Assembly (NCBI RefSeq): GCF_000214595.1
Contig: NZ_AFIG01000003.1
Location: 558,001-622,000 of the forward strand
DNA: 64,000 nucleotides
Source of the DNA: Methylophaga thalassica MP
GTDB taxonomy: Bacteria > Pseudomonadota > Gammaproteobacteria > Nitrosococcales > Methylophagaceae
Reading direction: 5' to 3'
In this document: positions 1-64,000 of the stretch, piece after piece
How positions within the stretch are numbered: the stretch's first letter is position 1
Layout: every line of letters begins with the position of its first letter
Translations under genes and position numbers: made by a program
The notes under the pieces: model-generated
The model's database searches: none
The model's input: only the letters and a program-made list of their open reading frames with translations
Told to the model about the DNA's origin: nothing

Positions 1-1
1 C

Positions 2-763
2 GGTGGTTTGACTATTCCAGTAACCGGTCAAGGTGGCTCTTGGATTGTGAAATTGCCATCGTCTCGCTTTGACGCTGTGCCAGAAAATGAATATTCGATG
101 ATGGAATTGGCTCGCATGTTGGGGATGGATGTGCCAGAAACGCAGCTACTCCCGATTAACCAGATTGCTAATATCCCAGATGGTATTGGTAAATTTGGCG
201 ATGCTTTTAAAAATGCTCAGGCGTTTGTGATCAAGCGCTTTGATCGTGCAGGTGATCAAGCCATACATATTGAAGATTTTGCGCAAGTGTTTGGCGTCTA
301 TCCTCAAGATAAATACAAAAAAGCCAGTATGCGCAATATTGCTCAGGTTATCGGCATCGAAGGTCAAGACGAAGACATTGCAGAATTTACGCGTCGATTG
401 GTGTTCAATACCCTAATTGGCAATGCGGATATGCATCTGAAGAATTGGTCTGTGATTTACAAAGACAAGCGCGCAGCATCGATTGCGCCTGCCTATGACT
501 TTGTCTCGACCATTCCTTATATCCCCGATGATAGTGCATCGCTGAAGGTGAGTCGTAGCAAGAAATTCAGTGATTTCACGCTGGATGAGCTGTCACACTT
601 GGCGGCTAAAGCCATGCTGCCAGAAAAATTGGTGTTAGATACTGCCAAGCAAACCGTGGCAGGCTTTCATGAAATCTGGGCGAAAGAAAAAGCGCATTTA
701 CCGCTCACGAAGTCGATGATTGAAGCAATTGAAACACATTTGCGAAGCATACCGCTACGCTAA
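2..763 (+). CDS. HipA-like kinase, C-terminal part (5' truncated by window edge)
   Basis: The reading frame is open to the left edge, so the start lies outside the window; the visible 253 codons end at a TAA. HipA proteins are Ser/Thr kinases that act as toxins of type II toxin-antitoxin modules, usually by phosphorylating an aminoacyl-tRNA synthetase. What shows this is the GNADMHLKN catalytic-loop signature (about two thirds of the way into the fragment) followed by the metal-binding YDFVST motif, and an upstream GGSWIVKLPS strand typical of the HipA C-terminal fold. The cognate HipB antitoxin normally lies just upstream and would be outside the window; none follows downstream. It sits beside a phage-type integrase, which fits accessory cargo. 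Toxicity is inferred, not shown. Confidence 0.85.
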   Translation, partial: GGLTIPVTGQGGSWIVKLPSSRFDAVPENEYSMMELARMLGMDVPETQLLPINQIANIPDGIGKFGDAFKNAQAFVIKRFDRAGDQAIHIEDFAQVFGVYPQDKYKKASMRNIAQVIGIEGQDEDIAEFTRRLVFNTLIGNADMHLKNWSVIYKDKRAASIAPAYDFVSTIPYIPDDSASLKVSRSKKFSDFTLDELSHLAAKAMLPEKLVLDTAKQTVAGFHEIWAKEKAHLPLTKSMIEAIETHLRSIPLR

Positions 764-984
764 AATGAGAACCGACGCGTACAGAAATGCAGAGGCGCCG
801 GTCATAGTGGTTTGAAAGCTGTGTTTGAAAGGTATGTTTGGTGACTTGTGTTGTCAATCAAAGCCCCGATTGCCCCACTCCTTGGGGCGGTTCAAATCCC
901 TCTTATTCACCTTCTATAGCTTGTATATCAAGTGTTGCCCCATTGTCCCAACTGCCCACGGTAAGTGAGCAAATGGGTGGTTTG

Positions 985-1323
985 TTAGTTTCGCCTGATG
1001 GGCCTTTTCGGCATGCGGCTGCGTTTGCCATCGAAAAAGGCTAATACTCTGAACCAATAGAGTGATTCTTCATAACCCAAGCTGTACGTTGGGCGTGCAG
1101 GCGGGATAAGCCCCAGTTTGCGTCCTAGGCTGACAATCACGTAGAACGTGAGTTTTAGCGCCAGCCAAGGGGCGAGTACCACCAATGTCGACAGGCAATA
1201 CCGAGTAAGTGCGTAGCCTATACCATGAGGTTGATCGAGTAAGGCAATGCCAATACACCAACCAAGGCATGCCAGCATGGCTATTGGAAAGGTAATGGGG
1301 GCGAGTCGCATCATCAGTTGCAT
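985..1323 (-). CDS. small two-helix membrane protein downstream of integrase
   Basis: An unrecognised 112-residue protein. The ATG at 1323 is preferred over a start further upstream because it has a strong AGGAGGG ribosome site about 8 bases ahead and begins one base after the integrase stop codon, so the two genes are almost certainly co-transcribed. Two hydrophobic segments are visible (about residues 4-28 and 45-70), followed by a basic C-terminal tail (KRSRMPKRPIRRN). No catalytic motif is seen. Its position as the last gene of an integrase operon suggests element cargo, but no function can be assigned. Confidence 0.6.
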   Translation of the reverse strand: MQLMMRLAPITFPIAMLACLGWCIGIALLDQPHGIGYALTRYCLSTLVVLAPWLALKLTFYVIVSLGRKLGLIPPARPTYSLGYEESLYWFRVLAFFDGKRSRMPKRPIRRN

Positions 1324-1324
1324 G

Positions 1325-2581
1325 TTAACGCCCTCCTGTGTTGTGCTGTGAAGTGTGCTCAAAGTTCACCAGCGGTTCAACCACATCAGCCACGGTTTGA
1401 TGGGCAATACGGCGCTCTTCAAAGTAATCGTGTCGGTCGTAGATGCCCTCAACGCCTTTTAGCTTATGGTTAAGACAGCGTTCGGCCACGTTGCCTGCGA
1501 TACCCAAAGAGGCGGCAAGGCTGCGAAAGGTGCGGCGCAAATCGTGTACGGTGAAGTGTTCAAGTTTGCCCATTTTATTGGGTGGCTGTTTTTTGCGACC
1601 CGGTTCTCGACCAAAGAGTTTAGAAATGGCTCGGTTCAGCGTATCTGGCCCCATATGGGGACGATGGCTTGCTCGTCTGGCCGGGAAAACATAAGGCGAG
1701 CCACAAGCGCGGATTTGCAGCTCGTTAAACCAAGCAATGGCTTGGCGCGGTAAGGGGATGCTGATTGGCACGCCGGTTTTGCTGCGTTCTTTGGGTAGAT
1801 CCCACACGCCCGTGGTTAAATCCATTTCACGCCACATGGCTTCGCACAGTTCGCTTTTGCGCACGCCCAACACCAAAAACAGGCAGCAAGCGAGGTAGTT
1901 ATCGCGACCAAAGCTATTGATATGGGTATGAAACACGCTAAAGGCGTAGTGAATTTCCTCTTTGCTGAGCATCCTGTCTTTACTGGACTCCACGCCACCG
2001 GCATCGTCCACGGTAAATGCTGCGGCGGGGTTGTTCAGCGTTAAGTCGAGCTTTATCGCATGTCGAAACAACTGCTTCATGTACATTAATGTGTCGTTGG
2101 CGATGGTAGGGCGGTTACTTTCTCGAATGCGCTCTAATACTTCTCGTACATGTGTGGGGCGCACTGCTTGGATAGGGAGTTGACCAATCACGGGTGCAAT
2201 CTCTTTGGTAAAAACACGTTTGGGTATATTTGGGTGTTTTAATCGGCGACTTAAGTCTTTGGCATACCAGTCTTGAAACAGCTGGCTGACATTTTGGATC
2301 TCTGGGATGGTTTCAATAGCGCGAATTGCTAATGGATCTTCACCTTGCTGAAGTTGTAGCTGCATTTTAGACGATTCAAGTCGAGCCTCTGCTAAGGTCA
2401 TGCTTGGATATTGACCGAGCGTGGCTTCTCGTCGTCCGTTTAGGCTGGTATACCTTAGCATCCAATACGGCATGCCAGATTTTCTTACGCAAAAATATAG
2501 GCCATTCCCATCACTGTATTTTTTGTTTGCTGTTGCGGTGCGAGCATAAGACTGCACCTGAGTTGCGGTTAGTTTTGCCAT
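1325..2581 (-). CDS. tyrosine recombinase, P4-type phage/island integrase
   Basis: Site-specific recombinase of 418 residues that would integrate and excise a genomic island. The N-terminus (DGNGLYFCVRKSG, LGQYPSMTLAEAR) matches the DUF4102 arm-binding domain of P4-like integrases. The catalytic domain shows the R-H-R-H-Y set: Arg in LGVRKSEL (about 239), His346 and Arg349 in HDLRR, His372 in LNHK, and the nucleophile Tyr381 in IYDRH. Length and motifs are complete, so the enzyme looks intact. It reads away from yicC, and its upstream region holds repeated sequences that look like arm-type binding sites. The HipA-like kinase and the small membrane protein are probable cargo. Confidence 0.95.
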   Translation of the reverse strand: MAKLTATQVQSYARTATANKKYSDGNGLYFCVRKSGMPYWMLRYTSLNGRREATLGQYPSMTLAEARLESSKMQLQLQQGEDPLAIRAIETIPEIQNVSQLFQDWYAKDLSRRLKHPNIPKRVFTKEIAPVIGQLPIQAVRPTHVREVLERIRESNRPTIANDTLMYMKQLFRHAIKLDLTLNNPAAAFTVDDAGGVESSKDRMLSKEEIHYAFSVFHTHINSFGRDNYLACCLFLVLGVRKSELCEAMWREMDLTTGVWDLPKERSKTGVPISIPLPRQAIAWFNELQIRACGSPYVFPARRASHRPHMGPDTLNRAISKLFGREPGRKKQPPNKMGKLEHFTVHDLRRTFRSLAASLGIAGNVAERCLNHKLKGVEGIYDRHDYFEERRIAHQTVADVVEPLVNFEHTSQHNTGGR

Positions 2582-2618
2582 CGTTTGTTACTCTATATTC
2601 CTAAGAAATCGTTAAAAT

Positions 2619-2814
2619 TTGCTCACCATTGCCCACCACTGTTTGTTTATCGATTGGTTCGATAGTTGAGTGATTGAACAATCTGCAAGCAGCACGATAA
2701 GTGGAGATGGCATAAGGCGGTGGTGAGATAGATGCAAAAATCTGCTCACCAGATGCCTTGACTTTTTGCTTATTGAGTCAAAAAAACAGGGCTTGCCCAC
2801 CATTTTGCCCACCA
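2619..2814 (+). repeat. five copies of TTGCYCACCA, candidate integrase arm-type sites
   Basis: The non-coding stretch 2582-2932 (351 bp) between the integrase start and yicC holds repeats of TTGC(C/T)CACCA at 2619-2628, 2629-2638, 2742-2751 (first base C), 2793-2802 and 2805-2814. Two pairs are in near-tandem, spaced 10 and 12 bp. This arrangement just upstream of an integrase start is what is known for P4/lambda-type arm sites, which the N-terminal domain binds. The assignment is inference from position and repetition. No further open frame in this stretch looks like a gene. Confidence 0.5.
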
Positions 2815-2869
2815 CTTAAACAGCAACTGGTAACGGACATCTGCAAACCGATTTGGACGGGAAAAATAA

Positions 2870-2906
2870 AAAAGCCCTGTATTTACAAGCAAATAACAGG
2901 GCTTTT
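2870..2906 (-). terminator. Rho-independent terminator downstream of yicC
   Basis: AAAAGCCCTGT and its exact complement ACAGGGCTTTT flank a 15-base loop. Read on the minus strand the hairpin follows the yicC stop and runs into a T-rich tract. A 9-base direct repeat TTGGACGGG flanks the hairpin (2853-2861 and 2916-2924), close to the probable island edge. Confidence 0.8.
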
Positions 2907-2932
2907 AAGACATTCTTGGACGGGTAAAAAAA

Positions 2933-3805
2933 CTATTCGATATTTTGGATCTGCTCACGCATCTGTTCGATTAATACTTTCAGATCAACTGAGTATCGTG
3001 TGGTATCAGTATCAATCGATTTAGAGCCTAATGTATTGGCTTCACGGTTTAATTCCTGCATCAGAAAATCGAGTCGGCGACCGATAGGCTCATTCCGTTT
3101 CAATGTATGTTTCACTTCATTCACATGATTCTGTAAACGATCGATTTCTTCTGCCACATCGGCTTTTTGCGCCAATAGCACCATTTCCTGCTCAAGCCGC
3201 TCTGGTTCCAGACTCACCTCAAGCTCAGCAATCCGGTCTGATAATTTTTGTCGATGGCTGGCAAGAATATCTGGCAGACGAATTTTAGTTTGTTCTGCAA
3301 TATCGTTGATTTGCTCACAGCGTTGAATAATCATCTGTTCCAGCGCTGCACCTTCTCGCTCGCGGGTTGCCACTAAATCATCCAGCGCGTGTTTTAAAGA
3401 ATTCAATACGGTTGCTTGTAAGGCATCCTGATCCAGACTTTCAGTCTGAATGACGCCAGGCCATTGCATCACCCGTAAGATATCAATCGGCGCCGCATTA
3501 TCAGTAAAAGAAGCCAACTGTTGATAGTTTTCCATAACAGTTTTAGCCAGGCCTATATTCATTTGTAATGCATTCTGCGCTTGCTCAGGCACACGATAGC
3601 GTAATGCGACTTCCACCTTACCCCGACTCAGCGTGTCGCTGATCAGTTTGCGCATCGCCATTTCAAACGGACGAAAACTTTCTTCTAAACGAAAAGACAC
3701 TTCCAGATAACGATGATTTACTGAGCGAATTTCCCAGCTCAAGCTGCCAAGCTCAGTTTGCTCCTCATGGCGGGCAAAGGCGGTCATACTTCGTGTCACA
3801 ATCAT
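2933..3805 (-). CDS. yicC: YicC family endoribonuclease
   Basis: A 290-residue YicC/YloC family protein of normal length; the family is known as RNA-cleaving enzymes involved in RNA turnover. The N-terminal MTAFAR motif (MIVTRSMTAFARHE) and the conserved C-terminal GRRLDFLMQELNREANTLGSK segment are both present. It is transcribed divergently from rph, the same arrangement as in Escherichia coli, and ends 26 bases from its terminator, right beside the integrated element. Intact, so the element did not disrupt it. Confidence 0.93.
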   Translation of the reverse strand: MIVTRSMTAFARHEEQTELGSLSWEIRSVNHRYLEVSFRLEESFRPFEMAMRKLISDTLSRGKVEVALRYRVPEQAQNALQMNIGLAKTVMENYQQLASFTDNAAPIDILRVMQWPGVIQTESLDQDALQATVLNSLKHALDDLVATREREGAALEQMIIQRCEQINDIAEQTKIRLPDILASHRQKLSDRIAELEVSLEPERLEQEMVLLAQKADVAEEIDRLQNHVNEVKHTLKRNEPIGRRLDFLMQELNREANTLGSKSIDTDTTRYSVDLKVLIEQMREQIQNIE

Positions 3806-3882
3806 GTCCTATTTCTGAATTAATCTGACATCTTACAGAAAACCATTGATAAAAAGCATCTGCGGCAGTGATTTAGGGCAGG

Positions 3883-3888
3883 TATAAT
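3883..3888 (+). promoter_or_regulatory. -10 box upstream of rph-rdgB
   Basis: A consensus TATAAT lies 30 bases before the rph ATG in the 112-base yicC/rph divergent gap. No good -35 hexamer stands 17 bases upstream (CTGCGG). A GAGGAAA ribosome site follows at about 3903-3909. Promoter assignment rests on the -10 match only. Confidence 0.45.
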
Positions 3889-3917
3889 AGGTTAAATTTG
3901 ACTGAGGAAAAGCGAAT

Positions 3918-4637
3918 ATGCGTCCAAGTGGTCGTCAAGCCAATGAATTAAGACACGTCAATATCACCCGTAACTACACCAAACATGCCGAAGGCTCAGT
4001 ACTGGTAGAGTTCGGTGACACCAAAGTACTTTGTACTGCAACCGTTGAAGAACGTATTCCACAATTCTTACGCGGTACAGGTGAAGGTTGGGTGACCGCT
4101 GAATATGGCATGCTTCCACGCTCTACCGGTAGCCGCATGCAACGTGAAGCGGCCAGAGGAAAACAAGGCGGCCGTACAATGGAAATTCAACGCCTTATCG
4201 GACGCTCATTACGCGCAGCCATTGATCTGAAATCATTAGGTGAGCGCAGTATTACCATTGACTGCGATGTGATTCAGGCCGATGGTGGTACTCGTACAGC
4301 CTCTATCACGGGTGCTTATGTTGCATTACACGATGCCATCAGCCATTTACTCAACACCAGAAAGCTGAAATCCAGTCCCCTACATGGTCAAGTTGCTTCA
4401 ATTTCCGTTGGTATCTATAACGGCACACCGGTTTTGGATTTGGACTATGATGAAGATTCATCTGCAGAAACTGATATGAATGTGGTCATGAACGATGCAG
4501 GCGCTTATATCGAATTACAAGGCACCGCTGAAGGTCATGCCTTCCGAGCTGAAGAATTACAATCCATGTTGGATCTGGCTAGTCATGGCATCAGTCAGCT
4601 GATGGAAAAACAACGGGAAGTACTGGCAGTATCATGA
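3918..4637 (+). CDS. rph: ribonuclease PH
   Basis: Phosphorolytic 3'-5' exoribonuclease that trims tRNA 3' ends. At 239 residues it is full length. Recognisable stretches are [12 protein letters not shown] at the start, the [17 protein letters not shown] segment, and the [21 protein letters not shown] core carrying active-site residues. Start chosen at the ATG with GAGGAAA ahead of it. Its stop overlaps the rdgB start by four bases (ATGA), so the two are translationally coupled. Confidence 0.97.
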
Positions 4638-5239
4638 AAAAAATCGTCTTAGCGACCGGCAATCAAGGCAAGCTTCGTGAGTTTGCAGAAATACTCGCCC
4701 CTCTCAAAATCGACATCGTCTCGCAAGCCGATCTTGGTGTCATTGAGGCTGAGGAAACCGGTTTAAGCTTTGTCGAAAATGCCATCATCAAGGCTCGCAA
4801 TGCCTGTAAACAGACTGGCCTGGCAGCCATTGCTGATGACTCTGGTATTGAAGTAGATGCCCTGCGCGGTGCGCCGGGCATTTATTCTTCTCGCTATGCC
4901 GGTAAGTCTGCCACAGATAAAGACAATATTGCTGCTCTGTTAGACGCACTGAAAGATGTACCGGCTTCTGAGCGCAGCGCCCGTTTTCAATGCGTTATTG
5001 TCTTCATGCGTCATGCTGACGACCCGACTCCCCTGATATTTCACGGTAGTTGGCAAGGTCAAATAATGACGGAAGCCGTTGGTGAAGCAGGTTTTGGTTA
5101 TGATCCGATCTTTTTTGTTCCCGAAACGGGCTGCAGTGCAGCAGAACTTAGCTCAGAACAAAAACATGCGATCAGCCACCGTGGCCAAGCAATGCATCGT
5201 TTTGTGGAAGAATTCCCATACAATCGCCATCAGTTTTGA
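4634..5239 (+). CDS. rdgB: dITP/XTP pyrophosphatase (HAM1 family)
   Basis: House-cleaning nucleotide pyrophosphatase that removes dITP and XTP from the nucleotide pool. The 201-residue protein starts with [11 protein letters not shown], has the [13 protein letters not shown] motif, the metal/substrate segment [11 protein letters not shown], the GYDPIF motif and the C-terminal SHRGQAM signature. It overlaps rph by four bases, the common gammaproteobacterial rph-rdgB pairing. Confidence 0.97.
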
Positions 5240-5266
5240 TCACATTTTTAGCTACTATTTAATGTG

Positions 5267-5920
5267 ATGCTTCGATACCGGACTCCATTCATCACGCTAT
5301 TTTTAGCTTTATCTGCTTGTTCATCCCCCTACGCTGAGCATCCTATAAAACCGATCCGCAGTAGTCAGAGCCTGAATGATATATGGGACAATGATTATCG
5401 TTTTTTTATTGGTCAGCCCACTCCCGATCGTTTTTCAGTCTGTCACAGCATGAGCTGCTATAAAATCAGTGAAGCGAGTATTAATAAGCAGGATTGGCAG
5501 GACATTCTCACATTGTTTGCCAACACCGACAGTGCTGAAGATGAACGACAAGCAGTTCAACAAGCCATTGCCAATTTAGAACACCTGGTCGGAATACAGA
5601 TTGGCAGCCAGCATGATTTAGCTCGTAACCAGATAGCGTCTAATCGTTATGGTCAGATGGACTGTGTTGATGAGGCCACCAATACCAGTGTCTATCTGCG
5701 TATGCTTGAAAATGCTGGTGTTTTAACATGGCATACTACCGCTTCACGTATGTCACGAGGTATTTTTCAGGGTCAGGCGCCACACAACACGGCGACGATG
5801 ATTGATACACAAACACAGATCCGTTATGCCGTAGACTCTTGGTTTTATGAAAATGGAAAAGCCCCAGTCATTATCAATCTGGATGAATGGATGTCAGGCT
5901 GGGAACCGGAACAACAATAA
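5267..5920 (+). CDS. predicted lipoprotein with possible transglutaminase-like Cys-His-Asp triad
   Basis: A 217-residue protein; the ATG at 5267 is preferred to the GTG one codon upstream. The N-terminus is hydrophobic and ends in a lipobox-like LALSAC, so it is probably an outer-membrane or periplasmic lipoprotein. The C-terminal half contains a conserved-looking run: Cys in MDCVDEATN, His in PHNTATM and Asp in YAVDSWF, in the order and spacing expected for a transglutaminase-like fold. Family membership is an inference. The gene sits between rdgB and hemW and its stop overlaps the hemW start (TAATG), so it is read in that operon. Confidence 0.7.
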   Translation: MLRYRTPFITLFLALSACSSPYAEHPIKPIRSSQSLNDIWDNDYRFFIGQPTPDRFSVCHSMSCYKISEASINKQDWQDILTLFANTDSAEDERQAVQQAIANLEHLVGIQIGSQHDLARNQIASNRYGQMDCVDEATNTSVYLRMLENAGVLTWHTTASRMSRGIFQGQAPHNTATMIDTQTQIRYAVDSWFYENGKAPVIINLDEWMSGWEPEQQ

Positions 5921-7074
5921 TGTTCAACTTTACAAGCTTACCGCCTCTTAGTCTTTATATTCATGTGCCCTGGTGTGTGCGTAAATGCCCCTACTGTGAC
6001 TTTAACTCTCATGATAATCATCAATCACTGCCAGAACAGGCCTATATTGATGCATTGATTCGCGACTTAGAACAAGAATTACCTCTGATTTGGGGACGCT
6101 CGATCAATACGGTCTTTATCGGTGGTGGCACACCCAGTTTATTTTCAGCAGAAGCGTATGACCGACTTTTCTCGTCAGTCCGTGCCTTACTGCCCTTGCA
6201 ACATGATGCTGAAATTACTTTAGAAGCCAATCCAGGTACTGTTGAAGCGGGTCGTTTTAGCGAATATCGTGATGTCGGTATCAATAGGCTGAGTATCGGT
6301 ATCCAGAGTTTTGATCAGGATGCACTGCAGTCTCTGGGCCGTATCCATGACAGCAAGCAAGCGATCAAAGCCGTGGAATATGCCCATCAGGCAGGGTTTG
6401 ATAGTTTTAATCTGGATCTGATGTTTGGCTTACCCGGACAGGATGAGAAAAAAGCCAGGCATGATGTTGAAACCGCCATTGCCCTGGCGCCACCGCATAT
6501 TTCTTACTATCAATTAACGATAGAACCCAACACGCTGTTTTATGCTCAACCGCCGAGTCTTCCGGATGACGATCCAATTTATGACTGGCAGCTTGCCAAT
6601 CAGGCACGTCTGGCTGAAGCGGGTTATATGCAGTATGAAACCTCGGCCTACGCTCAAAAAGGCCATCAATGCCGCCATAATATTAACTACTGGCGCTATG
6701 GTGACTATATCGGCATTGGTGCCGGTGCTCATGGCAAAATCAGCAGTGCTTCTCCACAACAGATTCAACGGCGTGTTAAACAAAAACAGCCACAGAAATA
6801 TATCGATACGGCAGGCACAGAAGCGGGATTGCTTGAGCAAACTTTCGTCAGCGAGGATGAGGTTGGATTTGAATTTATGTTGAATGCGATGCGTTTGCTT
6901 GATGGCGTTCCCACACCGCTTTTCCAGCAACATACTGGCTTGCCAATTTCTACAATAAAACAGGCTATGCAAAAAGCTGAACAGTTAGAATTATTGCAAC
7001 ATACTATCGAGAGAATTCGGCCGACAGAGAAGGGGCAACGTTATCTCAACAGTCTCATTGAGCTATTTATATAG
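5920..7074 (+). CDS. hemW: radical SAM haem chaperone HemW
   Basis: A 384-residue radical SAM protein. The CxxxCxxC cluster motif (CVRKCPYC) follows the LYIHVPWC strand, and the HNINYWRYGDY motif typical of HemW rather than HemN is present. HemW proteins bind haem and deliver it to haem proteins; they were formerly called oxygen-independent coproporphyrinogen oxidases. The start is the ATG that overlaps the preceding stop (TAATG). Position after rph-rdgB is common in gammaproteobacteria. Haem delivery would matter here for cytochrome bd and the c-type haem protein in the window. Confidence 0.95.
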   Translation: MFNFTSLPPLSLYIHVPWCVRKCPYCDFNSHDNHQSLPEQAYIDALIRDLEQELPLIWGRSINTVFIGGGTPSLFSAEAYDRLFSSVRALLPLQHDAEITLEANPGTVEAGRFSEYRDVGINRLSIGIQSFDQDALQSLGRIHDSKQAIKAVEYAHQAGFDSFNLDLMFGLPGQDEKKARHDVETAIALAPPHISYYQLTIEPNTLFYAQPPSLPDDDPIYDWQLANQARLAEAGYMQYETSAYAQKGHQCRHNINYWRYGDYIGIGAGAHGKISSASPQQIQRRVKQKQPQKYIDTAGTEAGLLEQTFVSEDEVGFEFMLNAMRLLDGVPTPLFQQHTGLPISTIKQAMQKAEQLELLQHTIERIRPTEKGQRYLNSLIELFI

Positions 7075-7114
7075 GCATAGTATGCTTTTTGCACAAAGAC
7101 ATAAGGAAACGTTT

Positions 7115-7405
7115 ATGGCAAACCGTTCTCTGCTAATTATTGGCACCGCATTATTGTTTTTTACCAACCTCTGTCAGGCAGAAGTGATTTCCATTACGGA
7201 TCCCAGTTATGAGGTAGCTAATGATCCCTCAGGCATTGTCCGGCCCACCCGAGGAATGACAATGGTTCAGGTAAAAGAACAATTTGGGGAACCAGAGGCC
7301 GTCCGTCCGGCCGTCGGACAGCCGCCAATTACGCGTTGGGAATATACAAAGTTTGAGGTGGTGTTTGAGTACGACAAAGTAATTCATTCTGTTGTCGTCA
7401 AATAA
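7115..7405 (+). CDS. small secreted protein with SmpA/OmlA (BamE)-like domain
   Basis: A 96-residue protein starting at the ATG with AAGGAAAC ahead of it. A signal peptide is clear (hydrophobic core to about residue 22, then QAEV). The mature part contains GMTMVQVKEQFGEP followed by PPITRWEYTKFEVVFEYDKVIHSVV, the two-strand, helix-turn arrangement typical of BamE/SmpA-like domains. It lacks a lipobox cysteine at the cleavage site, so it is probably soluble periplasmic. It begins 40 bases after hemW. Exact role unknown. Confidence 0.7.
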   Translation: MANRSLLIIGTALLFFTNLCQAEVISITDPSYEVANDPSGIVRPTRGMTMVQVKEQFGEPEAVRPAVGQPPITRWEYTKFEVVFEYDKVIHSVVVK

Positions 7406-7435
7406 ATATCGAGACCACTAAATTAGATAGTCGCG

Positions 7436-7957
7436 TTAATCGTCCTGACTTGGTTCAGCATCAATATTCAAAAACCGTTTTAATGCCCATTTCGGCAGCG
7501 TTCCCATCCTTGCATGATGCAAAGAATCAGACTCAATAACAATCAACACCAATACACTGACTAGCGTTGGCAAAATTCCCAGACCACCGATCATGGCATA
7601 GACAGCTTCTTTCATCATGCCAAGATGCATATGACCGAGCACACCCAGGGTCGACACGCTGACAAGCAGTAGAAGAATCATCATAAAAAAACGACTCCAG
7701 CGACGTGCTACTTGCCAATGTGCCCAGACGAACTCACCCTCTTCACGTTTGACCCGACTCGATCGCCAGTAGGTATATCCCAGTGCCAAAAAAGAAATTA
7801 ATGGCACCAGGAATAAATACTTCATATACGTTGGACCAAACGTAGATATCGCGGTAAACACCAGAATATGATTGCCAATCAGGTTGCTTAGAAAAATATC
7901 ATGCGGCAACTTGGCACGTGCAATCTCTGTTTCGGTTGGTTCCGCGAAATGCGTCAT
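7436..7957 (-). CDS. hypothetical inner-membrane protein following thrC
   Basis: Unrecognised 173-residue protein with about four hydrophobic segments (roughly residues 25-45, 47-63, 88-108 and 118-142) and charged connecting regions. It starts five bases after the thrC stop on the same strand, so it is very likely transcribed with hom-thrC, but nothing seen links it to threonine synthesis. C-terminus is acidic (DAEPSQDD). Confidence 0.65.
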   Translation of the reverse strand: MTHFAEPTETEIARAKLPHDIFLSNLIGNHILVFTAISTFGPTYMKYLFLVPLISFLALGYTYWRSSRVKREEGEFVWAHWQVARRWSRFFMMILLLLVSVSTLGVLGHMHLGMMKEAVYAMIGGLGILPTLVSVLVLIVIESDSLHHARMGTLPKWALKRFLNIDAEPSQDD

Positions 7958-7962
7958 ATCGA

Positions 7963-9105
7963 TTACGCCATATTGTTCAAAATGGCTTCACGCACGGCAT
8001 CAAGCTCAGCATTTACGGTAACAACAGCAGATGTACTTTGTTTGATCGCTGTGTCAGGATCTTTTAAGCCGTGACCCGTTAAAGTACAAACAATAGTGCT
8101 GCCTTCAGGGATTTTGCCTGATTTAATATCACGCATAGCTCCCGCCAAAGATGTTGCTGAAGCAGGCTCACAGAACACACCTTCTTTTTCAGCTAATAAC
8201 TTCTGCGCAGCCAGAATTTCTTCATCAGAGCATTCATCAAACCAACCGCCCGATTCTTCTTTCACCTGCCAGGCTTTATCCCAGCTTTGCGGGTGACCGA
8301 TACGAATCGCTGTGGCGACTGTTTCAGGATCATCTACCATATGACCACGCATGAAAGGCGCACTGCCAGCCGCCTGATAACCAATCATCTTAGGACGATT
8401 TCCGACAATGGCACCACCTGCATATTTACATTTACCACCACAATAAGCACATGAATCGGTGACATGATCACCTGAATTACATGAATACTCACAGTAGCCA
8501 ATCCAGTGAGCCGTAATATTACCGGCATTCCCTACAGGCAAGCAGTGATAGTCAGGCGCTCGACCCAGTTCTTCGACAATTTCAAAGGCCGCTGTTTTCT
8601 GTCCTTGTAAACGATATGGGTTTATCGAGTTCACAATGGTTACTGGTGCGTGTTCAGCGACTTCTTTGACTAACTGCATGCCCTGATCAAAGTTACCTTT
8701 GATTTGAATAACGGTTGCACCGTGCATCATTGCCTGGGCCAGTTTACCTTGTGCGATTTTGCCGTCTGGGATAAGTACAAATGCAGCGATGCCTGCACGT
8801 GCAGCATAAGCCGCAGCTGCAGCCGATGTATTACCTGTTGAGGCACAGATAATCGCTTTACTTCCCTCTTCTACCGCTTTGGTCACAGCCATGGTCATAC
8901 CACGGTCTTTAAATGAACCCGTTGGGTTCAGACCTTCGTACTTCACATAAATATCGACATCCTTACCCAGCTCTTTGGTAATGTGGTTGAGCTTAATAAG
9001 CGGGGTATTGCCTTCACCAAGACTGATCAGGCGGGTATCGTCATTGACTGGTAAACGGTCGCGATAGCGCTCAATGAGTCCAGTGTAACGTGGTCGAAAT
9101 GACAT
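7963..9105 (-). CDS. thrC: threonine synthase
   Basis: PLP enzyme converting O-phosphohomoserine to threonine. The 380-residue protein has the PLP lysine at Lys66 in GSFKDRGM and the SLGEGNTPL and phosphate-binding VGNAGN motifs. Odd feature: between VGNAGNIT and RPKMIGYQ, where short-form enzymes have a simple loop, there is a cysteine-rich insertion with Cys205, Cys209, Cys219, Cys222 and Cys226 (C-x3-C-x9-C-x2-C-x3-C), which could bind a metal. It follows hom in the same orientation and is followed at once by a membrane-protein gene. Confidence 0.95.
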
Positions 9106-9139
9106 AATAATTTCCTCTAAATGAATTCTTTATACAGGC

Positions 9140-10453
9140 TTAACCACCGAGAGATTCCATGCGAATACGCATAATAGAATCCGGCACCGTATCCAATGCC
9201 TCAATTTGTGCAATGGCCTGGTCCATATTTTTCTCTACCACAGCTTGGGTCAACATGATAATCGGTACCATGCCTTCATGTTCTTCAGGCTGCTTTTGCA
9301 AGATAGCTTCAATATTGATGCCCTCATTGCTCAAAATACGGGTTATATCGGCTAAAACACCCGGCTTGTCCAAGGTATGAATACGTAAATAATACGAAGT
9401 CACCACTTCTGACATAGGCAGAATCGGCGTGTCTTTTAATGCATCAGGCTGGAAGGCCAAATGGGGTACGCGATTTTCAGGATCAGTGGTCAAAGCACGA
9501 ACGATATCCACGATATCAGCCACAACAGCTGAAGCCGTGGCTTCTGAACCTGCACCTGCACCGTAATAGAGTGTTGGGCCAACTGCATCACCTTTCACCA
9601 CAACCGCGTTCATCACACCATTTACATTAGCTAATAAACGACGCTGTGGAATCAGTGTCGGATGGACTCTTAGTTCCACACCAGCTGTGGTTTTCTTCGC
9701 AATACCCAGGTGTTTAATGCGGTAACCCAATTCATTGGCGTTCAGCACATCTTCTTGCGCTATACGGCTGATACCTTCGGTGTAGCATTTATCAAACTGC
9801 AACGGTATACCAAATGCAATGGAAGCCATAATGGTAAGTTTATGCGCCGCATCAATACCTTCAATATCAAACGTAGGATCCGCTTCTGCATATCCCAAGG
9901 CCTGCGCTTCGGCTAAAACGTCGGCAAAGTCACGACCTTTTTCCCGCATTTCAGTCAGGATAAAGTTACCTGTACCGTTAATAATGCCTGCCAGCCATTC
10001 AATACGATTACCAGCCAGGCCTTCACGCATGGCTTTGATAATCGGAATACCACCAGCAACTGCCGCTTCGAAGGAGATTGTGACGCCTTTTTCCTGAGCA
10101 AGCTCAAATAGCTCATTACCATGTATGGCAATAAGCGCTTTGTTGGCTGTCACGACATGCTTGCCATTTTCGATGGCTTTAATCACCAACTCTTTAGCAA
10201 CACCTGTACCGCCAATCAATTCAACAACAATCTGAATCTCAGGATCGTTGATGATGTCAAAAGCATCATCCGTTAAATTGATAGCAGAAGTGTCACAGCC
10301 TTTAGGTTTATCAAGGTCACGATCAGCAGCGCGATATATTTCAATATCACGGCCTGCACGACGACTGATTTCTCTCGAGTTCCGAGTTAATACGTTGACA
10401 GTACCACTACCAACCGTTCCTAAACCCAGAATTCCGATTTTTACTGATTGCAC
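9140..10453 (-). CDS. hom: homoserine dehydrogenase with ACT domain
   Basis: Reduces aspartate semialdehyde to homoserine, the branch point to threonine and methionine. At 437 residues it is the monofunctional form. The N-terminal Rossmann motif GLGTVGSGTV, the catalytic region GGIPIIKAMREGL and a C-terminal ACT regulatory domain (about residues 353-430, LDKPGVLADI) are visible, so feedback by threonine is expected from the family. It lies between an aminotransferase gene (9-base gap) and thrC (34-base gap), one transcription unit. Confidence 0.96.
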   Translation of the reverse strand: MQSVKIGILGLGTVGSGTVNVLTRNSREISRRAGRDIEIYRAADRDLDKPKGCDTSAINLTDDAFDIINDPEIQIVVELIGGTGVAKELVIKAIENGKHVVTANKALIAIHGNELFELAQEKGVTISFEAAVAGGIPIIKAMREGLAGNRIEWLAGIINGTGNFILTEMREKGRDFADVLAEAQALGYAEADPTFDIEGIDAAHKLTIMASIAFGIPLQFDKCYTEGISRIAQEDVLNANELGYRIKHLGIAKKTTAGVELRVHPTLIPQRRLLANVNGVMNAVVVKGDAVGPTLYYGAGAGSEATASAVVADIVDIVRALTTDPENRVPHLAFQPDALKDTPILPMSEVVTSYYLRIHTLDKPGVLADITRILSNEGINIEAILQKQPEEHEGMVPIIMLTQAVVEKNMDQAIAQIEALDTVPDSIMRIRMESLGG

Positions 10454-10461
10454 TCTGCCCC

Positions 10462-11640
10462 CTACGGTTTTCTCATCATGTCACGGATCCCACGGATCGC
10501 CTGACGTGTACGATGTTCATTTTCAATCAATCCAAAGCGTACATAATCATCCCCGTACTCACCAAAACCAATACCTGGTGATACAGCGACTTTCGCTTCT
10601 TTCAATAATTTTTTACTAAATTCTAATGAGCCAAGCTCACGATATTTCTCAGGAATCTTCGCCCAGACAAACATGGTGGCTTTGGGTTTTTCTACCTGCC
10701 AGCCAATGGCATTCAGTCCATCACATAAAACATCACGACGACTTCTGTAAGTTTCCACAATTTCATCAACACAGTCCTGTGGCCCTTCCAGAGCGGTAAT
10801 GGCTGCTACCTGAATCGGCGTAAACATACCGTAGTCCAGATAAGACTTCATTCGTGCCAAAGCAGCGACTAATGTCGGATTACCAGACATAAAGCCGACA
10901 CGCCAGCCAGGCATATTGTACGTTTTTGACAGCGTATAAAACTCAACAGCGACTTCTTTCGCGCCCGGCACTTGTAAAATGGACGGCGCTTTATAGCCAT
11001 CAAATACAATTTCACCATAAGCCAGATCATGAATCACCCAGATTTTATGCTCGCGAGCAAAGTCGACTACCCGTTGGAAAAAGTCCAAATCAACACATTG
11101 TGTTGTCGGATTACCAGGGAAATTCAAGACCAGCATTTTGGGTTTAGGCCATGAATCCTTAACCGATTTTTCCAGCTCAGCAAAAAAGTCGACATCAGGC
11201 GTCAATGGCACATGGCGGATATCTGCGCCCGCGATAACAAAGCCATAAGGATGAATCGGATAAGCGGGGTTAGGCACTAATACCGCATCACCAGGACCGA
11301 CAGTAGCTAGTGCTAGATGCGCTAAACCTTCTTTAGAGCCGATAGTAACAATGCATTCAGTTTCCGGATCAAGTTCGACATCAAACTTACGTTTGTACCA
11401 GCCCGCGCAAGCTTTACGTAACCTGGGAATACCACGAGAAACCGAATAACGGTGGGTATCTGGCCGCTGCGCCGCCTCGACCAGTTTTTCTACAATATGT
11501 GCGGGTGCAGGGCGATCGGGGTTACCCATGCCAAAATCAATGATATCCTCACCACGCGCACGTGCTTTTGCTTTCAAATCATTTACAATGTTGAAAACGT
11601 AGGGCGGAAGGCGTTTAATTCTTGGAAATTCGTCGTTCAA
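10462..11640 (-). CDS. alaC: PLP aminotransferase, AlaC-like (glutamate-pyruvate)
   Basis: Class I/II aminotransferase of 392 residues. The PLP lysine lies in the [15 protein letters not shown] motif, with the upstream NFPGNPT and [12 protein letters not shown] cofactor-binding segments. Close matches in this subfamily are AlaC-type alanine transaminases, and the gene commonly stands before hom-thrC in beta- and gammaproteobacteria, so it is probably AlaC, supplying alanine; substrate specificity cannot be proved from sequence. Confidence 0.85.
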
Positions 11641-11735
11641 CTGAATACCTGCGATAAGCTAAAAACTGTCGGCAAACTAAGCAAAATAACTGAAATTAAT
11701 AAACACTTCAAATTCATTTATCAGAAGCGATTACT

Positions 11736-12584
11736 ATGAGCCAGCAAGACCTATTTTATAACAAAATCCTGAAAGATCTTGAGGACGGTAAACTTCTTCT
11801 ACCGACATTGCCAGAAGTGGCCTTGAAGGTGAGAGAAGTTGTCGATGATCCAGATGCCACTGCAGTGCAATTGGCAGATATTATTGTAACCGATCCTGCC
11901 CTGTCAGCGCGCTTATTAAAAGTTGCCAATAGTCCGCTATACCGTGGCCGAGTCCCGATTGAAAGTATCCACATGGCCGTGCCAAGACTGGGACTTACAA
12001 TGGTGCGTAATATCGTTACCAGTCTGATGATGGAACAAATGTTTAAAGCGACCAATAAACGTTTGGAAAAACGTTTAAAAACACTCTGGGAGCATAGCAC
12101 TAAGGTTTCTGCGCAGAGTCAGGTGCTGGCCAGCAAACTTCCCAAAATGAATACAGATGAAGCGATGTTAGCGGGCTTAATTCACTCCATCGGCACACTC
12201 CCTATTCTAATGCAGGCCCAAGACGAACCCGGTTTATTAGAAAATCCGCAGCGTTTAGACCAGATTATCGATAATCTTTATCCGCGTATTGGCGCAGCAA
12301 TCCTCCGCAAATGGGAATTTCCACAAAGTTTGGTTGAGGTCGCCGCTGAACATAAAAATCTCAATCGTAATAGTGGTCCTTCCGGTCCTGATTTAGTCGA
12401 TGTGGTGCAAGTTGCCTACCTTCAAAGCTTATTTGATACTGAAAAAGCACTAGACCCGCTCACATTAAATAAAGTGATTTCTTTCGAGAAAGTGGGTGCA
12501 GATACAGGTCTGACTGTGTATGAAATTGATGAGAATAGTGAAGAATATCTGGAAGCATTAGCTTTATTTAACATCAAACCTTAA
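11736..12584 (+). CDS. HDOD domain protein
   Basis: A 282-residue protein made largely of one HDOD domain (about residues 20-215): LPTLPEVALKVREVVDD, then ADIIVTDPALSARLLKVANSPLYRG and the helix SIHMAVPRLGLTMVRNIV. HDOD proteins lack the catalytic HD pair and act as signalling or regulatory scaffolds, often linked to cyclic-di-GMP and motility. It is a single gene facing away from the alaC-hom-thrC operon and ends at a strong terminator. Specific target unknown. Confidence 0.85.
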   Translation: MSQQDLFYNKILKDLEDGKLLLPTLPEVALKVREVVDDPDATAVQLADIIVTDPALSARLLKVANSPLYRGRVPIESIHMAVPRLGLTMVRNIVTSLMMEQMFKATNKRLEKRLKTLWEHSTKVSAQSQVLASKLPKMNTDEAMLAGLIHSIGTLPILMQAQDEPGLLENPQRLDQIIDNLYPRIGAAILRKWEFPQSLVEVAAEHKNLNRNSGPSGPDLVDVVQVAYLQSLFDTEKALDPLTLNKVISFEKVGADTGLTVYEIDENSEEYLEALALFNIKP

Positions 12585-12603
12585 AACTAAATTTATGCAT
12601 AAG

Positions 12604-12626
12604 GGGCAGTCATACTGCCCTTTTTG
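12604..12626 (+). terminator. Rho-independent terminator after the HDOD gene
   Basis: GGGCAGT-CAT-ACTGCCC followed by TTTTTG, 20 bases after the stop codon. It also shows that the NlpC/P60 gene cannot start at the upstream in-frame ATG at 12595. Confidence 0.9.
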
Positions 12627-12660
12627 TTTATTTGGAAGCAAAGAGACAGAACTGTGTAAT

Positions 12661-13194
12661 ATGCATATTCTCCACTTAGAGATTAATCGGTTAAACCGCT
12701 ATTTATGGCGCTTCATAATTCTGTCTTTACTCAGTCTGCTTGCTGCTTGTCAGACGAGTCCTCCCAACTATAGTTATAGTTCTCCACCACAAGCCATCGC
12801 ATCGCTTGATCAGCAACAAACGCTTAGTCTGCTGTATCGTCAATATCAACAATGGACTGGCACACCTTATCGTTTAGGTGGTAACAGTCGCTCAGGTTTA
12901 GATTGCTCTGCTTTTGTACAGCAGACGTATCAAACACTGTTTGGTATCACTATGCCCAGAACAACGTCGCAACAAATCTTGCAGGGGCATCCGATAAAAC
13001 GAAGTGAACTTGAATCAGGTGACTTGGTTTTTTTCCGTAAGGGCAGTCATGTCGGGATTTATCTGGAAGACGATAAATTTTTGCATGTGTCGACCAAAAT
13101 CGGCGTTACTATTTCCAGCATGCACAACAGCTACTGGTCACGTTATTTTTGGCAAGCGGTGCGTGTCAAGCCTGTTATCACTATTTCACCATAG
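12661..13194 (+). CDS. NlpC/P60 family cell-wall hydrolase, lipoprotein
   Basis: A 177-residue lipoprotein; the ATG at 12661 is chosen because the in-frame ATG upstream lies before a terminator. A lipobox LLAACQ follows the hydrophobic N-terminus. The catalytic domain shows the NlpC/P60 cysteine in LDCSAFVQQ and the histidine in KGSHVGIYL, with a second polar segment HVSTKIGV, fitting a Spr/MepS-like gamma-D-glutamyl endopeptidase that cuts peptidoglycan peptides. Substrate is inferred from the family. Confidence 0.88.
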   Translation: MHILHLEINRLNRYLWRFIILSLLSLLAACQTSPPNYSYSSPPQAIASLDQQQTLSLLYRQYQQWTGTPYRLGGNSRSGLDCSAFVQQTYQTLFGITMPRTTSQQILQGHPIKRSELESGDLVFFRKGSHVGIYLEDDKFLHVSTKIGVTISSMHNSYWSRYFWQAVRVKPVITISP

Positions 13195-13277
13195 ACGCAT
13201 TGCTATATTGAGAAACTCGCGGCAATATGTGCGAGATTCATTATTCAGTGATGTATAAAACTCTAGGAGAACGTCTC

Positions 13278-13721
13278 ATGTTTCAACGCGCTTGTATGTT
13301 ACTGATCTGTTTTAGTCTGACTACTATCAGTTTCCCCGTTCTTGCTGAAACACCTAACCTCCAACCTGGCATTTGGGCTCATACCACGACGACAACCATC
13401 GAAGGTCCGATGTCACTGCAACCACAAACCAGCACTAATCAGGAATGTCTGACCCAGGCTCAGATTGATAAAGGTGTGAATATGTTGGAAATACCTCAGC
13501 AGTGTATTGTTCAACAAGTAAAGGTATTACGGGATACCGCTGACTTTGCTGTTGACTGTGATATTCAAGGTATAAAAAATCACTTTATCGGCCATACTAA
13601 TTTCCACGGTGATCATATGGATGGTCAAATGAGCAGTGAAATGAATAGTCCGATGGGGGTGATGGTAATGAAGATGAACTTTACCGCAAAACGGATTGGG
13701 GCATGTCCGGCGTCAGAATAA
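13278..13721 (+). CDS. DUF3617 family secreted protein
   Basis: A 147-residue protein with a clear signal peptide (cleavage near VLAET). Start is the ATG preceded by TAGGAGA. The mature protein has the DUF3617 layout: LQPGIWAHTTTTTIEG, a CLTQAQIDKG segment, and paired cysteines spread through the chain, ending in GACPASE. Function of the family is unknown. It is the last plus-strand gene before a bidirectional terminator shared with lysS. Confidence 0.75.
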   Translation: MFQRACMLLICFSLTTISFPVLAETPNLQPGIWAHTTTTTIEGPMSLQPQTSTNQECLTQAQIDKGVNMLEIPQQCIVQQVKVLRDTADFAVDCDIQGIKNHFIGHTNFHGDHMDGQMSSEMNSPMGVMVMKMNFTAKRIGACPASE

Positions 13722-13776
13722 AAAAGCTGTTGGGGTTCGTGCCTCTTACAACCTCCCCCTGCAATAAAACAGAAAC

Positions 13777-13806
13777 AAAAAAGGCGAGTCAAAACTCGCC
13801 TTTTTT
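13777..13806. terminator. bidirectional terminator between DUF3617 gene and lysS
   Basis: AAGGCGAGT-CAAA-ACTCGCCTT with an A-tract on the left and a T-tract on the right, so it can stop transcription from either side. It separates the converging DUF3617 gene and lysS. Confidence 0.92.
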
Positions 13807-13824
13807 ATTAACTAATTTATAAAA

Positions 13825-15318
13825 CTATTCAGGACGCATATGCGGGAATAACAAGACGTCCCTTATAGAAGGTGAGTCTGTCAGTAACATCACCAGTCGA
13901 TCAATACCGATACCCTCACCCGCGGTAGGTGGCATACCGTATTCAAGAGCACGAATGTAATCGGCATCATAATGCATCGCTTCATCGTCACCGGCGTCTT
14001 TTTCTTCCACCTGTGCTTTGAAACGTTCCGCCTGATCTTCGGCATCATTAAGCTCTGAGAAGCCATTGGCTATTTCACGACCACCGACAAAGAATTCAAA
14101 GCGATCTGTTACAAACGGATCATTATCATTACGACGCGCTAATGGTGAGACTTCGGTTGGATAAGCCGTGATGAAAGTCGGATCCATTAAACGGTGTTCA
14201 ACGGTTTTTTCAAAAATCTCAATCTGGACTTTACCCAAACCATAACTGTCTTTCAGCGCGATATCTAATGATTTAGCGATTGCACGTGCAGACTCAATAT
14301 CATCCAGTTGTTCAGCTTTTAATTCAGGATTGAAATGCAGAATCGACTCTTTCACGGTCATTCGGGTAAAGGGTTTGGCAAAATCAATGTCTAAACCTTG
14401 ATAGTGCACTTGCGTTGTACCCAACACATCTTGCGTGATGGTACGCAGCATATCCTCAGTCAAATCCATTAATTCATGGTAGTCAGCATAGGCTTGGTAA
14501 AACTCCACCATGGTGAATTCTGGATTATGACGAGTCGATAAACCTTCATTACGGAAGTTACGATTGATTTCAAATACGCGTTCGAAACCACCGACTACCA
14601 AACGTTTCAGGTAAAGCTCTGGGGCAATACGCAAATATAAGCCCATATCCAGCGCATTGTGATGTGTCGTAAATGGACGGGCTGTGGCACCACCTGGAAT
14701 TGCCTGCATCATCGGTGTTTCCACTTCCAGATAATCCTTGCTCATCAGGTAACGACGAACACCATCAACAATTTTGGTACGAATACGGAACACATCACGA
14801 CTGGCTTCGTTCATGATTAAATCAACATAGCGTTGACGATAGCGTGTTTCCTGATCCGATAATCCGTGGAATTTTTCTGGTAACGGTCTGAGCGATTTTG
14901 TTAAAAGCTGAATACTATCAACATGCACCGACAACTCGCCTTTCTGGGTACGAAATAGTGTGCCTTCAGCACCGATAATATCGCCTAAATCCCAACTTTT
15001 AAATTGCGCATAAACACCTTCCGGTAATTCATCGCGTGCGACATACAACTGAATATTGCCTGACATATCACGAATGGTGGCAAAACTTGCTTTACCCATG
15101 ACTCGCTTGGTCATCATACGGCCGGCAATCTTCACGCGTAATGGATTTGCCTTTAATTTTTCAGCATCCCACTCTGCGTATTCTGCCTGTAATTCAGCGT
15201 TCATTACATTACGACGGAAGTCGTTAGGAAAAGCATTGCCCTGCTCTCTTAAGTCGGCCAGTTTTTCACGGCGTTGGGCAATTAATCGGTTTTCGTCCAA
15301 TTCTGTTTCATTTGTCAT
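13825..15318 (-). CDS. lysS: lysyl-tRNA synthetase, class II
   Basis: Charges tRNA-Lys. The 497-residue protein starts at [20 protein letters not shown]; an upstream in-frame start would overlap prfB. It has an N-terminal OB-fold anticodon-binding domain (about 60-145) and the class II motifs: motif 2 [15 protein letters not shown] and motif 3 [15 protein letters not shown] near the C-terminus. It follows prfB by 13 bases, the same prfB-lysS pairing as in Escherichia coli. Confidence 0.97.
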
Positions 15319-15331
15319 TCGGGTTTCCAGC

Positions 15332-16427
15332 TTATAATCCTGATTTGAGTGAGGCTTCAATAAATTGGTCCAGGTCACCATCTAAGACCGCTTGCGTATT
15401 GCCGGTTTCGACGCCTGTACGCAGGTCCTTGATGCGGGACTGATCGAGCACATAAGAACGTATCTGACTGCCCCAGCCAATATCTGACTTCGACTCTTCA
15501 GCAGCCTGTTTCACTTCGTTTTGTTTCATCAACTCCAGTTCGTACAGTTTCGCGCGTAACTGGTTCATTGCACGGTCTCTATTCTGATGCTGCGAGCGTT
15601 CGGTCTGACATTGCACCACCGTATTGGTAGGTACATGCGTAATACGAACAGCAGAATCCGTCGTATTAACATGCTGACCGCCGGCACCACTGGAACGATA
15701 AGTATCGGTTCTCAGATCTGCCGGGTTGATATCAATTTCAATGGTGTCATCCACTTCCGGATAAACGAATACCGATGCAAATGAGGTATGGCGACGCGCA
15801 CCAGAATCAAACGGTGACTTACGAACCAGGCGGTGTACACCGGTTTCGGTCCGCAGCATACCAAAGGCATATTCGCCTTCAAACCGGACTGTGGCACTTT
15901 TAATACCCGCCACCTCACCAGCAGAGACTTCCATCAATTCGACTTTATAGTCTTGTGACTCACCCCAACGCAGATACATACGCAAAATCATATTTGCCCA
16001 GTCTTGCGCCTCAGTTCCACCAGAACCTGACTGAATATCAAGATAGGCATTGTTCTTATCCAGCTTACCGGAGAACATGCGTTGAAATTCCAGCTTTTCC
16101 AGACCTTTTTCTAATTCATTCAGATCAGCCTGGATCGCATCAAACGTGGCCTGATCATTATCTTCAACGGCTAATTCGAGTAATTCTTTTGCATCATCCA
16201 GCATGTCACGATGGCCGGATAAGGTGGTGACAATTTTTTCTAAACTTGCACGTTCCTGCCCTAGTTTCTGGGCAGTTTCCGGATTTTCCCACACACTGGG
16301 CGACTCCAGTTCGCGCGTGACTTCAATTAATCGTTCAGCTTTCTCATCATAGTCAAAGATACCCCCTAAGATCGTCACTGCGATCCCGTAGGTCTTTGAT
16401 TCGCTGCATCGTTGCGCCTAGTTCCAA
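15332..16427 (-). CDS. prfB: peptide chain release factor 2, expressed by +1 programmed frameshift
   Basis: RF2 recognises UGA and UAA stop codons. The gene is in two frames: a short first part (16427 down to 16356) ends in ...DDLRGYL and an in-frame TGA at 16355-16353; shifting +1 continues as DYDEKAERL from 16354. The joined product is 364 residues, the normal RF2 length. The main frame has the GGQ motif ([16 protein letters not shown]) and the [12 protein letters not shown] segment. The start is proposed as TTG at 16427 with AGAGG six bases ahead; an ATG at 16409 is the alternative. A simple gene call from the GTG at 16378 would give a wrong N-terminus. Confidence 0.93.
16353..16369 (-). 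promoter_or_regulatory. prfB +1 programmed frameshift site
   Basis: Read on the minus strand: an internal Shine-Dalgarno-like AGGGGG, then TAT and the slippery CTT-TGA-C. This is the classical RF2 autoregulation signal: low RF2 makes the ribosome pause at UGA and slip forward by one base. Confidence 0.96.
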
Positions 16428-16519
16428 AGGTAACCTCTAGTAAATTTGATTGAACTACCGGCGAATCCGGCAAGCCACATATTGTAGCTGATTTGTCATA
16501 AAAATGGCGTACCCAGCGT

Positions 16520-17314
16520 TTATTGTTTGGGTAGAAAACGTTGTGGATCGACAGGTTTACCATTACGACGAATTTCAAAATGCAGTTGGTATCGCTGAGT
16601 ACCAGTCCGGCCTAATGTGGCAATCTTTTGCCCAGACTTCACAACCTCGCCCTCTTTCACTAACAAACGTTCGTTATGCGCATAGGCACTCAAGTAAACA
16701 TCGTTATGTTTTATAATCAATAAGTTGCCATATCTCGGCAAACCATTACCACTGTAAACCACTTTTCCTGAAGCGGCGGCGACTACCGGTTGCCCGGCTT
16801 TTCCAGAAATATCAATACCCTTACCACCTGAACTGCTATTGGAATATGTCGCAATCACCAGTCCATCCGTCGGCCAGCGCCATTGCAAGTTCTGGCTGCC
16901 CGTATAGCTGGAGTTTGTTGACGCAGTTGCTGGCTGGGAAGTTGGCTTCGCTTGTGTTTTAGGTTTTGGTACAGGCGTCATCGGCTTGGTCACTACTTTT
17001 TGTTTGCTGGAGCTGGAACTGGACGGCGCCCTAGTACTTGACGTAGAACCTCTGAATTTTAACTTTTGTCCGACGTATATGGTGTAAGGAGACCGAATGC
17101 CATTAATACGCGCCAATTCCTTGTAATCCATTCCATAACGCCAACTTATGGAATACAGAGTATCGCCTTTTTTGACCGTATAAGAATAAGGCGTTTTGGC
17201 TATTTTTCGCTGATTGCTTTCATAACCATAGGAACCAACTGGCGCCAACGCCCGGCTTCCACCACCACAGGATGTTAAGGTAAAAACCAGTAGTAACGGC
17301 CAGATCCATTGCAT
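16520..17314 (-). CDS. nlpD: LysM/M23 peptidase-fold lipoprotein NlpD
   Basis: A 264-residue outer-membrane lipoprotein with lipobox LTSCGG. A LysM peptidoglycan-binding domain (about 43-88, YTVKKGDTLYSIS) is followed by a Ser/Lys/Pro-rich linker and a C-terminal M23 (LytM) domain ending in LHFEIRRNGKPVDP. In the M23 domain the usual zinc-binding HxxxD is replaced by ISGKAGQPV-type sequence, fitting a degenerate LytM domain that activates amidases during cell separation, as in Escherichia coli NlpD. It follows yqaA in the surE operon; the gene that usually comes next, rpoS, is not here. Confidence 0.92.
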   Translation of the reverse strand: MQWIWPLLLVFTLTSCGGGSRALAPVGSYGYESNQRKIAKTPYSYTVKKGDTLYSISWRYGMDYKELARINGIRSPYTIYVGQKLKFRGSTSSTRAPSSSSSSKQKVVTKPMTPVPKPKTQAKPTSQPATASTNSSYTGSQNLQWRWPTDGLVIATYSNSSSGGKGIDISGKAGQPVVAAASGKVVYSGNGLPRYGNLLIIKHNDVYLSAYAHNERLLVKEGEVVKSGQKIATLGRTGTQRYQLHFEIRRNGKPVDPQRFLPKQ

Positions 17315-17318
17315 AAAT

Positions 17319-17894
17319 TTATATGAAGATAAAATAACCTATCACCAGTGCTAACACTGTAAACCAGCCAATACGATCAATCCATAAATGAAGTTTTGAC
17401 TCTAACTCAGCACCGCCCCAACGCATTAAAGCCGCCACCAGAAAGAAACGCATTCCCCGCCCAACCAAAGAACCAAATATAAATGGTAATAGGGCCATGC
17501 TGGCTACACCGGCCGCAATAGTAAAAATTTTAAAGGGAATCGGCGTAAACCCAGCAAGAAAGATGGCCCAGATTCCCCACTCATGAAACCACTCGGCAGC
17601 ATGGGTGTAAGCATCCATATAACCTAGAGACACCAGCCAGGGTTCAACCATATTAAAAGCAAACAAGCCAATGAGATACCCTAACAGTCCACCTAAAACT
17701 GAGGTCACTGTGGTTAAAGTAGCCAGAAACCAGGCACGTTCTGGTCTGGCTAAGGTCATCGGTGCCAGCATTACATCGGGTGGCACAAGAAAACAGGAAG
17801 ACTCGGTAAAACTGACCAAAGCTAACCAGTAGGTCGCGTACTTATGTCGGGCCCATATCATCACTTGTGCATACAAACCTGAAAATAAGCGCAT
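17319..17894 (-). CDS. yqaA: DedA/VTT-domain membrane protein YqaA
   Basis: A 191-residue inner-membrane protein of the SNARE-associated/VTT (DedA-like) family. The family signature is seen in SFTESSCFLVPPDVMLAPM near residue 30 and the G-x-x-x-G-type GGLLGYLIGLFAF helix, with further hydrophobic helices to the C-terminus. DedA relatives are implicated in lipid handling and membrane-potential maintenance; the exact role of YqaA is not known. Its start overlaps the pcm stop by one base (TAATG). Confidence 0.88.
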   Translation of the reverse strand: MRLFSGLYAQVMIWARHKYATYWLALVSFTESSCFLVPPDVMLAPMTLARPERAWFLATLTTVTSVLGGLLGYLIGLFAFNMVEPWLVSLGYMDAYTHAAEWFHEWGIWAIFLAGFTPIPFKIFTIAAGVASMALLPFIFGSLVGRGMRFFLVAALMRWGGAELESKLHLWIDRIGWFTVLALVIGYFIFI

Positions 17895-18553
17895 TAAATC
17901 TGACCACTCAATAGAGGAACAAAACTGACAGGGTCTAACTCCGTTTCTTCGTACCTGTCACCCTGACGATCAATCACACGTAGAGACTGACCCTGACTTG
18001 TACCAACCGGTATCACCAGACGTCCACCCGGCGCTAACTGTTTTAATAATTCTAATGGGATGTGTTCAGGCGCACAGGTCACAATAATACCGTCATACGG
18101 TGCATACCATTCCCAACCCCAGTTACCATCACTGTGTTTGAGTTTTATATTATTGAGTTTAAGTTGATAAAAACGTTCGCGAGCCTGATTTTGCAGCGGT
18201 GAAATTCGTTCAACACTGTAGACCCGTTCAACCAGTTTAGATAACACCGCTGTCTGATAACCGGAACCCGTTCCGACTTCCAGAATTTTCTGGCGTGGCC
18301 CATCTTCGAGCAGGATTTCAGTCATTTTTGCCACAATATATGGCTGTGAAATAGTCTGACCATGACCAATCGGCAAAGCCGTATCTTCATAAGCACGGCT
18401 GGCTAAAGCTTCATCGACAAACAAATGTCTTGGCATCTCACGAATGACAGAAAGCACTTCATTATTCTTGATTCCACGCTCCTGTAATCGAGTTACCAAT
18501 CGATCGCGTGTGCGCTGTGAGGTCATGCCGATGCCTCGGTAGTCGGTTTTCAT
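17894..18553 (-). CDS. pcm: protein-L-isoaspartate O-methyltransferase
   Basis: Repairs isoaspartyl residues in aged proteins by SAM-dependent methylation. The 219-residue protein shows the [17 protein letters not shown] substrate loop and the SAM-binding [15 protein letters not shown] motif. It starts one base after the surE stop. A second, more divergent PIMT-family gene lies at 46137-46793. Confidence 0.96.
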
Positions 18554-18554
18554 T

Positions 18555-19301
18555 TCAGATATCTTTCAACCAGTTGGCAACGCCATCAATAGCATCGTAG
18601 CGTGTTAAGTCAATTTGCAAAGGAGTCACAGAAACAGCACCGCGCCGGATAGCATCAAAATCAGTTCCTGGACCCGCATCTTCCTCTTCACCAGCAGGGC
18701 CAATCCAGTACATCATACGACCACGTGGATCCACTTCTTTAATGACAGGCTCGGCTTTGTGACGATGGCCAAGTCTGGTACTTTCAATACCGGTAATTTC
18801 GTCAATAGGTAAATCCGGCACATTCACATTCAGAATCGTATCAGCGGGTAATGCAGATAACTTAAGTTGGGCAACAAGTTTCTTGGCTACCCAAGCTGCT
18901 GTCTCGTAGTGAGTGCCATTATGCGATGTGAGTGATATAGCGATTGCTGGCAAGCCAAGAAAACGTCCTTCCATGGCCGCCGCTACCGTACCAGAGTAAA
19001 GCACATCATCACCCAGATTGGCGCCAGCATTAATACCCGACACCACCATATCCGGTTCATCCTCCAGTAAGCCTGTAATCGCCAGATGCACACAGTCTGT
19101 CGGCGTGCCTTCAACGCGATAGACGCCATCTTCTTGTTGTTCAAGTCTTAGCGGATTTTCCAGTGTCAGTGAATTGCTGGCACCACTTCTGTTTCTATCA
19201 GGGGCGACAACGGTGATCTCCCCCAGTTCTGCCATCGCTTTTGCCAGAGTGCGAATGCCTTTCGACATATACCCGTCATCATTGCTTATCAGGATTTTCA
19301 T
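18555..19301 (-). CDS. surE: 5'/3'-nucleotidase SurE
   Basis: Stationary-phase survival nucleotidase of 248 residues. The metal-binding Asp8-Asp9 pair lies in [12 protein letters not shown], with the downstream [10 protein letters not shown] and [25 protein letters not shown] motifs. It is the first gene of a compact unit surE-pcm-yqaA-nlpD-prfB-lysS, with gaps of one to about 90 bases. Confidence 0.97.
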
Positions 19302-19472
19302 TAGATTGTTTGGTCTTTAAGCTCTTGTTATTTAAGCGCTCATATCTTAACAAGATTGAGCAGCGATCGTTATAAAATCACGCAAAAACAGTCATGTGGC
19401 TGAATAAAGAATACTTTGGCTGTTCTTCAACGCTATCAGCGTCATATGACATCGTTGTCACGGTAATGAAAT

Positions 19473-21710
19473 TTATTCAGCGACTTCCATGCCACTGACT
19501 TTCTGTAAGCCGCGTGGAAGCTTATGTCCTCTTTTACCACGACTGCCTTCATAATGGGCTAAATCAGCGGCTTTTAACGTTAAATGACGTCGGCCAGCAT
19601 GTAAGGTGAGCCCCTGTTCATTAGGTACTATAACGACGGCTTGCATCCATTCTTGACCCGAAGTGAATTTCGCCTGAGGAATATTGATCAAACGAACCCC
19701 TTTGCCCTTATTCATTTCTGGAATGTCATCAGCAGGAAACACCAGTAAACGACCATCGCCGGAGGCTACGGCAATCTGTGTTTCTTTACTGTCAATAAAT
19801 AACGGTGGCAGCAAAGCAGCGCCTTTTGGAATATTAAAAATGGCCTTACCTGCTTTATTTTTAGCCAATAAATTATCAAGCGTAGTAATGAATCCGTAAC
19901 CTGCCGTATTGGTCAGTAAGACTGACTGTTCAGGTTCAACTACCATCACAGCCACAAACCTGGCCTCGGCAGGTGATTGTAAACGCCCGCTTAATGGTTC
20001 ACCCTGACCTCTGGCAGAAGGGAGCGTGTGTGCTCCCAGCGAGTAACTACGTCCAGTATCATCCAGAAACACAATCTGTTGATTACTTCTGGCTTTTACT
20101 GAAGCAAAATAACGATCACCTGTACGGAAATTTAACGAAGCAGGATCAACATCATGACCTTTAGCAGCGCGTACCCAACCACTTTCAGATAACACGATGG
20201 TCAATGGTTCTGTCGGTAATAACTCGGTGGCATTTAATGCTTTTGCGGCCTTTCTTTCAATGATGTTTGAGCGTCTATCATCACCAAATTTTTCTGCATC
20301 AGCCGTCAATTCTTTTCGAATAAGTGTTTTTAGGCGTGTGTCTGAGCCTAGTAATAATTCAAGCTGTTTGCGCTCTTTACTCAACTCATCCATTTCGCCA
20401 CGGATTTTCATCTCTTCCAGCTTGGCTAAATGGCGTAAACGCAGTTCTAAAATGGCTTCGGCTTGTCTGTCAGTAATACCGAATCGTTCCATCATCACTG
20501 CTTTGGGTTCATCTTCAGTACGGATAATCGCAATGACTTCGTCGATATTCAGATAGGCAACGAGTAAACCTTCCAGGACGTGCATGCGATCCAGCACTTT
20601 ATCCAGACGATATTGCAAACGACGACGAACCGTTTCTACACGATAGGCCAACCATTCCTGCAGCATATCCAACAGATTTTTCACCTGCGGACGACCATCC
20701 ATGCCAATCATATTCATATTGACACGATGGCTGCGTTCTAAATCAGTCGTCGCAAATAAATGCGACATCAGGCTGTCGATATCGACACGGTTGGAACGAG
20801 GCATAATGACCAGACGAACTGGATTTTCATGATCCGACTCATCGCGCAAATCGGCTACCATCGGTAATTTTTTTGCCTGCATCTGAGCCGCAATTTGCTC
20901 CAGCACTTTTGCCCCGGACACCTGATAGGGCAACTCATAAATGATGATTTCACCTTCTTCTTTTTTATAACATGCCCGTTGTTTTATCGAGCCATGCCCG
21001 GTGGCATACATTTTATGAATTTCATCGCGACTGGAGACGATTTCAGCTCCGGTTGGGAAATCCGGCCCTTGAATATCTTCAAGCAAATCTTCCAGAGTAC
21101 TTTTGGGTGTTTTTAACAGGCGTAAACAGGCATTAACTACTTCACGCAGATTATGAGGAGGCACATCAGTGGCCATCCCCACAGCAATCCCTGTCGTACC
21201 GTTTAATAATAGGTTGGGCAGCCGGGCTGGCAACAATGACGGCTCATCCATGGTGCCGTCAAAATTCGGCACCCAATCCGCTGTGCCCTGTCCCAACTCA
21301 CTTAATAAAACCTGCGAATAAGCTGCCAGACGCGCTTCGGTATAACGCATTGCAGCAAAAGATTTAGGGTCATCGATTGAGCCCCAGTTTCCTTGTCCAT
21401 CAACTAAGGGATAACGATAAGAGAACGGCTGCGCCATTAATACCATGGCTTCATAACAGGCAGAATCACCATGCGGATGGTATTTACCTAACACGTCACC
21501 GACGGTTCTGGCTGACTTTTTATGCTTGGATAAGGCACTCAGACCGAGTTCAGACATTGCATAAATAATCCGCCGCTGAACAGGTTTTAGACCATCGCCA
21601 ATATGCGGTAATGCACGGTCCAGAATGACATACATCGAATAATCCAGATACGCTTTTTCAGTGAAATCGCGTAGCGGCATATTCTCCAAATCATCGACGA
21701 AAGTAGTCAT
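19473..21710 (-). CDS. parC: DNA topoisomerase IV subunit A
   Basis: DNA-cleaving subunit of topoisomerase IV, which decatenates daughter chromosomes. The 745-residue protein has the active-site tyrosine in [10 protein letters not shown] and the quinolone-determining segment [17 protein letters not shown] with the Ser and Glu of the sensitive form. Length fits ParC rather than the longer GyrA. It follows parE by 20 bases. Confidence 0.96.
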
Positions 21711-21730
21711 GGGTTATATCTCTTTATCAT

Positions 21731-23632
21731 TTATAAAGCGGCCAGATCCGCTAAATCACCGTGTTGTTCAAGCCAGGACTTACGATCAGCAGCACGTTTT
21801 TTAGCCAAAAGCTTATCCAGCGTCATCATCGTATCGTCTTCAGCATTAATGGTCAGTCTAATTAAACGTCGGGTATCAGGTGCCATCGTTGTTTCACGCA
21901 GTTGCATGGGATTCATTTCCCCTAGGCCTTTAAAGCGCTGTGTACTGACTTTACCTTTGATTTTGTCTTTTTCAATTCGGTCGAGAATAATCTTACGTTC
22001 TTCATCATCCAGTGCGTAGAACACTTGTTTACCGACGTCAATGCGATATAGCGGTGGCATAGCAACGCAGATATGACCTGCTTCAACCAGGGGGCGAAAA
22101 TGTCTGACAAATAACGCACATAATAAGGTGGCGATATGGGCACCATCTGAATCCGCATCGGCTAATATACAAACTTTACCGTAACGTAAGCCCGACAAAT
22201 CATCAGAACCGGGATCCACACCAATAGCGACGGCAATATCATGGACTTCCTGAGAGGCCAGCACCTGTCCTGGTTCCACTTCCCATGTATTCAGAATTTT
22301 GCCACGTAATGGCATGATGGCCTGAAACTCTCTATTTCGGCCTTGCTTGGCACTCCCGCCAGCCGAATCCCCTTCCACTAAAAATAATTCCGTACGCGAA
22401 GGATCCTGAGAAGCGCAATCCGCTAACTTACCGGGCAGCGCCGGACCAGACTGTACGCGTTTGCGTACCACTTTTTTCGCCTGCTTTAATCTGGACTGCG
22501 CATTATTAATTGCCAAATCGGCAATTTTTTCACCATCTTCTACATGATGATTCAACCATAAACTAAAGGCATCTTTCACCACACCAGACACAAAGCCAGC
22601 ACATTGACGAGAAGATAAACGCTCTTTGGTCTGACCGGAGAATTGGGGATCCTCTAACTTGACGGATAACACATAACAACAACGCTCCCAGACATCTTCC
22701 GGTGCTAACTTCACACCTCTTGGCAATAAGTTACGAAACTCACAAAATTCCCGGAGTGCTTCCAGTACGCCACTACGTAAGCCATTAACATGGGTTCCAC
22801 CCTGAGCTGTTGGAATCAGGTTGACATAACTTTCTGCCAACTCATCGCCAGGTTCCAGCTGCCACATAAGCGCCCAGTCCACTTCCTGTGACTCTTCACT
22901 CATATGACCAACAAAAGGCGTTGCAGGAACACAGGGTGCATCGGTCATCGCCGTAGAAAGGTATGAATTTAAACCATCTTCGTAGCACCAGCGATCTTCC
23001 ACTTTCTCCTTACCAGATAAATCAGTAAAGGTCACCACGAGGCCGGGACATAAAACGGCTTTTGCTCGCAGTACATGTCTTAGTCTGGGGACAGAAAATT
23101 TAGGAGAATCAAAAAACGGTTCTTCAGGCCAGAATCTGACAGTGGTGCCAGTATTTCGTTTACCCACCGTGCCGATTTCATTCAAGGCCTCAACCAAAGC
23201 ACCACTTTCAAACGCAATTTGATACTCGGTAGCGTTTCGACGAATTTTGACTTCCAGACGCGAGGACAATGCATTAACAACAGAAACACCGACACCATGC
23301 AAACCGCCGGAAAAGCGGTAGTTTTTGTTGGAGAATTTCCCCCCCGCATGTAAGCGCGTGAGAATAACTTCAACACCTGGAACACCTTCTTCCGGATGAA
23401 TATCAACCGGCATACCACGACCATCATCACTGACTTCCAGTGAATTGTCCTTATGTAAGGTAACCTGAATTTGTTTCGCGTGGCCTGCTACCGCTTCGTC
23501 AACACTATTATCAATGACCTCTTGAGCAAGATGGTTGGGACGTGCTGTATCGGTGTACATGCCTGGTCGTTTACGGACAGGCTCTAGCCCCGTCAAAACC
23601 TCAATGGCAGATGCATTGTATGTATTCGTCAT
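21731..23632 (-). CDS. parE: DNA topoisomerase IV subunit B
   Basis: ATPase subunit of topoisomerase IV, 633 residues. The GHKL ATP site is visible (VIDNSVDEAVAGH, DDGRGMPVD, GGLHGVGVSVVNALS) and the Toprim metal-binding motif LVEGDSAGGSAKQGR lies near residue 415. Length fits ParE rather than GyrB, which carries an extra insertion in gammaproteobacteria. Divergently oriented to the cyd operon. Confidence 0.96.
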   Translation of the reverse strand: MTNTYNASAIEVLTGLEPVRKRPGMYTDTARPNHLAQEVIDNSVDEAVAGHAKQIQVTLHKDNSLEVSDDGRGMPVDIHPEEGVPGVEVILTRLHAGGKFSNKNYRFSGGLHGVGVSVVNALSSRLEVKIRRNATEYQIAFESGALVEALNEIGTVGKRNTGTTVRFWPEEPFFDSPKFSVPRLRHVLRAKAVLCPGLVVTFTDLSGKEKVEDRWCYEDGLNSYLSTAMTDAPCVPATPFVGHMSEESQEVDWALMWQLEPGDELAESYVNLIPTAQGGTHVNGLRSGVLEALREFCEFRNLLPRGVKLAPEDVWERCCYVLSVKLEDPQFSGQTKERLSSRQCAGFVSGVVKDAFSLWLNHHVEDGEKIADLAINNAQSRLKQAKKVVRKRVQSGPALPGKLADCASQDPSRTELFLVEGDSAGGSAKQGRNREFQAIMPLRGKILNTWEVEPGQVLASQEVHDIAVAIGVDPGSDDLSGLRYGKVCILADADSDGAHIATLLCALFVRHFRPLVEAGHICVAMPPLYRIDVGKQVFYALDDEERKIILDRIEKDKIKGKVSTQRFKGLGEMNPMQLRETTMAPDTRRLIRLTINAEDDTMMTLDKLLAKKRAADRKSWLEQHGDLADLAAL

Positions 23633-23925
23633 TATTGAGATATCTACCTAAAATTGTTCCCACCGAAGGTTAGCAGGATAAAAGCCTAACAGACAACACA
23701 GAAGCAACATATCTGTGAAAAAAAACCGGTTTAATCCGAATTAGTGTAAATATTCCCTCGCTTTTAAAGTGACAAGTTTGTAAAGTTTTGTAAATAACCC
23801 GCTAAGAATACTGTCTTTTGTGGCATCTGGCGTATTATTCGCCCCTTAATTTGGCAGAGCGTGCAACCTGATTTAACTAAAATTGACTAAGATCATGTTT
23901 TCTTAACTTGTGTTGTGGTGGAATA

Positions 23926-24108
23926 GTGGCAAAGAAATTATTCACTGATAGAAAATTGATCATTGAGCTTAGCATTATGTTGGTTTGCAAGCTGTTGTTA
24001 CTTTTTCTTATATGGCATTTGTTTTTTAGTAGCGCCCCCGACGACATTACCCATGACGCCGTCGCTGACGTGATTATTAATCACTCTTCAGATGGAGATT
24101 CACCTTGA
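23926..24108 (+). CDS. cydP: cytochrome bd small subunit CydP
   Basis: A 60-residue single-helix membrane protein preceding cydA. The GTG at 23926 is preferred to the TTG at 23908 because a GGTGGA ribosome-binding-like sequence precedes it. The [28 protein letters not shown] segment has the short basic head and one transmembrane helix of CydP-type proteins found before cydAB in many proteobacteria. Its stop overlaps the TTG start of cydA. The 293-base gap to parE carries a degenerate FNR-like TTGAC-N4-ATCAT at 23883-23896. Confidence 0.8.
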
Positions 24109-25667
24109 TTTCTGAACACTTAGTCGACTTATCCCGTTTGCAGTTCGCTATCACGGCACTGTATCACTTTTTATTTGTGCCGCTCACGCTGGGGCTATCA
24201 TGGATTCTGGTGATTATGGAATCGGTGTATGTCATGACAGGTAAGGAAATATACCGTGACATGACAAAGTTCTGGGGTAAGTTATTCGGGATTAACTTCG
24301 CCCTTGGGGTGACCACCGGACTGACTATGGAATTCCAGTTTGGCACCAACTGGGCATATTATTCGCATTACGTTGGCGACATTTTCGGCGCCCCACTTGC
24401 CATAGAAGGTTTGATGGCATTTATGCTTGAATCGACCTTTGTTGGTATGTTTTTCCTTGGCTGGGACAGACTCAGTAAACGACAACATCTCACCACCACT
24501 TTTCTGGTCGCGCTAGGTTCAAATCTCTCAGCATTGTGGATTCTGGTGGCAAACGCCTGGATGCAAAATCCGGTCGGAGCGCACTTCAACTATGAAACAA
24601 TGCGTATGGAGCTCACCAGCTTTGCCGACGTATTTTTCAACCCTGTCGCACAGGTGAAGTTTATTCACACCGTTGCAGCCGGTTATGTCACTGGCGCTAT
24701 GTTTGTATTAAGTATCAGCGCTTACTACCTACTAAGAAACCGTGATGTCGGTTTTGCCCGCCGCAGCTTCGCTGTAGCTGCAGGTTTCGGCGTAGCGGCA
24801 ATATGCTCAGTCATTTTGCTGGGTGATGAAAGCGGTTATGAAGTAGGTGATGTGCAAAAAACCAAATTAGCGGCAATTGAAGCCGAGTGGGAAACAGCAG
24901 AACCACCAGCCGCCTTTACCTTGTTCGGCTGGCCTAATGACGAAACAATGGAAACAGACTACGCCGTTAAAATCCCTTATTTGCTGGGCATAATTGCTAC
25001 ACGATCAGTGACTGAGCCCGTAGCTGGGATTAAAGACCTGAGAGCAGAGCATGAAGACCGTGTTCGTAATGGTATGAAAGCCTACGCGCTGTTAAAACAA
25101 TTACGTGACGGCCCTGTAACAGAGGAAACCAAAGCCGAATTTGATAAAGTCAAAGATGACTTGGGTTATGGTTTGTTACTGAAAAAATATACCAATAACG
25201 TTACCGATGCGACGGATGAGCAAATAAAAGCAGCAGCGCATGATACCGTTCCACCTGTTGCACCGATGTTCTGGGCATTCAGGATCATGGTCGCATCTGG
25301 CTTTGCCATGCTGATTATCTTTTTCTTGTCTTTCTATCATTGTGCCAAGCGACAAGAATACAAAAAGAAATGGTTACTGCGTCTGGCGATGCTCGGTCTA
25401 CCGCTACCCTGGATAGCGGCAGAAACAGGCTGGTTTGTTGCTGAATTTGGTCGTCAACCCTGGACCATCAGTGGCATTTTGCCAACACATATTTCGACCT
25501 CAACCTTATCTGCCAGTGATGTTCAAAACAGTTTAATTGCCTTAGTTGTGTTCTATACCCTGCTGTTAATTGTTGAACTCTATCTGATGATTCGGTTCGT
25601 CAGGCAAGGGCCGAGCAGCTTGCATACCGGCCGTTACCACTATGAAGCATCAGCAGAGAGAGGCTAA
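24105..25667 (+). CDS. cydA: cytochrome bd ubiquinol oxidase subunit I
   Basis: Quinol-oxidising subunit of the high-affinity bd oxidase in the inner membrane, 520 residues. It starts at TTG with GGAG eight bases ahead, overlapping cydP by four bases. His21 in [15 protein letters not shown] corresponds to the haem b595 ligand; [14 protein letters not shown] holds the b558 histidine; the long Q-loop of the Escherichia coli type is present between about 230 and 390. Complete. Confidence 0.97.
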
Positions 25668-25669
25668 TC

Positions 25670-26812
25670 ATGATTCTTGATTATGAAACACTAAAATTAA
25701 TCTGGTGGCTGCTGATGGGCGTTCTTCTCATCGGATTCGCTCTCACCGATGGCTTTGATATGGGCGTCGGTATTTTATTACCGTTTATCGGTCATACAGA
25801 CGAAGAACGCCGTATTATGATCAACACGGTAGGCCCTCACTGGGAAGGCAACCAAGTCTGGTTGGTTACTGCCGGTGGTGCTTTATTCGCTGCATGGCCC
25901 CTTGTTTATGCCATGGCATTTTCAGGCTTTTATTTAGCCATGATGTTAACGCTATTTGCACTTTTCTTACGACCTGTTGGCTTTGATTATCGCAGCAAAC
26001 TGGATAACTCACGCTGGCGTTCAAGCTGGGATTGGGGTTTATTTGTGGGAAGTGTTGTCCCCCCGATTATCTTCGGTGTCGCCTTTGGTAATTTATTATT
26101 GGGCGTCCCCTTTTACTTCGACGATATGATGCGTCCAAATTACACGGGTGGATTTTTACAACTGCTTAATCCCTTTGCCTTGTTATCCGGCGTGGTCAGC
26201 TTGTTAATGATCGTTATGCATGGCTCTGTTTGGTTACAAATTCGTACACTGGATAGCCTGGAGTGGCGGGCAACTCAGGTGGCTAAAGCCAGTTCGGTTG
26301 CTTTATTGATCGCATTTGCTCTTGCAGGTTTGTGGGTTTCTTTTGGTATGGATGGCTATGTTGTGAGCGCTATGCCAGCCGCAAACTCAAGTTTCACTCC
26401 GGATATGAAAGAAGTCACCACCCAAGTGGGAGGTTGGTTGCTGAACTATCAGCAATATCCATGGATGATTTTAGCCCCAGCATTTGCTTTTCTGGGGATG
26501 ATTGGTGTGTATCTATTCTCTCACTTGTCCCGTCCTGGTATGGCTTTTATAAGTAGTGCCGTAACACTGACAGGCATCATTCTGACAGCTGGTTTTTCTA
26601 TGTTCCCATTTGTCATGCCATCAAGTGATGCTGTGAATCATAGTCTGACCATGTGGGATGCCACCTCCAGTCTGTTGACATTAAAAATCATGTTCTGGGT
26701 GGCCATCGTCATGGTGCCAATTATAATTTGTTACAGTTTCTGGACCTATCGTCGTATGTGGCGAAGACTCGACGTGAACTTTATTCGCGGTAACCAACAT
26801 TCAACCTATTAG
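25670..26812 (+). CDS. cydB: cytochrome bd ubiquinol oxidase subunit II
   Basis: Second core membrane subunit of cytochrome bd, 380 residues with about eight hydrophobic segments. The family start MILDYETLKLIWWLLMGVLL and the conserved FALTDGFDMGVG and GPHWEGNQVWLV motifs are present. Two bases separate it from cydA. Confidence 0.97.
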   Translation: MILDYETLKLIWWLLMGVLLIGFALTDGFDMGVGILLPFIGHTDEERRIMINTVGPHWEGNQVWLVTAGGALFAAWPLVYAMAFSGFYLAMMLTLFALFLRPVGFDYRSKLDNSRWRSSWDWGLFVGSVVPPIIFGVAFGNLLLGVPFYFDDMMRPNYTGGFLQLLNPFALLSGVVSLLMIVMHGSVWLQIRTLDSLEWRATQVAKASSVALLIAFALAGLWVSFGMDGYVVSAMPAANSSFTPDMKEVTTQVGGWLLNYQQYPWMILAPAFAFLGMIGVYLFSHLSRPGMAFISSAVTLTGIILTAGFSMFPFVMPSSDAVNHSLTMWDATSSLLTLKIMFWVAIVMVPIIICYSFWTYRRMWRRLDVNFIRGNQHSTY

Positions 26813-26821
26813 GAATCTATT

Positions 26822-26926
26822 ATGTGGTATTTTGCTTGGATACTTGGCGTTTTATTAGCCGTCGCATTCGGTATCATTAATGTGATGTGGTTAGAAAACT
26901 GCCCGATGGATACATTGGATGACTAA
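26822..26926 (+). CDS. cydX: cytochrome bd small subunit CydX
   Basis: A 34-residue protein beginning MWYFAWILGVLLAVAFG, a single transmembrane helix with the conserved WYF/AWILG start and a short acidic tail. CydX stabilises the haem sites of cytochrome bd. It starts nine bases after cydB and overlaps the next gene by eight bases. Easily missed because of its size. Confidence 0.93.
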   Translation: MWYFAWILGVLLAVAFGIINVMWLENCPMDTLDD

Positions 26927-27197
26927 TTCGTGGATAGATAAGTCTGGTGTACGTTTAATTAGTTTATTAACTGCACTGGGCTTATCTGCTGCCATATTAA
27001 TTTTCCCTAACCGGCTTTTGATGGAAAATGGTAAATCGGATCATGATTTATTAATGGTGTTATTAGTTGGTGTCTGTATCGGTTTTATTCATGGTGTCGG
27101 TTTCGCTCCTAAAAAGACGCTGTTGCATATTTTACTCAGCCCATACACCTGCTGGCCGATTATGTTCTATGGCGTATTCCATATGGCTCTGAACTAA
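26919..27197 (+). CDS. ybgE: YbgE family cyd-operon membrane protein
   Basis: A 92-residue protein with three hydrophobic segments and the family motif IGFIHGVGFAPKK. YbgE genes regularly follow cydX; the precise function is not established. Starts inside the end of cydX (ATGACTAA), showing tight coupling. Confidence 0.88.
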   Translation: MTNSWIDKSGVRLISLLTALGLSAAILIFPNRLLMENGKSDHDLLMVLLVGVCIGFIHGVGFAPKKTLLHILLSPYTCWPIMFYGVFHMALN

Positions 27198-27787
27198 TGC
27201 CTATGCGAGGTTTTATCCCTTTCATTGTTGCTTTCGGTTTAGCCTTACCCGCTTTTGCTGAAAACCAAGAGCAAATCGCGTTTGAACGTGATGCTCAGGC
27301 AGCTATTAAGGATTTGTCTACCCATCTCAAAGAAGCGTTGATGTCCGCCTTGCAGGATGGTGGTCCTATAGAGGCTATCTCAGTCTGTAAGTTGGTGGCA
27401 CCTACTCTTGCTGACGAAGTCTCAAAAAAATACAGTCTTGATATTCATCGAACCAGTTTACGCGTTCGAAATCCTGATAATGAGGCAGACAGTTGGGAAA
27501 CTGGTGTATTACAAAGTTTTGAAACACGTCTAAAGACGGGTGAGGCTATTCAATCACTCAGCTTCGTAGAAAGAGTAGATTCAGAGCTGGAATATGAGTG
27601 GCGTTATATGAAAGCCATTGCAACTGATAAACTCTGCTTATCGTGTCATGGCAGTCAGATTGCATTACCCGTTCAGAAGTTGATAGATAAAAATTATCCC
27701 AGAGACATGGCCACCGGCTACAAAATGGGTGATATCCGTGGAGCGTTTTCTGTGAAACGCCGCTACTCAAAACTTAAAGCAGACTGA
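27197..27787 (+). CDS. periplasmic Tll0287-like (DUF3365) c-type haem protein
   Basis: A 196-residue protein with a signal peptide (cleavage near AFAEN) and one CxxCH haem-attachment site in LCLSCHGSQ near residue 153. The layout, with a helical N-terminal half (ISVCKLVAPTLADEVSKKY) and the haem motif late, matches the DUF3365/Tll0287-like family, which has PAS-like haem sensors. The start overlaps the ybgE stop by one base (TAATG), so it is the last gene of the cyd operon. A redox-sensing or electron-transfer role is possible. Confidence 0.82.
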   Translation: MPMRGFIPFIVAFGLALPAFAENQEQIAFERDAQAAIKDLSTHLKEALMSALQDGGPIEAISVCKLVAPTLADEVSKKYSLDIHRTSLRVRNPDNEADSWETGVLQSFETRLKTGEAIQSLSFVERVDSELEYEWRYMKAIATDKLCLSCHGSQIALPVQKLIDKNYPRDMATGYKMGDIRGAFSVKRRYSKLKAD

Positions 27788-27974
27788 TCAGTTCTGTTCG
27801 CCCCTGCTGTCTAAAGCCCAACTTATTTTCTTTTGCCAACCAGCCAATAGCACGCTGACACAGCTTAGGCTCAAGCATCGTATCCTTGCATATACGCGTG
27901 ACTGACGCTTCGCCACGGGTATTTAAATATGTCCAGATAAGGCCTGCAGCTTCACCAATTTCATCATTCATCAT
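27774..27974 (-). CDS. small winged-helix protein (DUF2582-like)
   Basis: A 66-residue protein with the family pattern MNDEIGEAAGLIWTYL followed by a helix-turn-helix region (ASVTRICKDTMLEPKLCQRAIGWLAKE). The ATG at 27974 has GGAG nine bases upstream. Its 3' end overlaps the converging haem-protein gene by 14 bases. Probably a DNA- or RNA-binding regulator; target unknown. Confidence 0.75.
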   Translation of the reverse strand: MMNDEIGEAAGLIWTYLNTRGEASVTRICKDTMLEPKLCQRAIGWLAKENKLGFRQQGRTELISLL

Positions 27975-28011
27975 GGGGCTAAACTCCATTTAACTCATGA
28001 AAGAGTGTTGA

Positions 28012-29187
28012 TTAGACTGTTTTGAGACCAGCAATAGCATCCGCCATGTTTTCCAGAGCCTGCTGGACAACTTCAAGACGTGTTCCGATATTTAATCGCA
28101 TAAACCCTGAGCCATTATCGCCAAACACATACCCCGGATTCATGCCCACTCTGGCCTCTTCAATAAAAAAGCGTCTGAGCGATTCGTTATCCATACCCAG
28201 TGCACGACAATCCAGCCACAATAAGTATGTACCTTCAGACTCGATTAACTGGATCTGAGGACAACGCTTTTGAAGAAAATCTTCTACCCATTTTTTATTT
28301 TTGTAAATATAAACATTCAGCTGTTTTAACCAGTCTTCACCATAGCGATAAGCCGCTTCAAATGCGGTGATACTAAAAGGGTTAGCGGGGCTGATGTGCC
28401 ATTGTTCAAATACGGCTTTAATAGCTTTGCGCTGTTGCATATTACTGACAATCAACGCTGAAAGCCCCAGGCCGGCAATATTAAATGTCTTGCTGGGCGC
28501 CAACGTCGTAATCACATTATTACTGTGTGTTAAGGTTGCAAGGCTAATATGCTGTTGCTCGGGGAAGATAAGATCAGCATGAATCTCATCAGAAATAATC
28601 GTCATCTGATAACGTTCGGCCAGTTCCAGCAACTGCTGTAATTCTTCGCGAGTCCAGACTCGCCCCACAGGATTATGCGGTGAGCAGAAAAGTAATGTTT
28701 TTGCTCCTTGTTGGGCACAGTCCTCTAGATGTTCAAAATCGATAAAATAACGATTATTGTCTAACTTTAACGGGTTTAATACTAATTCTCGCCCCGTTTT
28801 TTCTACCGATGAGAAAAAAGGGAAATAAACCGGTGGCTGAACAATGACCTTATCACCGGGCTCCGTTATCGCTTCAATGACGGCATTGATTGAAGGTACA
28901 ACGCCTGGACACATAATGATATCGCTTTGCTTTATCTGCCAGTCGTAGCGCTTGGCACTCCACTCAATCAATGCTTCATACATGGAATCAGGATGAAGCG
29001 TGTAACCATAGATGGGATGTTTAGCACGCTCTACCAGAGCCTTAGTCACAGCTTCAGGGGCAGCGAAGTCCATATCCGCCACCCACATTGGGATAACATC
29101 ACTACGGCCAAAATAGGCCGTTCTGGCATCAAATTTCAGGCTTTGACTAAAACTTCGATCTATTTTCTGGTCAAAATCAACCGTCAT
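28012..29187 (-). CDS. ovoB: PLP C-S lyase of ovothiol synthesis (OvoB)
   Basis: A 391-residue fold-type I PLP enzyme of the MalY/PatB beta-C-S lyase family, with the cofactor lysine in APSKTFNIAGLG and the VADMDFAAPEAV start typical of the group. Alone it would be called a cystathionine beta-lyase-like protein, but it overlaps the ovoA stop by one base (TAATG). In ovothiol synthesis OvoB cleaves the histidylcysteine sulfoxide made by OvoA to give 5-thiohistidine. Context makes this assignment likely. Confidence 0.85.
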   Translation of the reverse strand: MTVDFDQKIDRSFSQSLKFDARTAYFGRSDVIPMWVADMDFAAPEAVTKALVERAKHPIYGYTLHPDSMYEALIEWSAKRYDWQIKQSDIIMCPGVVPSINAVIEAITEPGDKVIVQPPVYFPFFSSVEKTGRELVLNPLKLDNNRYFIDFEHLEDCAQQGAKTLLFCSPHNPVGRVWTREELQQLLELAERYQMTIISDEIHADLIFPEQQHISLATLTHSNNVITTLAPSKTFNIAGLGLSALIVSNMQQRKAIKAVFEQWHISPANPFSITAFEAAYRYGEDWLKQLNVYIYKNKKWVEDFLQKRCPQIQLIESEGTYLLWLDCRALGMDNESLRRFFIEEARVGMNPGYVFGDNGSGFMRLNIGTRLEVVQQALENMADAIAGLKTV

Positions 29188-31325
29188 TATTTACGTTTCC
29201 AGACCGTCACCTCAGATAAGGTATGCTGAAATTTACGGCTGGTTTCACGAATAACAAACGGAATATCTTCTGGCGCGCGAATAAGTTCAAAATGAGGTTC
29301 CAGAATCGCTTTCAGCCCATCCAATGTGGTAAAGCTTTCACCATCTTTTTTGAACCCACCCAACCAATGTTCTTTTTCAGTGTGTTCATCCAGCCAGGTA
29401 TAAGGTGAGGCCAACATCAGAATGCCATCCTGATTGAGTCGCTCGTGAACAGTAGCTAAAAACTGTGCAGGCTTATAAAGGCGATCAATCAAGTTAGCAG
29501 CCAGGATCAGATCATAACCTTCAAACATCGGCTTAAGATTACAGGCATCACCTTGTAAAAACTCAACTTTAGAGGCCGTATCTTCCAAACCCAGCTGTTC
29601 CAAACGGCGTTCTTTATAGTGAACCAGCTCACCTTCATCGGTAATGGTATAGCGCACCACACCCTGTTCAGCCATTTGCGTGCCGAGATTGATTAAGCGT
29701 GCTGAGAAATCAATACCAGTAACCTTGTCAAAATGTCTTGCTAGCTCAAAGCTGGCCCTGCCGACAGAACAGCCTAGATCCAGGGCTTTTTTCATTGGCC
29801 GGCCTGCCATCATCTCCACAGCCAATTCCGCTAATTTTTTAGGGAAATTAGCGACATTGAAATATTCATCACCGTAATGAAATTCAGCATACTGTGAAAG
29901 CATGATGTCAGTTTCGTAATTAGAACTGTATTCTTCCAGTTCAGCCTCTGACACGACATAACGAAAACCAGCGTGTTGGAAAAAGTGTTTACGAAACGCG
30001 TACCTTGATGCTTTACGACTCTCATTGCCAGACGAAATCCACGAACCACCTTTAATCAGATTATGTCGGCCATCAAAGGTCGGTGTTGTAAAATCATCAT
30101 AAATAGGATGAACTTTAAACTCATCAAAAGGATAAATTGGCGTTTCAGTCCATTGCCAGACATTGCCAATCACATCATATAAGTCACCATGTTTAAAAAA
30201 GTTAACAGGACAAGAGGATGCCGCATAATCCAGATGAATATTGGCGGGTGCCAAATCGCTGGTTAATTCATCCAGTCCTGCAACCTCATAGAGTCGGTAC
30301 CATTCATCTTCTGTTGGCAAACGTACAGATTGGCCGGTTTGTTTCGCTTTCCAGTTACAAAACGCTTTTGCTTCGTGATAGTTAACATCCACGGGCCAGT
30401 CCCAGGGCATATCAATGACTTCCGCCATCAAACGGCACTGCCAGCCTTTTTTTGTTTGAAGCCAGAATGTGGGGTGTTGTGCTTTGGTAAACTGACGCCA
30501 CTGCAAACCATCCTCAGACCAGAACTCATCTGCTTGGTATCCACCGTCTTCAACGAATTCGAGAAACTCCTGGTTACTGACTAAAAACTTGGCTGCCTGA
30601 AAGGCCTCAACATCGGCTTCATGCTCACCATATTCATTATCCCAACCATAGATAGAATCTGAGTACGACTTACCTAAACTAACGCTACCTGCGGGAATAT
30701 CCACCAGACTATTTCTCGGGGCCTCATTCGTCTCTCTGAACGGTTGCCAGGCTGGATGAGGTTTGACCCACTCCAGACGTTGTTGACGAATCAGTACTGA
30801 AGAGGTTTCCAGATGAATCTGTTCATGCTCAATCCCCATCATGATCGACCACCATGGATTTTCCCAGTCAATAGGTAACTTGAGGGGAGCTTGACGAATG
30901 ACTTTATTCACCATCGCCTGGACTTTTTTGCGGTAGGCTTTCACCTCTTCCACTGCTGGCCAGTCATAATGATCTTCATTGAGGTCATCCCAACTCATCT
31001 CATCTACACCGACAGCAAACATAGACTCAAATTTGGGATCAATCCGCTTATCGATAAGCCCGGCCAGCAACATTTTATTTACAAAAAAGGTGGCGGTATG
31101 ACCAAAATAAAAAATCAGCGGGTGACGTAGAGGAATAGACTTCTGAAAATACGCCTGATCATCAATTAACGTATCAAACAGCGATTCATAACGCTCAAAA
31201 GTGAAATTGAAGTAATCTGCAATCTCCTGTCGTTTATCTGCAGCATTACCGCCATCTAATAAAGGCGTTCTCAAATAAGAACTCTCCATCGAGGCATATT
31301 TTTTCAAGGCATTCTCAGCAGTCAT
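29187..31325 (-). CDS. ovoA: 5-histidylcysteine sulfoxide synthase / methyltransferase OvoA
   Basis: A 712-residue three-domain enzyme starting ovothiol synthesis. An N-terminal DinB-like domain carries the iron-binding HX3HXE motif (His167, His171, Glu173 in EHEQIHLET). A formylglycine-generating-enzyme-like domain (about 215-475; NVWQWTETP, GGSWISSGNESRKASRYAFR) forms the active site, and a C-terminal SAM methyltransferase domain begins near 510 (ALDLGCSVGRASFEL). OvoA joins cysteine and histidine with O2, and the methyltransferase domain N-methylates the imidazole. All domains look intact, which with ovoB suggests the cell makes ovothiol A, an antioxidant thiol. Confidence 0.93.
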   Translation of the reverse strand: MTAENALKKYASMESSYLRTPLLDGGNAADKRQEIADYFNFTFERYESLFDTLIDDQAYFQKSIPLRHPLIFYFGHTATFFVNKMLLAGLIDKRIDPKFESMFAVGVDEMSWDDLNEDHYDWPAVEEVKAYRKKVQAMVNKVIRQAPLKLPIDWENPWWSIMMGIEHEQIHLETSSVLIRQQRLEWVKPHPAWQPFRETNEAPRNSLVDIPAGSVSLGKSYSDSIYGWDNEYGEHEADVEAFQAAKFLVSNQEFLEFVEDGGYQADEFWSEDGLQWRQFTKAQHPTFWLQTKKGWQCRLMAEVIDMPWDWPVDVNYHEAKAFCNWKAKQTGQSVRLPTEDEWYRLYEVAGLDELTSDLAPANIHLDYAASSCPVNFFKHGDLYDVIGNVWQWTETPIYPFDEFKVHPIYDDFTTPTFDGRHNLIKGGSWISSGNESRKASRYAFRKHFFQHAGFRYVVSEAELEEYSSNYETDIMLSQYAEFHYGDEYFNVANFPKKLAELAVEMMAGRPMKKALDLGCSVGRASFELARHFDKVTGIDFSARLINLGTQMAEQGVVRYTITDEGELVHYKERRLEQLGLEDTASKVEFLQGDACNLKPMFEGYDLILAANLIDRLYKPAQFLATVHERLNQDGILMLASPYTWLDEHTEKEHWLGGFKKDGESFTTLDGLKAILEPHFELIRAPEDIPFVIRETSRKFQHTLSEVTVWKRK

Positions 31326-31405
31326 ATTGCTACTCCATCTCTGTATTTTTATTGTGTGTTATGACTAATGAACTGTGAATTTGTTGCGAAAATAAGTCAC
31401 ACACA

Positions 31406-31978
31406 TCAGATTTGTTTGGCGATCCATGCTGTTTTTGCTGACAACTCCAGGGAACATGTCCATTTATAAGCCAAATTTATGCTATCAGCACAGGCATAGA
31501 CACCATGCCCACTTACGACTGTTACTTTATAGTCCTGAAGGATCTGCGCAACTGCAGCAGGTGCCAGTTCGACATACTGCGCATAGTTGATATGAATAAT
31601 TGGCACTTCTGGAAAATAATACTGGCCTTCGAAATCGATGGGGGTGAAGCTTTTTTCCTTCATCGTCATAGCGACCGTGTAAGGACCATGGCTATGAAAA
31701 AGCGCTCTAGCTTGTTCATTTTTTTGATACACCGCCACATGCAAAGGGGCATCAAGCGACGCGCCCTCACCACAATGACCATCAATGTGGCAAAGCACCA
31801 AATCATCAGTGGTTAAAGTATCAGCACAACAGCCTGTTGGCGTGACCCAGACATCATCATGCCAACGAAAAGACGCATTACCGCTATGAGAGTCATTACA
31901 ACCATACTGACGCAGCCATTTATAGTGCTGAACTAAAGCCTGTTTCAGTTGCTGTAAATCAGGCAACCGGCTCATCAT
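31406..31978 (-). CDS. class II aldolase/adducin-like protein
   Basis: A 190-residue protein of the class II aldolase fold. Likely zinc ligands are seen in ARALFHSHGPYTVAM (two histidines) and SGHGVYACAD (third). The acid normally in a PSSE-type motif appears as Asp in ASLDAPLH. Related enzymes are fuculose/ribulose-phosphate aldolases and methylthioribulose-phosphate dehydratase; the substrate cannot be told. It overlaps the end of the upstream TPR gene by 20 bases, so it is the last gene of the tonB operon and stands 80 bases before ovoA. Confidence 0.75.
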   Translation of the reverse strand: MMSRLPDLQQLKQALVQHYKWLRQYGCNDSHSGNASFRWHDDVWVTPTGCCADTLTTDDLVLCHIDGHCGEGASLDAPLHVAVYQKNEQARALFHSHGPYTVAMTMKEKSFTPIDFEGQYYFPEVPIIHINYAQYVELAPAAVAQILQDYKVTVVSGHGVYACADSINLAYKWTCSLELSAKTAWIAKQI

Positions 31979-33191
31979 TTTTCTCTAACAGGCTATTAAT
32001 ATGTTGTAGCCATTGAGCCGCTTGTTTTTTCTGAGCCTCAAAGGAAGCCGCTTTCAGAAATTGTGCTTTGGCTTGTTCAAAGTTGTCCTGATGATAGTAA
32101 GCCGTGCCTAACATAGCGTATGTTTGGCCTAATTTTTTACCTTTCAGTAATTTTAATGCTGAAGATAAAGTATCAATGGCATTTCCCCATTGTTCCATAC
32201 TGATATAGATTTGCCCCAGTTTTAACTGGGTATCACCACTATTATCCATAGGTAACATGACTTTTAAAGTATCTACGGCACGCTGGTTTTCTCTGGCAGC
32301 TAACCAACTGTCTGCCAACTTATTCAGGTTTTCAAAGTTACTGGGAATAACGTTTTGTTTCATTCCCTGCTCAAGTAACTGACCAGCTTTGTATGGTACT
32401 CGCAGATAACGATACATATCAGCCAGATTTACCAGCGTTTTAGGTTCGGTCAGATCCAGCCTTTTAGCTAACATACGCACGGCAAGAGAAGTAAATTCTT
32501 TATTCTCCTGCATATATAAAGCCGCCAGCTGATCCCAATACATTTTTTTGTCAGGGTAGCGGGTAATCAGTAATTCCAGCACCGATATAGCTGATTTGTA
32601 GTGTTTCAGCGATAGGTAAGAAGACAGCAATAATCGGTACCAGTCTTCTTGAGGTGCTTTATCGTTTTTGATAGCAATTTGTATTCTGTCGGCCGCTTTA
32701 GAAAAATTATTTACACGATAATAAGCACTGGCCAAAAGCACATAAACTGTATTATCTGGTTTTTTCTCAGCGGCTAACCAGCTCTCCATTAAAGGAATGC
32801 CTTTTTTATATTGCTCATCAGCAATAAGTAATTGCGCCAGGTTATAACGCAGTGTATGTGTGACATCTTCAGGTAATGCGTTTAAATCTAACGCCTGCTG
32901 GAATGTCTCTGTCGCTTTTTTATACTGATCTAATGATGAATATAAAAAGCCTAGAGTTTGTAGAACAACAGCCTGCTCATAACTGCCCTTTTCAACGGTA
33001 CTCAGTAAACTATCAAGCTGCTGTTTGGCCTGTTGATAGTTTTCTTTTTCCATCAACTCCTGTGCCTGATTCAAGGCTTTGTATGTTTTTTCACTGAGTA
33101 AAAATTGTTTCTCATCATCAGCCGCGGATGCACTTCCCAGTACCAACAGAGATAGTGTAAGAAAAAGGATCGTTAATAATGGCTTTTTCAT
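31959..33191 (-). CDS. periplasmic TPR protein of the TonB operon (TtpC-like)
   Basis: A 410-residue protein with a signal peptide (cleavage near ASAAD) and tetratricopeptide repeats through most of its length (for example EQAVVLQTLGFLYSSLDQYKKATETFQQAL and the C-terminal TYAMLGTAYYHQDNFEQAKAQF). TPR proteins of this kind follow tonB in the second TonB systems of vibrios and other gammaproteobacteria and are required for transport there. Overlaps tonB by four bases. Confidence 0.82.
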   Translation of the reverse strand: MKKPLLTILFLTLSLLVLGSASAADDEKQFLLSEKTYKALNQAQELMEKENYQQAKQQLDSLLSTVEKGSYEQAVVLQTLGFLYSSLDQYKKATETFQQALDLNALPEDVTHTLRYNLAQLLIADEQYKKGIPLMESWLAAEKKPDNTVYVLLASAYYRVNNFSKAADRIQIAIKNDKAPQEDWYRLLLSSYLSLKHYKSAISVLELLITRYPDKKMYWDQLAALYMQENKEFTSLAVRMLAKRLDLTEPKTLVNLADMYRYLRVPYKAGQLLEQGMKQNVIPSNFENLNKLADSWLAARENQRAVDTLKVMLPMDNSGDTQLKLGQIYISMEQWGNAIDTLSSALKLLKGKKLGQTYAMLGTAYYHQDNFEQAKAQFLKAASFEAQKKQAAQWLQHINSLLEKNDEPVA

Positions 33192-33850
33192 CGTGACAAT
33201 TTAAACTCGATTTCCTGAGTGGCCTGACGCTCAACTGCCTGTCCATCCACTAATTTAGGTTTGAACTTCCACTTCAAAATAGCTTTCAGCGCCGCATCAT
33301 TAAATACGCTGGCGGGTTCAGCTTTAATCACTTTTGGATCGCGTACCCTGCCATCTTTAGTGATAATAAATGTCACCGTCACCACGCCTTCAATACCACG
33401 CCGTGACGCAACACGCGGATATTTAGGTGGAATACGTACCAATGGCACCACTTCATTATCCAGCATCGGCGCGTCACTAGGTGCTGGAGCGGGTGCTGCT
33501 TTAGGGGCCGCGGAGAAATCCCCTAAATACGGTCCCCCGGTGATATTCATCGGTACATCGATCGCTGGAATATCCATTTCTGGTGTCGGTGCATCCGGCT
33601 TATTTGCCTGGGTTGGCGCAGGTTCAGGTGGCGGTGGCGGCTCATCCGGTGGAGGCGGTTTTTTGGGCAACTCACGCTTTTTGGTTTCCGGTTGCGCTTC
33701 TTCCTTTTTCAAACGCACAAAGTCCAGAATCTGAACTTCTTCAATATCGCGTTTATCCACACTCTTACTATTGGTCATATGTTCCATTAAATAGAACAAA
33801 CCAAAGTTAACCAGTAGTGCGAGAACAATACCAACAACTAATCTCATCAA
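33188..33850 (-). CDS. tonB: TonB energy transducer
   Basis: A 220-residue TonB protein: one N-terminal membrane helix (about 3-22), a proline-rich periplasm-spanning region (PPPPDEPPPPPEPAP) and a C-terminal TonB domain (PPKYPRVASRRGIEGVV, then AALKAILKWKFKP). It passes proton-motive energy from ExbB-ExbD to outer-membrane receptors. It lies nine bases after exbD. The receptor it serves is not in the window. Confidence 0.95.
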   Translation of the reverse strand: MMRLVVGIVLALLVNFGLFYLMEHMTNSKSVDKRDIEEVQILDFVRLKKEEAQPETKKRELPKKPPPPDEPPPPPEPAPTQANKPDAPTPEMDIPAIDVPMNITGGPYLGDFSAAPKAAPAPAPSDAPMLDNEVVPLVRIPPKYPRVASRRGIEGVVTVTFIITKDGRVRDPKVIKAEPASVFNDAALKAILKWKFKPKLVDGQAVERQATQEIEFKLSR

Positions 33851-33858
33851 ATCCGCCG

Positions 33859-34266
33859 TTAGTCGCGTTCAGCAGCAATAGACACATTGGCCACGCCCGC
33901 CAGTCGGGCTTGGTCCATAACTTCAATTAACAGGCCGGTTTTCGCTTCTTCGTCGGCCAAAATAATAACTGAACCTTCCGGGTTTTCAGCATGCATACGT
34001 TCTACATTGGCTCTGACAGCACGACGATCAATCTGGCGTTTATCCATCCAGATTTCGCCATTGGGACGAATAGAAATCAGAATATTGGCCAGTTCTTTTT
34101 TCACCGCTGTTTTTGCCGAAGGACGGTTCACATCCACGCCGGTTTCTTTTACAAACGAACTGGTGACAATGAAAAAGATTAATAAGATAAACACCATATC
34201 AATCAGTGGTGTCATATTGATTTCAGCGATACCACCACTTTGGCGTCGGGAATGTCGGTTTCTCAT
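33859..34266 (-). CDS. exbD: ExbD/TolR-type biopolymer transport protein
   Basis: A 135-residue protein with one membrane helix carrying the essential proton-path aspartate (Asp23 in NMTPLIDMVFILLIFFIVTS) and a small periplasmic domain. Partner of the ExbB-type proteins encoded just upstream. Confidence 0.95.
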   Translation of the reverse strand: MRNRHSRRQSGGIAEINMTPLIDMVFILLIFFIVTSSFVKETGVDVNRPSAKTAVKKELANILISIRPNGEIWMDKRQIDRRAVRANVERMHAENPEGSVIILADEEAKTGLLIEVMDQARLAGVANVSIAAERD

Positions 34267-34275
34267 TTTTATCCT

Positions 34276-34800
34276 TTACTCTCTACGCAAGGCATCAGCC
34301 ACTTTATCGACTTCACGTTCTGCACGTTGGGTTAACTGAGTGCTGAAATACAAACCTGATAATGCAGTTAACAGACCGCCCATCGTGGTAATCAACGCAA
34401 CAGAAATACCACCCGCCATACCGCGGGCATTACCGGTACCAAATACAGTCATCACATCAAATGTCTGAATCATTCCGCTCACCGTGCCCAGCAAACCCAA
34501 CATAGGAAGCGCCATAGTAAGTGTACGAATCGTCATCAAATAACGTTGTAAGGAAATACGACTCTCTGTAATCATGCCTTGACGTATTTGATGGGCAAAC
34601 CAGCTATTTCTGTCTTTACGTTGCTGCCACTCATTAATCAAACGTTTGACCTGTTTAGGATGCTCAAACACCACAAACAAATAACGTTCAATAATCAAAC
34701 TCCACATTAACACCGAAGCAAACAGGATCAGCCACAGCACACTGCCGCCGCTTTCCATCAGCAATTCAATCTGAAAGAGTCCGTCAGACAGACTGGTCAT
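34276..34800 (-). CDS. exbB: ExbB/TolQ-type proton channel protein (second, short copy)
   Basis: A 174-residue MotA/TolQ/ExbB family membrane protein. The ATG at 34800 (MTSLSDGLFQIEL) is chosen over upstream in-frame ATGs that would lie deep in the preceding gene; it still overlaps that gene by 17 bases. The conserved TLTMALPMLGLLGTVSGMIQTF and GGISVALITTMGGL segments are present. Confidence 0.93.
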   Translation of the reverse strand: MTSLSDGLFQIELLMESGGSVLWLILFASVLMWSLIIERYLFVVFEHPKQVKRLINEWQQRKDRNSWFAHQIRQGMITESRISLQRYLMTIRTLTMALPMLGLLGTVSGMIQTFDVMTVFGTGNARGMAGGISVALITTMGGLLTALSGLYFSTQLTQRAEREVDKVADALRRE

Positions 34801-36139
34801 GTTGTTTTTCCGCATTACGAGCAACGATAGCAGCACTTTCTTCATCAAGAATTTGCACTAGACGGTTTGATTTGCTCGATAAACCACTGTGAATCAATAA
34901 CAAAGGAATGGCGACAGCCAGACCCAGTTCTGTGGTGACCAGTGCCTGGGATATGCCACCAGACATTAATTTCGGATCACCGGTACCAAACAAGGTAATC
35001 GACTGGAATGTCTCGATCATGCCTGAAACCGTGCCTAGTAAGCCCAGCATTGGCGCAACCGCTGCCAGAATAGCTAGCGTGATTAAACCGCGTTCCAGTT
35101 TTGGCATTTCTCTGAGAATGGCCTCATCCAGTTTTAATGACAGGGTTTCGACATCATGTGCTAAGCGATCGTTGTATACAGACAAAATGCGTCCCAGCGG
35201 ATTTTTCTGACTGACTTCTTTTTGTTTTTGCTGCTTGGCAATACCATGGCCATCTTTGGTCAAAGATAAGAACTGAATAAGAGCGATAATCAAACCAATC
35301 GCACCTAGCACCAGGATGATATAACCAATCCAGCCACCTTGCTCTATACGTTCTTTTAGGGTCGGTGTTTGCACTAACAGTGCCATAATCGCACCCCGGG
35401 TCGGATCAATCACCGTTGGTAGTAACTCACCTGGCTGGGCATCTTCAAACTCAGCGACCAGCTTTCTGAATCGATCCACAGGTTGCCTTGCCAGCTCAAC
35501 TAAATTGCCTGTTTCTGGCAAATAACGCAGGAACAAGCCATCAGTAAACGCGGTAAACACACCAATTCGGGTAACCTGTTTGTCCTCAACATCCCCGGTA
35601 GTGGTGATTACGGGGGTAGTGAATTTTTCCACTTTTCCTGAAGCGGTCATTTCTTCTTGCAGGGTCAACCATAACTGACGAAGTTCTTCGATGGTGGGTT
35701 GCTGTTTGCTGTCGCTTAATTGATTAAGGAAATCGACACGTTCAGGATGCTGAACATTGGTCATCGAGCTTTCCAGCACAGCACGGCTATCATTGGCGAC
35801 TTGTCTGACGGTACCGAATAACTCACCTAATGAACCTGATTTGTCATCCAACAGACTTTGTTGCTCGGCTAGACGCTGCTCTTGTTCATTAAAAATGGTG
35901 TTCAGTTGCTGGGTACGCTTTTCCTGGTCCGCTAATTCTTGCTTGGCTTGGGCCAAAAGACTGGCTTGTTGATCATGCGCTTTCGCAAACTCAGCTTCAC
36001 GTACCTGATTTTGTTGTTGCTCAAGCACACGTTCACGTTTGACCTGCTGCAATAACTCATCAAGATTCGCCGGTTTATCCGCAGCGAATACAGGCAAACT
36101 CAGCGTCAGTAAACAAAGAAGAGAAATCAGTTGTTTCAT
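34784..36139 (-). CDS. exbB: large ExbB/TolQ-type protein with N-terminal periplasmic coiled coil
   Basis: A 451-residue protein. It has a signal peptide, a long Gln/Glu-rich coiled-coil region (about 25-110), a periplasmic domain, then a MotA/TolQ/ExbB channel domain with three membrane helices (from about 270; LAAVAPMLGLLGTVSGMIETF). This extended form is found with DUF3450 and a short ExbB in gammaproteobacterial TonB operons. It overlaps the DUF3450 gene by four bases and the short exbB by 17. Confidence 0.92.
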   Translation of the reverse strand: MKQLISLLCLLTLSLPVFAADKPANLDELLQQVKRERVLEQQQNQVREAEFAKAHDQQASLLAQAKQELADQEKRTQQLNTIFNEQEQRLAEQQSLLDDKSGSLGELFGTVRQVANDSRAVLESSMTNVQHPERVDFLNQLSDSKQQPTIEELRQLWLTLQEEMTASGKVEKFTTPVITTTGDVEDKQVTRIGVFTAFTDGLFLRYLPETGNLVELARQPVDRFRKLVAEFEDAQPGELLPTVIDPTRGAIMALLVQTPTLKERIEQGGWIGYIILVLGAIGLIIALIQFLSLTKDGHGIAKQQKQKEVSQKNPLGRILSVYNDRLAHDVETLSLKLDEAILREMPKLERGLITLAILAAVAPMLGLLGTVSGMIETFQSITLFGTGDPKLMSGGISQALVTTELGLAVAIPLLLIHSGLSSKSNRLVQILDEESAAIVARNAEKQHDQSV

Positions 36140-36918
36140 TGTTTCTCTCCTACAGTATTAACTGGTAACACCATCAGATCCGGTGGTAATTGTTTTTTCG
36201 CTACTTTCAAGCCATCGGTTATGGGCTGAATATAATCATCAGACAATATGACCCACTGCTTCTTATCGTTATCCCACATACCCGCTTCTTTTCCATCCAG
36301 TGTGAGGTAATACAGGCTGACACGACCAATTCTTAAGAAGTCGACTGTTTTTTTCGTTTCGCCGTCTTCCAAATCAGCCTGATAGGCTTCGATGGTTCGA
36401 CCATATTCAGTTTCGACCTGATAGGCTTCCATAATACGACGATACTTTTCTGCTAATGACACATCAGCGCGGCCCATCATCGTAGTTAACGCCTCTAAAC
36501 GCGTTTGACGTTCCTGTTTCAGAAAAGGCACGTCCAATGACACAAACTGTTGCAGGACATCGATCATTTTCAGCATGAGCGGCACAATGTCGTGCTGTGT
36601 TGTTTCGATATTATTTAATTGCTCAGCGATGGAGGCCATTTCTTCTTGTTGAGAATTGACCAGTGACTGGAGTTGGTCATTATAGGATTTGAGACTTTGC
36701 GTTTGTCTTAGAACATCACGGTACTCCGCCAGCATATCAGTGGTTTCATCGGATAAACTGTCAATTTTCTCTTGAGACTTCTGAGCGGCAATATCGGTAT
36801 TGACCTGAGTATCAATCGCCTCATCCAAGGCGCCTGCATTGGCTAAAAAAGGCAACGCAAGAAAAATACTCAACTGCCAACCACGTTTGATGGTTTGCTT
36901 GAGGTGCATAGATTTCAA
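36136..36918 (-). CDS. DUF3450 periplasmic coiled-coil protein
   Basis: A 260-residue secreted protein with a signal peptide (LPFLANAGALD) and a predicted coiled coil at about residues 35-110 (LAEYRDVLRQTQSLKSYNDQLQSLV), then a compact C-terminal domain (RIGRVSLYYLTLDGKEAGMWD). DUF3450 proteins regularly open ExbB-ExbB-ExbD-TonB-TPR operons, as here. Likely a periplasmic accessory of that transport system. Confidence 0.9.
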   Translation of the reverse strand: MKSMHLKQTIKRGWQLSIFLALPFLANAGALDEAIDTQVNTDIAAQKSQEKIDSLSDETTDMLAEYRDVLRQTQSLKSYNDQLQSLVNSQQEEMASIAEQLNNIETTQHDIVPLMLKMIDVLQQFVSLDVPFLKQERQTRLEALTTMMGRADVSLAEKYRRIMEAYQVETEYGRTIEAYQADLEDGETKKTVDFLRIGRVSLYYLTLDGKEAGMWDNDKKQWVILSDDYIQPITDGLKVAKKQLPPDLMVLPVNTVGEKQ

Positions 36919-37011
36919 ATCCCATATTTGCCGTCATCACGGCAGTAAACGAAAGGAGTCATCTTAACAAGAGAATGGAAAGTGGGAAACGGTTTAGCGT
37001 AGAATTTAGAC

Positions 37012-37042
37012 AAAAAAAAGCCAGATACAAATTGTATCTGGC
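37012..37042 (-). terminator. terminator after the 37-39 kb two-component genes
   Basis: GCCAGATAC-AAATT-GTATCTGGC (nearly palindromic over 23 bases), followed on the minus strand by eight T residues. It separates the two-component pair from the DUF3450-tonB operon, whose promoter must then lie between here and 36918 or start within the hairpin region. Confidence 0.88.
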
Positions 37043-37159
37043 GAAACCTTCATAGAAGGAGAGAGAAATATAAGACTATAGAAGCTGAAATTTCTATAAA
37101 CTTGAGATACATAATACAAATCACTCCTGATTTTCAAATGAGCGACTTATCCTAATAAC

Positions 37160-37174
37160 TCGGGAATTTATTCC
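37160..37174. promoter_or_regulatory. candidate operator, TCGGGAATTTATTCC
   Basis: An inverted GGAAT-TT-ATTCC element just downstream of the response-regulator gene and about 240 bases before the DUF3450 start. It resembles motifs before xoxF1 (TCGGGATT, 54393-54400) and xoxF3 (TCGGGATATATTCCC, 58994-59008). The binding protein would plausibly be a NarL-type regulator; this is inference. Confidence 0.35.
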
Positions 37175-37202
37175 TATTCCTCTTTCCTTCAATATCAATT
37201 AT

Positions 37203-37838
37203 TTACGATGAAATACCATGGCTGATTGCAAAGCGCATCAGTTCGGCTGTTTTGCTGATATCCAGCTTACTTTTTATCTGGGTCAAATTGTTAGCCACCG
37301 TTTTATAACTGATTCCTAATACTTCAGAAATCTCAGTCATGCTCTTGCCTTCGCCCAAGAGTCGTAAAATCTCTAACTCACGGCGTGATAAGTCACTCAG
37401 AGCACTGGTGCCTGCATCAATATTCAGCATGGCCAATTGTTGAGCCATGTCCGGGCTTAAGTAAATTTTACCATCAAGCACTTTATTCACCGCTTCGACC
37501 AAGTGATCCGCCGCGTTGTTTTTAGTGATATAACCTCTGGCGCCTGACTGCATAGCACGTGATGCAAACACCGGATCTTCATGCATACTAAACATCAACA
37601 CTTTGGCATCTTCACGGTTTGCTCTGATCCGTCTTAATACTTCCAGACCACCGACACCTGGCAGCGTAATGTCAAGCAACACCATATCTGGCTGCGACTC
37701 CTGAAAGAGACGATAACCCTCTTCGCCAGTTTCAGCTTCGAGAACTGTAGCCGAGGGAATTTGTTGAATCAGTTGACGGCAACCTGCTCTGACTATCGGA
37801 TGATCGTCCACTACCAAAATTGTTAATGCCTGTTTCAT
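37203..37838 (-). CDS. NarL/FixJ-type response regulator
   Basis: A 211-residue regulator: receiver domain with the acidic pair in VVDDHPIV, phospho-acceptor Asp56 in VLLDITLPG and the Lys in GYITKN, then a LuxR-type helix-turn-helix (SRRELEILRLLGEGKSMTEI ... KTVANNLTQIKSKL). It is clearly paralogous to the three regulators in the xoxF region (shared LMFSMHE and LSPDMAQ segments). The ATG at 37838 is preferred; a GTG lies four codons upstream. The partner kinase gene overlaps its first 107 bases. Confidence 0.9.
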   Translation of the reverse strand: MKQALTILVVDDHPIVRAGCRQLIQQIPSATVLEAETGEEGYRLFQESQPDMVLLDITLPGVGGLEVLRRIRANREDAKVLMFSMHEDPVFASRAMQSGARGYITKNNAADHLVEAVNKVLDGKIYLSPDMAQQLAMLNIDAGTSALSDLSRRELEILRLLGEGKSMTEISEVLGISYKTVANNLTQIKSKLDISKTAELMRFAISHGISS

Positions 37839-39177
37839 TTTTTGCTTCACCCTTTAATGGAATCAACACCCGGACCTGTAAACCACGTCCTTCTTCCGTA
37901 TCAAACGCTATACGACCACCGAGTGCTGACACCCTTTCTCGCATACCAATTAAACCAAAACCTTTGACCAGATTAGCATCCAGCCCCTTACCATCATCCG
38001 TTACAGCCACTTTGATGGTCTCTGTTTCCCGGCGTACTTCAACTTTGACATGACTGGCATGGGCATGGCGTACACAGTTGGTCGTACATTCCTGAACCAG
38101 ACGGTAAATCGTTACCTGTAGCGTATCAGGCAGTGATTCAAATTCACCGACAAAGTCCCACTCCCAGTCAATTTCCGGCTGACGCTCACGCCAGTTGTGC
38201 AACATATCTCTTAATGCTTCTGTTAAACCTAAATCATCCAGCGTCATCGGACGCAGTCGGCTTAACATTTTCCTGACTAAAGATTGAATATGATTAGTAA
38301 TCGTTTTTACAGAGCCTACTTTTTCTTCGATCTCGATCAGATGATTTTCGCCAGCAATTCGCTCAATTTCACCTAAATCAACGCGAATCCCGAATAAACA
38401 TGGCGCTAACTCATCATGAAGTTCTCTTGCCAAATCGCGCTGTTGAGATTCCTGTAAGCTGAGCATATTACCGGCAAGTGCATGATTTTCTGCCATGGTT
38501 TTTTCTAACACGCTGGCCATATGATTAAAGCGGATCTGAATGGGATTCAACTCTTTTACAGCAGAAGTATCCACTCGTGCTGTAAAGTCGCCTTGTTCAA
38601 GATGCCCCAGCGCATCTGACAGTTGTGATAACGGCCTTAAACCTTGACGTAAAGCCAGATAAATTAAACTCAAAATCAGTAATAAGAAGAACACACCCAG
38701 CCAAAATAAGGTTTGGATATCCTGCCAGACTTCGGTGACTTCATCACTGGGATCAGCCTCTACCACCAGATAACCATAAGATTTACTGCCTTTGGTAATT
38801 AATCGTCGGAAAGCGACGGCTTCAGGCTCCATCATTCGAATAAACCAGTCCGGTGCATCGGGTTTATTAAAAAAGCCGGTTTGATCTTCCTGTCCAATCA
38901 ACGGTTCGCCATGCATATCTTCAAACCAGGCACGAATATGACGGGTATGTCTGACACTATCGACAATCAGCGTCAATCGCTCACTCAGATCATTAGAAAA
39001 ACGTAATGTCGGGAGCGCATTTACCAGCAAACCTTTAGCCAGCTGCGTACTGGAGGCCATTTCCTGGGCAAGCGCTAATCTGGCGTTTTGCACCATAAAA
39101 TAACCGGCAGCAGCGAAGTTAATCAGCAAAATAATGCTGACTATTATTAGTAATCGTAGTTTTAAACTCATGATCAT
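37732..39177 (-). CDS. NarX/DegS-type sensor histidine kinase
   Basis: A 481-residue membrane kinase: helix about 7-30, periplasmic sensor about 31-158, second helix about 159-177, HAMP linker, HisKA_3 domain with phospho-acceptor His254 (LARELHDELAP), and an HATPase domain (DDGKGL, GFGLIGMRERV). The ATPase domain ends at VRVLIPLKG, yet the frame continues for about 37 more residues (Ser-rich tail), overlapping the response-regulator gene in another frame. Family resemblance to the kinase at 59700-61055 suggests related signals. Confidence 0.9.
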   Translation of the reverse strand: MIMSLKLRLLIIVSIILLINFAAAGYFMVQNARLALAQEMASSTQLAKGLLVNALPTLRFSNDLSERLTLIVDSVRHTRHIRAWFEDMHGEPLIGQEDQTGFFNKPDAPDWFIRMMEPEAVAFRRLITKGSKSYGYLVVEADPSDEVTEVWQDIQTLFWLGVFFLLLILSLIYLALRQGLRPLSQLSDALGHLEQGDFTARVDTSAVKELNPIQIRFNHMASVLEKTMAENHALAGNMLSLQESQQRDLARELHDELAPCLFGIRVDLGEIERIAGENHLIEIEEKVGSVKTITNHIQSLVRKMLSRLRPMTLDDLGLTEALRDMLHNWRERQPEIDWEWDFVGEFESLPDTLQVTIYRLVQECTTNCVRHAHASHVKVEVRRETETIKVAVTDDGKGLDANLVKGFGLIGMRERVSALGGRIAFDTEEGRGLQVRVLIPLKGEAKNETGINNFGSGRSSDSQSRLPSTDSTNSLGYSSRS

Positions 39178-39243
39178 CAGTACAATAGATGAGATAAGTT
39201 TAGAATTATCGCACAGTTACAACGGAGACGATTAGGAAACAGC

Positions 39244-40524
39244 ATGCAAAATAATCACGACTTGTTCCAACAGGCCCAAAAACATATTCCAGGTGGCGTC
39301 AACTCGCCCGTCCGCGCATTTAAAGGTGTGGGTGGGGATCCCGTATTTTTCCGCGAAGGAAAAGGCGCATGGCTGACAGATGCGACAGGGAAAAAATATG
39401 TGGACTATATTGGTTCCTGGGGGCCGATGATTGTCGGTCATGCACACCAGGAAGTGATTGATGCTGTCAAAGAGGCGGTTAATCATGGTTTAGGTTTTGG
39501 TGCACCGACAGAAATTGAAACAACCATGGCCGACTTAGTCTGTGAACTTGTTCCATCAATGGAGTTAGTTCGTATGGTGAGTTCTGGGACTGAAGCCACG
39601 ATGAGCGCCATTCGTTTAGCACGTGGTTACACCGGTCGTGACAAAATCGTCAAATTTGAAGGTTGTTATCACGGCCATGCCGATTCATTATTAGTGAAAG
39701 CAGGCTCAGGGGCTTTAACCCTAGGTGTGCCCTCTTCTGCAGGTGTGCCAGCCTCATTAGCAGAACACACACTGACATTACGTTATAACGACTTAGAGTC
39801 CGTCAAAGCCTGTTTCAAAGAAGCCGGTGATCAGATTGCCTGCATAATTATTGAACCTGTTGCCGGTAATATGAACTGTATTCCACCTGTTCCCGGATTT
39901 CTGCAAGGGCTTAGAGAAATCTGCGATGAATATGGTGCAGTACTGATTTTTGATGAAGTGATGACCGGATTCCGTGTTGCACTGGGTGGGGCGCAAGCGC
40001 ATTACAATATCACCCCGGACTTAACGACCTTTGGCAAGATCATTGGTGGTGGTCTGCCAGTAGGTGCATTTGGTGGCAAACGTGAAGTGATGGAGCATAT
40101 CGCACCGCTTGGCCCCGTTTACCAGGCGGGCACTTTATCAGGTAACCCTATCGCCATGGCCGCGGGACTGACAACCTTAAAACTGATTCAGGCGTCTGGA
40201 TTTCACGATGCATTAACAAAAACCACCGAAACATTAGTCTCAGGTTTACAGGAACTGGCTGATAAAGCGGGTATTCCAATGACAACGAACCAGGTTGGCG
40301 GTATGTTTGGTTTATTCTTTACCGAAGACAGCCAAGTGAACTACTACGAGCAAGTAGTGGCTTGTGATCAGGAGCGCTTCAAACACTTCTTCCACCTAAT
40401 GTTAAATAATGGCGTGTATCTGGCGCCCTCAGCATTTGAAGCCGGTTTTGTCTCTGCTGCCCATGGCGAACAAGAAATCGAGCATACCTTATCAGCAGCA
40501 AAAGCCGCTTTCACTGCTTTATAA
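39244..40524 (+). CDS. hemL: glutamate-1-semialdehyde 2,1-aminomutase
   Basis: Makes 5-aminolevulinate for haem, sirohaem and cobamides. 426 residues, complete: the start [20 protein letters not shown], the [15 protein letters not shown] segment and the PLP lysine in [18 protein letters not shown] are present. Single gene, divergent from the two-component pair. Confidence 0.98.
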
Positions 40525-40537
40525 ATCCCCATTACCG

Positions 40538-40578
40538 GTACAAAGCCATACATGCTCAGCAGATGTATGGCTTTGTAC
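40538..40578. terminator. 16-bp perfect inverted repeat after hemL
   Basis: GTACAAAGCCATACAT, a 9-base loop, and the exact complement. It starts 14 bases after the hemL stop. There is no T-tract after it, so it may be a processing or stability hairpin, or a weak terminator, rather than a classic Rho-independent one. Confidence 0.6.
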
Positions 40579-40629
40579 GTTAAGATGGTATACATCCCAT
40601 CTATACAAATCTAAGATATTGAATTAACT

Positions 40630-42078
40630 ATGAATACGCTTTACTGGCATGACTATGAAACTTCTGGCACGGATCCCCGTTATGACAGACCTTTGCAATT
40701 TGCCGGTATTCGTACAGACGAAGATCTTAATATCATCGGCGAGCCGCTGATGATTTATTGCAAACCCGCCAATGACTTTTTGCCCCATCCTCAAGCCGCT
40801 TTAATCACCGGTATTACCCCACAAAAAGCTCAGCAGGAAGGTTTAACAGAAGCCGAGTTCATTGCACGTATTCATGCCGAACTCGCAGAACCCGGCACAT
40901 GTGGCGTTGGTTATAACAGCTTGCGCTTTGATGATGAGTTCACACGCTTTAGTTTGTTCCGTAATTTTTATGATGCCTATGCCCGTGAATGGCAAAACGG
41001 TAATTCCCGTTGGGACATTATCGATATGGTCAGACTCACCCGGGCTTTACGACCAAAAGGCATCAACTGGCCGGATCATGATGATGGCAAACCCAGTTTC
41101 CGCCTGGAACATTTAACAGCCGCAAACAATATCGAACAAATCGGTGCTCATGATGCCTTAGTCGACGTTTATGCAACGATAGAAATTGCCAAGCTCATCA
41201 AAAATGCCCAACCCAAATTGTTTGATTACGTTTATCAGAATCGTCGCAAAAACCATATTGCGCCGCTGCTCAACATCCATGACAGAACCCCGGTCATTCA
41301 TGTATCGAGAATGTATCCGAGTGAATATTGTGGCACTGCACTGGTTGTGCCCTTAGCGAAAGATCCGACTAATCCTAATGGGGTTATTGTCTACGACTGT
41401 CGTTATGATCCTATCGATCTGATTGAGCTTGATGCAGAGACATTACAGCAACGTTTATTTACCCCCTCAGCGGATCTGGCTGAAGGTATTCAACGACCGG
41501 CCCTCAAAACCATTCATATCAATAAATGCCCGGTGGTTGTGCCGGCAGCGACATTAAACGACGATGCAGCAAAACGCTTAGATATTGATCGTGCCCAGCA
41601 TCAACGTCACCTGGACATGTTGAATGCGGCAGGTGATTTAAGCGAAAAGCTGTCACAGATTTTTACACCTAAGCCTTTTGATCCGGTGGCTGATCCTGAT
41701 GCCAGTCTCTACAGCGGTGGTTTTTTCAGTGACAATGACAAACGCAAAATGGAGCTGATTCGTTCAGCTGAGCCGGATATGTTAAAAACACTGTCAATCC
41801 CTTTTGAAGACTCGCGTCTGGCCGAGATGTTATTCCGTTATCGTGCCCGTAACTGGCCTGGGTCCTTAACTGAAGATGAACAAGATCAATGGTTGCAATA
41901 CCGTCAACAACGACTGGCAGATGAGACACCAGACGCTATTCTTAACTTCTCACGGTTTTATTCAGCGCTTGCTGAAGCGAAACAACAAGACTTGCCTGAA
42001 CAAAAACAAAAAGTCCTGGCTGATCTCACTCACTACGCCAGCCAATTAGCGGCTGAACTTGGTTACCAAGCGAACTAA
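40630..42078 (+). CDS. sbcB: exodeoxyribonuclease I
   Basis: 3'-5' single-strand DNA exonuclease used in recombination and mismatch repair, 482 residues. The DEDD exonuclease motifs are seen: WHDYETSGTDP (Asp, Glu) at the start, YNSLRFDDEFTR, and GAHDALVDVYATI. The C-terminal domains of ExoI follow (NWPGSLTEDEQDQW). Two bases separate it from the next gene. Confidence 0.97.
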   Translation: MNTLYWHDYETSGTDPRYDRPLQFAGIRTDEDLNIIGEPLMIYCKPANDFLPHPQAALITGITPQKAQQEGLTEAEFIARIHAELAEPGTCGVGYNSLRFDDEFTRFSLFRNFYDAYAREWQNGNSRWDIIDMVRLTRALRPKGINWPDHDDGKPSFRLEHLTAANNIEQIGAHDALVDVYATIEIAKLIKNAQPKLFDYVYQNRRKNHIAPLLNIHDRTPVIHVSRMYPSEYCGTALVVPLAKDPTNPNGVIVYDCRYDPIDLIELDAETLQQRLFTPSADLAEGIQRPALKTIHINKCPVVVPAATLNDDAAKRLDIDRAQHQRHLDMLNAAGDLSEKLSQIFTPKPFDPVADPDASLYSGGFFSDNDKRKMELIRSAEPDMLKTLSIPFEDSRLAEMLFRYRARNWPGSLTEDEQDQWLQYRQQRLADETPDAILNFSRFYSALAEAKQQDLPEQKQKVLADLTHYASQLAAELGYQAN

Positions 42079-42079
42079 T

Positions 42080-43591
42080 ATGGCTCAGCAAGTCGACATT
42101 CTGCTTACCACCCTCAATGCGCGTTATATGCATTCAGCATTTGGGCTGCGTTATCTTCTCGCCAATATGGAAGAACTGGCGTTCAAAACTAAAATGCTCG
42201 AGTTCACCATTCAGGAACAGACACTGAATATCGCCGAACAGCTATTGCAGTATCAACCTAAAATTATCGGATTTAGTGTCTATATCTGGAATATTCGTGA
42301 AATCAGCGACATTGTCACCGTCATTAAACAAATCTCACCCGACACCGTTATCGTGCTTGGTGGGCCTGAAGTCGGCCATTACCCGGATGTACCGGATATC
42401 TGTGCATTAGCTGATTTTGTGATCAGTGGTCCGGGTGAAAAAAGCTTTCGTGAGCTGTGCAGCCAAATTTTAGACAAGGCACGGCCTGAAACAAAATATA
42501 TTGATGGTATCGCTACTGATTTAGCTGAATTACAACTGCCCTACCACCTCTACAATGAAGAAGATATTCGTAACCGGCTGATTTATGTCGAAGCGTCTCG
42601 TGGTTGCCCGTTTAAGTGCGAATTCTGTTTATCGGCATTAGATAAAACAGCTACCGCCTTCCCGCTGGAATCATTCCTGGCTGAAATGGACGCATTGTGG
42701 CAACGCGGTGTTCGGAACTTTAAATTTATAGATCGCACTTTCAACCTGAAAGTCTCCACCAGTATTCGTATTCTGGAATTTTTCCTTGAACGAATGACGG
42801 ATGACTTATATCTGCACTTTGAGGTTGTGCCTGATAATCTGCCTGATAAATTGAAAGAGGCGCTGAAACGTTTCCCACCCAATAGTCTGCAATTTGAAAT
42901 TGGTATTCAGACTTTTGACAGCGATATTCAAACTCTTATCAGCCGTAAACAAAACAATGATAAAACCCGAGAGAATATTCGCTGGTTGAGGCAACATACC
43001 GGTGCTCACTTACACACCGATCTGATTTTTGGTCTGCCCTCTGACTCGCTGGATAATTTTGCTGAGAGTTTTAATCAATTGGTCGCTCTGAACCCACATG
43101 AAATTCAGCTAGGCATTCTGAAACGGCTGCGTGGTGCGCCACTTAATCGTCATAATGAAAACTTCGCTTTAAACTATAATCCACAAGCGCCGTATAATAT
43201 TTTATCGACCAGCAGCGTCGATTTTATGACGATGCAACGGGTAAATCGCTTTGCACGATTCTGGGATATGATTGGCAATTCCGGCCGCTTTATTAATACG
43301 CTGCCACTTATTCTGGGCGATGATGCATTTGCTCGTTTCATGCTGCTCTCTGATCGACTTTTTGACATTAGCGGTAGTACCTGGAAAATCGCACTCAAAC
43401 GATTATTTGAACTGCTGTTTGTTGTATTGACTGAAGATTTAGCCATTGATCAACAGACAGTCAAAGATCATCTAAAGCTTGATTACGCTCGAGCGGGTGT
43501 GAAAGGTATTCCAGACTACGAAAATTTACCCAGCTTGAATAAACCGGCAAAAGCAGGGGTAGCCAATAAACGTCAGCGTTATCATGGCTAA
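42080..43591 (+). CDS. B12-binding-domain radical SAM protein (DUF4080)
   Basis: A 503-residue protein with an N-terminal cobalamin-binding-like domain (IIGFSVYIWNIREI, VLGGPEVGHYPD) and a radical SAM domain carrying CxxxCxxC in RGCPFKCEFC near residue 180, then a DUF4080 C-terminus. The start is the ATG just after the sbcB stop. Members of this group are uncharacterised; a methyl transfer or rearrangement is possible but unproven. Confidence 0.88.
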   Translation: MAQQVDILLTTLNARYMHSAFGLRYLLANMEELAFKTKMLEFTIQEQTLNIAEQLLQYQPKIIGFSVYIWNIREISDIVTVIKQISPDTVIVLGGPEVGHYPDVPDICALADFVISGPGEKSFRELCSQILDKARPETKYIDGIATDLAELQLPYHLYNEEDIRNRLIYVEASRGCPFKCEFCLSALDKTATAFPLESFLAEMDALWQRGVRNFKFIDRTFNLKVSTSIRILEFFLERMTDDLYLHFEVVPDNLPDKLKEALKRFPPNSLQFEIGIQTFDSDIQTLISRKQNNDKTRENIRWLRQHTGAHLHTDLIFGLPSDSLDNFAESFNQLVALNPHEIQLGILKRLRGAPLNRHNENFALNYNPQAPYNILSTSSVDFMTMQRVNRFARFWDMIGNSGRFINTLPLILGDDAFARFMLLSDRLFDISGSTWKIALKRLFELLFVVLTEDLAIDQQTVKDHLKLDYARAGVKGIPDYENLPSLNKPAKAGVANKRQRYHG

Positions 43592-43659
43592 AATTAACTC
43601 AACCATGATGCTTGTAGAACGATCAATTAATTAATTCATGTACTCATGAGAGACAAGCT

Positions 43660-43875
43660 ATGACCAGACAATCTAACTCATCTCAACAAGTCATTCCCAG
43701 CCCTTGTCTGCGAAAATGTTGTCTGGATGAAAAAGATGTCTGTTTAGGCTGCTATCGCCGGCTTGATGAAATCACTGGCTGGTCTGCAATGGATGACACG
43801 GCAAAATTACAAACCCTAGAACGTTGCCAGCAACGCAGGCAGCTACGTTTAGCTCAAAAAAGAAAAACTAAATAA
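43660..43875 (+). CDS. DUF1289 small cysteine protein
   Basis: A 71-residue protein with the DUF1289 pattern PCLRKCCLDEKDVCLGCYRRLDEI (four or five clustered cysteines, probably metal-binding) followed by WSAMDD. Function unknown. It converges on, and overlaps by eight bases, the isochorismatase-like gene. Confidence 0.85.
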   Translation: MTRQSNSSQQVIPSPCLRKCCLDEKDVCLGCYRRLDEITGWSAMDDTAKLQTLERCQQRRQLRLAQKRKTK

Positions 43876-44434
43876 TCAGTTTTGAGATGGTTTTAAACTT
43901 TGGGTGGCGGGCATCAGCAAGGCATTCAAATAACAATGACTCGATATTGGTAATCACTGCTCCGGCATCGCGAAGTCTGTTTAAAGCACTCTGATAGTGC
44001 TTGTTATCACGTGAGCATACCGCTTCTTCTATCACAAACACTTCAAACCCTTGCTTAAGCAGATCTAAGGCCGTCTGTAATATACAGATATGTGTTTCCA
44101 TCCCGCATAGAAATACTTGCTGATATTCCGATTGCTTGAGCACAGCAGCAATATCATCAACCTGCCAGGCGGAAAACTGTGTTTTCTCAAAAATGGGCGT
44201 ATTAGCCGGTAAGATGTCCTTTAAGGCAGCCACTGTATGACCCAAGCCTTTCGGATATTGCTCTGTGACTAAGACTGGTAAAGCAAGAACATCGGCTGCA
44301 GCGAGTAAGGTCTGCACCGATGTTTGGATCATCTCTTGCTGCTGTTGCGGCATGGCTGACAGAAGTCGATCTTGTATATCGACCACTATCAGCACACCCT
44401 TTTCAGCATTCGCTATGGATAAAGCCTGACTCAC
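43868..44434 (-). CDS. isochorismatase-family cysteine hydrolase
   Basis: A 188-residue hydrolase with Asp in VVDIQDRL, Lys in EKTQFSAW and the nucleophilic Cys in LCGMETHICILQTAL, the Asp-Lys-Cys triad of the family. Related to YcaC-like proteins; substrate unknown. It starts at the end of tolC with no gap, so it is read with the PIMT-rhodanese-tolC genes. Confidence 0.88.
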   Translation of the reverse strand: MSQALSIANAEKGVLIVVDIQDRLLSAMPQQQQEMIQTSVQTLLAAADVLALPVLVTEQYPKGLGHTVAALKDILPANTPIFEKTQFSAWQVDDIAAVLKQSEYQQVFLCGMETHICILQTALDLLKQGFEVFVIEEAVCSRDNKHYQSALNRLRDAGAVITNIESLLFECLADARHPKFKTISKLII

Positions 44435-45757
44435 TTAAGAAGTGCCTTTACCCAGCCAGTTATTAATATCAACCAAATCATTCACACTCAAAATACCGGC
44501 GGCTTGTTTCAAGCGCAATGTATCCAGAATGTAATCATAACGAGAACGTGCGTAGTCACGCTTTGCACTAAACAGATTACGGCGCGCATTCAGCACATCA
44601 ACCGTTGTCCGTGTTCCTACATCGTAACCTGCTTCTGTCGACTCTAATGCTTTTTGATTTGAAACCACCGCTTGTTTAAGTGCTTTAACACGGCTGATGC
44701 CTGACATCACGCCGTTATATGACTCACGTGTTTGTCGAGTAACGGCACGACGTTGTTGTTCTTCAACCTGCATGGTTTCGTCTAGACGATGTCCCGCTTC
44801 GCGTGTTCTGGATGATACAGCGCCACCTGAATAGATTGGCAGATTGAACTCCAGCCCCACACTTTCATTGGTCGCATTACTTCGACCATATATACCGTCG
44901 CTGTCAGAGTTGTAATTCTTCTGAGCTACGATACCTAAAGATGGATAGTGGCCGCTGCGTTGTAATTCAATTGTCTGTTTTGCGGCTTCAACATTGATAT
45001 TCGCCAGTAACAAAGACGGGTTCTGAGAAATAGCGGTTTCACTCCAGGCATCGATGCTGTCCGGTTCGGGTTTTACCAGCGGTGACTCACCATAAAGCCC
45101 GACCAGATCATCAATGTACTTGCCAGCCGTTTCACGCAATTGTTCCTGCGCATTAGCAAGGTCATTTTGAGCCTGTATCACTCTAGCATTAGCCAAATCA
45201 TAAGCTGCTTGTGACTCAGTAATATCAGTAATTGTCGCCATACCAACGTCAAACCGTTGTTGCATTTGCTCTAGCTGCTTGGCAATAGCCTCTCGTTCTG
45301 CCAGAGCAAAGGTCAGATCATCCTGTGCTCCTAATACACCAAAATAACGCTCTGCAACTCGTAATGTCAGGGATTGTTCAGCGACGCTATAGCTGGCATC
45401 AGCCCCTTTCATGGCAATTTCAGCTTGGGTTTTCTGTACAAAGTTTTCCCGTTTATACACAGACTGGGTCAGACTCAATGTGTAGCCATGACTGGTGTAG
45501 TCCGTGTTACCGGTAAAATTACGTGATGATGAATCCAGCCAGGTTTTTGTCTCATTTGCTGATAGCCCAATCTGCGGCAGAAAATTCGCTATCGCCTGAT
45601 CATCTAGTTCACCGACCGCCTGACGAGATGCGGCTTCAGCTAAAAGCTGTGGATCGCTGTTAAGAGATAATTTGTATACATCTAATAAATCTTCAGCCCA
45701 AATTGAGCTGGAAAATAATGCCGAAGCAATCAATGCGCCTAACGCAATTTTTTTCAT
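44435..45757 (-). CDS. tolC: TolC family outer-membrane channel
   Basis: A 440-residue outer-membrane efflux/secretion duct with a signal peptide (SSIWAEDLL) and the duplicated TolC helical repeat (RVIQAQNDLANAQEQLRE; DVLNARRNLFSAKRDYARSRYDYI). It would pair with inner-membrane exporters such as type I or RND systems. Position after PIMT and rhodanese genes is common in gammaproteobacteria. Confidence 0.94.
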   Translation of the reverse strand: MKKIALGALIASALFSSSIWAEDLLDVYKLSLNSDPQLLAEAASRQAVGELDDQAIANFLPQIGLSANETKTWLDSSSRNFTGNTDYTSHGYTLSLTQSVYKRENFVQKTQAEIAMKGADASYSVAEQSLTLRVAERYFGVLGAQDDLTFALAEREAIAKQLEQMQQRFDVGMATITDITESQAAYDLANARVIQAQNDLANAQEQLRETAGKYIDDLVGLYGESPLVKPEPDSIDAWSETAISQNPSLLLANINVEAAKQTIELQRSGHYPSLGIVAQKNYNSDSDGIYGRSNATNESVGLEFNLPIYSGGAVSSRTREAGHRLDETMQVEEQQRRAVTRQTRESYNGVMSGISRVKALKQAVVSNQKALESTEAGYDVGTRTTVDVLNARRNLFSAKRDYARSRYDYILDTLRLKQAAGILSVNDLVDINNWLGKGTS

Positions 45758-45797
45758 TTTCCTTCCTTAGGAGTCATTCAGATGATGATATTCAGTA

Positions 45798-46121
45798 CTA
45801 ATATGTCGACATCGTGGTATCGACATCAATAGCCCAGCTATTCATACCACCCTCAAGGTTAATCACATCATTAAAGCCAACATGCTCAAGAAACTGGCCG
45901 ACTTGGGCACTTCGTTTACCGCTACGACAAATAATCGCAACCGTTTTATTTTGGTAAGGACCTAGCTCTTCCAAACGAGCGGGAATTTCGTTCATAGGAA
46001 TATGTATTGCCCCTTCAATCATGCCATGAATCAGTTCATGACTTTCCCGAACATCAATCATGACTGGTGGAGCTTCACTTAGTAATAAAGTGCTAAATTC
46101 AGTGGCGGTCATTTCTTTCAT
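45798..46121 (-). CDS. rhodanese-domain protein
   Basis: A 107-residue single-domain rhodanese (GlpE-like) with the active-site Cys in IICRSGKRSAQ. It probably transfers sulfur to a thiol acceptor. Lies between the PIMT-family gene (15-base gap) and tolC. Confidence 0.9.
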   Translation of the reverse strand: MKEMTATEFSTLLLSEAPPVMIDVRESHELIHGMIEGAIHIPMNEIPARLEELGPYQNKTVAIICRSGKRSAQVGQFLEHVGFNDVINLEGGMNSWAIDVDTTMSTY

Positions 46122-46136
46122 GTTTTCTACTCTGGT

Positions 46137-46793
46137 TTAGAATTCAAATTGTTGGCTTGGTTCACCATGAATCATATACGGAATAACGGTCTCAAATAAA
46201 AATTGTGGCTGCCATTCTCTTTCACTCACTCTTGTGATTAGTTGAACCGACATCGCAGGTGCTGTACCTGTTACTATCAATAATTTGCCACCCACTTTCA
46301 GACTTTGTAAATAGTCATCAGGAACCTGGGCACAGGCAGCAGTGATAACGATCGTGTCAATTCGTTCAACCAACGGCCATCCCTGACTGGCATCCCCCAC
46401 CGTTAACGTGACATTTCTGATATCTGCTTCAGCTAAGCGTTTAGCTGCTAACTCAGATAAATCAGCATAATATTCAACGGAAATAACGTGATTCGAGAGT
46501 TTAGCCAATAACGCGGTGAAATAGCCTGAGCCGGTTCCGATTTCCAGCACATTTGTTTCTGGTGTTAAATCAAGTGCCTGTAAAAAGCGACCTTCCTGGA
46601 TGGGCGTTAACATGGTTTGCCCATGAGCTATGGCTAGCATCGTATCGGCATACGCCATGCTCACTGAATCTTCATCGACAAAGTCTGCTCTGGCGATATC
46701 CGTCATCACGGCTAAAACAGTGTCATTCAGAACATCGCTTGGACGCACCTGTTGAATGACCATATTGGTATGAGCATGATTTAGCAAAGACAC
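46137..46793 (-). CDS. PIMT-family methyltransferase, second copy
   Basis: A 218-residue protein related to Pcm: AIAHGQTMLTPIQEGRFLQAL in the substrate loop and the SAM motif VLEIGTGSGYFTALL. More divergent than the surE-linked pcm. This PIMT-rhodanese-tolC grouping is recurrent in proteobacteria; whether it repairs isoaspartate is not certain. Confidence 0.88.
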   Translation of the reverse strand: MSLLNHAHTNMVIQQVRPSDVLNDTVLAVMTDIARADFVDEDSVSMAYADTMLAIAHGQTMLTPIQEGRFLQALDLTPETNVLEIGTGSGYFTALLAKLSNHVISVEYYADLSELAAKRLAEADIRNVTLTVGDASQGWPLVERIDTIVITAACAQVPDDYLQSLKVGGKLLIVTGTAPAMSVQLITRVSEREWQPQFLFETVIPYMIHGEPSQQFEF

Positions 46794-46970
46794 ATGTTGC
46801 CCCTATTATTGAGCTATGGCAGTTAGGAGACTAAGGATAAGTGCTTTATTATATAGGTGCAACTGTAGAGAAAACAGGGGAATATTAACATATGCTAATT
46901 CAGCCTTTCACTGTCAGAGCTCAATAAGCTTAGACCTGTAAGCCACGGATTATGGCGCACTCAAGACTGC

Positions 46971-47759
46971 CTATTTCTTACCAGTAGCCCGATGAAATAA
47001 AGGTTCATGAACTGACTCACGAGAAAAACGCCAACAAGCAATGCTTATCGCAAGCACTGAAAAAACTACCAACACTGAAATATCCGTCATGATAGAAAAA
47101 TCACTATTCGCCGTCGGCACAACATGTTTCATCAAATCAACGCCATAACTAAAGGGATTGATTAATACGACATATTTCAGCATCTCGGGTAATTGATTGA
47201 CTGGATATAGCGCACCGCTCAAGAAAAACACCGGGAAGATGAAAAAGTTCATAATCACCGCAAAATTATCCAAGGTTTTAGACCAGGCAGCGATCAAACC
47301 GCCTATTGCCGCACAGCATACCGCCGTCGCTAAAGCCGGTAATAATAACCATAATGCGACTTTCACTTCGATCAAACCAATCACGGTCAAAATCACTAAT
47401 AGTAGAATAGCCTGGACCATAGCGGTAATGGCTGCCGCAATTAATTTAGCGATAACTATTAGATAATGAGGAATAGGAGCGATCAACATCATACGCATCA
47501 CACCAAACTCTTTGTCATAAACCAAAGTTAATGCTGACAATAAAGCAGCAAATAATAAGGTCATCGCCACAATACCAGGCACCAGAAAACTAAGGTAGCC
47601 GGCTTGTTGCTCTCCCTGCAACATACTACCAACGCCAGAACCTATGACTAATAACCAAATCATAGGTCTGACCATGGCACTGAGAAGTCTTGCGCGTTGA
47701 CGGAAGACTTTCGTCAGCTCTCTTACCACCACCGCCTTAACAGCAAGCATATGTGTCAT
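46971..47759 (-). CDS. ABC-2 type permease of the pqq-linked exporter
   Basis: A 262-residue inner-membrane permease with about six hydrophobic helices and the ABC-2 signature region (FPVFFLSGALYPVNQLPEML). It overlaps the ATPase gene by four bases. ABC pairs of this type are known beside PQQ-dependent alcohol dehydrogenase systems (for example in Pseudomonas putida), but the cargo is unknown; here it ends the pqq operon. Confidence 0.88.
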   Translation of the reverse strand: MTHMLAVKAVVVRELTKVFRQRARLLSAMVRPMIWLLVIGSGVGSMLQGEQQAGYLSFLVPGIVAMTLLFAALLSALTLVYDKEFGVMRMMLIAPIPHYLIVIAKLIAAAITAMVQAILLLVILTVIGLIEVKVALWLLLPALATAVCCAAIGGLIAAWSKTLDNFAVIMNFFIFPVFFLSGALYPVNQLPEMLKYVVLINPFSYGVDLMKHVVPTANSDFSIMTDISVLVVFSVLAISIACWRFSRESVHEPLFHRATGKK

Positions 47760-48694
47760 GTCACTACCCCATAATCAGGTGGACATACCGTCCAGAGATA
47801 CACATCATTAAGATTAGGTTTACGCCACTGCATCGCATTAACGGCATTACCCAGCGTTTTTTGTAACTGATAAAAATCGGTTTCTTTATCTTGAATACGA
47901 TATGTCAGATGCTGATCTTCCCATAAAGGCTCGCCAAATTGCGGACGCATCTGCTGACTCACCACTTCAGTATCAGCACAATCAATTTCTAACATATAGG
48001 CCGCTAAATTTTTAATCAGCTTTTTAGGCGCACCACCTTTTTGTAATTGCCCTTTTTGAATAAAATCAACGTGATCGCAGGCTTCCGCTTCTTCCAGATA
48101 ATGTGTGGTCAGGAATACCGTCATGCCTTCATCTTTTCTTAGCTGTTCAATAAATCGCCATATTGACCGACGATTAGGCAAGTCTAGACCAATGGTAGGT
48201 TCATCTAAAAATAACACTTGTGGTTTATGTAAAACCCCACGGGCAATATCCACAGCGCGTCGTTGACCACCTGATAAGGCGACTAATTTTTGATGGCGTT
48301 TCTTTTCTAAGCCAAACACTGACAGTAGCTCAGCAATACGCTGTTCTGCTTGCTGTTTATTCAAGTTATACAAGGCGGCAGCAAACTGTAAGTTTTCATC
48401 CACCGTCATCATCCGATCAAGGGCTGAATCCTGGAAAACCAAGCCAACTAAAGCACGTGTTTGCACTGGATAACGTTTGACTTCACGACCAGCTATCCAA
48501 GCTTCGCCCGATGACGCTGAAGTCATCGTCGTCAACATATGAATAGTGGTACTTTTACCGGCACCATTTGGACCAAGCAAACCATAAAACTGTCCAGGCT
48601 CGATACTAAGATCCAGCCCATTAACAGCAAGGGCCTGACCATATTGCTTGGTCAGGCCCTTGGTTAAAATCGCATATTGATTTTTATAAGCCAC
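47756..48694 (-). CDS. ABC transporter ATPase of the pqq-linked exporter
   Basis: A 312-residue ATPase. Walker [10 protein letters not shown], the signature [15 protein letters not shown] and Walker [13 protein letters not shown] are all present. The GTG at 48694, which overlaps the pqqE stop by 11 bases, is preferred to an ATG deeper in pqqE. A 13-bp inverted repeat lies in its first codons. Transcribed with pqqABCDE; a role in PQQ or alcohol-oxidation physiology is inferred from position only. Confidence 0.9.
48628..48662 (-). repeat. 13-bp perfect inverted repeat inside the ABC ATPase start region
   Basis: CAAGGGCCTGACC, loop of nine, GGTCAGGCCCTTG, starting 22 bases after the pqqE stop on the transcribed strand. 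No T-tract follows. It could be an mRNA hairpin setting the ratio of pqq to ABC expression; see findings. Confidence 0.7.
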
Positions 48695-49877
48695 AAATTT
48701 CTTTTGAATTTTTCGGGTTTCTAAACACAAGTGGTTTGGCAATATCAGCTGGTTTCTCAGCTTCCTGCCGACCTTTCTCAATGGCTTCCAAAATAAGGTG
48801 ATGATCCGGTGATTTAGTACAAACTGGATCGGCCATCGCAGGATCGCCTGTCAGCATATAAGCCTGACAGCGGCACCCACCAAAATCTTTTTCTTTTTCA
48901 TCACAACTACGGCAAGGCTCTTTCATCCAGTCAAAGCCACGGAAACGATTAAAGTCATTCGACCCTTCCCAGATTTCCTTCACACTTAATTCTTTAACAT
49001 TGGGTAATTCCATGCCAGGCAATTCACGAGCTGCATGACATGGCAAAGCAGTACCATCTGGTGTCACGGTCAAAAATACATTACCCCAACCATTCATGCA
49101 GGCTTTGGGTCTATCTTCGTAATAATCAGGCACCACGTAGTAGATCTTCATATTACCTTTTTGCTTTTGCTGATATTCATGAGCAATCGCTTCAGCACGG
49201 ACTAATTGCTCTTTCATCGGTAATAGTTGATCACGATTATGCATTGCCCAGCCGTAATATTGAGTAGTTGCAAGCTCAACATAATCAGCATCGAGGTTGA
49301 TAGCCAGATCCAAAATTTCATCGATCTTATCGATATTCTGACGATGTGTAACAAAACACAACACCATAGGATAACCGGCGGCTTTGACCGCTTTTGCCAT
49401 CTCAATCTTATGCTGAAAAGCATCGGTACCAGCAATCAGGTTATTTAAATCTTCTGAACTCGCCTGGAAACTGACCTGGATATGATCCAGACCAGCCTCT
49501 TTAAACTCTTTTGCTTTATCTGCATTTAATCCCACACCTGAGGTAATCAGGTTGGTGTAAAACCCTAAATTTCTGGCTTCGCGGATAAGTTCAATCAGAT
49601 CGGGACGAGTTAGAGGCTCACCACCCGATAACCCCAGCTGAGTAGCTCCCATTTCACGTGCTTGACGAAAAACATTAATCCACTCTTCAGTTGTCAGCTC
49701 TTTTTTGACGCTAGCAAAATCCATAGGATTTGAGCAGTACGGGCATTGTAAAGGACAGGCATAAGTAAGCTCTGCCAATAACCATAGAGGCTGACGAATG
49801 CTATCACGGACATTCATTCCTACAGCACCACCGGTACTGCCAGGCGCTTTATTCTGGTCTGATCCAGTCGTTGTCAT
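48684..49877 (-). CDS. pqqE: PqqA peptide cyclase (radical SAM) PqqE
   Basis: A 397-residue radical SAM-SPASM enzyme that forms the Glu-Tyr carbon-carbon bond in PqqA. The CxxxCxxC motif lies in CPLQCPYC and the auxiliary cluster cysteines in the C-terminal [19 protein letters not shown] segment. The ATG at 49877 has a strong GGAGG site six bases ahead and overlaps pqqD by 29 bases. Confidence 0.96.
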
Positions 49878-50133
49878 GAGCTTCCTCCAAAAACTGATAG
49901 ACATCATCGTCTAAGTCAGCGCCATTAAAGGCTTCTTTAAGTTCGACGATAAGCTCGCCGACAGTTTGTTTTTTTTCACTTACCCGTTTCAGGATTTCAC
50001 CCGCAGCAGGGTTTAATTTCACCATACCTTCCGGATAAAGCAGTACATAACAATCCTGAGCTGGCTCCCATTGGAAACGGTAACCCAGGGCCAGCACAGG
50101 AGTCGAGTCAGCATTAAAGATGCGATCGGTCAT
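49849..50133 (-). CDS. pqqD: PQQ peptide chaperone PqqD
   Basis: A 94-residue RRE-fold protein that presents PqqA to Pqq[21 protein letters not shown] is the typical core. Overlaps pqqC by four bases. Confidence 0.95.
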
Positions 50134-50861
50134 TTTTCAACTTCCATAAAGTAAGGAGGACGTCCTTCAATATACGCCATCCACATCGCATCTAACATGG
50201 TCCATAAAATATCAAGCTTGAATTGTAATAAGTCGACAGCACGTTGTTGCTTCTCACGTGTGTCACAGTAATCAAGCGTAATTTGTAGGCCGTGATCTAC
50301 GTCACGACGCGCTTCACTTAAACGTTTACGGAAATAACGATATCCACGTTCGTCGATCCAGGGATACAAATCAGGCCAGTTATCTAGCCTCGCCTGATGG
50401 ATCTTTGGTGCAAATAACTCTGTTAACGAAGAGCCTGCAGCTTCCTGCCAGTTAGCCCGACGCGCGAAATTGACATACGCATCTACCGCAAAGCGGACAC
50501 CTGGTAATACATGTTGATGTGATTCCAGTTCGTCTCTTGTTAAACCAACAGCTTCACCCAGCTGCAACCAGGCTTCAATGCCACCTTCTTCTCCATCATA
50601 ACCATCATGATCAAGAATGCGTTGCACCCAGTGTTTACGTACTGAAGCATCTTCACAATTTGCCATAATGGCTGCATCTTTTATTGGAATCGCCGTTTGA
50701 TAATAAAAACGATTAGCGACCCAACCTTGAACTTGTTTTTGATCTAGCTTGCCTGCGTGCATCAATTTATGAAAAGGATGGTTGATATGATACAGCGACT
50801 CTTTTTCGCGTAATTTTTGTTCAAACTCTTCGCGTGTCCATGGTGCTGGTTTTTCTGACAT
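50130..50861 (-). CDS. pqqC: pyrroloquinoline-quinone synthase PqqC
   Basis: A 243-residue all-helical cofactorless oxidase that does the last oxidation and ring closure of PQQ. Start at the ATG preceded by [40 protein letters not shown] and [19 protein letters not shown] are PqqC signatures. Confidence 0.97.
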
Positions 50862-50891
50862 GTTTTGTTCCTCTAGAATCATCTTAGACTG

Positions 50892-51806
50892 TTAAAGCTC
50901 GATATCCATGCCGTCATACGACACTTCAATTCCAGCCGCTTCCAGCGTTTTTCGCTGGGGTGATTCCTCGTTGAGTATTGGATTAGTATTATTAATATGA
51001 ATCAGGAATTTACGTGGTTTATCCATACCACTGAGGATCTCCATGATCCCGCCTTTACTCGACTGATCAAGATGGCCCATTTCCTGCGCACGTTTATTAC
51101 TAATGCCTTCATGTGACATCTCATCATCGGTCCAAACGGTACCGTCAACGAGAACCATGTCGGCATTTGCCATATATTCCATAACATGCGGTTCTGCTAC
51201 ACCTAATCCTGGTGCATAGAATAAGTTTTTGCCGGTACGCGTATCTTCTATACGCATACCGATATTATCGCCAGGGACCGTATTATGACGATGCGGTGAA
51301 TAAGGAGGTGCTTCACTCTTCAAAGGCACGGCAGTAAACACGAGTCCTTCTGCTGTAGGAATGGTGAAGCTTGATTCATCCGTTGCAATTTCATGATGGT
51401 TGATGCCGCGGAAATGACCAAGGATATTAAATACTGGGAATCCTGTGGTCAGATCCTCATAAACAGCCTTGGTTGTGTATACATCCCATGGCTTATTATG
51501 TTCTCTAAGGGTTAGCATACCGGTGACATGGTCGATCTGTGCATCTGTGATCACTATCGCCGAGATAGCGGTATCTCTGACTTGTCTGGCAGGTTGTAAA
51601 GCGGGAAAATCATCCAGCTGTTTTTTGATATCAGGTGAAGCATTAAACAGAATCCAGTCTGTTCCGTTTGCACTGATAGCAATGGATGATTGTGTGCGAG
51701 GATTGGCCTTGATTGTGCCCTCTCTTACACCTTTGCAGTTAGTGCAATTACAATTCCACTGAGGAAAGCCACCACCGGCTCCAGAACCTAAAACATGTAC
51801 AAACAT
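50892..51806 (-). CDS. pqqB: PQQ biosynthesis protein PqqB
   Basis: A 304-residue metallo-beta-lactamase-fold protein that hydroxylates the cyclised Glu-Tyr intermediate. The start [15 protein letters not shown], the clustered Cys residues (NCNCTNC) and [11 protein letters not shown] motif are diagnostic. Confidence 0.97.
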
Positions 51807-51870
51807 AATTATCCTTAGAAACTTGCATTAGACCAGATAAGACTTTAACAAATTTTATCTGGTATAACGT

Positions 51871-51895
51871 TGCCCGGAGCAGAAAGCCCCGGGCA
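51871..51895 (-). promoter_or_regulatory. hairpin between pqqA and pqqB
   Basis: TGCCCGG, 11-base loop, CCGGGCA, 17 bases after the pqqA stop. Hairpins here are expected to reduce transcription into pqqB, letting the PqqA precursor be made in excess. No T-tract follows. Confidence 0.6.
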
Positions 51896-51911
51896 TACAT
51901 CAAAACCGTGA

Positions 51912-51983
51912 TTAACGGTTGCAGATGTACATGGTTACTTCAAAACCAAAACGCATATCTGAGTATTCAGGTTTAGTCCACAT
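51912..51983 (-). CDS. pqqA: PQQ precursor peptide PqqA
   Basis: A 23-residue peptide starting [16 protein letters not shown] and ending TMYICNR. The Glu and Tyr that become PQQ are in the E-V-T-M-Y motif (residues 15 and 19). An AGAGAGGA ribosome site precedes it. First gene of the pqq operon. Confidence 0.96.
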
Positions 51984-52073
51984 AACTATATCCTCTCTAA
52001 AATTGTTTTATTTAATGTCATCCAACCTATTTGAATGACGATTAGATAGTACACAGCAGATTGAGATGTTTCG

Positions 52074-52113
52074 TCAGGATTCCCCGCCTTGCCATTCAGG
52101 ATTTTCCTGATTC
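52074..52113. promoter_or_regulatory. TCAGGATT direct repeats upstream of pqqA
   Basis: Two TCAGGATT elements (52074-52081 and 52096-52103) are 22 bp apart, about two helical turns, 91-130 bases before the pqqA start. The second extends into a TCAGGA-TTT-TCCTGA inverted repeat. Candidate operator; factor unknown. The 490-bp pqqA-xoxF1 gap also holds the small-RNA candidate and the xoxF1 terminator. Confidence 0.4.
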
Positions 52114-52189
52114 ACCGAAAAGCTGTAGAGGCTCTATCTGCTTAGTTTTAGCTAAAGCAGTAGTTTTAAAATTTGATGAAAATGACTAA

Positions 52190-52391
52190 ATGTGCGGGAA
52201 GATCTTCTTAGCCTGGTCAGGCAAAAAACACCTAAATTTAAATGCATTTATGCTCACGACATGATTAACCATGGAAGATAGACTATTCACCAAGTTAGAG
52301 AATTTCAGCTTCTTTAATCTTTTTGTGGTTTACCACATTATTGCATTACCTATATTTCATTTAACCAGGCCCTGTGCCTGGTTTTTTTTTG
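52190..52391 (+). ncRNA. candidate small RNA between pqqA and xoxF1 (5' end not determined)
   Basis: A strong plus-strand terminator at 52364-52391 has no plus-strand gene upstream: pqqA, on the minus strand, starts at 51983, and no convincing plus-strand frame ends before it. A TGTGGTTTACCACA hairpin lies at 52324-52337. It meets the xoxF1 terminator tail to tail, as at the ends of two converging transcripts. The 5' boundary given is only a guess; no clear promoter was seen. Confidence 0.35.
52364..52391 (+). terminator. orphan plus-strand terminator
   Basis: ACCAGGC-CCTGT-GCCTGGT followed by nine T residues. Near-ideal Rho-independent terminator with no annotated plus-strand gene before it. 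Confidence 0.85.
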
Positions 52392-52394
52392 CTC

Positions 52395-52459
52395 AAAAAA
52401 AAGACCCGACATCAAAAGATACCGGGCCTTTTATTCAGACTAAGATTACGGAGTAATCT
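52395..52459 (-). terminator. xoxF1 3' UTR: palindrome plus terminator
   Basis: After the stop codon comes the palindrome AGATTACGGAGTAATCT (52443-52459), then a terminator hairpin (52403-52428) with T residues after it on the minus strand. The same unit follows xoxF3 and xoxF4. Confidence 0.85.
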
Positions 52460-52473
52460 ATATCATCTGGGTC

Positions 52474-54252
52474 TTACAGGCTGAATACGCTCAGAATACC
52501 ACCCAGGTTAGTCCAGCTAGACAGTGATTTATATGCACCGACTGCGCCCAGACCATCTGTTTCGTTTTCTAAGCTTGGAATCGCCATACCGATACCAGCC
52601 CAACCACCCACACCTGACAGTACAGAAATATACTGTTTACCGTCATGTTTGTAGGTGTTGACGTTACCGATTACACCTGATGCTGTTTTGAAGCGCCACA
52701 GTTCACGACCTGTTTGCGCATCAACGGCTTTCAGGTAACCTTCTAATGTACCGTAGAACACGACATCAGTCGCTGTTGCTAAGGCACCAGACCAGACTGA
52801 GAAACGTTCTGGGTTTGACCATACGATCTTACCTTCACGGGCATCCCAAGCGATGAAGTTACCTAAGTGTGTACCACCTGGTGCGGGATACATGCTTAAT
52901 GTTGCACCAACGTATGGTTGACCCGCTACGTATTCCACTTCAAATGGTTCATAGTCCATACAAACGTGGTTGGTTGGCACATAGTACAGACCTGTACGAG
53001 GCGAGAATGCCGCTGGCTGTTGGTCTTTAGAACCTAAAGCCGCAGGACAAATACCTGTTGTGTTAACGTCTTCACCGTTACGTGCAGTAGAGTATTTCGC
53101 TACACGATCATGTAAACCGGTTTTCAGGTTCACACCGTTTGACCAGTTAACCGCTGGATCATATTTTTCAGCCACTAACAGTTCACCAGTGACGCGGTCC
53201 ATGGTGTAACCAAAACCGTTACGATCAAAGTGGACAGCGGTTTTATGCATTTTACCATTCACTTTTTGTTCAGCGAGAATGACTTCATTCACACCATCAT
53301 AGTCCCACTCATCATGTGGTGTCATTTGGTAAACCCATTTCGCCATACCGGTGTCTAAGTCACGACCCCATAAAGACATGGTCCATTTGTTATCACCAGG
53401 ACGTTGAACCGGGTTCCAGGTAGATGGGTTACCGTTACCGTAGTAGAACATGTTCAGATCTGGATCGTATGAATACCAACCCCATGTTGTACCACCACCA
53501 ATTTTCCATTGGTCACCTTGCCAGGTTTTCAAAGATGAATCTTTGCCAACTGGTTTCAGCATAGACATGGTTTTGTTAGGATCAACTAACATTTCGTCAT
53601 CAGGACCCGTGCTGTATGCCGTGTACTGTTCTTTACCATCCAGGCTATAGGCTTTGATATAACCACGTACACCAAACTCACCACCTGAAATACCTACCAG
53701 AACTTTATCTTTAAATACGTGAGCCGCTGCAGTGCTGGTCGCACCACGTTTTGCATCATCACGTTTGTCAGACCAAACTACGCTACCGTCAGCGGCATTC
53801 AGAGCAACTAATGTTGTATCCGCTTGATTCAGGAAGATTTTTCCATCGCCATAGCTTAAACCACGGTTAACCGTGTCACAGCACATAACAGGCACTGTTT
53901 CATCGTAGTTTTGTTTGGGTTCATATTTCCATTTGATCGCACCATCATTATTTAAGTCCAATGCGAATACGATGTTTGGAAATGGTGTGTGAACGTACAT
54001 AGTACCGTCGATAACCAAAGCGTTACCTTCGTGACCACGTAAAACACCGGTTGAGAAAGACCATGCCATGTTTAAATCTTTGACATTATCTTTGTTAATT
54101 TCAGTTAATGTTGAGTAACGTGTATTTGAATAGTTACCTGCTGGCATTACCCAGTTATTCGGATTTTTTTGCATTTCAAGCAATTCATCAGCTACAGCCA
54201 AGCCAGGCGCAGTCAATGACATCATTGCGATTGATAAAGTTTTCAGCTTCAT
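52474..54252 (-). CDS. xoxF: lanthanide-dependent methanol dehydrogenase XoxF (copy 1)
   Basis: Periplasmic PQQ quinoprotein oxidising methanol to formaldehyde (and possibly formate). 592 residues; start at [10 protein letters not shown], with GAGG ahead, gives a proper signal peptide cut after Ala21. The PQQ-contacting vicinal Cys124-Cys125 ([10 protein letters not shown]), metal ligands Glu192, Asn275 and Asp317, and the extra Asp319 (EWDYDG) that marks lanthanide-dependent XoxF rather than calcium-dependent MxaF are present. Trp-docking motif repeats complete the propeller. Copy 1 differs from copies 3 and 4 in blocks. Its promoter region (54253-54426) holds a TCGGGATT motif. No xoxG or xoxJ follows. 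Confidence 0.95.
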
Positions 54253-54426
54253 TTTATATACCTCTAGTATTGAAGGTTTGTTTTTATAGGTGGCTAATCT
54301 ATAAATAACCACTGCTGAATACTTTATTCTTATTTTTCCCCTAGCACATTAGGAGCAACTCCCTATATAAGCAGGAATTAATCATAGTTAACTCGGGATT
54401 GACTTGGCGCTAGAAATGAATTCTGA

Positions 54427-55065
54427 TTATTCATTTAGAGTGATAACGTGATGCTTGAGTGCTAAACGAACCAGCTGAATGGGTGTCGCTATATTCAACT
54501 TTTGCTTTAACTGCGTTTGATAATTAGCCATTGTTTTGAGGCTGATCTTCAATTCTTTCGCGATGGATTCTACTTCCATACCTTCAGCAAGTAAACGAAA
54601 AATCTCAAACTCTCTAGGGGTAAGTATTGTGCTTGGCTCCAGATCATCAGCAACATTTTTTAATGCCAATTTTTCGGCAATATCCACACTCAGATATGTT
54701 TTGCCTGCAGCGACACTTCTAATGGCTAGCAGCAATTCTTCAGTTGTACTGGTTTTTCTTATGTAGGCTTTTGCACCAGATTGGATAGCTTCATTAGCAA
54801 AAAAAGACTCCGGCAGGTTCGAAAATATCATCACACGGGCGCTTGGGTATGTCATTGTAAGCTCATTAACCCTATTTAAGGTCGAGCCATAAGCCGTATT
54901 CATATCAATGATGAATACATCCGGTTGATACTCTTCATACAAGGCTGGCAGTTGATCACTCTGGTTGGTCTCTGCAATCACTAATATGTCATTCTGTTCT
55001 TCAATTAGACGTTTAATACCAGCACGTACAACATGATGCTCATCAACCAGAATGACTGTTATCAT
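54427..55065 (-). CDS. NarL-type response regulator without partner kinase
   Basis: A 212-residue regulator located 40 bases after xoxF2 on the same strand with no terminator between, so probably transcribed with it. Phospho-acceptor Asp54 (IIDMN) and the receiver Lys (AYIRK) remain, but the second acidic residue is Glu (VDEHH) and the loop after Asp54 is unusual (MNTAYGST instead of the MPGxGG type). The LuxR-type helix-turn-helix is intact (TPREFEIFRLLAEG). More divergent than the regulators at 59075 and 63283. It lies directly upstream of xoxF1. Confidence 0.9.
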   Translation of the reverse strand: MITVILVDEHHVVRAGIKRLIEEQNDILVIAETNQSDQLPALYEEYQPDVFIIDMNTAYGSTLNRVNELTMTYPSARVMIFSNLPESFFANEAIQSGAKAYIRKTSTTEELLLAIRSVAAGKTYLSVDIAEKLALKNVADDLEPSTILTPREFEIFRLLAEGMEVESIAKELKISLKTMANYQTQLKQKLNIATPIQLVRLALKHHVITLNE

Positions 55066-55105
55066 TAATATTTACATCACTTTTATCTTAGGAAAGTAAG
55101 TTGGC

Positions 55106-56899
55106 TTAGAGGCTAAAGACACTTAATACACCACCTAGATTTGTCCAGCTGGAAAGTGATTTGTATAAACCTACTGCTCCATCGCCATCAGCATCATTTT
55201 TTAGTCCCATCGCCATACCAATACCGGCCCAGCCACCCAGTCCAGATATCACTGAAACGTATTGTTTGCCATTATGTTCATAGGTATTGACGTTACCAAT
55301 GATTCCCGATGCCGTCTTAAAACGCCAAAGCTCGCGTCCAGTTTTGGCATCCACCGCTTTTAAGTAGCCTTCAAGGGTGCCGTAAAAAACAATATCTGAC
55401 CCAGTCGCCAAAGCACCTGACCAGACAGAAAAACGTTCTGGGTTAGACCAGACAATCTTGCCTTCACGGGCATCCCAGGCAATAAAATTACCTAAGTTGG
55501 GATCGTCATTTACCGGGTACATTGACAGGCTGGCTCCAACATATGGCTGACCGGCCACATACTCGACTTCAAATGGTTCATAATCCATACAAACATGATT
55601 GGTTGGCACGTAAAACAAACCGGTTCGTGGAGAATAAGCCGCCGGTTGCTGATCTTTTGACCCTAACGCTGCAGGACAAATACCCGTTGTATTCTCATCT
55701 TCACCATTAAAATCGGGCGAATATTGTTGAACACGGTCATGCCTTCCGGTGGTTAAATCAACCCCTTTTGACCAGTTCACAGATGGATCAAATTTCTTCG
55801 CCAGTAATAACTCACCCGTTTCTCTATCCATGGTGTAGGCAAAACCATTCCTATCAAAGTGAACTGCGGTTTTGCGTAGTTTATTTTTAATTTTCTGATC
55901 ACTGAGAATAATTTCATTCACACCGTCATAATCCCATTCATCATGAGGTGTCATTTGGTAAATCCACTTTGCCATTCCACTATCCAAATCTCTGGCAAAC
56001 AATGACATAGTCCACTTATTGTCACCGGGTCGTTGTACGGGATTCCATGTGGAAGGATTTGCTGTCCCGTAATAGAACAGATTTAAGTCAGGATCGTATG
56101 AAAACCAACCCCATGTGACACCGCCACCGATTTTCCATTGATCACCCTGCCATGTTTTCAGAGATGAATCTTTACCTACCGGTTTCAACATTGAGGTGGT
56201 TTTTACAGGATCTACCAACATCTCATCATCGGGTCCTGTGGTATAGGCTTTATACTTCACATTCCCCTGTAAATCATATGCCTGAACATAACCACGAATA
56301 CCAAATTCACTGCCAGAAATGCCGACTAAAACCGTATCTTTAAAAACAAAAGCGGCGCCAGTACTGGTGGCACCTGTCCTTGGGTCATCACGTTTATCAG
56401 ACCAAACGACTTTACCTGTGTGCATATCCAACGCAACCAAGGTCGTATCTGCCTGATTAAGAAATATTTTTCCATCTGCATAAGCCAGGCCTCGGTTGAC
56501 CGTATCACAGCACATGACTGGCACAGTTTCGTCATAGCTCTGCTTGGGTTCGTATTTCCATTTAATAGCACCGTCATTATTTAAATCGAGCGCATAAACA
56601 ATATTAGGGAAAGGTGTATGAATATATAGAGTATCGTCAATGACTAGAGAATTGCCTTCATGACCACGTAAAACACCTGTCGAAAAAGACCAGGCCATGT
56701 TCAGCTTGTTAATATTTTTTTTATTGATTTGCTTGAGTGATGAGTATCGTTGGTTATTATAATTTCCGGCTGGCATCACCCAGTTTGCCGGATCATCTTG
56801 AAGTTTTTGTAATTCATCAGCTTGGCTGGTGCCAGCATAAATTCCGACTGCAGAAGCAATTAAAAATCTTAGAAATGTCATATTACTCAGTTTATTCAT
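55106..56899 (-). CDS. xoxF: XoxF-type methanol dehydrogenase (divergent copy 2)
   Basis: A 597-residue XoxF with Cys130-Cys131 and the Asp323/Asp325 pair in EWDYDG, so lanthanide-type. It is clearly the outlier: different signal peptide ([16 protein letters not shown]...), many substitutions throughout ([16 protein letters not shown]), a shorter C-terminal loop ([10 protein letters not shown]), a weak ribosome site, and neither the shared 3' UTR nor a terminator, reading on into the response-regulator gene. It may have a different role or be expressed at a lower level. Confidence 0.93.
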
Positions 56900-57030
56900 T
56901 AAAAATGCGTTTTCAGGGCATGTAGGTCATCACACTCTATGCCTAAAAAACGAATGAATCACCGGCAAATCTTCCCGATCTGACCAGTCTGAGTATTTTC
57001 ACATGTGACAAGTGAACCTTGGCTGAATAA

Positions 57031-57091
57031 AAAAAGCCCGACATCAAACGATGCCGGGCCTTTTATTCAGACTAAGATTACGGAGTAATCT
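57031..57091 (-). terminator. xoxF3 3' UTR: palindrome plus terminator
   Basis: Palindrome AGATTACGGAGTAATCT at 57075-57091 and terminator GCCCGACATC-AAAC-GATGCCGGGC at 57036-57059 followed by Ts. Same order and spacing as after xoxF1 and xoxF4. Confidence 0.88.
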
Positions 57092-57105
57092 ATATCATCT
57101 GGGTC

Positions 57106-58884
57106 TTACAGGCTGAATACGCTCAGAACACCACCCAGGTTAGTCCAGCTAGACAGTGATTTATATGCACCGACTGCGCCTAGACCATCTGTTTCGTTTT
57201 CTAAGCTTGGGATCGCCATACCGATACCAGCCCAACCACCGACACCTGACAGTACAGAAATATACTGTTTACCGTCATGTTTGTAGGTGTTGACGTTACC
57301 GATAACGCCTGATGGAGTTTTGAATCTCCACAGCTCACGACCTGTTTGCGCATCAACGGCTTTCAGGTAACCTTCTAATGTACCGTAGAACACGACGTCA
57401 GAAGCGGTTGCTAAGGCACCAGACCAGACTGAGAAACGTTCTGGGTTTGACCATACGATCTTACCTTCACGGGCATCCCAAGCGATGAAGTTACCTAAGT
57501 GTGTACCACCTGGTGCGGGGTACATGCTTAATGTTGCACCAACGTATGGTTGACCTGCTACATATTCCACTTCAAATGGTTCATAGTCCATACATACATG
57601 GTTGGTTGGCACGTAGAACAGACCTGTGCGTGGAGAATACGCTGAAGGTTGCTCATCTTTAGAACCCAATGCTGCAGGGCATACGCCAGATGTATTCACA
57701 TCTTCACCGTTACGTGCAGTAGAGTACTTCGCTACACGATCATGTAAACCGGTTTTCAGGTTCACACCGTTTGACCAGTTAACCGCTGGATCATATTTTT
57801 CAGCCACTAACAGTTCACCAGTGACGCGGTCCATGGTGTAACCAAAACCGTTACGGTCAAAGTGGACAGCAGTTTTATGCATTTTGCCTTTCACTTTTTG
57901 ATCAGCAAGTACAACTTCGTTGATACCGTCATAATCCCACTCATCATGTGGCGTCATTTGGTAAACCCATTTCGCCATACCGGTGTCTAAGTCACGACCC
58001 CATAGAGACATTGACCATTTGTTATCACCAGGACGTTGAACCGGGTTCCAGGTAGATGGATTACCTGAACCATAGTAGAACATGTTCAGATCTGGATCGT
58101 ATGAATACCAACCCCATGTTGTACCACCACCAATTTTCCATTGGTCACCTTGCCAAGTTTTCAAAGATGAATCTTTGCCAACCGGCTTCAGCATAGACGT
58201 TGTTTTGTTAGGATCAACTAACATTTCATCATCAGGACCCGTGCTGTAGGCTTTGTATTTAACGTTACCATCTAAGTCATAGGCTTGAACGTAACCACGT
58301 ACACCAAACTCACCACCTGAGATACCGACTAACACTTTATCTTTGAATACAAATGCAGCACCCGTGCTTGTTGCACCACGTTTAGCATCATCACGTTTAT
58401 CAGACCAAACCACTTTGCCGTCTTCAGCATTTAATGCAACAAGTGTTGTATCGGCTTGGTTCAGGAAGATTTTGCCGTCTGCATAGCTTAAACCACGGTT
58501 AACCGTGTCACAGCACATAACAGGCACTGTTTCATCGTAGTTTTGTTTTGGCTCATATTTCCATTTGATCGCACCGTCACTGTTTAAGTCCAACGCATAA
58601 ACGATGTTTGGGAAAGGAGTATGCACATACATAGTGTCACCGATAACCAAAGAGTTACCTTCGTGACCACGTAAAACACCGGTTGAGAAAGACCATGCCA
58701 TGTTTAAATCTTTGACATTGTCTTTGTTGATTTGAGTTAATTCAGAGTAACGTTGGTTGTTGTAGTTACCTGCTGGCATTACCCAGTTATTCGGATCTTT
58801 TTGCATTTGCAATAATTCATCAGCAGCAGCCAAGCTTGGCACAGCTAAAGTCATCATTGCGATTGATAAAGTTTTCAGCTTCAT
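57106..58884 (-). CDS. xoxF: lanthanide-dependent methanol dehydrogenase XoxF (copy 3)
   Basis: 592 residues, all catalytic residues as in copy 1 (CC in [17 protein letters not shown]). ATAGAGG ribosome site seven bases before the ATG. The N-terminal third matches copy 4 ([26 protein letters not shown]), while the C-terminal half matches copy 1 ([35 protein letters not shown]). The promoter region (58885-59074) contains CGGGATATATTCCC. It is directly downstream of HK-RR2. Confidence 0.95.
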
Positions 58885-58994
58885 TAGAGTGACCTCTATT
58901 AATTGTTATTTAACATGACGGCAACACTGGCCGGTCAGGGAGGACTCTATTCGGCTTTTACCTTCTTTTCATTAGGGAATAATCACCCATAGTT

Positions 58995-59008
58995 CGGGAT
59001 ATATTCCC
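58995..59008. promoter_or_regulatory. candidate operator upstream of xoxF3
   Basis: CGGGATATATTCCC, an inverted GGGA/TCCC element 111-124 bases before the xoxF3 start. A second GGGAAT stands at 58975-58980. Resembles elements at 63200-63218 and 37160-37174. Binding factor is inferred. Confidence 0.4.
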
Positions 59009-59074
59009 AAGCATGGCGGAAAGGCTTCCCACACAATATTAATAAGATTCCTGAAAATAATTGAAAATCTAGTA

Positions 59075-59713
59075 TTAACTGCTGACTACACCGTACTTTA
59101 TGGCTAAGCGAACCATTTCTGCCGATGAATTAAAACCCAATTTATGTTTTAACATGGTCTGGTAATTAGCAATAGTTTTCGCTTCCAGACTTAACTGGGA
59201 GGCAACCTGTGAAATGGTCAGTCCTTCAGCCAACAGCCTGAATATTTCAAACTCACGAGTACTCAATCTTTGGGTAGGGTCATCCGAGCCAGACACACTT
59301 TGCATAGCAATTTTCTGTGCCATTTCAGCACTTAAAAAGTTTTTGCCATTCATTACCTGATGAATAGCCGTCACCAGGTCTTGACTATCACCTGATTTGA
59401 TAACGTAACCTTTTGCTCCAGCACTCATTGCTTGCATCGCTAATGTCACATTTTCATGCATTGAAAAGACAATAATACGAGCATTTCGAAACTTACCACA
59501 GATCCTTCTTACTGCTTCCAAACCGCCAATACCCGGCATCGACATATCAGTGATCAGGATGTCGGGTAATAATTCTGTGTATGCCTGATAGGCTTTTTCC
59601 CCGCTTGGAATTTCTTTCACAACCTGAAACTCATCGTAACTGTTCAGCATACTCGCTAGACCTGATCGTACAATCTCATGATCATCAGCCAATAGAATCT
59701 TAATTTTTGCCAT
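59075..59713 (-). CDS. NarL/FixJ-type response regulator (pair with kinase at 59700)
   Basis: A 212-residue regulator starting at ATG 59713 with GGAGAG ahead, overlapping the kinase stop by 14 bases. Receiver residues Asp10-Asp11 and Asp57 (ILITDMSMPGIGG) and a LuxR-type helix-turn-helix (STREFEIFRLLAEG; KTIANYQTMLKHKL) are intact. It lies just upstream of xoxF3 and is the likely regulator of that gene. Related to Mox/Mxa-type regulators of methanol oxidation by position, not proven. Confidence 0.92.
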   Translation of the reverse strand: MAKIKILLADDHEIVRSGLASMLNSYDEFQVVKEIPSGEKAYQAYTELLPDILITDMSMPGIGGLEAVRRICGKFRNARIIVFSMHENVTLAMQAMSAGAKGYVIKSGDSQDLVTAIHQVMNGKNFLSAEMAQKIAMQSVSGSDDPTQRLSTREFEIFRLLAEGLTISQVASQLSLEAKTIANYQTMLKHKLGFNSSAEMVRLAIKYGVVSS

Positions 59714-61055
59714 CGATCTCTCCGATACCACACGGTAGCTTCACTTTAATTTTCATGCCTTGTCCTGGCTGACTTTCAATATGAATGTGACCTGATACTG
59801 TCTCTACCCGTTCTCGCATACCTAATAATCCATAGCCTTTTTTTATCAAGTTTAAATCGCATCCCTGACCGTTATCCATCACGTCGATAATAATGTCATT
59901 GTCTTTTCTGTAAAGCAGAATTTTAGCTTCAACATTGTTACCAGCGTGACGACTGATGTTAGTTAAACCTTCCTGAATGATACGGTAACAGCTTAATTGC
60001 ATATGCTCATCAAGTAACCTCAAATTACAATTTATGGTCAATTCAAGTTGATGCTGCGGATGGTTATAAATCCAGTCATTAACCAACTCATGTAAACAAT
60101 GTGCCAAACCAAATTCAGATAAATTAGGGGGGCGTAATTGTTTAAGATTCGATCTCAGAATATCTGACATTCTCTCGCTACGTTGCCTTAGATTAGCGAT
60201 GGTATTTTCTTTTGTATTGGGATCATCTGAGTGATAAAACTTGTCCAACTCAATACGCATTGTGGTTAAAAGTTGACCAAGCTCATCGTGTAGCTCTGCC
60301 GCAATACGCTTTCGTTCGATTTCTTGTAATTCAACGGCTTTTCTCTTTTGTATGTGAAAAACCTTTTTTAAACTCTCACTTGACTCAATAATACGAAAAA
60401 TAAGGCGTTTGATATTGGATAAGGATAGATAACGTAGACGTCCAGTTTTCTCTTCCTTCTGCCTTGGAAAGTTAAGTTGACCGTCAATACGCTCTAAAAT
60501 GAGTGAGAACAGAAACACGACCAGGCAGCTTGATAATATGAATGTAAATAAAATGGGAATTAATAACTCGGCAATACCTATCCCAACATATTTCAGCTCA
60601 TGATATATATCACTGCGAATAATGACTTCACCGACATGCCTGGAGTGAATCACTACCGGCTCAACAATATAAACAGATTTAAGATGAAAGATATCTAAAA
60701 TGACTTTCATCACTTTTGTCATCACCCCATCAGTATCAGATTGATATTGATGATTACTTTCAATCATAGAACCATCTTGAGAGATGAACTCAATATTCAA
60801 ACGATCTAAATTACGCCATTGTTGTAGTTCAAATATAGGAATCTGATTTTTATCTGTCTCGGCGATATTAAAATCGTCAATCTGCTCACGAATCATAGAT
60901 GAAACCAAGGTGGCTTCCTGAGTAGTTTCACGATGGTTAATCAAGTAGATTTGTACTAGGGCTAAGACTTCTAAGAAAATTAGAAAGCAAATTAATCCAG
61001 CGATAAATAACGCTACTTTCTGTGCAACTGAGCCGGTCAATATTTTATTCATCAA
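59700..61055 (-). CDS. NarX/DegS-type sensor histidine kinase
   Basis: A 451-residue kinase: helix about 14-38, periplasmic region 39-157, helix about 158-187, HisKA_3 with His256 (AAELHDELGQ) and HATPase domain (VMDNGQGCDLN, GYGLLGMRERV). The periplasmic part is short and lacks a recognised domain, though it faces the compartment where XoxF acts, so it could sense methanol, a lanthanide, or their effects. Starts after the xoxF4 terminator. Confidence 0.92.
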   Translation of the reverse strand: MMNKILTGSVAQKVALFIAGLICFLIFLEVLALVQIYLINHRETTQEATLVSSMIREQIDDFNIAETDKNQIPIFELQQWRNLDRLNIEFISQDGSMIESNHQYQSDTDGVMTKVMKVILDIFHLKSVYIVEPVVIHSRHVGEVIIRSDIYHELKYVGIGIAELLIPILFTFILSSCLVVFLFSLILERIDGQLNFPRQKEEKTGRLRYLSLSNIKRLIFRIIESSESLKKVFHIQKRKAVELQEIERKRIAAELHDELGQLLTTMRIELDKFYHSDDPNTKENTIANLRQRSERMSDILRSNLKQLRPPNLSEFGLAHCLHELVNDWIYNHPQHQLELTINCNLRLLDEHMQLSCYRIIQEGLTNISRHAGNNVEAKILLYRKDNDIIIDVMDNGQGCDLNLIKKGYGLLGMRERVETVSGHIHIESQPGQGMKIKVKLPCGIGEIDGKN

Positions 61056-61241
61056 TACCCTTATCGTGAGGCTTAAAAATACCTGTAGTCCCTAACGAAA
61101 TAAGTTTGGTATTTAGGTTTTCATACCCAAGCACACCTTGCTACATCAACATCCTTAGATATAAACAATGCAGTCGAAGCCGACTATTATAGCTTTTTTA
61201 ACCACAGACACACCTAGAATCCCATTTTGATTTAGAGATAT

Positions 61242-61305
61242 AAAAAAAGGCCCGACATCAAAAGATACCGGGCCTTTTATTCAGACTAAGATTACAGAGT
61301 AATCT
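61242..61305 (-). terminator. xoxF4 3' UTR: palindrome plus terminator
   Basis: Palindrome AGATTACAGAGTAATCT at 61289-61305 (one loop base changed from the other two copies, stem intact) and terminator GGCCCGACATC/GATACCGGGCC at 61249-61274 followed by Ts. Confidence 0.88.
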
Positions 61306-61319
61306 ATATCATCTGGGTC

Positions 61320-63098
61320 TTACAGGCTGAATACGCTCAGAACACCACCCAGGTTAGTCCAGCTAGACAATGCTTTATAAGCACCGACTGCGCCTAGACC
61401 ATCTGAGCTGTTTTCTAAGTCAGGAATCGCCATACCGATACCAGCCCAACCACCGACACCTGACAGCACAGAAACGTACTGTTTACCGTCATGTGTGTAA
61501 GTATTGACGTTACCGATTACACCTGATGCTGTTTTGAAGCGCCATAGTTCACGACCTGTTTGTGCATCAACGGCTTTCAGATAACCTTCCAATGTACCGT
61601 AGAACACGACATCAGTCGCTGTTGCTAAGGCACCAGACCAGACTGAGAAACGTTCTGGGTTTGACCATACGATCTTACCTTCACGGGCATCCCAAGCGAT
61701 GAAGTTACCCATGTGAGTACCACCTGGTGCAGGGAACATATTCAGCGTTGCACCCACATAAGGTTGACCCGCTACGTATTCCACTTCAAATGGTTCATAG
61801 TCCATGCATACATGGTTGGTTGGCACATAGTACAGACCTGTACGAGGCGAGAATGCCGCTGGCTGTTGGTCTTTAGAACCTAAAGCCGCAGGACAAATAC
61901 CCGTAGTATTAACGTCTTCGCCATTGGCTGCTGTTGAGTATTTTGCAGCACGCTCAGGCAGACCTGTTTTCATATTAATACCAGTTGCCCAGTTAACTGC
62001 TGGATCATATTTTTCAGCCACTAACAGTTCACCCGTGACGCGGTCCATGGTGTAACCAAAACCGTTACGGTCAAAGTGGACAGCGGTTTTACGCATTTTG
62101 CCTTTCACTTTTTGATCAGCAAGAATGACTTCGTTGATACCGTCATAATCCCACTCATCATGTGGCGTCATTTGGTAAACCCATTTCGCCATACCGGTGT
62201 CTAAGTCACGACCCCATAGAGACATTGACCATTTGTTATCACCAGGACGTTGAACCGGGTTCCAGGTAGATGGATTACCTGAACCATAGTAGAACATGTT
62301 CAGATCGGGGTCATAAGAAATCCAGCCCCAAGTGGTACCACCACCAATTTTCCATTGGTCACCTTGCCAGGTTTTCAAAGATGAATCTTTGCCAACTGGT
62401 TTCAGCATAGACATGGTTTTGCTTGGATCAACTAACATTTCTTTGTCAGGACCTGTGCTGTATGCCGTGTACTGTTCTTTACCATCCAGGCTATAGGCTT
62501 TGATATAACCACGTACACCAAACTCACCGCCTGAGATACCGACTAAGACTTTGTCTTTAACAACAAATGCAGCGCCTGTGCTGGTTTCACCTTTTTTAGG
62601 ATCACCACGTTTATCAGACCAAACCACTTTGCCGTCTTCAGCATTTAATGCAACAAGTGTTGTATCGGCTTGGTTCAAGAAAATTTTGCCATCGCCATAG
62701 CTTAAACCACGGTTAACCGTGTCACAGCACATAACAGGCACTGTTTCATCGTAGTTTTGTTTGGGTTCATATTTCCATTTCATCGCACCATCGTTGTTTA
62801 AGTCCAACGCATAAACGATGTTTGGGAAAGGAGTATGGACATACATAGTGTCACCGATAACCAAAGAGTTACCTTCGTGACCACGTAAAACACCGGTTGA
62901 GAAAGACCATGCCATGTTTAAATCTTTGACATTGTCTTTGTTGATTTGAGTTAATTCAGAGTAACGTTGGTTGTTGTAGTTACCTGCTGGCATTACCCAG
63001 TTATTCGGATTTTTTTGCATTTCAAGCAATTCATCGGCAGCAGCCAAGCCTGGCACTGCCAATGTCATCATTGCTAATGACAAAGTTTTCAGCTTCAT
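61320..63098 (-). CDS. xoxF: lanthanide-dependent methanol dehydrogenase XoxF (copy 4)
   Basis: 592 residues with the vicinal Cys pair and EWDYDG. Signal peptide almost as in copies 1 and 3. It shares the N-terminal third with copy 3, an internal stretch with copy 1 ([19 protein letters not shown]) and has private changes ([37 protein letters not shown]). Ribosome site TAGGG before ATG. Its promoter region (63099-63282) has a TTCCCG/CGGGAA inverted repeat. Downstream of RR3. Confidence 0.95.
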
Positions 63099-63199
63099 TT
63101 TTAATCCCTAGTGTTTGATTACAGAACATGTCGAGAGGAATAACAACGACATGGTTCCCACACTTTATGCTCGTTATGCCCAAGAATCATTACCAAAGA

Positions 63200-63218
63200 T
63201 TCCCGATTTTAGCGGGAA
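63200..63218. promoter_or_regulatory. candidate operator upstream of xoxF4
   Basis: TTCCCGATTTTAGCGGGAA, 6-bp half-sites separated by seven bases, about 100-120 bases before the xoxF4 start. Size and symmetry suit a dimeric NarL-type regulator; inference. Confidence 0.45.
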
Positions 63219-63282
63219 CAAATCGACACAACTTAAGGAAGTAAAACCTAAACTGATGAAATAATTGTCATTTAATCAAAAA

Positions 63283-63927
63283 TCACTGCTCCGTAATTAC
63301 ACCATATTTCATGGCCAATCTGACCAATTCAACCGGAGAATGAATATCTAGCTTCTGTTTGAGACTTGTTTGGTAATTAGCTACTGTTTTTTGACCGATA
63401 TTTAATCGTCCCGCAATTTCTTCTACTAACTTTCCTTCCGCCAATAAACGGAAAACTTCAAATTCCCGTGAAGTTAATCTTTGCGTCGGGTTATCATCGC
63501 CAGTCAAACTTTGCAAAGCGACTTTTTGTGCCATATCTGCACTCAAAAAGCTTTTGCCTGACGCGACTTCTTTTACTGCCTTAACAAGATCCTCAGCATT
63601 ACCCGATTTTGCTACGTAACCCATGGCGCCAGCGGTCAGCGACTGAATTGCATAGGTCGCATTTTCATGCATAGAGAACATAATGACTCGTGCATCAGGC
63701 CAACGATGAAGAATCCTGCGTAATGCCTCAAGCCCCCCCATACCAGGCATCGACATATCCATCACTAAAACATCCGGACGATTCTCCGGATAAGTTTGAT
63801 AGGCCTGTTCTCCACTCTCCGCTTCAGCAATCACTTTTATGTCTGAATTTTGTTCGAGTAATCGACATAAACCTGATCTGACTACGGCATGGTCATCAGT
63901 CAGCATGACTTTAATTAACTGGCTCAC
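63283..63927 (-). CDS. NarL/FixJ-type response regulator (pair with kinase at right edge)
   Basis: A 214-residue regulator with Asp11-Asp12, Asp57 (VLVMDMSMPGMGG) and the LuxR-type helix-turn-helix (TSREFEVFRLLAEGK; KTVANYQTSLKQKL). Starts at GTG 63927, overlapping the kinase stop by four bases (GTGA). Very close to the regulator at 59075, consistent with module duplication. Upstream of xoxF4. Confidence 0.92.
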   Translation of the reverse strand: MSQLIKVMLTDDHAVVRSGLCRLLEQNSDIKVIAEAESGEQAYQTYPENRPDVLVMDMSMPGMGGLEALRRILHRWPDARVIMFSMHENATYAIQSLTAGAMGYVAKSGNAEDLVKAVKEVASGKSFLSADMAQKVALQSLTGDDNPTQRLTSREFEVFRLLAEGKLVEEIAGRLNIGQKTVANYQTSLKQKLDIHSPVELVRLAMKYGVITEQ

Positions 63928-64000
63928 GCATTATCTCCTTGTTTGGGAACCGTCACATCAATCGTGACGCCTTGATTTAAATTAGATGTAATATCAAAAG
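63924..64000 (-). CDS. sensor histidine kinase, C-terminal end only
   Basis: Twenty-four codons plus stop run in from the right edge on the minus strand, reading FDITSNLNQGVTIDVTVP before the stop. The pattern of a Gly followed by a V-x-V-x-V-P strand is how NarX-type HATPase domains end (compare GQGMKIKVKLP in the kinase at 59700). With the four-base overlap to the regulator gene, it is most likely its partner kinase. The rest is outside the window. Confidence 0.7.
   Translation of the reverse strand, partial: FDITSNLNQGVTIDVTVPKQGDNA

Follow-up and report, generated by a model that had tools for sequence, protein, structure and literature searches.

Four xoxF genes stand in tandem beside pqqABCDE in a genome of the genus Methylophaga, an arrangement which, with a probability put at about 0.55, would allow one lanthanide-dependent enzyme to be made under several partly overlapping conditions via separate regulator-xoxF units. 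As judged from sequence comparisons, a single enzyme with several switches is favoured over isoenzymes tuned to different metals, since xoxF1, xoxF2 and xoxF4 are homogenised while promoters and regulators diverge. In a preliminary description, the copies were viewed as individually controlled isoenzymes; separate control indeed appears plausible from the terminator-like hairpins behind xoxF1, xoxF2 and xoxF4 and from the divergence of promoters, regulators and kinase sensors, but tuning to metal identity fits poorly with the identity of about 92% between xoxF1, xoxF2 and xoxF4, their shared motifs and gene conversion.

Organisation and occurrence of the xoxF array

The window, i.e., the whole stretch of 64,000 nucleotides analysed, belongs to a genome with seven xoxF and one mxaF. 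On the minus strand, the order is (HK1)-RR1-xoxF1-HK2-RR2-xoxF2-xoxF3-RR3-xoxF4-pqqA-pqqBCDE (Table 1), where HK1 overlaps the window end (L011:13924-15267, window 63924 onward) and xoxF1/2/3/4 correspond to xoxF4/3/2/1 in the opposite numbering of the preliminary description. The four xoxF in kinase/regulator modules beside pqqABCDE, all on one strand, as described therein, were confirmed by the ORFs, their order and the domain matches. For xoxF4, the start is probably ATG 54252 rather than GTG 54312, as it has ATGAAGCTGAAA in common with xoxF1 and xoxF2. Separated by 40 nt, xoxF3 and RR3 may be co-transcribed. A hairpin scan found 14 candidates against 10.2 (sd 3.4) in shuffled sequences and listed, among the hairpins of the array, that of xoxF1 only; a sigma-70 promoter scan performed no better than shuffles (26 vs 32.5), and Rfam at gathering scores gave no match, either across window 46000-64000 or at nine pqq loci. 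As a side observation, the second-best NCBIfam models for the ABC transporter gene are quinoprotein-associated ABC systems, both below cut-off.

Table 1. Features of the xoxF-pqq region (window coordinates)
Feature	Position	Strand	Basis
HK1, C-terminal end, sensor histidine kinase with HAMP	63924..64000	-	HisKA_3, HATPase_c, HAMP
RR1, NarL/FixJ-type response regulator, directly upstream of xoxF1	63283..63927	-	Domains, alignment
xoxF1 promoter region	63162..63218	-	Half-sites and conserved block ending ATAAAGT
xoxF1, probably XoxF5-type methanol dehydrogenase	61320..63098	-	Profile, PDB ranking, motif
Terminator-like hairpin 3' of xoxF1	61245..61278	-	Hairpin scan and sequence
HK2, histidine kinase	59700..61055	-	HisKA_3 and HATPase_c
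RR2, NarL/FixJ-type response regulator	59075..59731	-	Domains, tree
Dyad TTGGGAATATATCCCGA upstream of xoxF2	58994..59010	-	One of two exact genome sites
xoxF2	57106..58884	-	Profile, identity, motifs
Terminator-like hairpin 3' of xoxF2	57029..57063	-	Read from sequence, absent from scan list
Weak, promoter-proximal dyad version upstream of xoxF3	56962..56978	-	PWM
xoxF3, diverged copy	55106..56899	-	Profile, tree, identity
RR3, no adjoining kinase	54427..55065	-	Domains, alignment
xoxF4	52474..54252	-	Profile, identity, start-site comparison
Terminator-like hairpin 3' of xoxF4	52395..52431	-	Read from sequence, absent from scan list
Dyad TCAGGAAAATCCTGA upstream of pqqA	52096..52110	-	Conserved before pqqA copies across the genus
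pqqA, 23 aa	51912..51983	-	Read from sequence
pqqB	50892..51806	-	TIGR02108
pqqC	50130..50882	-	TIGR02111
pqqD	49849..50133	-	TIGR03859
pqqE	48684..49907	-	TIGR02109
ABC transporter ATPase and permease	46971..48781	-	NCBIfam

The array is not a matter of chance, since the same order is found in two further genomes (G021 and G022) and an RR lies directly upstream of a same-strand xoxF in 15 of 24 Methylophaga genomes covered by the search, the other nine being G001 (xoxF3 then RR3), G003 (xoxF then HK-RR), three genomes cut by a contig end (G013, G018 and G020) and four with loci outside the neighbourhood comparison (G011, G014, G015 and G019). Sister genera carry the regulator block in front of another methanol dehydrogenase. 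A partner swap is apparent in G010. The lack of xoxG and xoxJ next to any copy, as initially described, holds for these four genes but not genome-wide, where another xoxF, at C3:622871, is followed by a gene matching TIGR03871 (XoxJ-type) above cut-off. With the xoxG search resting on a single XoxG/MxaG model, the sole TIGR03872 match above cut-off in the genome is an mxaG-type gene near mxaF, which has its own HK-RR.

XoxF enzymes and gene conversion

All four xoxF ORFs match TIGR03075 with 717-734 bits (cut-off 480), i.e., quinoproteins of the methanol/ethanol family. The motif DEWDYD, presumably carrying the second Asp of the lanthanide site, is present in all seven XoxF of the genome, MxaF having DEWDYA. 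Likeness to XoxF5 methanol dehydrogenases lies in (i) this motif, (ii) the ranking of PDB matches by sequence, XoxF 6oc5 and 6dam coming first with 917 and 916 bits and all others reaching at most 662 among references devoid of XoxF4, and (iii) the placement of Methylophaga XoxF in clade XoxF5, in the available part of PMC6548844.

At the protein level, xoxF1, xoxF2 and xoxF4 are 91.6-92.6% identical, with identical metal-site motifs among those checked, DEWDYD included. The only clearly diverged copy is xoxF3 (79-82% identity to the three others), which forms a distinct orthologous clade in the XoxF tree, from which 9 of 57 rows, each <500 aa, were dropped. Identical runs of 179, 119 and 128 nt between xoxF1-2, 1-4 and 2-4, respectively, were matched in 0, 0 and 2 of 2000 permutations; runs pairing array copies with the distant xoxF-xoxJ copy were weaker (5, 7 and 84 of 2000). 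Grouping of the xoxJ-locus xoxF genes as a single clade was rejected (p-AU 0.00067) in a test on 27 rows, excluding MxaF, xoxF3, the c1 and c3a copies and loci L045, L049 and L057, with groups named by genomic place and tested after the tree was seen. Such concerted evolution points to gene conversion as what keeps the coding regions of xoxF1, xoxF2, xoxF4 and this distant copy alike. XoxF trees do not track loci in Methylophaga, and draft assemblies break at near-identical copies, so that xoxF counts from drafts can be too low.

Kinases and response regulators

RR1, RR2 and RR3 all exhibit Response_reg and GerE domains (Pfam), share 35-56% pairwise identity and retain in the alignment the phospho-acceptor Asp, the Ser/Thr and the Lys; in RR3, the receiver Asp, Ser and Lys are kept, with DE for DD and loss of the MPGxGG loop. 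The motif KT(V/I/M)ANYQT is common to the three regulators in the recognition helix, whose position we take to be that of NarL. Because of this common motif, cross-binding of targets seems likely, and insulation should not be taken for granted. In the tree, RR2 clusters with xoxF-linked RRs of other Methylophaga species (92/98), HK and RR trees alike bearing long-branch warnings. RR3 may pair with either xoxF3 or xoxF4, G001 showing xoxF3 followed by RR3.

On the sensor side, HK1 and HK2 share 22% identity in their periplasmic parts. Between genomes G000 and G023, HK1 is 48% identical in its sensor vs 69% in its core, the corresponding values for HK0 being 83% and 79%. In HK2, two hydrophobic stretches, as located by eye, flank an unassigned middle part that is probably periplasmic; the AlphaFold model of HK2 (with its one orthologue from L017) had a pLDDT of 39.6 and was kept out of fold searches. 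The MoxY-type domain LapD_MoxY_N gave no match in HK1 and HK2 at E<=0.1 and only E=0.019 in HK0; a match is found in the kinase encoded at window 37732-39177.

Candidate dyads upstream of xoxF and pqqA

The pattern TYGGGAN{5,6}TCCCRA, i.e., the candidate dyad TCGGGA-N5/6-TCCCGA, occurs twice in the 3.26 Mb genome, both times upstream of xoxF; a reversed control pattern likewise has two sites, so it is placement, not number, that counts as evidence. Across the genus, 28 of 54 sites lie upstream of xoxF, namely 24 before a visible xoxF start and 4 in the corresponding spacer truncated where a contig ends, the control giving 37 sites (a count without placement). With the true site excluded from the background, a PWM built on xoxJ-linked sites only recovers 3/3 xoxF2 promoters (p 0.004-0.005) and 6/12 RR1-type promoters (0/1500 random segments as good), the other 6 RR1-type and all 5 xoxF4-type promoters not being significant. 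By PWM, the full dyad is absent at xoxF1 (p=0.13) and xoxF4 (p=0.12), no dyad is detected at the c1 and c3a copies, and the weak dyad of xoxF3 scores p=0.002 with all sites and 0.037 with xoxJ-type sites only. The xoxF1 promoter exhibits half-sites in the opposite order, TTCCCG...CGGGAA (63200-63218), and the four upstream regions of the array differ from one another. The best dyad is that of the xoxF-xoxJ copy, which has no adjoining NarL-type RR. The xoxJ-type leader is conserved but barely covarying and, with shuffle z-scores ranging from +0.6 to -5.7, a leader hairpin before xoxF is unproven.

Four pqqA are present in the genome, one of them within the xoxF regulator block, between RR0 and HK1. 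Far more exclusive to its gene than the xoxF dyad, the pqqA dyad lies just upstream of a pqqA, orphan copies included, at 47 of 49 sites in 24 genomes. Outside the pqq operon, 10 of 17 such dyads are at or just past a stop codon; a role as gene-end terminators was rejected, as a stand-alone pqqA follows them. The block as a structured RNA was not supported either, low-score Rfam hits near pqqA being taken as chance. A c-di-GMP riboswitch is listed beside pqqA in strain GP59 in the available text of PMC12530212; none of this type was seen in G007 L041:9400-10000.

Proposed mechanism and alternatives

The array would have grown by the addition of regulator-xoxF units to a simpler Methylophaga locus, probably ordered M48 protease-soxYZ-HK0-RR0-pqqA-HK1-RR1-xoxF-pqqA-pqqBCDE. 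Conversion would hold the coding regions of xoxF1, xoxF2, xoxF4 and xoxF-xoxJ alike while promoters, RRs and kinase sensors drift apart. HK1 and HK2 would pass different periplasmic cues to a pool of RRs with one recognition helix and, once phosphorylated, these NarL-type RRs would most likely bind TCGGGA half-site dyads and activate xoxF, the predicted outcome being expression of one lanthanide-dependent enzyme in several partly overlapping conditions. A related TCAGGA half-site dyad on pqqA would place the supply of PQQ precursor under a regulator of this kind. More tentatively, the whole may operate as a many-sensor, one-enzyme hub, where conversion fixes the enzyme and fast-changing kinase sensors are swapped, TCGGGA serving RR1-RR3 on xoxF and TCAGGA serving perhaps RR0, whose recognition helix differs, on dispersed pqqA; if true, enzyme and cofactor precursor would be set by sister regulators.

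Alternatively, the copies could simply boost one abundant enzyme by gene dosage, all switched together and with regulators as redundant relics of duplication, in line with the near-identical enzymes homogenised by conversion and the recognition helix common to the RRs. In the nearest expression data found, the four xoxF of Methylophaga nitratireducenticrescens GP59 also rise together in biofilm samples, devoid of true replicates, and mxa is higher in oxic planktonic culture (PMC12530212, available text), a comparison concerning these four genes and not their arrangement. Gene dosage nonetheless seems rather unlikely, as RRs and kinases diverge strongly yet keep intact domains, xoxF promoters differ in type and the RR-xoxF pairing recurs genus-wide. 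It is improbable that the four copies are isoenzymes under individual control, each adapted to particular conditions of metal, methanol or oxygen: separate promoters and regulators and the distinct clade of xoxF3 would suit this reading, but xoxF1, xoxF2 and xoxF4 are homogenised with the same metal-site motifs among those checked, and the RRs probably have common targets. That the main role of the regulators lies in PQQ supply or an mxa/xox switch, xoxF adjacency being incidental and the array a recombination by-product at a repeat, draws on the pqqA between RR0 and HK1, the more exclusive pqqA dyad, the different dehydrogenase of sister genera and the HK-RR of mxaF, but is equally improbable given the TCGGGA dyad at xoxF promoters, whose strongest instance is at a locus distant from pqq.

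Relation to known systems and significance

The array departs from known XoxF5 systems by four tandem copies, three of them homogenised, without adjoining xoxG or xoxJ. By gene context, the array resembles the ped cluster of Pseudomonas putida, a lanthanide switch where the genes for a kinase and a LuxR-type regulator (PedS2/PedR2) adjoin those of PQQ alcohol dehydrogenases and of an ABC transporter (PMC12997753, available part); there, one two-component system serves two different enzymes, whereas here several adjoin near-identical copies. MxbDM/MxcQE (Methylorubrum) and MxaY/MxaB (Methylotuvimicrobium) control alternative methanol dehydrogenases and are described as mxa-xox switches in the accessible portion of PMC11845868, whereas here a regulator stands beside most xoxF copies. 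In Methylophaga thiooxydans, two xoxF near pqqBCDE were already reported (PMC6548844), the term "response regulator" not occurring, and promoters and copy evolution not being covered, in the text available; here RRs adjoin xoxF. No paper was found on xoxF-regulator arrays, or on "xoxF" with "gene conversion", in a literature search thin for subscription journals.

Multiple pqqA copies in other methylotrophs are already in print, e.g., five in a methanol-grown PQQ producer (PMC9851590) and five in Methylovorus (as cited in PMC11317620), and a fourfold change with the form of neodymium is described for two orphan pqqA of M. extorquens AM1 (PMC11317620), as far as the accessible texts go; here, the copies have one dyad genus-wide and one lies inside the xoxF regulator block. 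From the genomes compared, what appears new is the xoxF dyad, the pqqA dyad and the same regulator block before a different dehydrogenase in sister genera. For questions of lanthanide sensing, methanol-dehydrogenase switching and the role of orphan pqqA, the two short defined dyads are directly testable and the array offers, in a marine methylotroph, several natural sensor-regulator-promoter sets before nearly one enzyme.

Gene Inventory of the Genome

Open reading frame and domain analysis of the window bore out the gene order of the preliminary description, i.e., (HK1)-RR1-xoxF1-HK2-RR2-xoxF2-xoxF3-RR3-xoxF4-pqqABCDE on the minus strand (HK, histidine kinase; RR, NarL/FixJ-type response regulator), xoxF being numbered here from the other end. 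The genome (G000; 3.26 Mb, three contigs) holds seven XoxF genes by genome search, four of them in the window, and both xoxJ and mxaF, which that description had left to a genome check, were found on contig C3 (Table). Near mxaF lies what we take to be the remainder of the mxa operon. MxaF matches PDB 5xm3_A with 1497 bits across all 627 residues (runner-up, 1120 bits), an entry given in a passage of PMC9728263 as the enzyme of Methylophaga aminisulfidivorans, so that G000 probably belongs to this species or to one very near it.

Table. Features of G000 within and beyond the window, which spans C1:558001-622000 (C1 and C3, contigs; L011, the array locus, in which position 13924 is window 63924).
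Feature	Position	Context
J-type xoxF	C3:622871	accompanied by xoxJ
c3a xoxF	C3:195921	close to another HK-RR
c1 xoxF	C1:723681	stands alone
mxaF	C3:528126	HK-RR upstream; mxaJ- and mxaG-type genes downstream
pqqA between RR0 and HK1	L011:15412-15483 (C1:623452)	no exact dyad
pqqA	C3:449195	exact dyad present
pqqA	C3:1734585	no exact dyad; a further close RR relative 5.4 kb away
soxY, soxZ, M48 protease	L011:17978-19977	head of regulator block; protease BepA-like, below cut-off
DinB+FGE-sulfatase+methyltransferase protein (712 aa), aminotransferase-fold enzyme	window 28012-31325	side by side
MoxY-like kinase (LapD_MoxY_N), close RR relative	window 31959-39177	head a DUF3450-ExbB-ExbB-TonB-TPR gene run

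Elsewhere in the window, the 712-aa protein and its neighbour look like a pair for ovothiol synthesis, presumably OvoA and OvoB.

Layout of the Locus

The usual Methylophaga layout is M48 protease-soxY-soxZ-HK0-RR0-HK1-RR1-xoxF-pqqABCDE, HK0 and RR0 being the pair beyond HK1, and a same-strand RR lies directly upstream of xoxF in 15 of 24 genomes (G000, G002, G004-G010, G012, G016, G017, G021-G023); HK1 is present in G012 and missing in G017, where RR alone precedes xoxF. At the pqq locus, a single xoxF occurs in G002, G007 and G009, three copies with extra regulators absent in G005, RR-xoxF-RR-xoxF in G023 and the four-copy array in G000, G021 and G022. In sister genera (G029, G030, G031, G042, G056), the same regulator block precedes a different dehydrogenase, 40-42% identical to the best-matching XoxF of G000; in G031 its top PDB match is 7o6z (801 bits), which we take to be a XoxF1-type enzyme, and a XoxJ-type gene follows, above cut-off. 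G033 and G055 exhibit HK-RR-xoxF, their xoxF being 87-88% identical.

Most of the loci inspected share the soxY-soxZ-M48 head, which sister genera also have, a neighbourhood relevant to the speculation, in a passage of PMC6548844, that thiosulfate is possibly oxidised by XoxF. Downstream partners are swapped in G010 (loci L033 and L034; gltX-xoxF-pqq and RR-xoxF-xoxJ), as if by crossover within xoxF; an assembly chimera may also account for this. Contigs break inside or beside xoxF in G004, G006, G008, G016-G020, G023 and others; near-identical copies can thus make draft genomes undercount xoxF.

Regulators

The three array RR are 56% (RR1-RR2), 46% (RR1-RR3) and 35% (RR2-RR3) identical and all carry ANYQT in the recognition helix, RR0 having GTHHT. 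In trees with long branches, RR2 (support 92/98) and HK2 (97/94) fall with their xoxF-linked counterparts from other species and not with RR1 and HK1, and RR3 groups with the second RR of G023 (99/100). Between G000 and G023, HK1 is 48% identical in its periplasmic part and 69% in the kinase core, against 83 and 79% for HK0.

Concerted Evolution and a Possible Block Exchange

At third codon positions, xoxF1, xoxF2, xoxF4 and the J copy have an identity of 0.74-0.85 to one another; pairs involving xoxF3, c3a or c1 have 0.43-0.55. Compared with 2000 codon permutations, the identical runs of the array pairs (xoxF1, 2, 4) were matched in 0, 0 and 2; the signal is weaker for J-copy pairs (5, 7 and 84), and xoxF1-c1 and xoxF2-c1 are also exceptional (10 and 18, 41-nt runs). 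In the XoxF tree, the pqq-side copies of G002, G007 and G023 each sit with the J copy of their own genome, and the AU test rejected J-locus copies as one clade (p-AU 0.00067; 4.3e-38 for a J-locus clade of the G002, G007, G009 and G010 copies). The stretch shared by copies begins 1-17 nt ahead of the ATG and ends ~77-87 nt beyond the stop, i.e., gene and terminator, promoter excluded. Isoenzymes tuned to different metals are an unlikely explanation for xoxF1, xoxF2 and xoxF4, xoxF3 falling outside this verdict.

G000 and the same-species G022 (L021) are 98-100% identical in the middle of the cluster (L011 1501-11000), 78-89% from L011 ~11000 onward, on the soxYZ-HK0-RR0-HK1-RR1-xoxF1 side, and 91-94% at pqqBC; identity to G021 remains 86-95%. 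Since three other loci are 95.7-99.3% identical between G000 and G022, the drop from xoxF1 outward points to a putative exchanged block ending near xoxF1/HK2.

Candidate Regulator Sites

The xoxF dyad, TYGGGAN{5,6}TCCCRA, has two sites in G000, before xoxF2 and before the xoxF-xoxJ pair, and its control, the pattern read backwards, likewise two; across the 24 genomes the counts are 54 vs 37. Of the 54, 24 closely precede an xoxF start present in the sequence, a further four lie in matching spacer where the contig ends, and of the remaining 26, none of the 12 inspected precedes xoxF. A PWM built from J-type sites alone picks out 3/3 xoxF2 promoters and 6/12 RR1-type promoters (G002, G006, G007, G009, G010, G016), missing the six own-clade RR1-type promoters (G000, G004, G005, G021, G022, G023), all five xoxF4-type promoters, c1 and c3a; the xoxF3 promoter has a weak dyad. 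The array thus holds promoters of different kinds. In G015 and G023 (L069 and L075), a TCGGGA-type dyad also precedes the gene of a small protein predicted to be secreted (130 and 128 aa), that of G023 having no Pfam match. In xoxF-xoxJ leaders, such as that of L014 shortly before position 7871, an inverted repeat, ACGCATG...TCGTGNCGT, is conserved with little covariation in 11 of the 13 genomes aligned.

For the pqqA dyad, TCAGGANNNTCCTGA, the 24 genomes gave 55 sites vs 5 for its control. Its centre is AAA in 49, and pqqA lies 60-170 nt downstream of 47 of these; dispersed sites as terminators were rejected on that ground. The other two are close to a contig end, at 108 and 151 bases, where pqqA may be cut off, and none of the six sites with another centre is near pqqA. 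Pattern search gave 107 pqqA (two to eight per genome; four in G000, one in the window), 47 with the exact dyad. The copy between RR0 and HK1 recurs in G004, G005, G012, G016, G017, G018, G021, G022 and G023 and, among sister genera, at loci L081, L082, L083 and L085. The pqqA-dyad association is stronger than the xoxF-dyad association.

A Proposed Reading: One Enzyme Under Several Switches

Two-component control of PQQ dehydrogenases is already known, according to passages of PMC11845868 and PMC12997753, as are xoxF adjoining pqq in M. thiooxydans (PMC6548844, in part) and several pqqA copies in other methylotrophs (PMC9851590 and PMC11317620, in part); a literature search found no description of a regulator-per-copy array, of either dyad or of xoxF concerted evolution. 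The main rival explanation is gene dosage. The best reading of the array is one lanthanide enzyme under several switches, where RR would bind xoxF promoter DNA and activate xoxF, and HK1 and HK2 would receive different cues. The half-sites of the two dyads, TCGGGA (xoxF) and TCAGGA (pqqA), are one base apart, which suggests that sister regulators may set both the enzyme XoxF and the precursor of its cofactor PQQ.
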